A stretch of 33,034 bases of DNA from Candidatus Rifleibacteriota bacterium (GTDB lineage Bacteria > Riflebacteria > Ozemobacteria > Ozemobacterales > Ozemobacteraceae): contig JAKQOH010000215.1 in the NCBI GenBank assembly GCA_029565415.1, positions 1 to 33,034 of the forward strand. Direction: 5' to 3'. A model generated the notes under the pieces. The model did not search any database, was not told the origin of the DNA, and saw only the letters and a program-made list of their open reading frames with translations. Below, piece by piece: positions 1-33,034 of this stretch. The position numbers and the translations under genes are program-made. Position 1 is the stretch's first letter; each line of letters starts with the position of its first letter.

Positions 1-2
1 TC

Positions 3-509
3 GATGTCTGGGAACTGATCCGGCTTGCCAACCGCCATCCGCGCGTGAAGATCCTGCGGCCCGGCTGCGGGGTCGGCGGCCACTGCATCGCGGTCGATCC
101 GTGGTTCATCGTCGACACGTGCCCCGACGAGGCCCGACTGATCCGCGCCGCCCGCGAGGTCAACGATGCCAAGCCGCACCATGTCGTCGCGCGGGTGCGC
201 GAAGCGGCCGCCCGGTTCCGGAAACCGGTCATCGGCCTGCTGGGCCTTTCCTACAAGCAGGATATCGACGATCTGCGCGAATCGCCGGCCGTCGAAATCG
301 CCCGGGAGATAAAAAAAGCGAATGATATAGAACTGCTCGTCTGCGAGCCGTTCGTCACGGCGCACCCCGAGTTCGCTCTGACGCCGCTCGACGAGACGAT
401 GCGCCGGGCCGACATCCTCGTCCTGCTCGTGCCCCATACCCTGTTCCGCAACATCGACCGTGAGCTGCTCAAGCCCAAGGTCGTCATCGACACATGCGGC
501 ATCTGGTGA
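3..509 (+). CDS. wecC: UDP-N-acetyl-D-mannosamine dehydrogenase, C-terminal part (5' end outside window)
   Basis: This is the last 168 residues of an NAD-dependent nucleotide-sugar dehydrogenase of the UDP-glucose/GDP-mannose dehydrogenase superfamily, most like WecC, which oxidises UDP-ManNAc to UDP-ManNAcA for surface polysaccharide. The frame is open to the left edge (DVWELIRLANRHP at the start), so the NAD-binding half lies outside. The active-site motif GVGGHCIAVDP has the catalytic Cys at 84-86, and LSYKQDIDDLRESPA is the family's conserved C-terminal domain motif. One oddity: the usual GPGVGGHC reads GCGVGGHC, with an extra Cys at 66-68. A GTG at 45 is only an internal codon. The next gene begins 37 bases downstream, probably in the same operon. 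Family is secure; exact sugar substrate is likely but not proven. Confidence 0.9.
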   Translation, partial: DVWELIRLANRHPRVKILRPGCGVGGHCIAVDPWFIVDTCPDEARLIRAAREVNDAKPHHVVARVREAAARFRKPVIGLLGLSYKQDIDDLRESPAVEIAREIKKANDIELLVCEPFVTAHPEFALTPLDETMRRADILVLLVPHTLFRNIDRELLKPKVVIDTCGIW

Positions 510-546
510 ATTCCCCGTTCGCCGGGCCGCGGGAGGCTCCTCACAC

Positions 547-2061
547 ATGAAGCTGCTGCTCATCGATCCGCCCTTCAAGAGCTTCACCGGTATCTTCGGC
601 TTCTACTTCCCCCTCGGGCTGGCCTATCTGGCCGGCGCCGCGAAGAAGGCCGGCTTCGACTGTTCGATCCTCGACATGGATGCCGCCGAGCCCAAAACGG
701 GCACGCTGGATTTCACCCACGAGTACGAGCGCTACCAGCATTACATCAAGGCGGTGAACGATCCGCGTCACCCGACCTGGGAGCTGCTCCGCACGCTCGT
801 GGTCGGTCAGAAACCGGATGTGATCGGCATCTCCGCGATGACGACGAAGTTCGGGACGACGATGCAGACGATCCGGTTCTGCCGCGAGGTGCTGCCGCAC
901 GTTCCGATCATCGTCGGCGGGCCGCATGCCTCCACGATGCCGGAACTGACGATGCGCATGCCCGAGGTCGACTACGTGCTGCGCGGCGAGGCCGACGAGA
1001 GCCTGCCTGAGCTGCTGTGCGCGATCCGCGACGGTGGCAACCCGGCGACGATCCGCGGCCTGAGTTTCCGGAAAGACGGCCGCGTGGTCCACAACCCCGA
1101 CCGTGCGTTTGCCCAGAATCTCGACACGCTCGCGCTTCCCGCCCGCGATGCCCTGCTCAACCCCGAGAACTACTCGTCCGAGGATATGGGCGTCATCCTC
1201 ACCTCCCGCGGCTGCCCGTTCGCGTGCAGCTACTGCTTCCACATGTGGGAGCGGCGGGTGCGGTACCGGTCGATCCCGAGCATCATCGAGGAGATCGTCC
1301 AGGTGCACCAGGCCTACGGCACGACGCAGTTTTCGATCAAGGACGACTCGTTCACTGTGAAGAAAAGCCACGTGCGGGCCCTGTGCGAGGCGATCCGGAA
1401 GCTGCCGTTCAGAATCAGCTGGTCCTGCACCACCCGCGTCGATCTGATCGAGGACGAGATCCTCGAGATCATGAAGGCGGCCGGCTGCGTCCAGGTGAGC
1501 GTCGGCATCGAGACCGGCTCGGCGCGGATTCTGCAGGAGACCGACAAGGGCATCACCCACGCCCAGATCGAGCGTGCGGCACGCATGCTGAACAAGCACC
1601 GCATCTTCTGGAGCGGGTATTTCATGATCGGCCTGCCGACCGAGACCGAGGAAGATATACGCCTCACGATGGAATATCTGCGCAAGGTGCGGCCGTATTA
1701 CGGCGGCCTGGGGGTCTACAACCCGTTCCCGCGCACGAAGCTGTTCGACCAGGGCGTCGAGCTCGGACTGCTCGATCCCGACCCGCCGCTCGAGCATTTC
1801 CTCACGACGAACCCCAAGGACCTGTTCTTCCGGGACCCGAAAAAACGGGTCGTCGCCCTCACCCATGAAAAGTTCGAACAGCTTGTCGCCGAGGCGACCC
1901 GGGTGTTCCACACCCACAACACGAACCCCTTCAGCATGATCCGGCGCGGCTTCGCGCGGCGCCGGACCTACATGGCCGACCCGTCGCTGCTCTGGCGCGA
2001 CCTGTCCAAGGCATGGGACATGATCCGTTCCGGCTTCGGACTGCTCGGGTCACACTCCTGA
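547..2061 (+). CDS. B12-binding-domain radical SAM protein
   Basis: A 504-residue cobalamin-dependent-type radical SAM enzyme. Residues about 1-165 form the Rossmann-like B12-binding fold (MKLLLIDPPF start, later IIVGGPHAS at 121-129), without the DxHxxG base-off motif. The radical SAM domain follows, with the 4Fe-4S motif CPFACSYC (Cys223, Cys227, Cys230). The family does methylations, ring rearrangements and other radical chemistry; the substrate here cannot be read from sequence. I chose ATG 547 because GGGAGG lies about 11 bases upstream and the B12 domain begins at once; a longer in-frame extension to 460 overlaps the preceding gene and has no family-like sequence. It sits between a sugar dehydrogenase and a sugar oxidoreductase-like protein, so modification of a polysaccharide precursor or lipid carrier is a reasonable inference. 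Confidence 0.9.
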   Translation: MKLLLIDPPFKSFTGIFGFYFPLGLAYLAGAAKKAGFDCSILDMDAAEPKTGTLDFTHEYERYQHYIKAVNDPRHPTWELLRTLVVGQKPDVIGISAMTTKFGTTMQTIRFCREVLPHVPIIVGGPHASTMPELTMRMPEVDYVLRGEADESLPELLCAIRDGGNPATIRGLSFRKDGRVVHNPDRAFAQNLDTLALPARDALLNPENYSSEDMGVILTSRGCPFACSYCFHMWERRVRYRSIPSIIEEIVQVHQAYGTTQFSIKDDSFTVKKSHVRALCEAIRKLPFRISWSCTTRVDLIEDEILEIMKAAGCVQVSVGIETGSARILQETDKGITHAQIERAARMLNKHRIFWSGYFMIGLPTETEEDIRLTMEYLRKVRPYYGGLGVYNPFPRTKLFDQGVELGLLDPDPPLEHFLTTNPKDLFFRDPKKRVVALTHEKFEQLVAEATRVFHTHNTNPFSMIRRGFARRRTYMADPSLLWRDLSKAWDMIRSGFGLLGSHS

Positions 2062-2076
2062 CCGAAAGGACCTCCC

Positions 2077-4215
2077 ATGCGACAGATCCTGCAAAGCCTC
2101 AAAACCGGCGAACTCGAGGTCGCCGACATTCCCGTGCCGATGGTGAAGGCCGGCCATCTGCTGATCCGCAGCTCCCGGAGCCTGATCTCGGTGGGTACCG
2201 AGCGGATGCTCCTCGATTTCGGCCGCGCCGGCTGGATCGACAAGGCCCGGCAGCAGCCCGACAAGGTGCGCCAGGTGTTCCAGAAAATCCGGACGGATGG
2301 CCTGCTGGCGACGGCGGAAACGGTGATGCGCAAGCTCGATCAGCCGCTCGCGCTCGGGTATTCGAACGCGGGTCGCGTGATCGCGGTCGGAAAGGGCGTG
2401 ACGGGGTTCTCTATCGGTGACCGGGTCGTTTCGAACGGGTTCCACGCCGATGTCGTCTGCGTTCCCGAGAACCTGTGCGCCGCGATTCCACAGAATGTGA
2501 CGGATGACGCGGCCTCGTTCACCGTGCTCGCCTCGATCGCCCTCGAGGGGGTGCGGCTCGCCCAGCCATCGCTCGGGGAGAGCATCGCCGTTCTGGGGCT
2601 TGGCCTGATCGGCCTGCTGACGGTGCAGATCCTGCGGGCGAACGGGTGCCGGGTCCTGGGGTTCGATTTCGATCCGGCGAAAGTCGCGCTGGCGAAGGAG
2701 TTCGGGGCCGAGGCCTACAACCTGAAGGATGGCGTCGACCCGGTCGCCACGGCCACGACCTTTTCCCGGGGCCATGGGGTGGATGCTGTTCTTATAACGG
2801 CTGCTACAAAAAGTGACGACCCGATCCATCAGGCGCCGCAGATGTGCCGCAAACGCGGCCGCGTCGTGCTGGTGGGCGTCGTCGGGCTGAACCTGTCGCG
2901 CGACGACTTCTACAAGAAGGAGATCACGTTCCAGGTCTCGTGCTCGTACGGCCCCGGCCGGTATGATCCCGCCTACGAGAAAAAGGGGCTCGATTATCCG
3001 ATCGGGTACGTGCGCTGGACCGAGCAGCGGAACTTCGAGGCGGTGCTCGACCTGATGGCTTCGGGCGGCATCAAAACCGAAAAGCTGATCACGCGCGTCG
3101 TTTCGATGGACGAGGCGAAGAAGGCCTACGAGGCGGTGGCGGCCGGTGAGAACGTGCTGGGCCTCGTGCTCGATTACGGCCAGGAGATCGATCTGGAGCG
3201 GCGCACCGTGACCCTGCGGCCGGCGCCGACCGGCCCGGCAACTCCGGCGAAGGGCGTGGCAGGCTTCATCGGGGCGGGCAACTTCGCCTCCTCGACGCTG
3301 GTGCCGGCATTCGAGGCATGCGGCGCCGAGCTGAAGACGATCGCCAGCGCAGGCGGCGTTTCGGGGACCCACCTCGGGAAAAAGAGCGGGTTCCGCGTCA
3401 GCACCACGGACCACCGCACGATTCTCGAGGATGCCGGGATCGACACCGTCGTCATCACCACCCAGCATGGCACACATGCCCGGTTCGTCTGTGAGGCGCT
3501 TGCGGCCGGCAAACACGTGTTCGTCGAAAAGCCATTGTGCCTCACCTGGCAGGAGCTGGCCGAGGTCGAGGCCGCCTATGCGGCGTCGGCCGCGAAATCC
3601 CCGCGGCTGCTCATGGTGGGCTTCAACCGCCGGTTCTCGCCCCTGGTGAAGACGGCCAAGCGCCTTCTCGACACGGTCAGGGAGCCCAAGAGCATCGTCA
3701 TGACCGTGAACGCCGGCGCCATTCCGGCCGACCACTGGACGCAGGACGAGGAGACGGGCGGTGGCCGCATCATCGGGGAAGGCTGCCATTTCATCGACCT
3801 GGTGCGCTTCCTCGTGGGATCGCCCATCGCCGATGTGCACACCGCGGCGATGCGCCGGGGCGATGCCTCGAATCCGGCGGATACCGTCGTCGTCACGATG
3901 ACGTTCGAGGACGGATCGGTCGGCGTCGTCAACTACTTCGCCAACGGCCACAAGGATTACCCGAAGGAGCGCGTCGAGGCGTTCGTGGGCGGAAAGATCC
4001 TCGTGCTCGACAACTTCCGTGCGCTTTCCGGCCACGGCTGGCCGGGCTTCCGCGGCGAGTCGCTGTGGGCCCAGGACAAGGGCCACGCCGAAGGGGCGAA
4101 GGCCTTCGTCGAGGCCGTGAAACGCGGTGGCGATGCGCCGATCCCGTTCTCCGAAATCATCGAAGTGACGAAGGCCACCCTCCGGGCCGCCGGTATCGAG
4201 CCGGCCGAAGCCTGA
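2077..4215 (+). CDS. Two-domain oxidoreductase: zinc-type alcohol dehydrogenase fold fused to Gfo/Idh/MocA dehydrogenase
   Basis: A 712-residue fusion of two NAD(P)-dependent modules. Residues about 1-370 are a medium-chain (GroES/alcohol dehydrogenase-like) reductase with nucleotide motif GLGLIGL at 174-180. Residues about 394-700 are a Gfo/Idh/MocA sugar dehydrogenase with glycine motif GFIGAGNFA at 396-404 and the family EKP motif at 484-486 (the lysine is the usual catalytic one). This bi-domain arrangement is known from bacterial polysaccharide clusters, commonly beside heparinase II/III-like proteins, as here. The two halves may act in sequence on one nucleotide sugar, but the substrate is unknown. 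ATG 2077 is preceded by a GAAAGGA ribosome site and lies 15 bases after the radical SAM stop, indicating one operon. Confidence 0.92.
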   Translation: MRQILQSLKTGELEVADIPVPMVKAGHLLIRSSRSLISVGTERMLLDFGRAGWIDKARQQPDKVRQVFQKIRTDGLLATAETVMRKLDQPLALGYSNAGRVIAVGKGVTGFSIGDRVVSNGFHADVVCVPENLCAAIPQNVTDDAASFTVLASIALEGVRLAQPSLGESIAVLGLGLIGLLTVQILRANGCRVLGFDFDPAKVALAKEFGAEAYNLKDGVDPVATATTFSRGHGVDAVLITAATKSDDPIHQAPQMCRKRGRVVLVGVVGLNLSRDDFYKKEITFQVSCSYGPGRYDPAYEKKGLDYPIGYVRWTEQRNFEAVLDLMASGGIKTEKLITRVVSMDEAKKAYEAVAAGENVLGLVLDYGQEIDLERRTVTLRPAPTGPATPAKGVAGFIGAGNFASSTLVPAFEACGAELKTIASAGGVSGTHLGKKSGFRVSTTDHRTILEDAGIDTVVITTQHGTHARFVCEALAAGKHVFVEKPLCLTWQELAEVEAAYAASAAKSPRLLMVGFNRRFSPLVKTAKRLLDTVREPKSIVMTVNAGAIPADHWTQDEETGGGRIIGEGCHFIDLVRFLVGSPIADVHTAAMRRGDASNPADTVVVTMTFEDGSVGVVNYFANGHKDYPKERVEAFVGGKILVLDNFRALSGHGWPGFRGESLWAQDKGHAEGAKAFVEAVKRGGDAPIPFSEIIEVTKATLRAAGIEPAEA

Positions 4216-4248
4216 TCCCGGGCCGGGCACCCGGCCTCTGACGCGCGG

Positions 4249-5922
4249 ATGATCGCCATGTTGCGCCGGATCGAACGAGTGTTCTGGACGCTCGTTTATC
4301 TCCGGCCTGTCCAGCTCTGGGGGCGGGTTGCGTTTCTGGTGAAACGCCGGTTCGTCCGCGTTCCGGGCATCGGCGGGGTCGCCGTCGAGGCCCGTATCAT
4401 GCGGGATGCGCTGGAGAAGCCGGAAGGCGGAGCCATCCCGTTCACGTTCCTGTCCGAAACGCGGGAGTATCCGGCTGATGCCGTCGATTGGGAGCCGCTC
4501 CGGTCCTCCGGGACCGGCAAGGGGGTCCCGGTCAAGCTGTGGCGCTACCATCTGCAGTATTTCGATTGGCTGCAGCGCGAGCCGTCCGCCATGGATCCGG
4601 GGCTGGCGCGGTATCTGATCCTGGACTGGATGGCGCGCTGCGCGGACGATCTCACCGAGCCCTGGGAGCCGTATCCGGTCTCGCGCCGGCTCAGGGCCTG
4701 GGTGCGATGGCTGCGCAGGGAGGCCGCCTCCGTTGCCGGCGGGGCGTTCCTGGAGCTTGTGAGGCGGTCGGTTATCACACAGATACGGCGGCTGGAGCTG
4801 GACCTCGAGGTGCACCTGCAGGCCAATCATCTGCTCGAGAACCGTCTCGCCCTCGTGATCGCCCTGGCGTGGCTGGTCGAGACGGCCGAGAGCGATGTTG
4901 CGCGTTTTACCCGGAGTCTCGCCGGACATGCCGAGGCGCTGACCCGGGAAATCCAGGCCCAGATTCTCCCCGATGGCGGTCATGAGGAGCGGAGCCCGAT
5001 GTACCATCGGGAAATGATGGAGGGCATCGCCGAGGCCTCCACGGCCGTGCAGCGGCTCGAGGCCGGGCCGGGCCGTGCCGCTGCCGAAGACGCCTGCGCG
5101 GGGCTTCTCGGGGTGTGCGGGACGGTGCTTCCGAAGATGCGTGCCTGGCTGGAAACCCTGAGTCATCCCGATGGCCGGATTGCGCAGTTCCATGATGCCG
5201 CGCTGGGTGGGGGCGTGGAAAAAAATACCGCAGAATATTCTTCGGACACGGACATCTGGCTTCCCGACTCCGGCTACTTCGTGAGCAGGCGGCGGGACGG
5301 TGCCTTTGTCGCCCTTTGTGCCCATGCGCCGTCGCCACCGCACCAGCCCGGGCACGCCCACGGGGATCTGGGCTCCTTCGAGCTGTCCCTGCAGGGCTGT
5401 CGCGTGATCGTGGACACCGGGACAGGCTCGTATCAGGATCCGGTTGTCCGGCGGCTGTGCCGGTCGACTGGGGCACACAACGTGCCGATGATCGAGGGCA
5501 GCGAGCAAAGCGATATGTGGGGCGATTTCCGGGTGGGCCGGCGGGCCCTCGTCCAGGGCCGGCGGCAGGTGGCGGACGGATTCGAACTCGGGTGGCGGGA
5601 CATGAACGGAAACGCCTTCCTGCGGCGCGTGGCATGGGAACAGGGCGCTCTCACGATCGTCGACCGGCTGGTCGTCCGGAAGAAACCGGGGCGGTTCGTC
5701 TCGCTGCTCCACCTTGCGCCGGGGCTGACGCCTGAGCCGGGCCAGCCGTTCCGGATCTGCCGCGACGGGCGGCCGTTCTGCCGCCTGACGGCGGATGCGC
5801 TGGTCACCATCGAGCCGTCGGTGTATTATCCCGATTTCGGAACCGGCCATCCAACCTTCGCTTTGCGTCTCGACGCGGGAGACTTCGATGAAATCAGCTG
5901 CACCATCGCCCCGGAACCCTGA
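4249..5922 (+). CDS. Heparinase II/III family protein
   Basis: A 557-residue protein with the two-part heparinase II/III layout: an alpha/alpha-toroid N-terminal half (to about 320) and a beta-sandwich C-terminal half. Visible family features are HLQANHLLENRLA (189-201, the conserved NHLLEN), HEERSPMYHREMMEG (245-259, Tyr252/His253 candidates for catalysis) and the metal/active-site region GHAHGDLGSFEL (368-379). I see no clear signal peptide; the N-terminus (LRRIERVFWTLVYLRP) is typical of the subfamily in exopolysaccharide clusters. Family members are polysaccharide lyases, but inside biosynthesis clusters they probably trim or edit the polymer. ATG 4249 starts 33 bases after the previous stop; the end overlaps the next gene by 35 bases. 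Confidence 0.9.
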   Translation: MIAMLRRIERVFWTLVYLRPVQLWGRVAFLVKRRFVRVPGIGGVAVEARIMRDALEKPEGGAIPFTFLSETREYPADAVDWEPLRSSGTGKGVPVKLWRYHLQYFDWLQREPSAMDPGLARYLILDWMARCADDLTEPWEPYPVSRRLRAWVRWLRREAASVAGGAFLELVRRSVITQIRRLELDLEVHLQANHLLENRLALVIALAWLVETAESDVARFTRSLAGHAEALTREIQAQILPDGGHEERSPMYHREMMEGIAEASTAVQRLEAGPGRAAAEDACAGLLGVCGTVLPKMRAWLETLSHPDGRIAQFHDAALGGGVEKNTAEYSSDTDIWLPDSGYFVSRRRDGAFVALCAHAPSPPHQPGHAHGDLGSFELSLQGCRVIVDTGTGSYQDPVVRRLCRSTGAHNVPMIEGSEQSDMWGDFRVGRRALVQGRRQVADGFELGWRDMNGNAFLRRVAWEQGALTIVDRLVVRKKPGRFVSLLHLAPGLTPEPGQPFRICRDGRPFCRLTADALVTIEPSVYYPDFGTGHPTFALRLDAGDFDEISCTIAPEP

Positions 5923-7141
5923 GCGCATCCTCGTGATGTCGCAGTTCTACTATCCCGACATCACCGCTGCGGCCTTCCGCATCAAGGAAACCGTGGACCT
6001 CCTCGTCGCGAAGGGGTATCGCGTCCATGTGATCGCCGCCCGGCCGCACAAGGCGCAGATCGCGGGGGAACGGATCGATGACGGCCCCGTGCGGGTCTCG
6101 CGCGTGCCGATCATCCCCTATGCCGGGAAGGGCAAGTGGAATTACATTGCTCACTATCTATCATTCATGGCTGCCGCCGTCTGGGCTTCCTGGAGTCACC
6201 CCTCGCGGTTCGACATCGTCTGGGCCTCGAGTCCGCCGATGTTCACCGGCATCGCCGGCTGGGCCGTGGCGAAGCTGAAGAAAGCGAAACTGGTGCTCGA
6301 CGTTCGCGACATCTGGCCGGATTCCGCAGCCACGACGGGCCAGATCCGGCCGGACAGCCTGATGTACCGACTGGCGAAGCATGCCGAACGGTGGATGTAC
6401 CGTGTCGCCGACCGGATCACCTGTGTGGCCGGCCCGATGGCTCGATATATCGAAAGCTATGGAGTTGAGGCTCCCGCGGTCGTCTACAATGCCATTCCCC
6501 GGTCGTATCTCGAAGCGGCCGAGGCGGTGTCCCGCGAGGTTAGGCCAGACTCGTCCGCCGACGGGCCTCTGACGGTCGCCTATGTCGGGAACATGGGCTA
6601 CTGCCAGAGTCTCGACATCGTCGTCGAGGCGGCCGCACGTCTTCACGCGGCGGGGGACCGGCGGGTCCGGTTCCTGCTGGTGGGCGAGGGCGCCGAAAAG
6701 GCCAGGATCGCGGCGCGCATCCGGGAGGCCGGGCTGGACAATGTCGAGCTGCGCGGCGCCGTTCCCAAAACCGAGGCGTTGCGTATCTGTGCGTCCGCCA
6801 CGGCGCTGGTGCTGCTGCTGAAGGATGACGGGACGATGGACAAGACGATCCCGTCCAAGGTGTTCGATTATCTCGCGGCCGGCCGGCCGATTTTGTTCGG
6901 CCTGCAGGGCGAGGCCCGGGAGATCCTGGCGGCGACCGGAGGGAACATCCCGTTCGATGCCGGGGACCCGGATTCCCTGGCCGCCGCTCTGAGGAAGCTG
7001 TTGGACGAGCTTCCCCGGCTGACGGCAGCCGCCGCGGGGCACCGGGATCTCGTGCGGGAGCGGTTCATGCGCGAAACGATGACCGACCGGCTCGAGGCGG
7101 AGTTCCGAAAGCTTTTGCATGACTCTGGTTCGGGGACCTGA
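5888..7141 (+). CDS. Glycosyltransferase family 4 (WbuB-like)
   Basis: A 417-residue GT-B glycosyltransferase. The N-terminal acceptor domain starts with RILVMSQFYYPD and contains LDVRDIWPDSAATTGQI (137-153), the hallmark of the WbuB/WcaI branch, which adds an amino sugar in O-antigen or capsule synthesis. The C-terminal donor domain contains KVFDYLAAGRPILFG, where the usual Glu of the EX7E motif region is Asp. I start at ATG 5888 (overlapping heparinase by 35 bases, translationally coupled); ATG 5936 (MSQFYYPD) is the main alternative and would remove 16 residues. It is the last gene of the polysaccharide operon in the window. Membrane association with a lipid-linked acceptor is expected from the family. 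Donor sugar unknown. Confidence 0.9.
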   Translation: MKSAAPSPRNPERILVMSQFYYPDITAAAFRIKETVDLLVAKGYRVHVIAARPHKAQIAGERIDDGPVRVSRVPIIPYAGKGKWNYIAHYLSFMAAAVWASWSHPSRFDIVWASSPPMFTGIAGWAVAKLKKAKLVLDVRDIWPDSAATTGQIRPDSLMYRLAKHAERWMYRVADRITCVAGPMARYIESYGVEAPAVVYNAIPRSYLEAAEAVSREVRPDSSADGPLTVAYVGNMGYCQSLDIVVEAAARLHAAGDRRVRFLLVGEGAEKARIAARIREAGLDNVELRGAVPKTEALRICASATALVLLLKDDGTMDKTIPSKVFDYLAAGRPILFGLQGEAREILAATGGNIPFDAGDPDSLAAALRKLLDELPRLTAAAAGHRDLVRERFMRETMTDRLEAEFRKLLHDSGSGT

Positions 7142-7147
7142 TAGAAT
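7119..7147 (+). promoter_or_regulatory. Candidate sigma-70 type promoter for the GAF-domain gene
   Basis: TAGAAT at 7142-7147 is a 5/6 match to the -10 box. ATGACT at 7119-7124, 17 bases upstream, matches TGAC of the -35 box. It overlaps the stop of the glycosyltransferase gene and would start RNA near 7154, at the foot of a strong hairpin. Weak -35, so moderate confidence. Confidence 0.4.
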
Positions 7148-7150
7148 TGA

Positions 7151-7177
7151 TCCGGGCAGGGCGCGGCTCTGCCCGGA
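7151..7177 (+). other. GC-rich stem-loop at the 5' end of the GAF-gene transcript
   Basis: TCCGGGCAG (7151-7159) pairs perfectly with CTGCCCGGA (7169-7177), and the inner bases extend the stem. There is no T-run, so it is a poor intrinsic terminator. It lies between the glycosyltransferase stop and the GTG start at 7201, at the predicted RNA start, so it may protect the mRNA 5' end or weakly end the upstream operon. Confidence 0.5.
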
Positions 7178-7200
7178 AGCCTCATGTGGGAGGAACCTTC

Positions 7201-8106
7201 GTGGCTGATACGAACAAGGTCATAGAGAGTCTCGAGAGGGTGATTCATCTCGGCGAATCGTTACTGACGAACTTCGACATCGAGCAGCTGCTCGTTCAGG
7301 TCGTCAACAATATCAAGGAGCTGCTGAAGGTCGAGGGGGCGACCCTGTATCTCGTCGATCCCGTCGAGAAGCTGATGATCTCCCAGGTCATTCTCAGCGA
7401 CCGCATGGAACAGATCGTGCTGAAGGTCGACAGCTCGTCCATCGCCGGTTTTGCCGCCCTGAACCGGCGCACGCTGATCATTCCCGATGCGTACGGCGAT
7501 CTTTCCGCGATCCACCCCGATCTGCGGTTCAACAAGAAGATCGATGAGGCGAACAAGTTTCACACCCGCAATCTCATCACGCACCCCCTCGTCGTGAACG
7601 ACGAACTGCTTGGCGTCTTCCAGGCGGTCAACAAGATCGACGGCGATTTCAACGACGAGGACGAGCGCATTCTCCGGAATTTCTCCGTATTCGTGGGCAT
7701 CGGCATCATCAACGCCCGCCTCGTCATGAAGGTGCTCGAGGAGCAGGCGAACGTGCGGGATGTCATCGAGTACATCGACGAGAAGGTCATCATTCTCGAC
7801 CGTGAAGGAAAGGTCGAGCATCTGAACCGGCCGGCCATCGAGGAGCTTCCCCCGGGTCACAACCTGACGACGGCGAAGGGAAAACGACTCATCGATCTCA
7901 ATCCGCAGTATTCGGCCCTGATGGGCGAGGTGCGCAAGCTCGTCGAAAGCAATCTCGACAAATCGTTCTCCGGGGGGAAGCAGCCCTACGTGATTCTGAC
8001 CGTGAAGAACCAGGCGCAGCTGGTCGAGAAGGTGATCCTGATCATCAAGCGGCCCGCGGCCGGACCGGCCGACCCCGTCGGCGAGGCACCTCTGAACCCG
8101 TCCTGA
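7201..8106 (+). CDS. GAF-domain protein with C-terminal PAS-like region
   Basis: A 301-residue cytosolic signalling protein. Residues about 12-180 form a GAF domain (FDIEQLLVQVVNNIKELLKVE start, VNKIDGDFNDEDERIL end), a fold that binds small ligands such as cyclic nucleotides or acts as a redox/light sensor. The remainder (YIDEKVIILDREGKVEHLNRP onward) resembles a short PAS domain. No kinase, cyclase, GGDEF or helix-turn-helix domain follows, so output must come from a partner protein. GTG 7201 is preferred because GGGAGG at 7188-7193 sits 7 bases upstream; the in-frame TTG at 7147 would force translation through the hairpin. The cyclase pair encoded 7 kb downstream makes cyclic-nucleotide binding an attractive but untested idea. 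Confidence 0.85.
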   Translation: MADTNKVIESLERVIHLGESLLTNFDIEQLLVQVVNNIKELLKVEGATLYLVDPVEKLMISQVILSDRMEQIVLKVDSSSIAGFAALNRRTLIIPDAYGDLSAIHPDLRFNKKIDEANKFHTRNLITHPLVVNDELLGVFQAVNKIDGDFNDEDERILRNFSVFVGIGIINARLVMKVLEEQANVRDVIEYIDEKVIILDREGKVEHLNRPAIEELPPGHNLTTAKGKRLIDLNPQYSALMGEVRKLVESNLDKSFSGGKQPYVILTVKNQAQLVEKVILIIKRPAAGPADPVGEAPLNPS

Positions 8107-8121
8107 CCTTTCAGATATAAT
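8092..8121 (+). promoter_or_regulatory. Promoter for the deoxyhypusine-synthase-like gene
   Basis: A perfect -10 box TATAAT lies at 8116-8121 inside an AT-rich island unlike the surrounding coding DNA. The best -35 is CTGAAC at 8092-8097 (3/6) with 18-base spacing. It would give a leader of about 30 bases before ATG 8155. Confidence 0.5.
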
Positions 8122-8154
8122 ATCGAACAACATATATACCAAGGAATCCGAGAC

Positions 8155-9357
8155 ATGAAAGCAGCGAAGGCCCTGAAATCCGCAACGACCGTGAAGAAAT
8201 CCGTGCCGGCGGCCGCGAAGGCGAAAAAGCCGGCGAAAAGCCCCGCCAGAAAGGCTGCCCGGAATCCGTATCTTGCCGGCACCCGGATCGACCCGCGTCC
8301 CGCCGCCCGTGATCTGAAGGCCGCCGATCTGATCGACAACCTGTTCCTCTCCTACAACGCCGGCCGGCTGCGCGAGGCGTGCCAGTTGTATGCCCGCAAG
8401 ATGCTGACGAACGACGTCACGATCGGCATGAGCCTCGCCGGGGCCCTGACCCCGGCGGGCCTGGGCCAGTCGGCGATCGTGCCCCTCATCGAGGCCGGGT
8501 TCGTCGACTGGATCATCGCGACGGGAGCGAACCTGTATCACGACACGCATTTCGGCATCGGCGAGGAGCTGTATGCCGGTTCGCCGTTCTTCAGCGACAT
8601 CGACCTGCGCGACAAAGGCGTCGTGCGCATCTACGACGTGGTGTTCGATTATCACGTGCTGCTCAACACCGACGCGTTCTTCCGCGAGATCATGCGGTCC
8701 GAGGCGTTCCAGCGGCCGATGGGCACCGCGCATTTCCACCACCTGGTCGGCAGGTTCATCCATGAGCGCGAGAAGGCCCTCGGCCTGAAGGGCGTGAGCA
8801 TCCTGTCGGCCGCCTACCGTGCCGGCGTGCCGGTGTACACGAGCAGCCCGGGCGACAGCTCGATCGGCATGAACATCGCCGCCCTCGCTCTCGAAGGCGG
8901 CAAGCTGGTTCTCGATCCCAACGTCGACGTCAACGAGACGGCGGCGATCGTGCTCGACGCGAAGCGGTCGGTCGGCAAGAGCGCCGTGTTCATCTGCGGC
9001 GGCGGCTCCCCGAAGAACTTCATGCTCCAGACCGAGCCCCAGATCCAGGAAGTGCTCGGCATCAAGGAAGAGGGCCACGACTACTTCATCCAGTTCACCG
9101 ATGCCCGGCCGGATACCGGCGGCCTCTCCGGGGCGACCCCCTCCGAAGCCGTGAGCTGGGGGAAGGTGCGGCCTGACAGCCTGCCCGACACGGTCGTCTG
9201 CTATCTCGACTCGACCGTCGCCCTGCCCCTGATCTCGACGTATGCCCTGAGCCGGGTGAAGGCCCGCAAGCAGAAGCGGCTGTATGACAAGCTCCCGAAG
9301 CTGATGGAAAAATTGTCTGCCGAATACAAGGCGATCCGGAAAAAGGGGATCCGCTGA
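8155..9357 (+). CDS. Deoxyhypusine synthase-like protein with lysine/alanine-rich N-terminal tail
   Basis: A 400-residue member of the deoxyhypusine synthase family. Conserved features are the NAD/spermidine-binding segments [10 protein letters not shown] (231-240), the catalytic-lysine motif GGGSPKNF with Lys287 (equivalent to human Lys329) and [16 protein letters not shown] (325-340). In eukaryotes and archaea the enzyme modifies eIF5A; bacteria lack eIF5A, and some bacterial homologues make polyamines such as homospermidine, so an aminobutyl-transfer polyamine role is most likely. Residues 1-37 are almost only Lys, Ala, Pro, Ser and Arg, like histone H1 tails, and are not part of the fold. 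AAGGA about 9 bases before ATG 8155 supports the start. The gene has its own promoter and is followed by a strong hairpin. Confidence 0.88.
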
Positions 9358-9377
9358 GATTCGGTTGTTTCCCGAAC

Positions 9378-9413
9378 CCGCAGGGGGCACGGCTCTGGCC
9401 GTGCCCCCTGCGG
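9378..9413. terminator. Strong hairpin between convergent genes, likely bidirectional terminator
   Basis: A perfect 15-bp inverted repeat (9378-9392 with 9399-9413, loop CTCTGG) sits between the stop of the deoxyhypusine-synthase-like gene (9357) and the stop of tlyA (9415, opposite strand). Neither side has a clear T-run, so it is atypical, but stem strength and position suit a shared transcription end. Confidence 0.65.
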
Positions 9414-9414
9414 C

Positions 9415-10221
9415 TCATCGGGAAAACGCCCGGTCGATCACGGCGTTTTGGCCGGCCTCGTCCATGGGGAGGGTCCCGGGCGTCGCCGCGGGGCGCCACC
9501 AGGAAATATACTCGATGTTCTTGTGGGTGCTGACGAGCGGTACGGGGTTCAGGCCGTACAGGAGAAGCCCATGCTCTCGGAATGCTGTGCAGAGATCCGC
9601 AACGATCCGGTGATGGACCGCCGGATCGGTGACCAGCCCGCCGGGCCGGATGTCTTCGGTCGCGGCTTCGAACTGGGGCTTGATCAGCAGGAGCAGGCTG
9701 CCCGCTTCCGCGAGCCGGCGGACGGCCGGGCCGATGATCGCGCGCAGCGAGATGAACGAGACGTCGGCCACGATCAGGTCGAATGGCCCCGGGAGTTCGC
9801 CCTCGGGCAGGGTCCGGAAGTTCGTCCGTTCGACGGGCGTGACGCGGGGATCAGCCCGCAGCCGTGCATCGAGCAGCCCGTATCCGACGTCGAGGGCATG
9901 AACATGGGCCGCTCCGCGGTTGAGCAGAACCTGGGTGAAGCCGCCCGTCGAGGCCCCAATGTCGAGGCAACGGGCCCCTTCCAGCCGGATGCCGAACGAG
10001 GTGATCGCGGCGTCGAGCTTGACGGCTCCCCGGGAGACGAAGGAGCCGCGCTTCTCTTTCCGCACCAGGAGCGTGTCGGCGGGTATCAGCTCGCCGGGTT
10101 TGTCATACACGCGATCGCCGATCCGCACCTCACCGGCCATGATCAGCCTTGCCGCCGTCTGAACGTCGGCCGCGAGGCCGAGTTCGACGACCCGCCGGTC
10201 GACCCGTATCCGCCTGCCCAT
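9415..10221 (-). CDS. tlyA: TlyA family rRNA (cytidine-2'-O)-methyltransferase
   Basis: A 268-residue TlyA/hemolysin A family protein. Residues about 4-65 are an S4 RNA-binding domain (RVDRRVVELGLAADVQTAAR). The rest is a FtsJ-like SAM methyltransferase with motif I LDIGASTGGFTQ and the K-D-K catalytic set visible in SRGAVKLDA, LIVADVSFIS and LLLIKPQFE. The family methylates 16S and/or 23S rRNA 2'-hydroxyls, the determinant of capreomycin sensitivity in mycobacteria; the old name hemolysin is misleading. The start at 10221 has GGGAGG upstream on the minus strand. It diverges from the kinase operon across a 119-base gap that must hold both promoters. Confidence 0.93.
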   Translation of the reverse strand: MGRRIRVDRRVVELGLAADVQTAARLIMAGEVRIGDRVYDKPGELIPADTLLVRKEKRGSFVSRGAVKLDAAITSFGIRLEGARCLDIGASTGGFTQVLLNRGAAHVHALDVGYGLLDARLRADPRVTPVERTNFRTLPEGELPGPFDLIVADVSFISLRAIIGPAVRRLAEAGSLLLLIKPQFEAATEDIRPGGLVTDPAVHHRIVADLCTAFREHGLLLYGLNPVPLVSTHKNIEYISWWRPAATPGTLPMDEAGQNAVIDRAFSR

Positions 10222-10267
10222 GATCCGCCCTCCCGCCGGAATGTTCCGGAGTTTTCCCGCTTTCCGG

Positions 10268-10297
10268 GTGACGTATTCCCCCGGATTCGCGTATCAT
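10268..10297 (+). promoter_or_regulatory. Candidate promoter of the kinase/response-regulator operon
   Basis: GTGACG at 10268-10273 and TATCAT at 10292-10297, 18 bases apart, are the best sigma-70 type match in the gap. RNA would start near 10304, inside the inverted repeat at 10301-10319. Both boxes are imperfect. Confidence 0.35.
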
Positions 10298-10300
10298 AGG

Positions 10301-10319
10301 ATATCCGAAGTGCGGATAT
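10301..10319. promoter_or_regulatory. Perfect inverted repeat, candidate operator
   Basis: ATATCCG (10301-10307) and CGGATAT (10313-10319) form a perfect 7-5-7 inverted repeat 21 bases before the kinase start and just downstream of the candidate -10. A dimeric regulator bound here would block transcription. The operon's own NarL-type regulator is an obvious candidate, though the half-site is not the NarL heptamer. Confidence 0.5.
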
Positions 10320-10340
10320 TCCGCATCCCGCTGCTTTCTC

Positions 10341-12407
10341 GTGAATAAAATCGATAAAAATATATCATCGATAACAAAGAAGTCCGGAACGGACGCGGCA
10401 GATGCCGTCGCCCGGCGCGATGCCATGCGTGGGGAAACCGCCACGATCAGAGCCTTCATCGACCAGACCCGCCGGTATGCCGGTGTCCGGACCTGGAGGA
10501 TCGATCTGCCTGCCAGGCACCTGGAGAGCGACGTGCCGGGGGAAACGGAACCGCTCGATGCCTGGATCCATCCCGCCGATCAGGAAGATTTTTTCCGGAA
10601 TGCCTCCCGGCTGACCCGCGAGCGGCCCGGCATGGCCCTCGATATCCGTATCCGGAGCGAAGGTCGGGGCTGGCACCCTTGCCGTTTTCGGGGAACGGCA
10701 ACCCGGTTCACCGTAGAGGGCCGGCCGGCTCTCCTTCTGGGAGTCACCACGGAGAGTCCGAACGCGCGGTGTCAGGAGTATCCTCTGCCGAAAGCCGGGA
10801 GCCTGATCCGGGAGCTTCTCCGGGACACGTTCGTCATCATGTACCGGCTGGATTTTCTCGGGAAGATGTTCGCCTACAAGAGCGCGGCGTTCGACACGTT
10901 CGGGTTCGATGATGAGATATCGACGTTCGACGACCTGGTTCAGTCGAATGCCGGCATGCTCCATCCCGACGAACGCGCAGGCGCCTGCGCTGTCGTGGCC
11001 GGGATGCTGAAAACGCAGGCTGACGTTCCCATCACCCGGCAGTTTCTCTATCGGCGTCGAAACCGGCAGGGCAAATATCGCTGGCTGTATGATTCCCTGA
11101 CGTGCATCCCGGATGGGCATGGAGCCGTTGCTGCCCTGATCGGGACGGCGATCGACATCACCAACATGAAAAAGCGGGAGTTCGAGCTGCGTGCCGCCGA
11201 GGAGAAATACCGGCGGCTCCATCTGCTCAGTCGCGATGTCTTCTGGAGTTCCGGGCTCGACATGAGGTTCAACTACGTCAGCCCGTCGATCGTCGATCTG
11301 CTCGGATACACCCCGGAGGAAACGATCGCCCTGGGGCCCGAGATGACCCTGCTGCCGGACTCGTATCGGGTGGTCGGCGAGCTCATCCACAGATTCGGCG
11401 AACAGGAGCGAGAGAGACGGGAACGGGAGTCACCCGGCACGAGCCTGGAAGGCGGCCTTCTGCGCCCGGAAGACCCCGTTGAGCCGGACCCGACGTTTTG
11501 TTTCGAGTTATGGCAGCGGCACAAAAGCGGCCAAAGCATCCTGACGGAGGTGGTCGCCTCGGTCATCCGCGACGAGGCCGGCAACCTCGTCGGGTTCTGC
11601 GGTGCGACGCGGGACATCACGGAGAATCACCGGATGAAAGAGGCGCTGAAAAAATCCCGTGACGAGCTCGAGCAGGCCGTGCTCGAACGGACGAGCGAGC
11701 TTGCCACCGCGAACGAGCACCTGCAGCAGGAAATCGAACGTCGGCGGCAGGTCGAAGCCGCCCTGTTCGAGATGAGTGAGGCCGAACAGCGTTCGATCGG
11801 CCATGACCTTCACGATGGTCTGTGTCAGCAGCTCGCCGGGATCATGTGTCTTTGTCAGGCGGCCCGCGACCGGCTTCTGGAGATCGGCAGCATCGACGCC
11901 ATCCAGATGGGCCGCATCCAGGATCTGCTTGCAGCGGCACTCAAATACGCGCGGTATATGGCGCGCGGGCTGAGTCCGCTGTTCACCGACGATCACAGTC
12001 TTCGCGCCTCTCTCGAAACCCTGGCCGTCACCTCGTCTGCCATGTTCCGGGTCTCCTGCCGGTTCCTGCCTGCCCACGGCGGGAGAATCAACGATCCAGG
12101 GCAGGCGCTGAACCTGTATCGGATAGCCCGGGAAGCCGTTCTCGGGGCGGTTCTCGACCGGAAGGCCCGGGTGATCGAGATCCGGCTCAGAAGCTCGTCC
12201 CGAAAGGTGCTTCTCGCGATCAGGGACAATGGAAAAGAGCCGGCGGGATCACGGATGGCCGACGATGTGCTTGGGATGATTCCCTATCGTGCGGAGTCGA
12301 TGGAGGGCGTCGTCCGGATGCGGTCTGACGGCGGGCGAGGGACCCTGATCCGCTGTCTGGCCCCTCTTGCCGTCCGGAAGGAGGCTTCCCTTGCCGTCAC
12401 GGAGTGA
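10341..12407 (+). CDS. PAS sensor histidine kinase that keeps the phospho-accepting His but has a degenerate ATPase domain
   Basis: A 688-residue soluble kinase with no membrane segment. Order: about three PAS/PAS-like domains (30-135, 150-280, 290-435, the last ending GATRDITENHRMK), a coiled coil (about 440-480), a HisKA_3 dimerisation domain with IGHDLHDGLCQQL (phospho-acceptor His491), and a C-terminal ATPase-like region. That region is broken: the N-box reads EAVLGAV with Gly602 where Asn is essential, the G1 box is DNGKE instead of DxGxG, and the G2 box is VLGM. It should accept but not make phosphate from ATP, unlike its neighbour. The GTG 10341 start has no good ribosome site; ATG 10425 is an alternative that changes no domain. 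It overlaps the next gene by 17 bases. Confidence 0.88.
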   Translation: MNKIDKNISSITKKSGTDAADAVARRDAMRGETATIRAFIDQTRRYAGVRTWRIDLPARHLESDVPGETEPLDAWIHPADQEDFFRNASRLTRERPGMALDIRIRSEGRGWHPCRFRGTATRFTVEGRPALLLGVTTESPNARCQEYPLPKAGSLIRELLRDTFVIMYRLDFLGKMFAYKSAAFDTFGFDDEISTFDDLVQSNAGMLHPDERAGACAVVAGMLKTQADVPITRQFLYRRRNRQGKYRWLYDSLTCIPDGHGAVAALIGTAIDITNMKKREFELRAAEEKYRRLHLLSRDVFWSSGLDMRFNYVSPSIVDLLGYTPEETIALGPEMTLLPDSYRVVGELIHRFGEQERERRERESPGTSLEGGLLRPEDPVEPDPTFCFELWQRHKSGQSILTEVVASVIRDEAGNLVGFCGATRDITENHRMKEALKKSRDELEQAVLERTSELATANEHLQQEIERRRQVEAALFEMSEAEQRSIGHDLHDGLCQQLAGIMCLCQAARDRLLEIGSIDAIQMGRIQDLLAAALKYARYMARGLSPLFTDDHSLRASLETLAVTSSAMFRVSCRFLPAHGGRINDPGQALNLYRIAREAVLGAVLDRKARVIEIRLRSSSRKVLLAIRDNGKEPAGSRMADDVLGMIPYRAESMEGVVRMRSDGGRGTLIRCLAPLAVRKEASLAVTE

Positions 12408-14139
12408 ATCGGAAACGACCCCGACCCGACGGGCGACGGTGCTCGACGAACTCGAGACAGCCCGGGCAGAACTCGACGAGGCCCGGGAATACGCGGCACT
12501 GGTGACGGCCGCAACGGGGTTCGAGCCCGGCCGAAGCTTCCTGATCGAGTTTGTCGAAGCGAATGAAGAGGCCGACCGGTTCCGAGAACTGCTCGACCAC
12601 ACCGCCATCCTGCTGTATCGCTTCGACCTCCGGACGGGGCGATACAGCTACTGCAATCGTCGGGGGCTCGCCTATCTGCCGATCCTCCGCAGGGCTGAAA
12701 AGAAAAAAGCCCTTGATATAATGGAAGAAAATATATATCCTGAAGACGTGGATCGTGTGCGCTCCGTGATCCTGGAGGGCATACGGCGCGCAACCTCAGC
12801 CCCCTGCCGGGACGAGATCGAATACCGGAGACGATGCGGTGACGGTCAGTATTGCTGGATCTACGAAATGATAACCTTCCTGCCGGGGGAGAGCGGTGGT
12901 GCCAGCGCCCTGATCGGGGCGGCCCTGGACATGACGGAGGAACGCGCCGCCCAGGCCTTGTTGCGCGAGAACGAACGCAAACACCGGTTGCTCACCGAGT
13001 TGTGTGCCGACCTGATCTGGATCGTCGGGACGGATGAGCGGCTGACCTACGTGAATTCAGCTGTCGAAACGGTATTCGGATATACCCCTGAAGAGTTCGG
13101 CCGGCTGACGATCACGGATCTGGCCGTGCCGGGCAGTATCGCGGACGACAGACACGCGTTTTCGCGGTATATCGAGATCGAGACGGCTTCCCCGGGGGCG
13201 ATCGGGACGCAGAGGCTGGTCAATGAGTATCGCCGGCGGGACGGCTCGCGGTTCTGGGGGGAGCTGATCTTTTCGGCTTACCGCGATGAACACGGTCGCC
13301 TTCTGGGCTTGTGCGGTTCGCTGCGTGACATCTCCGAGCGGCGGAAGGTCGAACAGGAGCTGAAACAGGCGCACCGGGAGCTCGAACAGCGTGTCCGGGA
13401 GCGCACCACCGAGCTCGAGGCGATCAATGCCCAACTGCATGCCGAAGTCGAGCGGCGGCGCCGGATCGAACGATTCATGCTGCATGTTCCCGAGAAGGAG
13501 CGGGCTGCCATCGGCAAGGAGCTCAATGACGGCCTTTGCCAGGAGCTGGTCGGCATCCGGTTTCTCTGCGATGCCGTGCGGGAGAACCTGCTTGGCCAGG
13601 ATGACATGGTCACCGAAGAAGTGGGCAGCATTCGTGACCTTCTGAACGATGCCGTGAAACAGGCGAAAGCGATGGCCCGAGGGCTTGATCCGATCCTGAC
13701 CGATCCGCAGGGCCTGGCTTCGTCGCTCGAGACGCTTGTCGAGACGACCTCGACGCTGTTCAGCGTTTCGTGCCGGTTTATGGCCGGTCCGGGAGGTGAG
13801 GTCGAGGATCCGGATCTGGCGCTGAATTTTTACCGTATCGCCCAGGAGGCGATCCACAACGCAATCCGGCATGGAAAGGCGCGGAATATCGAGCTTACCC
13901 TGGCGGGCGTGGCCGGTGAAGTCCGACTCACTGTCGCCGATGACGGCTGCGGGCTTGCTGCCAATCCGTCCAATCCCGGCGGGCTTGGCATGAAGATCAT
14001 GGAATACCGGATGCGCGCGATGAGCGGAACGCTCCAGTTCCGGGAACGGGACGGGGGGGGGACGATCGTCGCCTGCGCAGCACCGATGAGGAAGGGGCGC
14101 CGGCATCGGGCCAGTCACCGAAGGGAGAAACCAACATGA
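12391..14139 (+). CDS. PAS histidine-kinase paralogue with intact ATPase domain but Asn in place of the phospho-accepting His
   Basis: A 582-residue soluble paralogue of the preceding kinase: two PAS domains (about 55-195 and 200-330, ending GSLRDISERRKVEQ), coiled coil, HisKA_3 domain and HATPase_c domain. The dimerisation motif reads IGKELNDGLCQEL; codon AAT at 13525-13527 puts Asn379 at the phospho-acceptor position. The ATPase domain is complete: N-box QEAIHNAIRHG (Asn490), G1 DDGCG and G2 GLGM. The Asp and Gln of the adjacent DxxxQ phosphatase motif remain. So it can bind ATP but not phosphorylate itself. TTG 12391 is chosen because AAGGAGG lies 6 bases upstream. The stop overlaps the regulator's ATG by 4 bases, so the three genes are translationally coupled. 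Confidence 0.9.
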   Translation: MPSRSESETTPTRRATVLDELETARAELDEAREYAALVTAATGFEPGRSFLIEFVEANEEADRFRELLDHTAILLYRFDLRTGRYSYCNRRGLAYLPILRRAEKKKALDIMEENIYPEDVDRVRSVILEGIRRATSAPCRDEIEYRRRCGDGQYCWIYEMITFLPGESGGASALIGAALDMTEERAAQALLRENERKHRLLTELCADLIWIVGTDERLTYVNSAVETVFGYTPEEFGRLTITDLAVPGSIADDRHAFSRYIEIETASPGAIGTQRLVNEYRRRDGSRFWGELIFSAYRDEHGRLLGLCGSLRDISERRKVEQELKQAHRELEQRVRERTTELEAINAQLHAEVERRRRIERFMLHVPEKERAAIGKELNDGLCQELVGIRFLCDAVRENLLGQDDMVTEEVGSIRDLLNDAVKQAKAMARGLDPILTDPQGLASSLETLVETTSTLFSVSCRFMAGPGGEVEDPDLALNFYRIAQEAIHNAIRHGKARNIELTLAGVAGEVRLTVADDGCGLAANPSNPGGLGMKIMEYRMRAMSGTLQFRERDGGGTIVACAAPMRKGRRHRASHRREKPT

Positions 14140-14786
14140 CGGAACGTTCGGCCATACGTGTGTTCGTCATCGACGACCACGGCGTGATGCGGATGGGCTT
14201 GCGGCAGTTGCTGACGCGCCGAGGATTCGAAGTGTGCGGGGAAGCCGAGACCGCCGCCGATGCCCTGGTGCGGATCGGGGCCGTGCGCCCCGACGTGGCG
14301 CTGGTGGACCTTTCCCTCGGTCGTGACGACGGAATGGCGCTTCTCGAGAAGATTCGCCAGGCGGTGCCTGATGTGGGGCTCATCGTCTACTCGATGCATG
14401 ATGATCCGCTCTATGTCCGGCGTGCCATCACGGCCGGTGCTCGCGGCTACGTCACGAAAGACGATGCTTCGAGCCATCTGGTCGACGCGATCCGGGCCGT
14501 CCATGCCGGCCAGCAGTTCTACAGCGAATCCGTCGCCGGCCGGCTCGTCCAGTCGATTGCGACGGATGCCGTGACCGAGCCGCCGCCTGCGCTTTCGAAG
14601 CGGGAGCAGGATATCTATAATCTGCTCGGGGACGGGTTTTCGATCAGCGAGATCGCCGAAATGCTGCACGTGAGCCGCAAAACGGTGGAAACGCATTGCG
14701 GCAACCTGAAGCAGAAGCTGCGGGTCAAATCGATGCGCGAGCTTTCACGCACCGCGATCCAGCACCGGACCGCGAACCGGAGGTAG
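14136..14786 (+). CDS. NarL/FixJ-type response regulator
   Basis: A 216-residue DNA-binding response regulator. The receiver domain (about 7-122) has the acidic pair DD (13-14), phospho-acceptor Asp58 in VALVDLS and the conserved Lys108 in GYVTKDD. The LuxR-type helix-turn-helix (about 148-210) includes LSKREQDIYNLL and VSRKTVETHCGNLKQKL. It overlaps the second kinase by ATGA and is preceded by GGGAGA. HisKA_3 kinases normally partner exactly this regulator class, so it is the expected phosphate sink of the kinase pair. Targets are unknown; the operon's own upstream inverted repeat, the cyclase operon or both are possible. Confidence 0.95.
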   Translation: MTERSAIRVFVIDDHGVMRMGLRQLLTRRGFEVCGEAETAADALVRIGAVRPDVALVDLSLGRDDGMALLEKIRQAVPDVGLIVYSMHDDPLYVRRAITAGARGYVTKDDASSHLVDAIRAVHAGQQFYSESVAGRLVQSIATDAVTEPPPALSKREQDIYNLLGDGFSISEIAEMLHVSRKTVETHCGNLKQKLRVKSMRELSRTAIQHRTANRR

Positions 14787-14946
14787 TTGCACGCCCGCAT
14801 GGATTCCATAGGGTCGGGAATTTCCCTGAGGAAAAATCAGGCTTTTGCCCGATACCGGATTCCCCTGCATGGCCGTATGCTAAGGGGGAAAGCTGATCCG
14901 CCATTTTTGCATCGGCTTTCACAAGCCAGTAGCTTCATATCCTTCG

Positions 14947-14979
14947 ACCCCCCTTGCAAAAGGGGGGTAATTTGTTTTT
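14947..14979 (+). terminator. Intrinsic terminator after the response regulator
   Basis: ACCCCCCTT (14947-14955) and AAGGGGGGT (14960-14968) form a perfect 9-bp stem closed by GCAA, followed by AATTTGTTTTT. This is a classic terminator ending the two-component operon. A similar GGGGGTAAT run recurs at 15016-15024, and such C6/G6 palindromes are often dispersed in bacterial genomes. The rest of 14787-15044 shows no gene. Confidence 0.8.
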
Positions 14980-15000
14980 CGCGGATCTCCTCGAGGGGCG

Positions 15001-15006
15001 TATACT
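15001..15006 (+). promoter_or_regulatory. Candidate -10 box for the cyclase operon
   Basis: TATACT (5/6) lies 38 bases before ATG 15045. No convincing -35 box is found 16-18 bases upstream. The same GGC-purine-TATACTG string occurs before the propeller gene (21338-21347), suggesting a shared promoter type. Confidence 0.35.
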
Positions 15007-15044
15007 GCCTCAGACGGGGGTAATCTCCCCCGGGAGCGCAGAAG

Positions 15045-17990
15045 ATGGAAACCACATCTCCGGCCGGTCAGAAGCCGCCGGAAGGCGGGGAACGGAGAGG
15101 CGGAGCCGCCCTGCGCGGGCTGCTCGGTCCGCTCCTGCTGTGCCTCGCCGTCATCTGCCTGGCCCGCCTCGTGGCCTGGCAGAATGCCCGCATCGCCGAG
15201 ATGGCCGCCGAGAACCGCTGGATGGAGCGGGCGAGGGGCGAGATCGAGCGGTTCCGGGGCAGCTGGACCTATGCCCTCCAGGTCGAGGCCGGCATGGACC
15301 GGCTTCGGCGAAGCGTCGCCGCGGTGCTGAACAATCGGAACCGCGCATCCATCTCGGGCAGCGAGTTTTCCCGGCTGTTCCGGCAGGCGATTCCGGCCTC
15401 CCACCGTCCATCGGGCACCCAGGTGTTCGCCTTTCGGCTGAACTCCACGGGGATGCCTGAAACGTTGAGCGGACCGGGCCTCGAGACGGCCATGGGACGC
15501 ATGGTCGGCGGGCTGCTGGCCGCCGCACTGGATCCCGACGCGGTTCCGGCCTCCCGCCGCGCCTCCCTCGACCGGCAGTCGGCGGGCCTGTTCGGTGAGC
15601 TGATCACGCTCGATGTCGTCGCCCGCCTGCGGCGTGGCAAGCTGACCGGCGCACGGTGGCGCGGGGGCGACTCGCTCATGCTCTGGAACGCCGTGGAGAC
15701 GAAGAGCGAAACGCTCTTCTGGATCGCCCTGTTTCCCCGGAATGCCGTGCTCACCTCCCGCCCCGTCGAAACGGCATTGCGGAAAGCTGCTGCCCGGGGA
15801 AGAGGCCGTCTCTGGCCGGCTCTCGCACCACTGATTCCCGAGAACGGTGCCGTCCGGCTGCGGACAGCCTCGGATACCGTGCCGGCGTGGCCCCTGCGGC
15901 GGCTTCGTGCGGCTATCGCCGGCTGCCGGTCACGCAACGATCTTGCGCCGGCCGGAACGATCGTCAGGGGGCTTCCCGGTCTCTGGGCTATCCGTGATAT
16001 CGTCGCCAGTAATCTGCCCTTCGAGCTGTGGCTCGTCGGCCCCATTCCCCCTGAAGCCCGCCGGGACGTGGTTCCCCCCTGGGAACAGGCTCTGCGAGCC
16101 GGTCTGTTCGGTCTCATGGCCCTGCTGACGGCGCGCTGCATGATGAATCCCGTCGGCAGCGACATGTCGCTGCGTGTCTGGTTCGCCGGCTTCGTCGCCC
16201 TCGTCGGGATTCTGCCCCTCGGCCTCGTCTGGCTGCTCGCCTCCTGGTGGATCACCATGAACGTCGAGCGGCGGGTCGGGGAGAGCGAGCGTCAGGCCGA
16301 AGAGCGGTTCATGCGCCTCGATCTCATGAGCGCCCGTGAGGTCGACCGGTTTGCCGGCGCCTGCTCGGCGGCTCTTGTCGACCGGCCGCTGCTCGAGCGG
16401 CTGACACGCGTGCCTGAGGGCGAGGCGGGCCAGACGGCGATCGAGGCGGAACACCGGCGCCTCGCGGCGTCCGGACTGCCGGCCGAGTATATGCAGGTAT
16501 TCCGGCCCGGCCGCGATGCCTTCGTGTCCACCCTTCCCGGGGTGAGCGACCGGCCGAATCGCGGCCTGTTCCAGCTCCAGACCGGTATGGTGTCGATGGC
16601 CGTAGTCTATAACGATAAAAATAATAGTGAAAAGTACATAAAAGCCCTTTCCGGCCGTGACCGGATGGCGTTCGAAGGGATCCGTTCGGCCTTCTCGAGC
16701 GGCTTTGGTGCACATTACTTCGACGTGCGCCGGCGGGGCCACCTGTTCCGCGGCTCCGACGAACCGCTTTTCATGACCTACGATTTCCTTGCCGACGCGT
16801 CGGGCTTCGGCCTGGGCGTGGTCTTTGCAACACGCGCCCGGCGCCACTTCGCGTCCCTGCTGCGAGAGGAAGTCGCCCGCCTGCGCCTCATGATGCCCGG
16901 CGCCCGGATCGCCTGGGGCATGTCCTTGCCCGGCGGTTTCGAGCCGATCGGCGAACATGCCGGCACCCTCTCGCCCGGCATGACGCGCGTGCTGCACGAT
17001 GCGGCGCGCGCCGGGACGATGCAGGTGCTTCGCACGGGCGAACGCCGCTACATCGCCCGGCCCTGCCAGCGGATGCCGGGATTCATCGTCGGCATGGAGT
17101 TTTCGACCGCGGGAATCCGCCGCGAAGCTGCCGCCAATCTGCTTCTGGTCGAGGGGGTTCTTGCGGTGATCGTCTCGATCCTCTTCCTGATCGGTCTCGG
17201 CATCGGCCGCCATCTGCTGCAGCCGCTCTCGCGGCTCGAGACCGGCCTGCGCCGCGCCGCTGCCGGCGACCTCGACAGTAGGGTCGGCATCGACCGGCCC
17301 GACGAGATCGGCGAGGTGACCCGGGCCTTCGACCGCATGATCGACGGTCTCCGCGAGCGCCGCGACCTCGGCCGGTTCGTCTCCGCCACCCTTGAACATC
17401 AGCTCCAGGCCGGCGAAGTGACCGGTGCGCCCCAGGTGGTCGACGGGGTTGTGCTGGTGTCGGATCTGCGCAGTTTCACCACGATTTCCGAATCATACCC
17501 GGTCGAAGAGGTCGTCGAGATGCTGAACCGCCACCTCGATGCGATGGCCGGGGCCATTCACGCCGCCGGGGGCAAGATCGACCGGTTCATCGGGGACGCG
17601 GTCATTGCGGCCTTCTACGGGGAACGGCCGGAGGAAAATGCCGCCCGGGCCCTGGATGCCGCCGTGGCGATGCTGCGCGCCCACCGCCGGCTCCGGGATG
17701 AGCGGCGGGCCCGGGGTCTGTTCGAATACGGCATGGGGGCCGGTCTCGACGCGGGGAACCTCCTCGTCGGCTCGTTCGGAACGGCGGAGCGCATGGAGCG
17801 CGCCGTGCTCGGCGAGCCGCGCGACGTGGCCGAGCGCCTGGAAGCCGCTTCCAAAAAGGGACGGCATACCGCGATCATGCTCTCAGACGCGATGCTTGCC
17901 CTGCTCGGCGGGCCATCCCCCGTGTTCGAACGCATTCCGGCGGCCGAAGCCTGGGAGCTGACCGAGCTTCCCCCGGAGGCCGGCGCATGA
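15045..17990 (+). CDS. Membrane class III nucleotide cyclase paralogue A (metal-binding half intact)
   Basis: A 981-residue membrane protein: TM1 (about 24-46), an extracytoplasmic domain of about 300 residues, TM2 and TM3 (about 346-366 and 380-404), a second extracytoplasmic domain (about 405-695), TM4 (about 697-720), a HAMP linker (about 722-775) and a class III adenylate/guanylate cyclase domain (about 800-960). Both metal-binding aspartates are present: Asp807 in VLVSDLRSF and Asp851 in RFIGDAV. The residues that normally bind the base and stabilise the transition state are lost: Arg847 for Lys, Ala920 for Thr/Asp and Asp927 for Asn; Arg931 remains. A homodimer should therefore be inactive. 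ATG 15045 has GGGAG about 10 bases upstream; the end overlaps paralogue B by 4 bases. The two sensor domains match no family I recognise. Confidence 0.9.
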   Translation: METTSPAGQKPPEGGERRGGAALRGLLGPLLLCLAVICLARLVAWQNARIAEMAAENRWMERARGEIERFRGSWTYALQVEAGMDRLRRSVAAVLNNRNRASISGSEFSRLFRQAIPASHRPSGTQVFAFRLNSTGMPETLSGPGLETAMGRMVGGLLAAALDPDAVPASRRASLDRQSAGLFGELITLDVVARLRRGKLTGARWRGGDSLMLWNAVETKSETLFWIALFPRNAVLTSRPVETALRKAAARGRGRLWPALAPLIPENGAVRLRTASDTVPAWPLRRLRAAIAGCRSRNDLAPAGTIVRGLPGLWAIRDIVASNLPFELWLVGPIPPEARRDVVPPWEQALRAGLFGLMALLTARCMMNPVGSDMSLRVWFAGFVALVGILPLGLVWLLASWWITMNVERRVGESERQAEERFMRLDLMSAREVDRFAGACSAALVDRPLLERLTRVPEGEAGQTAIEAEHRRLAASGLPAEYMQVFRPGRDAFVSTLPGVSDRPNRGLFQLQTGMVSMAVVYNDKNNSEKYIKALSGRDRMAFEGIRSAFSSGFGAHYFDVRRRGHLFRGSDEPLFMTYDFLADASGFGLGVVFATRARRHFASLLREEVARLRLMMPGARIAWGMSLPGGFEPIGEHAGTLSPGMTRVLHDAARAGTMQVLRTGERRYIARPCQRMPGFIVGMEFSTAGIRREAAANLLLVEGVLAVIVSILFLIGLGIGRHLLQPLSRLETGLRRAAAGDLDSRVGIDRPDEIGEVTRAFDRMIDGLRERRDLGRFVSATLEHQLQAGEVTGAPQVVDGVVLVSDLRSFTTISESYPVEEVVEMLNRHLDAMAGAIHAAGGKIDRFIGDAVIAAFYGERPEENAARALDAAVAMLRAHRRLRDERRARGLFEYGMGAGLDAGNLLVGSFGTAERMERAVLGEPRDVAERLEAASKKGRHTAIMLSDAMLALLGGPSPVFERIPAAEAWELTELPPEAGA

Positions 17991-20944
17991 AAAGCTCCCG
18001 CTGGCTGACGGCGTTCTGGCTGCTCGTGCTCATCCTGCCCCTGCTCGTGTTCGCGATCGAGCGCGGCGAGCGGTTCTCCCAGGCCCATGCCGCGGCCCGG
18101 GCCGCCGCGCGGGTGCGGGCACGCGATCTGATGCTCGAAGCCCAGTCCCTGGCCCTGCCCCGGGACAGCATCGCCCACCTCCTGCGCAGCTTTCAACAGC
18201 AGGCCGAACGGATCGCGCGAAACACCCGCGACGCGTCAGAGGCCCGCCGCCGCATCCATCGGGCTTACCGGAACGGCCCCGGCCGCTGGCTTCCCGCCCA
18301 TGCGCTGCTGTGGCGGCCCCGACCGGCGCTCGATCTGGAGCGCGGCCTCCGGATGGAGATGAGCGCCGGCCGCCGATTCCCCGAAAATGCCGCCGATCTG
18401 TTCGTCGACTTCCGATGGGCCGGAAAGATCGACGAATCCCGGCTTGAACGCCTGCTCGCCTCGATGATCGACTGCCCCGCCACCCTGGATTACCAGGACG
18501 GGAACAAGAACGGCAAGCTGCAGACCTTCGTCTCCCGATCGGGAATCCATGGTCTGTACTGGCGCGTTCCGTTCCAGAGCGGTCTGATTGCCTGGCTCGA
18601 TCTGACGGGCCTGGATCCCCACCTCGGCATGCGCTACGCCGCGGCGCGATTCCGCGAAGCCGGCTGCGGGCTGATGTTCACCGATGAACGGGGCGTTCCG
18701 GTCGTTGCCGGGGGTGATGGAAAGCGCCAGGGAAGGCAGTTGGCAGCCCGGCTGCTTGCCCTGGGAAACGGCAGCTTCCCGGCCGTGGCCCGGGTTGCGG
18801 GGCGGCTGGCCATGACCGGTCCGCTTCCCTCCGGAACCCCCGGCCGGGTGATCGTGACCGTGCCCTGGCCCCCGGAACCGAACATCAGGAAAGATTCCGG
18901 AACGGCCGTCCCCCTTGCCGCCGCCGCAGTGCTCGGTGCCCTGCTGCTGGGTCTTGCCCACCTCGCCACGCGCCGGGCAACGGTCGGCTGGATGCTGCTT
19001 GGGGCCTGCCTCGGCCTGGCGATCGTGCCCGCCGGCGCCGCCTGGGTCCTGGTGCGTCGCGCCGTCACCGAATACGGCCAGGTCGAACTGCGAACCACCG
19101 TCAACAAGCTGCACGACGATCTGACGGGCTTCGACAACGGCGGAATGCGCCTGCACGCAAGCATCGTCAGCGGCCTGGTGCGCATCGCCAGAAAGCCGGA
19201 AACCTATCGGCTTCTCGAGTCCCGCCCGACCTCCAGGATGCGCTCCGCGCTTCGTCCCATTCTCGGGGCGAGCGCCCTCACCGGCCCCTATCTGCGGGAG
19301 GCCTCGCCCGAACTGCTCATCGGCGTCGCCCCGGATGACCAGATCGGATTGATCTCCTACAAGCGCATGGATGAAGAAACGATGCCGGCAGAAGATCGGC
19401 CGATTCTCGAAGTCTTCGGCTCTCTCGCCCGCAAAGTCCGCGACGGCATCACCCGCATCGGGAAGAAAACGAAGGAAGCGGCGGTCCCTCAGGACTCGGA
19501 AGCAAGCAAAATCCGCGAAAGCATGCGGGCCGATATCCTCTTCGACATCTTCCAGGGCATCATCGGGATCGATGCCATGATCGCCCAGGTGACCTTCCCC
19601 GAGGATCTGCTCGAAGTGAAAACCTCGTTCATCCGCGTTTTCCTGATGGAAATGCGCGTGTTCCGGGAAGGGAAATTCCCGACCGAATGGCTCCTCTCCT
19701 GGATGTGGGACGACTCGCGCGAGCTTTCGCACGTCGATCGCGTGTTCCGGGAACGATTCGGGAGCCACTCCGGCTCGGACCCCATCAGCGAACGGCCCTT
19801 CGCTGCCGACACACCTGATGCTCCCCCCGAAGCGCCGGAGATCTGGATCGTGGGCGGCATGGCCGAGCTGATGTTCCGCGAATGGGTCGCCCCTGCCGTT
19901 CCCACCCCGCGCACCCTCATGCGCGCCGTCGAACGGGCCCGGAACACCGGCGTCCTTCAGACCGGCCGCGACCTCTCGGCGCCCGGCCGCCCCGTGTTCG
20001 AGGCGTTTCCCGGAAGCAGTCTTTCCCGATTCGTCATCGCCGGACAGGTCGAAACGAACTCGATCGAGCGCCGGGCTGCGCGGTTCCAGCTCGGCGGAAA
20101 CATCCTTGCCGTGAGCCTCGTCACGATCGCCCTCGCGCTTGCCTGGTATGCGCGCGGTCGTCTGCTGAAGCCTCTGGAACGGTTACGCCTCTCGATGATG
20201 GAGGTCGCCGCCGGCAACTTCGATGTGCGAATTCCGCTCGACCGGTCCGACGAGTTCGGAACCCTGGCCGCGGCCTTCAACTCGATGGCCCGCGCCCTGC
20301 AGGAAGCGGCGATCCTGGGCCGCTTCGTATCCGGTTCGGTGCGCCGGGCCGTGCGTGACCGCCGAACCGACGAGAGCGGCCGCGGCGAGCGCCGGGAGGT
20401 CACCGTCCTGTTCTCCTGCCTCCTGCATTTCGAGCAGTTCTGCCAGGGCAAATCGCCCGACCAGGTGTTCGCTGCGCTCGGCAGCCATCTCGGGGCGCTC
20501 AATGCCGAACTGGCCGCATACCCGGGCGGCGCCGAGATTGACAAGGTGATCGGGGACAAGATTCTCGTCGTGTTCGATCACGAGCGGATGGGCGGAGCCA
20601 AAGCCACTGCTGAGGCCGTTCTCGCGATCGTCCGGGGCGTGCGCCACCGCCTCGCCCAGGCGGGCCTCGAGGCGGCCATGGGCATCAATACGGGGCTCGT
20701 CATCTCCGGCATCCTCGGCGCCACTTCGGTCCGTCTCGATCACACCGTCATCGGCGACCCCGTGAACCTCGCATCCCGCCTCGCCCTGCTTGCCCACATG
20801 ACCGAGGGGACCCGAACCGTCGTGTCCGGCGCCTTCCTGGCCGCCTGCGCAACACCCCCGGCTGCCGAAAAACTGCCATTCCGCAAAGTGAAAGGCAAAA
20901 CCCAGGAAGTCGAAGCCTACCTTCTGCGGGATCCGAGTGTGTGA
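17987..20944 (+). CDS. Membrane class III nucleotide cyclase paralogue B (substrate-binding half intact)
   Basis: A 985-residue protein with the same plan as paralogue A: TM1 (about 9-25), TM2/TM3 (about 307-327 and 332-355), TM4 (about 702-722), HAMP, cyclase domain (about 800-965). The first metal-binding Asp is replaced by Cys811 (VLFSCLLHF; TGC at 20417-20419), while the second, Asp857 in KVIGDKI, stays. All residues supplied by the opposite subunit are intact: Lys853, Thr920 in DHTVIGD, Asn927 and Arg931 in VNLASR. Lys/Thr is the class IIIb adenylate-specific pair. Alone it lacks one metal ligand; with A it would complete one active site. Asn927 and A's Asp927 fall at the same residue number, showing colinear paralogues. 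ATGA overlap gives coupled translation in equal amounts. Confidence 0.9.
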   Translation: MKSSRWLTAFWLLVLILPLLVFAIERGERFSQAHAAARAAARVRARDLMLEAQSLALPRDSIAHLLRSFQQQAERIARNTRDASEARRRIHRAYRNGPGRWLPAHALLWRPRPALDLERGLRMEMSAGRRFPENAADLFVDFRWAGKIDESRLERLLASMIDCPATLDYQDGNKNGKLQTFVSRSGIHGLYWRVPFQSGLIAWLDLTGLDPHLGMRYAAARFREAGCGLMFTDERGVPVVAGGDGKRQGRQLAARLLALGNGSFPAVARVAGRLAMTGPLPSGTPGRVIVTVPWPPEPNIRKDSGTAVPLAAAAVLGALLLGLAHLATRRATVGWMLLGACLGLAIVPAGAAWVLVRRAVTEYGQVELRTTVNKLHDDLTGFDNGGMRLHASIVSGLVRIARKPETYRLLESRPTSRMRSALRPILGASALTGPYLREASPELLIGVAPDDQIGLISYKRMDEETMPAEDRPILEVFGSLARKVRDGITRIGKKTKEAAVPQDSEASKIRESMRADILFDIFQGIIGIDAMIAQVTFPEDLLEVKTSFIRVFLMEMRVFREGKFPTEWLLSWMWDDSRELSHVDRVFRERFGSHSGSDPISERPFAADTPDAPPEAPEIWIVGGMAELMFREWVAPAVPTPRTLMRAVERARNTGVLQTGRDLSAPGRPVFEAFPGSSLSRFVIAGQVETNSIERRAARFQLGGNILAVSLVTIALALAWYARGRLLKPLERLRLSMMEVAAGNFDVRIPLDRSDEFGTLAAAFNSMARALQEAAILGRFVSGSVRRAVRDRRTDESGRGERREVTVLFSCLLHFEQFCQGKSPDQVFAALGSHLGALNAELAAYPGGAEIDKVIGDKILVVFDHERMGGAKATAEAVLAIVRGVRHRLAQAGLEAAMGINTGLVISGILGATSVRLDHTVIGDPVNLASRLALLAHMTEGTRTVVSGAFLAACATPPAAEKLPFRKVKGKTQEVEAYLLRDPSV

Positions 20945-20971
20945 AAAACACACGTGAGTGAAAAAGACTCA
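20939..20971. promoter_or_regulatory. Two adjacent dyads upstream of the sigma-54 promoter
   Basis: GTGTG-AAAAA-CACAC (20939-20953) overlaps the cyclase stop, and TGAGT-N7-ACTCA (20955-20971) follows directly. They lie about 45-75 bases before the sigma-54 -24 box. They could be activator sites or RNA hairpins; there is no T-run, so termination is unlikely. Confidence 0.35.
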
Positions 20972-21012
20972 TACGCTGTTTGGGAAACTCCGCATTCAGG
21001 GCTGGTTTTATC

Positions 21013-21029
21013 TTGGCACGAGAATTGCT
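21013..21029 (+). promoter_or_regulatory. Sigma-54 (RpoN) promoter
   Basis: TTGGCACG-AGAA-TTGCT matches the sigma-54 consensus (TGGCAC-N5-TTGCW) at every fixed position, with GG at 21015-21016 and GC at 21027-21028 exactly 12 bases apart. It lies in an AT-richer stretch outside genes. RNA is expected to start near 21040. Transcription would require RpoN and an enhancer-binding activator not encoded in this window. Confidence 0.85.
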
Positions 21030-21039
21030 TTATACTTAG

Positions 21040-21328
21040 CAGTTCATTGAAAACAATTTTCGGGCCCCTCAGTTTACTGCTGCACAACTCGTTGCAGAAC
21101 AATCGCTGCGTAAGTAACCCGACCGTCTGCTGCCGTTCACTCCTGATGTCATCGCATGTCATGCATCGTTCTTGAACCGTCGCGCACCGTCGCACCACCC
21201 ACCACCCCCTGTCATACCGGGCCCGGAAATCTGTTCCTGTGGGTCGCAGCACTAACTACGATTCAAGTATCCTCTCAAAAGATCCTCTCACTTTCGCCCC
21301 GGCTCTTTCAAGCCGGGGTCTTTTTTTT
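21040..21328 (+). ncRNA. Candidate sigma-54-dependent small RNA (or terminated leader)
   Basis: The sigma-54 promoter and the strong terminator at 21297-21328 bound a transcript of about 285 nt. I find no credible protein in it: the open frames lack ribosome sites and family-like sequence. Its base composition is lower in GC than the neighbours, with a G-free C-rich stretch (about 21191-21208) that could stay single-stranded and pair with purine-rich ribosome sites. The alternative is a leader whose terminator regulates the propeller gene at 21384. The start position is inferred from the promoter; no known sRNA family is recognised. Confidence 0.5.
21297..21328 (+). terminator. Intrinsic terminator
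   Basis: CCCCGGCT (21297-21304) pairs with AGCCGGGG (21311-21318) around a CTTTCA loop, followed by TC and eight T residues (21321-21328). A textbook Rho-independent terminator with no protein gene directly upstream, which is the main reason to suspect a non-coding transcript. Confidence 0.92.
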
Positions 21329-21340
21329 CCCGGATTGGCA

Positions 21341-21346
21341 TATACT
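21341..21346 (+). promoter_or_regulatory. Candidate -10 box for the propeller gene
   Basis: TATACT lies just past the terminator and would start RNA near 21353, giving a leader of about 30 bases with AGAAGG before GTG 21384. No clear -35 box. Confidence 0.35.
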
Positions 21347-21383
21347 GTTCACTCGAATGAGCTTCGCAGAGAAGGTTTTTCCA

Positions 21384-22586
21384 GTGAGCAAAAATCGCAC
21401 GCTTTTTCATCGGCTCTTGGGGACCGTCCTCCTGATTACATGCCTGGGCTTCCAGGCGGCCGCCTGGCAACGAGAGGAAATCCCGGGGATGCCCTCGCCC
21501 TTTGCGAGAACCCTTGGCCTCGATGCGCGAAACGGCATCTGGGCTTCCTTCATGAGGGAACAAGGCCTCGATACCTGGGGGATTGGCCGCATCCATCCTT
21601 CGCCGGCGCTGTTCATCCCCATCCGGGCTCTCGGGGCCACGAGGGTTTTTGCCCTGTTGCCCTCTGGAGACAGGGTTGCCGTGGCGACGGACGACGGAGT
21701 TCGGACGGTCAGCAGCGATGGCACGGTGGCCACGCATTCAGTCGGATACCCCCTCACGCATCTGGCGATCGCCACCGGGGGCGCTTTCCTGGCTGCCGGC
21801 ATTGACGGGAAGGGCGGCATCAATCTTCTCCGTCTTGCGCCGGGCTGCCTGTCGGAGCGCTGGCACCTTGCCATGCCCCGAGGCGGGCGGTTGCGGGAGC
21901 TGCTGCGCTTGTTCGCTCGCCCTGACGGAACGGCTGTCCTGGTCACGGCCGGCGAAATCCTCGTCTTTTCGGGAAGCGCCCTGCATATCATGGACCTGAA
22001 GAACTCCCCGCTGGCATCCCCCTCCCGAGGCCGATCTTCCGAGCGTCGAGTGCCTCCGGTCTGGATCTACGATGCTGCGATGACACCCGATGGTGCCGTG
22101 CATCTGACAGGATTTTCCCGGCAGCTGGTGCGATGGAATGGCGGAACCATGAAGGTGATCGCCCATGGGCACTTCAGGAGTCTCATCCCTGGTTCCCGTG
22201 CCGGATATCTGTGGGCAACGGATTTCGATGGCGGGCTCTGGAAAGGGGATGACGCCGGCTTCGGACAGGTCGCTGCTTGCCCCGAAGGACAGATCGAGGC
22301 GATATGCCCTGGTGCTTCCGAGGGCATCTGGCTTGAGCATGCTCCCGCCTCTGGCCCTCACCGGCTCGTTCCTGTGCCATCCAGCGCCACGAAAGGCGTC
22401 CCGGAGGAACAATGGCACGCCTGGATCCGGGCTGGTGTGGCTCTGGATGTTCGCCCCGGACTGGTGTCGCCGGGCATTCTCTCGTCCATTCCTATGAGCG
22501 ATGGGGGATTGTGCCTGGCCACGAACGCCGGAATCTGGCGCATCAGGGAAACTCCTGATGCCCTCCCGAAACCTCCGGCCCCGTGA
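21384..22586 (+). CDS. Secreted beta-propeller-like protein of unknown function
   Basis: A 400-residue protein with an N-terminal signal peptide (basic SKNRTLFHR, then a hydrophobic core ending LGFQAAAW; likely cleavage after AAA). The mature part repeats short units of the type D-G-x-x-x-V/A-A-T with Gly/Asp turns, e.g. SGDRVAVATDDGVRTV, AGYLWATDFDGGLWK and DGGLCLATNAGIWRI, which suggests a beta-propeller like those in sensor ectodomains. I recognise no family and no catalytic motif. GTG 21384 is preferred for AGAAGG about 9 bases upstream and an ideal signal peptide; ATG 21357 is an alternative. A frame open further upstream crosses the terminator and is not coding. It stands alone between two terminators. 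Confidence 0.7.
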   Translation: MSKNRTLFHRLLGTVLLITCLGFQAAAWQREEIPGMPSPFARTLGLDARNGIWASFMREQGLDTWGIGRIHPSPALFIPIRALGATRVFALLPSGDRVAVATDDGVRTVSSDGTVATHSVGYPLTHLAIATGGAFLAAGIDGKGGINLLRLAPGCLSERWHLAMPRGGRLRELLRLFARPDGTAVLVTAGEILVFSGSALHIMDLKNSPLASPSRGRSSERRVPPVWIYDAAMTPDGAVHLTGFSRQLVRWNGGTMKVIAHGHFRSLIPGSRAGYLWATDFDGGLWKGDDAGFGQVAACPEGQIEAICPGASEGIWLEHAPASGPHRLVPVPSSATKGVPEEQWHAWIRAGVALDVRPGLVSPGILSSIPMSDGGLCLATNAGIWRIRETPDALPKPPAP

Positions 22587-22601
22587 GCCTCGTTCAAGCC
22601 G

Positions 22602-22640
22602 AAAAACACGAAGAGACCGGAATTGCTTCCGGTCTCTTCG
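22602..22640 (-). terminator. Terminator of tRNA-Ala (minus strand)
   Basis: A perfect 14-bp stem (22609-22622 with 22627-22640, loop TTGC) is followed on the minus strand by TGTTTTTC. It lies directly after the tRNA and 22 bases after the propeller gene stop on the other strand, so it may serve both. Confidence 0.85.
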
Positions 22641-22645
22641 TTCGG

Positions 22646-22719
22646 TGGAGCTGATCGGGTTCGAACCGACGGCCTCCTGAATGCCATTCAGGCGCGCTCC
22701 CAAACTGCGCCACAGCCCC
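22646..22719 (-). tRNA. tRNA-Ala (GGC anticodon)
   Basis: On the minus strand a full cloverleaf folds. Acceptor GGGGCTG pairs with CAGCTCC (one G-T). The anticodon stem CCTGA/TCAGG holds loop ATGGCAT with anticodon GGC, which reads GCC/GCU alanine codons. The T-arm is GTCGG-TTCGAAC-CCGAT. The 3' end after discriminator A reads CCG, so the CCA tail is not encoded and must be added by CCA-adding enzyme. It has its own promoter and terminator, so it is a single-gene unit. Confidence 0.96.
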
Positions 22720-22732
22720 AAATCGTAGGGCT

Positions 22733-22761
22733 ATTCTACGACCCCGGAGCGAAAATGTCAA
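22733..22761 (-). promoter_or_regulatory. Strong sigma-70 promoter of tRNA-Ala
   Basis: On the minus strand TTGACA (plus 22756-22761) and TAGAAT (plus 22733-22738) are separated by exactly 17 bases: a perfect -35 and a 5/6 -10, with RNA start a few bases before the mature tRNA end at 22719. This also shows that the housekeeping sigma uses the usual consensus in this organism. Confidence 0.88.
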
Positions 22762-22820
22762 GCATCTTTTTCACTTTCCTTCCAGCCTTTCCGGCGGTGA
22801 TCGATGAGAGAGACGATTCT

Positions 22821-22841
22821 CGGCAAATGCTTTATTTGCCG
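22821..22841. promoter_or_regulatory. Inverted repeat upstream of the efflux operon, candidate operator
   Basis: CGGCAAA (22821-22827) and TTTGCCG (22835-22841) form a perfect 7-7-7 inverted repeat. It lies in the otherwise gene-free stretch 22762-22998 between the tRNA promoter and the efflux operon, 158 bases before the first start codon. Efflux operons are often repressed by TetR or MarR proteins at such sites, but no regulator gene lies nearby. The rest of the stretch shows no gene and only weak promoter matches. Confidence 0.4.
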
Positions 22842-22998
22842 GCAAAATATGCCTGTGTTGTAAGGGCCGGAGATCTGTGCGATGCTGGAGACACACGCAG
22901 AAGAGCCATGTGAGAGGATTTATCGGCTGAGGCCGCCCATGGCATGCAAGCTGCAATGCATCGAAACCGAAACACTTCGGAACCTCAGGAGGAACCTC

Positions 22999-24405
22999 AT
23001 GTCCCGGATCGATCGAATCATCGTGTTGTCGTTGGGGATGGCTCTGGTCTCGGCCGCTGGCATGGCCGCCGAACCGTTATCGGTCGGAGATGCCGTCAGA
23101 AAAGCTTTGGAACACAGCCCTTCTCTCCAGGCAAGCCGTGAAGGGGAGACGGTGGCCCGGGAAAAGATCGGCGAAGCCCGGTCGATGCGCGGCGTTCGCG
23201 TCACGGCCGGTATTTCCGACACGCGCCTGAACAGCCCGATGATGGCGTTCGGAGCCAGGCTCGACCAGGGGCGTATTGCGATGAGTGATTTCCAGCCCGA
23301 CCGGCTGAACGATCCCGACGCCGTCAACAACCTCAAGATCGGTGCACAGGTCGTCCTGCCGGTGTATCTCGGCGGCATGGATGCACACGCGGTGAGCGCG
23401 GCCCGTTCCGGAAAAACGGCCGCCGGTCACGACACGGCCCATGCCTCGGAAGAAGTGATCTTCCAGGCGATCGATGCCTATCTGGGAGTCCTTCTGGCGC
23501 GGGAAAGCGTGTCCGTTGCCGAAAAAGCCTGTGATGCCTCGCTCGAGAGCCTGCGGAATGCCGAAGCCGCCGTTGCCGCCCAGCGTGCCGTCGCCTCGGA
23601 TCTCCTCCAGGCCCGGGTGCACCATTCGCAGAACGAGGAAACCCTCCTGCGGATGAAGAATCAGCACGCCCTGGCCCTCGAGGCTCTGGCGACCGTGATG
23701 GGAGTCGCTTCCGCCACTGATTTCGATCTGACCATGCCGCTGCTGAACCAGGAGTGCACCTCCTGCGGCGATGCCCCGGCCCATTTGCTGGAAACGGCTC
23801 TGCGCCAGCGGCCGGACTATCTCGCCCTCCTCGAGCGCGTGAATGCGCTCGAACGAAGCGCGAAGATGCATGACGGGGCGGTCCGCCCCCACGTGGCGAT
23901 CGGCGCCGCGGCGGAACAGAACCGGGACGGCTTCGGCGGCGACAGCCATGGCAACAACATGGTGTTCGCCCGCGTCGACTGGAACATCGCCGACGGCGGT
24001 GAGGCGAAGCACAAGGCCGCCGGGGCCCGGGCCCAGGCGAACCAGATGCGCCGCATGGCCGAGGCGCTGAAAGACGGCATTCATCTCCAGATCCGCGAAG
24101 CCATCACCGGCCTCAACAATGCCCTCGAACGCATCCGCGTCAGCCGGGAGGCGATCGATCACAGCGACGAGTCCCTTCGCATCCTTCGTGACCGGTATGC
24201 TGCCGGCCTCGCGATCATGAGTGATGTGCTCGGGGCCGAGACCGGCCTGCTCTCTCACCGCATGAACCACGTCAAGGCGCTCTACGACTATTCGATCAGC
24301 CGGGCCCGCCTGAAAATGGCCCTCGGCGAACTGACGCTCGAACGCTGCGTTCTCCTGCATGACCAGGCTTTGACTCCCGTTGCCACCGGCTCGTCCGGCA
24401 TGTGA
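22999..24405 (+). CDS. TolC family outer membrane efflux protein
   Basis: A 468-residue outer membrane channel component. The signal peptide (about 1-23, hydrophobic IIVLSLGMALVSAAG, cleavage near AMAAEP-type site) is followed by the family start EPLSVGDAVRKALEHSPSLQA and two repeats of long amphipathic helices rich in Ala, Glu and Arg (e.g. EAITGLNNALERIRVSREA) that form the periplasmic tunnel. It would trimerise and dock to the adaptor encoded next. ATG 22999 is preceded by AGGAGG; an in-frame extension to 22882 would bury the signal peptide. First gene of a tripartite efflux operon in the order channel, adaptor, pump. Substrate unknown. Confidence 0.92.
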   Translation: MSRIDRIIVLSLGMALVSAAGMAAEPLSVGDAVRKALEHSPSLQASREGETVAREKIGEARSMRGVRVTAGISDTRLNSPMMAFGARLDQGRIAMSDFQPDRLNDPDAVNNLKIGAQVVLPVYLGGMDAHAVSAARSGKTAAGHDTAHASEEVIFQAIDAYLGVLLARESVSVAEKACDASLESLRNAEAAVAAQRAVASDLLQARVHHSQNEETLLRMKNQHALALEALATVMGVASATDFDLTMPLLNQECTSCGDAPAHLLETALRQRPDYLALLERVNALERSAKMHDGAVRPHVAIGAAAEQNRDGFGGDSHGNNMVFARVDWNIADGGEAKHKAAGARAQANQMRRMAEALKDGIHLQIREAITGLNNALERIRVSREAIDHSDESLRILRDRYAAGLAIMSDVLGAETGLLSHRMNHVKALYDYSISRARLKMALGELTLERCVLLHDQALTPVATGSSGM

Positions 24406-24443
24406 CAGCTCTGAACCGAGACATTTCGGAGGCCAAAATAAAT

Positions 24444-25577
24444 ATGAATAGAAATATATTATCTGGTGTTGTAATTTCGCTCGCCCTTTTCGCTGGTTGT
24501 CCGATTTCGGCCCAGGAATTCTGGCAGACGGCCGGAATGACCGAGCGGAGCCTCACCTACGAAGCGGTCGGGAACATCCAGCCGAAGATCGTCACGACCC
24601 TCTCGAGCAAGGTCATGGGGAACGTGCTCGAGGTGCTCAAGCGTGAGGGGGACACCGTCTCGGCCGGGGAAGTCGTGGTGAAAATCGATGCGAGGGATGT
24701 GGCATCGGATCTGGCCGGCGCCCGGGCGGGACTCTCCGAAGCGGTGGCCATGAAGAGCGAGATCGATCGCGGGCTTCAGGCTGCCGGAGCTCAGAAACAG
24801 CAGGCCGAGGCCGGTCTCAAGCTGGCCGAGGCTTCATATCAGCGGATCAGGGAGCTGTTCGAGAAGAAATCCGTGAGTCGGCAGGAGTTCGACCAGGCCG
24901 AGGCGGCCTACTCCTCGGCCCGGGCCCAGGTGGCCGGGGCGCAGGCGCAGATCGATGCCCTCGAGGCGAAAAAGGCCACCGTGAGCGCCCGCATGAGTCA
25001 GGCCCAGGCCGGAATCAGCAAGGTTGAAACGATCCGGAATCTGGCCGAAGTTGCCTCCCCCTTCGGCGGTCGCGTCACGGCCCGGCGCATCGAGCCCGGC
25101 ATGCTTGCGGCTCCCGGCGTGCCCCTGCTGACGATCGAGGACTCGTCGCAACTCCGGTTCGAAGCCATGGTGCCGGAGCGGTTCATTGCCTCGATCACCG
25201 AGGGCCAGCAGGTCCAGGTCACGATCGACGCCCTCGGCAGCCGCTCGTTCTCCGGCATCGTTGCCGAGCTTCTTCCCGCTGCCGACCCGCTCTCCCACAC
25301 CTTTCTCGTGAAAATTGCCCTGACGGTCCAGCCCGGGATGAAAAGCGGCATGTACGCCCGCGGCTCCTTCGGCATCGGCTCCGAATCGGTTCTGGTGGTG
25401 CCTTCCGAGGCGGTCGAGACGCGAGGCCAGCTTGACGGCGTCTGGGTCGAGCGCGAAGGGAAGCCCGTCTTCCGGCTCATCCGCACGGGGCGCGCGCTTC
25501 CCGAGGGCATCGAGATCCTCGCGGGACTCCGGCCCGGCGAAAAGTTTCTGTCGAAGCCCCCCGCCGAAGGGAAGTGA
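24444..25577 (+). CDS. RND efflux periplasmic adaptor (membrane fusion protein)
   Basis: A 377-residue HlyD/MFP-type adaptor that links the inner membrane pump to the TolC channel. A lipoyl-like segment (VGNIQPKIVTTLSSKVMGNVLEV) is followed by a long coiled-coil hairpin (about 90-195, rich in Ala/Gln/Glu), the second lipoyl half (ASPFGGRVTARRIEPG) and the beta-barrel. The N-terminus has a signal sequence ending LFAGC at Cys19, a near-lipobox with Phe at -3, so it may be a lipoprotein. ATG 24444 with GGAGG upstream is chosen; an ATG at 24402 overlapping the tolC-like stop is the alternative. The first codons are AT-rich, unlike the rest of the gene. Confidence 0.92.
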   Translation: MNRNILSGVVISLALFAGCPISAQEFWQTAGMTERSLTYEAVGNIQPKIVTTLSSKVMGNVLEVLKREGDTVSAGEVVVKIDARDVASDLAGARAGLSEAVAMKSEIDRGLQAAGAQKQQAEAGLKLAEASYQRIRELFEKKSVSRQEFDQAEAAYSSARAQVAGAQAQIDALEAKKATVSARMSQAQAGISKVETIRNLAEVASPFGGRVTARRIEPGMLAAPGVPLLTIEDSSQLRFEAMVPERFIASITEGQQVQVTIDALGSRSFSGIVAELLPAADPLSHTFLVKIALTVQPGMKSGMYARGSFGIGSESVLVVPSEAVETRGQLDGVWVEREGKPVFRLIRTGRALPEGIEILAGLRPGEKFLSKPPAEGK

Positions 25578-25583
25578 TCATCC

Positions 25584-28814
<3,231 letters not shown>

Positions 28815-28821
28815 GATGGGG

Positions 28822-28862
28822 GAAAAACAAGACCGCGGGGCCGGAGAAATCCGGCCCCGCGG
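28822..28862. terminator. Bidirectional terminator between the efflux and sigma-factor operons
   Basis: A perfect 13-bp stem (28833-28845 with 28850-28862) is closed by a GAAA tetraloop. On the minus strand it is followed by CTTGTTTTTCCC, a good T-run for ending the sigma/anti-sigma operon whose last stop is at 28879. On the plus strand it follows the permease stop by 19 bases and lacks a T-run, but probably also ends the efflux operon. Confidence 0.85.
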
Positions 28863-28878
28863 GTGCTTTACGGAGGAT

Positions 28879-29961
28879 TCAGTTCGAGCCGGGCTGATGC
28901 TCGAGCAGGGTTGAAAGCGGGTCGTCGGTGACGGCGACCGGAGAGGCGACCTCGGCGGGCTGCGATGCCTGGCCGATCGCGGCGGGCCCGGTGGCGGGAC
29001 GCACGACGGGATGAGCGGTGTCGGCCGGCCGGTCGATCGTGACGCCGGGCGATGCCGGAAGCGGAGGGGTGGCGGTCGCACAAACGGCGCTCGCGTCGGG
29101 CTCGGGGAGGGGTTCGGTGAGGAGCCGGTCGCCGGCGCGGATGCGGGTGCCGGCTGTCACGACGGTCGGAGCGGCCGAGGCGACGGTGTCGAACGTCATC
29201 TGGCCGGCGGTCAGATCGATGGTGCAGACGCCGGAGGCCAGGCACAGCCGGAATGTGGCAGCCTGGATGCGGGTCGTGGCGGGGCCGGCCGAAAGCAGCC
29301 GGGATTGGCCCGAGGTGCCTGCTGCAAGCGCGCCGCGGATCGAGCCCGCCTCGACCCGGATGGCGGTGCCCTCGATGCTGATCTGCGAGCCGGGGAGCAG
29401 TTCGATCCATTCGCCGGGGTTTCCGGAAAGAGTCAGATGTCCGTCGGGGCCGGTCGTGAACCGGACCGGGCTCTGGTAGAGACCTTCCACCGGCTGGACC
29501 GAGGCGCGCCAGTCGCCTTCGGCGGCGGCGACCTTCAGGGGCAGCGCCTCACCCTGATGGGCCGAGCTGACGCTCAGCGGTACCGATGTGGCGGGAGTCG
29601 TTGGCGGGGCGGCGATGCGATGGGGGGCGAGATACAGAACCACGGCCAGGGCGGCTGCGGTGAGAACGGACAGCCAGCCGAGCCAGGGGGTGCCGCTGGC
29701 CGTTTCCCCGGCTTCGCCGGACGTCGCGGGGGAGGGGATCGGGAGTTTGCGGACGGCGGCCATGATTTTCGGGGTCAGGTCGGGGCCCTGGCGCAGCTCG
29801 AGACCGTGCAGCCCGGAATGGCCTTCCCGCGCCTCCTCGAGCATGGCGCGACAGGCTCCGCACTCCGCGAGATGTCGATCGCACGCCGCCCGCTCGGACG
29901 GGGGCAGCGTGTCGTCGAGATAGTCGCAGCAGGTGATTTCGTCGAAGTGGTTCATGTTCAT
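28879..29961 (-). CDS. Anti-sigma factor with zinc-finger domain and FecR-like periplasmic domain
   Basis: A 360-residue single-pass membrane protein. The N-terminal anti-sigma zinc-binding motif HxxxCxxC is present (His30, Cys34, Cys37 in DRHLAECGACRAM). A TM helix lies at about 93-112 (LGWLSVLTAAALAVVLYLA), then a periplasmic FecR-like beta domain (about 150-260: PGSQISIEGTAIRVEAGSIRG and GQMTFDTVAS) and a Pro/Ala-rich tail. The zinc domain would hold the ECF sigma factor encoded 64 bases upstream at the membrane until a signal at the periplasmic part frees it. The start has AGGA upstream; ATG two codons later (MNHFDE) is equally possible. Confidence 0.85.
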   Translation of the reverse strand: MNMNHFDEITCCDYLDDTLPPSERAACDRHLAECGACRAMLEEAREGHSGLHGLELRQGPDLTPKIMAAVRKLPIPSPATSGEAGETASGTPWLGWLSVLTAAALAVVLYLAPHRIAAPPTTPATSVPLSVSSAHQGEALPLKVAAAEGDWRASVQPVEGLYQSPVRFTTGPDGHLTLSGNPGEWIELLPGSQISIEGTAIRVEAGSIRGALAAGTSGQSRLLSAGPATTRIQAATFRLCLASGVCTIDLTAGQMTFDTVASAAPTVVTAGTRIRAGDRLLTEPLPEPDASAVCATATPPLPASPGVTIDRPADTAHPVVRPATGPAAIGQASQPAEVASPVAVTDDPLSTLLEHQPGSN

Positions 29962-30025
29962 GGTTTTTTTCCTGTCGTTCTTATCTTCCCGGGAGTTGGC
30001 GGAGAGTTACAGGAACGATCAAGAA

Positions 30026-30625
30026 TTATTCGTGCACCTCACGAAGCGGCAGCTCGGGCTCGATGGCCGAAGACTGACGGAGAGCCTGACCCAGAGAACG
30101 TTTGGCGCGAAACAGGCGGATTTTCACCAGATGGAGAGGAATCTCGAGAATATCCGCGATCTGCTGGTAGGAGCGTTCGAAAAAATAGTACAGCCAGACG
30201 ACGAGCCGGAAATCCTCGGGAAGCTTTGCCAACGCCGCGCCCACCGCTTCCTGCCGCTCTTTCAAAAGCTGATCGTCGAGCGGGTCGCAGAACACCGGGA
30301 TGTCGCGATCCGGGAGGGGAATGGCCGGCCGGCGCCGGATAGCTTTGTAACAGTGATTGGTGGCGATTTTGAGGATCCAGTTCGTGAAAGAACGGGCCTG
30401 GTCGAAGCGGCCGAGCGACTTGTAAACCGCCAGGAATACCTCCTGGACGACGTCTTCGGCTGCCGACGGCTGGCGGGTGTGGTACAGGGCCATCATGTAG
30501 ATCTTGCTCTGATATCGGCGGACCAGCTCGCCGAAGGCGTCGGTGTGGCCGTTCAGCACCTGCCTCACGAGTTCGGCGTCTTCCGGGGCCAGTCCCGGGG
30601 TGCCGGGCACGGGTTTGTCCGTCAC
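30026..30625 (-). CDS. ECF (extracytoplasmic function) RNA polymerase sigma factor
   Basis: A 199-residue sigma-70 family protein with only regions 2 and 4. Region 2 (about 24-95) includes FGELVRRYQSKIYMMAL, AEDVVQEVFLAVYKSL and FTNWILKIATNHCYKAIRRR. Region 4 (about 128-180) includes LPEDFRLVVWLYYFFERSYQQIAD and VKIRLFRAKRSL, the -35 recognition helix-turn-helix. It overlaps the GspJ-like gene by 4 bases and precedes its anti-sigma factor, the usual sigma/anti-sigma gene pair. Its unusual partners are pseudopilin genes, so it may control envelope or secretion genes. Which ECF group it belongs to cannot be told by eye. Confidence 0.93.
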   Translation of the reverse strand: MTDKPVPGTPGLAPEDAELVRQVLNGHTDAFGELVRRYQSKIYMMALYHTRQPSAAEDVVQEVFLAVYKSLGRFDQARSFTNWILKIATNHCYKAIRRRPAIPLPDRDIPVFCDPLDDQLLKERQEAVGAALAKLPEDFRLVVWLYYFFERSYQQIADILEIPLHLVKIRLFRAKRSLGQALRQSSAIEPELPLREVHE

Positions 30626-31173
30626 GGCTTCCAGCCCGTCATCAGCGTGTTGCTGGCGTGGTTCGTACAGGAGATGAAACGGTTCACCTCGAACACCTCG
30701 GTGCCTTTCGGGAAGGTGCCGATCTTGAGGTAGACGCGGAAGCCCATGCGGTTTTCGGGAAGGTCGAGCCGGGTGAACGTGTGGTGGAGGATCATCAGGT
30801 CGCGGCAGTAGGTGTGCTCTTCCGGCGTTCCCGTTTTCGGTGCGCGCTTCCGAATCATGCCGCGGCCGGAAGGATCGCGCTCGTAGATGATCGAAGTTTC
30901 GGTGAGACCCGAAGGGCTTTCCTCGAGGATCTCGACTTTCGCCGAGGCTTCCTCGGCGCCGGGAGGCATCGAGGAGAGATCGACGGCGCGCTGGATGTCG
31001 TCTTCCATCTGGGAGAGCAGGAGAGCCGTCGACTGGACGTTCGTCAGATGGGCAGCGCCTTTGGTCGAGGTTTCCATACCCTTGGTGAACAGCCGGGTGA
31101 CGGCGTAGATGATGATCGAGGCGAGCAGGACGCTGACGGCGACCTCGACGAGGGTGAAGGCGCGACGTTTCAT
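30622..31173 (-). CDS. GspJ-like pseudopilin (prepilin N-terminal cleavage domain)
   Basis: A 183-residue protein with a type IV prepilin-like start: basic MKRR, cleavage site A|FTLVEV and a hydrophobic helix (AVSVLLASIIIYAV). The residue before Phe is Ala instead of the usual Gly, and Glu at +5 is present. The C-terminal part is a beta-rich minor-pseudopilin head of GspJ-like length (MEDDIQRAVDLSSMPPG). It would be processed by a prepilin peptidase and sit in the tip of a type II secretion or pilus-like filament. It starts 2 bases after the GspI-like gene, so it is in one operon. Confidence 0.82.
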   Translation of the reverse strand: MKRRAFTLVEVAVSVLLASIIIYAVTRLFTKGMETSTKGAAHLTNVQSTALLLSQMEDDIQRAVDLSSMPPGAEEASAKVEILEESPSGLTETSIIYERDPSGRGMIRKRAPKTGTPEEHTYCRDLMILHHTFTRLDLPENRMGFRVYLKIGTFPKGTEVFEVNRFISCTNHASNTLMTGWKP

Positions 31174-31175
31174 GG

Positions 31176-31604
31176 TCAGCGGTTCCTGTACATCATGCCG
31201 GTCATCGAGATCCGGCGTTTCACATTCGCGTTGGTCCAGGAGACCTCGGCGACGAGGACTTTGTAGGCGAAGGGCACGGAAGCCGGAACGGAAGGGGTTT
31301 TCACCGAGAGCCTCCGCTGGAATCGCGGCTCCATGTGCAGTTTGAACGCCGCGCCGGCGCTCGGCGCGACTTCGAGTTCGTTGGCGTCACGATCGTTGCC
31401 CGGCTGGAGAAAAGGGCTGTCGAATGGCTTGAGCAGCGCATAGTCGAGCAGTTCGGTGGCGTAATTGTAGGCCAGGACTTCGTCCCGGGTCTGGACCGTG
31501 CCGGCCGAGCCTTTCGAGAAGATGAAAAAGATCGGGGCGAGGCAGGCCGCGACGATGAGAACGGCGATCATGACTTCGGTGATCGTGAAGGCGTGTCTGT
31601 TCAT
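31176..31604 (-). CDS. GspI-like pseudopilin (prepilin N-terminal cleavage domain)
   Basis: A 142-residue minor pseudopilin: MNRHA|FTITEVMIAVLIVAACLAPIF is the class signature (Phe +1, Glu +5, hydrophobic helix), again with Ala, not Gly, at -1. Length and the YNYATELLDYALL segment after the helix resemble GspI. It overlaps the upstream unknown gene by 4 bases and lies 2 bases from the GspJ-like gene. GspI and GspJ normally form a tip complex with GspK; the upstream, edge-truncated protein could fill the GspK role but looks different. Confidence 0.82.
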   Translation of the reverse strand: MNRHAFTITEVMIAVLIVAACLAPIFFIFSKGSAGTVQTRDEVLAYNYATELLDYALLKPFDSPFLQPGNDRDANELEVAPSAGAAFKLHMEPRFQRRLSVKTPSVPASVPFAYKVLVAEVSWTNANVKRRISMTGMMYRNR

Positions 31605-33034
31605 TTCAGCTGCAAGGGGGTCGGATCGACGTTGAACGTGAGAAGGGGCTTCTCCGAGTTGTCTTCCTGGGATGAATCCTCGATGTTGGGAAGGGCGGCG
31701 AGGGAGGGGGCGTATTCCAGATCTGCGCCCTGGGAGGCACTCGAAAGATCGAAATTCTTCATCGCGACGGCGCCCTTGATCTGGGGGCGGCCCTTGTTGG
31801 TCACGGTCACGGTGCCTTTGGCGGCGGTGAGGCCGGCCTGGACCGGGCCGTTGATGTCGAGCTTGATGTCTCCGTCGAGCGTGACGAGCTGAAGGACGTT
31901 GAAATCCGAGCCGGTGGTCCCGTTGATTGTGTTGCTGATCACGATGTCGCCCTTCTCGAGGACGATCCCGCCGTTGCTGATCACGTCGATATTTTTATCG
32001 ATCTTCAGATCGGTTTTCCCTGGCGCGTAGACCCAGCCGTTGAGGTCGAGCTTGTTATCCTTGAGGAGGCCGCGAGCCTCGAGGTTGCCCCACAATTCCT
32101 GGGAGTTCGCTGACGGCGGGAGTTCCCAGGTGGTGCGCCGTCCGGGAACCTGGAGCGCCGTGAGGAACGGGGTGATCGTCTTGAGCGATTCCGCGGGAGT
32201 CACGATATCGAACGGGGCCGGAATCTTGTGCATCTTCTCGGGGGGCGGCAAGACCTGGGCGTTCATGAGCTCGGTGAGAGGGCTTGCCTGCAGACTGGGA
32301 ATCGGAAAGGCCTGGTTGTTGTTGGTGACGATGAATGCCAGCGAAAGATTGTAGGGGCTGTATCCCAGGTCGCTTGCAAACCGCTTGTTGAACTCTTTGA
32401 GCGAGTTTGAGGAGGTAGGGTCGAAGCAGGCCATCCGGAGATCATTCTTGATGAAGGTGGTGAACGTCGAGATGTTGTCGTTTTCGGGAAGCGGCTGGGG
32501 CGAAAGATACTCCTGCCAATAGGAAAGGTCGGGCGGAGCCGCATTGGCGCCGGGGATATGGGTGAGGAACTCGGGGGAAAAGCGCTTCTTCAGATCCTTG
32601 ATGGCCTTGGCCGTGATGAAAGAACGATACACTTCGCCGAGTACGAGCGTCGGGGATCTCTTGGTGTCGGTGCCGTACAGCCGGAAAACCGAGTTGAAAC
32701 GGGCGAACGACTTGAGGGGGGACGAACTGATGAAGCTCCACCATTCCCGTGCCCCGGCCGAATTCGTGTCGAAGGTCATTCCCTGGTCCCAGCCGAGGAG
32801 GGCGATGTCTCCGCTGTCATCGAGCCATTCGATCGTGTACAGGCCGTCTCCCTTGCCGTTCTTGAAAAGATGGAATCCCTCGGAATACTTGCCCGGAGAA
32901 GGCCAGCCCCGCGTGAGATTGAGATAGAGCTTGCCGCCGCCCAGGTAGACGAGGCCGCGCTTGCCTTTGACGAGGCTGTCGAGCGTCAGGCTGCTGAGCG
33001 AGATCTGGTCGTCGCCGTTGTTGAGCACCCAGTG
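31601..33034 (-). CDS. Unknown protein of the pseudopilin operon, beta-rich C-terminus (5' end outside window)
   Basis: The last 477 residues of a larger protein; the frame is open to the right edge (HWVLNNGDD), so a GTG at 33028 is not taken as the start. I recognise no family. The first half has Trp- and aromatic-rich segments (e.g. AREWWSFISSSPLKSF). Residues near the C-terminus carry regularly spaced Gly/Asn/Asp turns with alternating hydrophobics (DVISNGGIVLEKGDIVISN, LDGDIKLDINGPVQAG), which suggests a stacked beta-helix like polymer-forming or adhesion proteins. It ends in a low-complexity tail and overlaps the GspI-like gene by 4 bases. A prepilin-like N-terminus outside the window is plausible, since such proteins often head pseudopilin operons. 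Confidence 0.75.
   Translation of the reverse strand, partial: HWVLNNGDDQISLSSLTLDSLVKGKRGLVYLGGGKLYLNLTRGWPSPGKYSEGFHLFKNGKGDGLYTIEWLDDSGDIALLGWDQGMTFDTNSAGAREWWSFISSSPLKSFARFNSVFRLYGTDTKRSPTLVLGEVYRSFITAKAIKDLKKRFSPEFLTHIPGANAAPPDLSYWQEYLSPQPLPENDNISTFTTFIKNDLRMACFDPTSSNSLKEFNKRFASDLGYSPYNLSLAFIVTNNNQAFPIPSLQASPLTELMNAQVLPPPEKMHKIPAPFDIVTPAESLKTITPFLTALQVPGRRTTWELPPSANSQELWGNLEARGLLKDNKLDLNGWVYAPGKTDLKIDKNIDVISNGGIVLEKGDIVISNTINGTTGSDFNVLQLVTLDGDIKLDINGPVQAGLTAAKGTVTVTNKGRPQIKGAVAMKNFDLSSASQGADLEYAPSLAALPNIEDSSQEDNSEKPLLTFNVDPTPLQLK

Follow-up and report, generated by a model that had tools for sequence, protein, structure and literature searches.

A tandem pair of bacterial membrane cyclases with reciprocally split catalytic residues, proposed as two subunits of one adenylyl cyclase

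Two genes for membrane-bound class III cyclases follow each other in the window (the whole 33,034-nucleotide stretch of DNA that was analysed), and each product lacks a different part of the catalytic residue set. This raises the question whether such a pair encodes two enzymes, two relics or a single enzyme made of two chains. The preliminary description had proposed an obligate heterodimer with one active site. From the sequence comparisons given below, the two products (A and B) are very probably the subunits of one membrane adenylyl cyclase, a heterodimer with one active site. The features concerned, all on the + strand, are as follows.

10341-12407 and 12367-14139, +, upstream neighbours, two PAS histidine kinases (Pfam; order kept in G001)
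14136-14786, +, upstream neighbour, LuxR-type response regulator (Pfam; order kept in G001)
15045..17990, +, gene A, membrane HAMP class III cyclase subunit, putative metal-donor (C1-like) half, 981 aa
15120..17195, +, N-terminal membrane sensor part of A (hydropathy and AlphaFold2 model of A)
17202..17357, +, HAMP domain of A, residues 720-771 (Pfam)
17433..17972, +, cyclase domain of A, about residues 797-976
17463..17465, +, A Asp807, first metal aspartate, kept (8/8 close proteins; 85/85 in the metal-half clade)
17583..17585, +, A Arg847, replacing the substrate-specifying Lys
17595..17597, +, A Asp851, second metal aspartate, kept
17802..17837, +, A Ala920 and Asp927, replacing Thr/Asp and Asn; Arg931 retained
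17987..17990, +, ATGA start/stop overlap of 4 bases, A stop and B start (A-B junction sequence GGCGCATGAAAAGC)
17987..20944, +, gene B, membrane HAMP class III cyclase subunit, putative substrate and transition-state donor (C2-like) half, 985 aa
18002..20146, +, N-terminal membrane sensor part of B (hydropathy; presumed sidedness)
20153..20305, +, HAMP domain of B, residues 723-773 (Pfam)
20381..20926, +, cyclase domain of B, about residues 799-980
20417..20419, +, B Cys811, replacing the first metal Asp
20543..20545, +, B Lys853, substrate-specifying Lys, kept
20555..20557, +, B Asp857, second metal position, Asp retained
20744..20779, +, B Thr920, Asn927 and Arg931, substrate and transition-state residues, kept
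21156..22586, +, downstream neighbour, no Pfam match (present 3' of B in G001 as well, 39% identity)

Both proteins contain a HAMP and a Guanylate_cyc domain above the Pfam cut-off. The PF00211 scores (24.6 bits for A and 44.6 bits for B, against a cut-off of 21.9) place them among the class III nucleotide cyclases, and the catalytic fold of that class is present. In A, hydropathy peaks at residues 26-44, 380-398 and 699-717, together with a further predicted helix at 345-367, suggest about four membrane spans around two domains that are probably extracytoplasmic. Peaks in B lie at residues 6-24, 306-324, 338-356 and 702-720, with a weak one at 517-535; each protein thus has about four spans, on two genes. 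The AlphaFold2 model of A is fair (mean pLDDT 78.4, pTM 0.49). That of B, built from a 10-row alignment (mean pLDDT 44.4, pTM 0.34), was left out of the interpretation. A fold search with the model of A gave matches filled by the cyclase domain, none of them informative on the outside sensor domains.

Read directly, the six catalytic positions spell DRDADR in A (D807, R847, D851, A920, D927, R931) and CKDTNR in B (C811, K853, D857, T920, N927, R931). The columns were placed by alignments to PDB chains of bacterial light-regulated cyclases and also by an HMM, which puts the six positions of A and of B in the same six columns. Spacing can be compared with Rv1625c, whose residues are given as Asp256, Lys296, Asp300, Asp365, Asn372 and Arg376 in an excerpt of PMC4174876. 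With these numbers the steps are 44 (Asp-Asp), 4 (Lys-Asp), 7 (base residue-Asn) and 4 (Asn-Arg); A is identical in all four and B has 46, 4, 7 and 4 in the same order, while the long middle step is unequal (65 in Rv1625c, 69 in A, 63 in B). The preliminary description had reported the two aspartates of A beside Arg847, Ala920 and Asp927, and Cys811 in B beside Lys853, Thr920, Asn927 and Arg931. All of this was borne out by the direct reading, the alignments, the HMM columns and the spacing, and the functional residues align where they are expected rather than elsewhere.

Neither chain contains the six residues that a canonical homodimeric bacterial adenylyl cyclase carries together, and for this reason we rejected the view of A and B as two ordinary adenylyl cyclases. 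What is found is the C1/C2-type division, with metal aspartates in one partner, Lys, Asn and Arg in the other, and reciprocal loss. The base-binding partner also has an adenylyl-type purine pocket (Lys853 and Thr920 of B). The assignment of A as the C1-like and B as the C2-like half is thereby supported at the level of residues. Since B retains Asp857, a weak B-B activity would be compatible with its sequence.

The division is preserved in close relatives. The aspartates of A are kept in 8/8 close A proteins (window A and database proteins P0001-P0007) and the residues of B in 10/10 close B proteins (window B and P0012-P0020). Arg847 is constant across the eight A proteins, and Arg931 is lost in two of them (C in P0004, H in P0007). 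A catalytic-domain search, in which 7,992 candidates were scored, retrieved metal-half types P0023-P0028, among which source names from within the group are Ozemobacter sibiricus (P0024) and Riflebacteria (P0026). Among the 23 more distant matches (P0029-P0051), Asn and Arg are both kept in 20, the remaining ones being P0034, P0043 and P0049. A scan of genome contigs with A as query gave one locus. In the phylum-wide search, with at most 21 candidates scored in nearly every genome, a stop falls inside the match in at least five members among the matches listed, so some copies of the family may be decaying.

The A/B pair is a member of a large family in the Ozemobacteria/Riflebacteria group. 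We inventoried the cyclase domains of four genomes and obtained 65 neighbouring domain pairs and 93 solitary domains. By a looser rule as many as 62 of the 65 pairs are complementary (three exceptions), where 20,000 shufflings of the class labels gave 30.7 on average and never more than 46; by a stricter rule the number is 60 (five exceptions). The four genomes contribute 10, 17, 17 and 18 of the complementary pairs. An intact set, DKDTNR or DKDDNR, is read in 86 of the 93 solitary domains (seven lack it), against one intact position among 130 paired ones. Deviating cases include a fused frame of G025, where Asn and Arg persist in the metal partner (DKDSNR). Two substrate partners also deviate, with the first metal position (Asp1) kept and Glu at the second (Asp2).

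A second sample covered 20 regions picked from nine other genomes; 18 were complementary (Asp1 being readable in 11 of those 18) and two did not fit the pattern. The pattern is present in 12 of the 14 genomes in which residues were read, G002, G032 and G039 being represented by one region each; the named source genomes are metagenome-assembled. The fragmentary G001 has 10 half-type domains without a visible partner, whose frames come within 1.5 kb of a contig end. The proposal had called for homologous pairs with the losses conserved in both partners and would have been contradicted by pairs intact on both sides. Conserved losses are what the 8 A proteins, the 10 B proteins and the 62 of 65 neighbouring pairs display, and no pair intact on both sides was found among the 65 inventoried pairs or the 20 further regions.

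The genes of a pair are closely joined. Of 43 tandem pairs, 42 have a second open frame that starts ahead of the stop of the first gene, and 24 allow a 4-base overlap. Overlaps of the ATGA type often couple translation, according to the portion of PMC6728339 that treats them. Equal synthesis of the two partners had been read from the overlap between A and B; the overlap stands, and equal synthesis is weakly suggested by such coupling and by the 24 of 43. A further 24 pairs, in five genomes, are single open frames of 1,993-2,424 codons in which the membrane-cyclase halves are repeated, in all 24 with the metal half first. Pfam was run on five of these frames. Fused relatives have 5-11 hydropathy peaks, and exactly eight in 10 of the 24. 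An excerpt of a 2022 perspective (PMC9552081) describes fused dimeric class III cyclases as unknown in bacteria.

A clade tree was built without the six catalytic columns, the sides of a branch being chosen as the best fit to the two types. On the metal-half side Asp1 and Asp2 are present in 85 of 85 domains, Asn in 10 and Arg in 16, with 16 different residues in the Asn column and 17 in the Arg column. On the substrate-half side Lys, Thr, Asn and Arg are each present in 82 of 83 (the miss is one spurious hit) and Asp1 in two. In these aligned domains each half is invariant at the positions that the model needs and free elsewhere. Three H-type substrate-half domains of G001 lie outside the main substrate clade, so that there may have been a few origins. 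The required number of label changes is three for the labelled rows among 285 domains and four for 88 rows under a mixture model; many independent reciprocal losses were therefore dropped as an explanation. The high pair count thus reflects maintenance since few origins, and related pairs do not count as separate events. The trees of the two partner sets mirror one another (r = 0.72, against a permuted maximum of 0.13 in 2,000), and in 50 of 72 pairs the nearest neighbour is the same for both partners, a signal that could come from linkage alone. Fused and split states require three changes in each partner set, which is compatible both with a single fusion followed by splits and with several fusions.

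From the observed residues, their reciprocal conservation, the pairing and the fused frames we infer a dimer that would be active, would use ATP and would respond to a sensed signal. The cyclase domains of A and B would pair head to tail, as in mammalian C1 and C2. A would supply the metal-binding aspartates 807 and 851, and B the purine-specifying Lys853 and Thr920 with the transition-state residues Asn927 and Arg931, giving a single complete ATP site in the A-B dimer. The mirror site (Arg847, Ala920 and Asp927 of A with Cys811 of B) is predicted to be non-functional and may be free for a regulatory role, while an A-A or B-B homodimer would each be without one essential half. As each subunit has its own membrane sensor and HAMP domain, the enzyme probably integrates two signals ahead of cAMP synthesis. 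Between 14 and 19 matches to the cNMP-binding domain in each of five genomes represent possible cAMP receptors. The family probably originated by an old duplication and reciprocal loss, with fusion into single chains in some lines.

It might be argued that the losses are mere decay after duplication, and that A, B or both have no catalytic function left and serve, as relics or pseudo-enzymes, only as sensors or scaffolds. Canonical residues are missing from each single chain, 7/93 solitary domains are not intact and at least five matches have an internal stop. Decay, however, is expected in both halves of both partners, whereas the clades hold the aspartates in 85/85 and Lys, Thr, Asn and Arg in 82/83 each, so that we regard this explanation as very unlikely. 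Similarly little weight is given to A-A and B-B dimers that are both active through altered chemistry, such as another nucleotide in A (Arg847/Asp927) or one-metal catalysis in B. The constancy of Arg847 in the eight close proteins and the retained Asp857 would suit it, but 16 and 17 residues in the Asn and Arg columns of the metal half fit poorly to a new fixed chemistry, and neighbouring pairs consist of one domain of each type in 62/65 cases.

An artefact of one assembly, or misaligned residues, could be suspected given the metagenome-assembled sources and the fragmentary G001. Its probability is next to nil: the pattern recurs in 12/14 genomes and in database proteins, with spacing as in Rv1625c, and on this recurrence the artefact was rejected. 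A variant, rather than an opposite, of the A-B heterodimer is a sensor network in which any metal half combines with any substrate half in the cell. The many pairs per genome (10, 17, 17 and 18 complementary) leave it some room, but frame overlap in 42/43 tandem pairs, the 24 fusions and the mirrored trees all favour cognate pairing and make free combination rather improbable. We retain the A-B heterodimer as the best explanation.

Bacterial class III cyclases such as CyaB, CyaC and OaPAC form homodimers in which either chain carries all six residues and the two sites are equivalent. A and B differ from these in splitting the six residues, while 86/93 solitary relatives read DKDTNR or DKDDNR. 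Descent from class IIIa cyclases, which have Asp at the purine-specifying position, is not indicated either: Thr takes this place in B and in 82/83 of the substrate-half clade, and A and B lack two six-span membrane domains in one chain. In mammalian transmembrane adenylyl cyclases, as summarized in part of PMC4174876, C1 holds the metal aspartates and C2 the substrate and transition-state residues, with one active site and one pseudo-site. The residue split is alike in A and B, and in the fused relatives a single frame likewise encodes two successive units of membrane part and cyclase. A and B differ in being bacterial and encoded by two separate genes, with about four spans per half instead of six, large outside domains and HAMP, Thr rather than Asp at the purine position, and no known G-protein input.

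Class III heterodimers from separate genes are described, in the respective excerpts, for the chytrid NeoR/RGC rhodopsin cyclases (PMC8815786), where the NeoR partners RGC1 and RGC2 retain all known catalytic residues, and for alpha/beta soluble guanylyl cyclase (PMC3591389). Both are heterodimers as proposed for A and B, but eukaryotic, and the latter produces cGMP. Rv1625c of M. tuberculosis is presented, in parts of PMC9552081, PMC12505454 and PMC4174876, as a single-gene homodimer with both halves present and as the proposed progenitor type of mammalian cyclases. It is a membrane class III cyclase with an inter-chain site, as proposed for A and B, but unlike these a homodimer. The Trichomonas transmembrane cyclase expansion is a similar case, in which a single lineage has duplicated its membrane cyclases massively. 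Among the matches listed for the open-licence literature, no paper was seen, by title or start of abstract, to deal with a class III cyclase of bacteria that is heterodimeric or fused.

Summarizing, a lineage-specific radiation of heterodimeric adenylyl cyclases in the Ozemobacteria/Riflebacteria group is likely, with between 10 and 18 reciprocal pairs in each of the four inventoried genomes, as overlapping genes and as fused chains of mammalian layout. It would represent a pseudoheterodimeric membrane adenylyl cyclase that bacteria invented apart from the animal one and of which the unfused, order-swapped and fused stages all survive. The enzyme would act as a coincidence detector with two sensors, in which the dead site is allosteric. 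Because fused frames, unfused pairs and intact solitary relatives coexist, the path from a homodimer through a heterodimer to a fused chain is open to direct comparison. The family offers bacterial models for the convergence of two unlike membrane inputs on one cyclase site and for the role of a dead mirror site, and may yield obligately two-part cyclases for engineering.

The two tandem membrane cyclase genes of the window, A and B, overlap through ATGA:

15045-17990, + strand: A, cyclase gene, 981 aa
17987-20944, + strand: B, cyclase gene, 985 aa

Both proteins run from an N-terminal membrane part through a HAMP domain to a C-terminal class III cyclase domain (Pfam). The membrane part has about four spans in each: in A a helix predicted at 345-367 adds to three hydropathy peaks, and B shows four clear peaks plus a weak one. 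Compared as profiles (hhalign probability 99.3), the two align over the last ~330 positions (641-966 against 643-973).

The active site of class III cyclases lies at the interface of two chains, one giving two metal aspartates and the other supplying the base-binding Lys and Thr/Asp together with the transition-state residues Asn and Arg. The sequence at these six positions (Asp1, Lys, Asp2, Thr, Asn, Arg) is DRDADR in A and CKDTNR in B, and this direct reading agrees with the complementary catalytic losses claimed in the preliminary description. Residue spacing in A equals that in the M. tuberculosis membrane cyclase Rv1625c in four of five steps, whereas the long middle step is unlike (PMC4174876, available text). 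The same text describes a one-sided split in mammalian C1/C2, with one live site and one pseudo-site (PMC4174876).

Protein searches yielded seven relatives of A (65-69% identity) and nine of B (57-90%, the window's own protein excluded); the sources, for those entries that name one, are Candidatus Ozemobacteraceae, bacterium ADurb.Bin374, Candidatus Ozemobacter sibiricus and Candidatus Riflebacteria. With the window counted, both metal aspartates are present in 8/8 A proteins and CKDTNR in 10/10 B proteins: the losses are indeed kept in both partners, as had been asked of homologous pairs. In the A family, position 847 is Arg in all eight proteins, 920 is Ala in seven (Ser in P0006), 927 is Asp in seven (Glu in P0004) and 931 is Arg in six. 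Four A/B couples of database proteins probably share one contig each, as the contigs of both members have equal lengths (19648, 14267, 13200 and 8965). A metagenome protein of 639 aa, P0034, carries a metal-half-like cyclase (DRDLQK) without a Pfam HAMP match and might represent another heterodimer lineage.

The species-collection search gave one locus, L001 (JAGOCE010000097.1, Ca. Ozemobacteraceae), in a second genome, G001. Here two histidine kinases, a response regulator and A follow in the window's order, as do the A tail, B and a downstream ORF on a second contig; identities to the window are 71% for the response regulator, 67% for A, 46% and 50% for the kinases and 39% for the downstream ORF. 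In the window itself 10341-14786, immediately 5' of A, encodes two PAS histidine kinases, whose genes overlap, and a response regulator of the LuxR type; their order is kept in G001, and they may control the A/B pair. On the 3' side (22882-28814) are genes for a TolC-type outer membrane protein, an HlyD-type adaptor and an AcrB-type pump, and 8155-9357 encodes a deoxyhypusine synthase family protein (PF01916), a family unusual among bacteria.

The fragmentary G001 assembly holds many further cyclase domains, among them several tandem neighbours and a pair that shares a 2,065-codon frame. Five of its eight neighbouring pairs were fully read and complementary, i.e. metal-only (aspartates kept) beside substrate-only (Lys/Thr/Asn/Arg kept); two have a truncated metal partner consistent with the pattern, and one is an intact domain next to a small protein. 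Its 26 unpaired domains comprise 14 intact, 6 metal-only, 4 substrate-only, 1 with neither half and 1 partial; the ten half-type domains lie in frames that reach into the terminal 1.5 kb of a contig, so that their partners may be cut off.

B-family profile matches, plain HAMP and cyclase matches included, occur in 39/39 genomes searched of G001's phylum. For four of these (G016, G023, G011 and G025, with 53, 61, 43 and 64 PF00211 matches at E <= 0.001, all listed) every PF00211 place was fetched, giving 137 regions in which a custom HMM found 223 cyclase domains. Neighbouring domains on one strand counted as a pair if less than 4.6 kb separated them; clusters were split into consecutive pairs, and one cluster of three domains had its intact first member scored as solitary. 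Metal-only stood beside substrate-only in 62 of 65 pairs, of which 23 are fused with the metal half leading, while the tandem ones lead with the metal half in 29 cases and with the substrate half in 10. Label shuffling, repeated 20,000 times, gave 30.7 such pairs on average and never more than 46. Pairs with both members intact, named beforehand as a possible refutation, numbered 0 of 65. Solitary domains were intact in 86 of 93 cases, the other seven being one metal-only small protein, four with neither half and two partial (intact versus paired, Fisher's exact p = 3.8e-52, kinship between domains ignored).

Under a stricter rule (metal partner lacking at least one of Asn and Arg, substrate partner without Asp at position 1) 60 of 65 pairs are complementary, one of them with a gap at Asp1. 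The failing pairs are a single domain matched twice (G011:C11), an intact domain adjoining a 196-residue frame (G016:C23), two whose substrate partners retain Asp1 with Glu at Asp2 (G023:C2, G025:C4), and one whose fused metal partner retains Asn and Arg with Ser replacing Thr (G025:C14). Short frames (196-198 codons) at G016:C23:55840 (L085), G001:C495:5526 (L043) and G011:C14:69042 (L160) encode a cyclase-like domain that retains both aspartates and has lost Lys and Arg; an intact cyclase adjoins two of the three. These small proteins are possibly a soluble partner or inhibitor.

A second sample of 20 regions, picked from places with close cyclase neighbours in nine more genomes, was complementary in 18, with Asp1 read in 11 of the 18 since its stretch was unalignable in the substrate partner of the other seven. 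The second aspartate is also lost in 12 of the 18, making these substrate partners more C2-like than the window's B. The misses were L295 (one partner intact, the other with Gly at Asp2) and L297 (a metal-only and an intact domain ~4 kb apart). Overall, at least one complementary pair was seen in 12 of 14 genomes with residues read (one region each in G002, G032 and G039). Substrate halves lacking Asp2 or an alignable Asp1 stretch were observed in L287-L294 (G035, G036), L278, L279, L281, L285 and L286, where the neighbours retain both aspartates, a sharper split than the window's. L296 (G002:C238) holds tandem shorter cyclase frames of 717 codons (KKDTNR) and 744 codons (DKDSSR), in which the reciprocal loss may have arisen separately.

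In a tree of 285 cyclase domains (LG+G4 quick, six key columns removed) a single branch sets the metal halves apart (85 rows, SH-aLRT 92) and the substrate halves need two label changes, three in total against 126.7 for shuffled labels. Taking the branch side that fits each type best, the metal clade has Asp at Asp1 and Asp2 in 85/85 and keeps Lys in 35, Arg in 16 and Asn in 10; the substrate clade has Lys, Thr, Asn and Arg each in 82/83 (the exception is one spurious match) and keeps Asp1 in 2 and Asp2 in 54. Judged from these residues, each clade is fixed at the positions that a one-site heterodimer would require and free at the others, which is our key result. Three G001 substrate-type domains, all HKDTNR, fall outside the substrate clade; with a mixture model and 88 rows the tree takes four label changes, so a single origin is possible.

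Partner distances are also correlated: over 72 pairs (62 from the four genomes, five from G001, the window pair and four database couples) r = 0.72 between metal and substrate partners (permuted maximum 0.13 of 2,000), and 50 of 72 have the same nearest neighbour in both sets. Among 43 tandem pairs a 4-base overlap is possible in 24 and a 1-base overlap in 2, the open frames overlap otherwise in 16, and 1 has a gap; ATGA-type overlaps often couple translation, according to the accessible part of PMC6728339.

Complementary pairs within a single open frame number 24 (G011 6, G016 7, G023 5, G025 5, G001 1), and the second sample adds two (L278, L280). Measured stop to stop, so that lengths are upper bounds, the 24 show 5-11 hydropathy peaks (exactly eight in 10), usually as four peaks, cyclase, four peaks, cyclase, for example in L148 (hydropathy):

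First half: peaks 7, 361, 391, 698; cyclase 799-983
Second half: peaks 1017, 1318, 1358, 1693; cyclase 1801-1989

A Pfam scan found two cyclase stretches in 5/5 fused frames and two HAMP stretches in 3/5. L019 (335-6526) encodes both cyclase domains in a single frame, the metal half leading; L098, L086, L087, L091, L094, L095, L112, L113, L118, L146-L149, L151, L152, L178, L200, L203, L278 and L280 are alike, with ~2,000-2,400 codons and usually about eight hydropathy peaks. On sequence grounds these are fused bacterial pseudoheterodimers. By length and match only, similar cyclase frames occur in G006, G012, G013, G015, G017, G018, G020, G021 and G028.

Eukaryotes are known to have class III cyclases that are heterodimers (PMC8815786, available text), whereas the accessible part of PMC9552081 describes bacterial ones as monomeric proteins that homodimerize, fused dimeric species being unknown. 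Judged by title and abstract opening, no bacterial exception was found among the matches listed in open-licence literature. The A/B pair would resemble mammalian adenylyl cyclase in mode of action, but it departs from that class in features that would mark common descent: each half has a HAMP domain and about four spans, and the purine position holds Thr.

We propose that the two proteins associate in the membrane, where their cyclase domains would make the usual wreath. ATP would be held by metals from A, while B would contact the base and the transition state; its Lys853 and Thr920 point to ATP as substrate. The mirror site would be dead and possibly regulatory, with a mammalian precedent in the forskolin site (PMC4174876, PMC8815786, both as available in part). 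In this scheme a single site would come under control of two different outside domains, and proteins with cNMP-binding domains (14-19 matches per genome in five genomes) are possible receivers of the signal.
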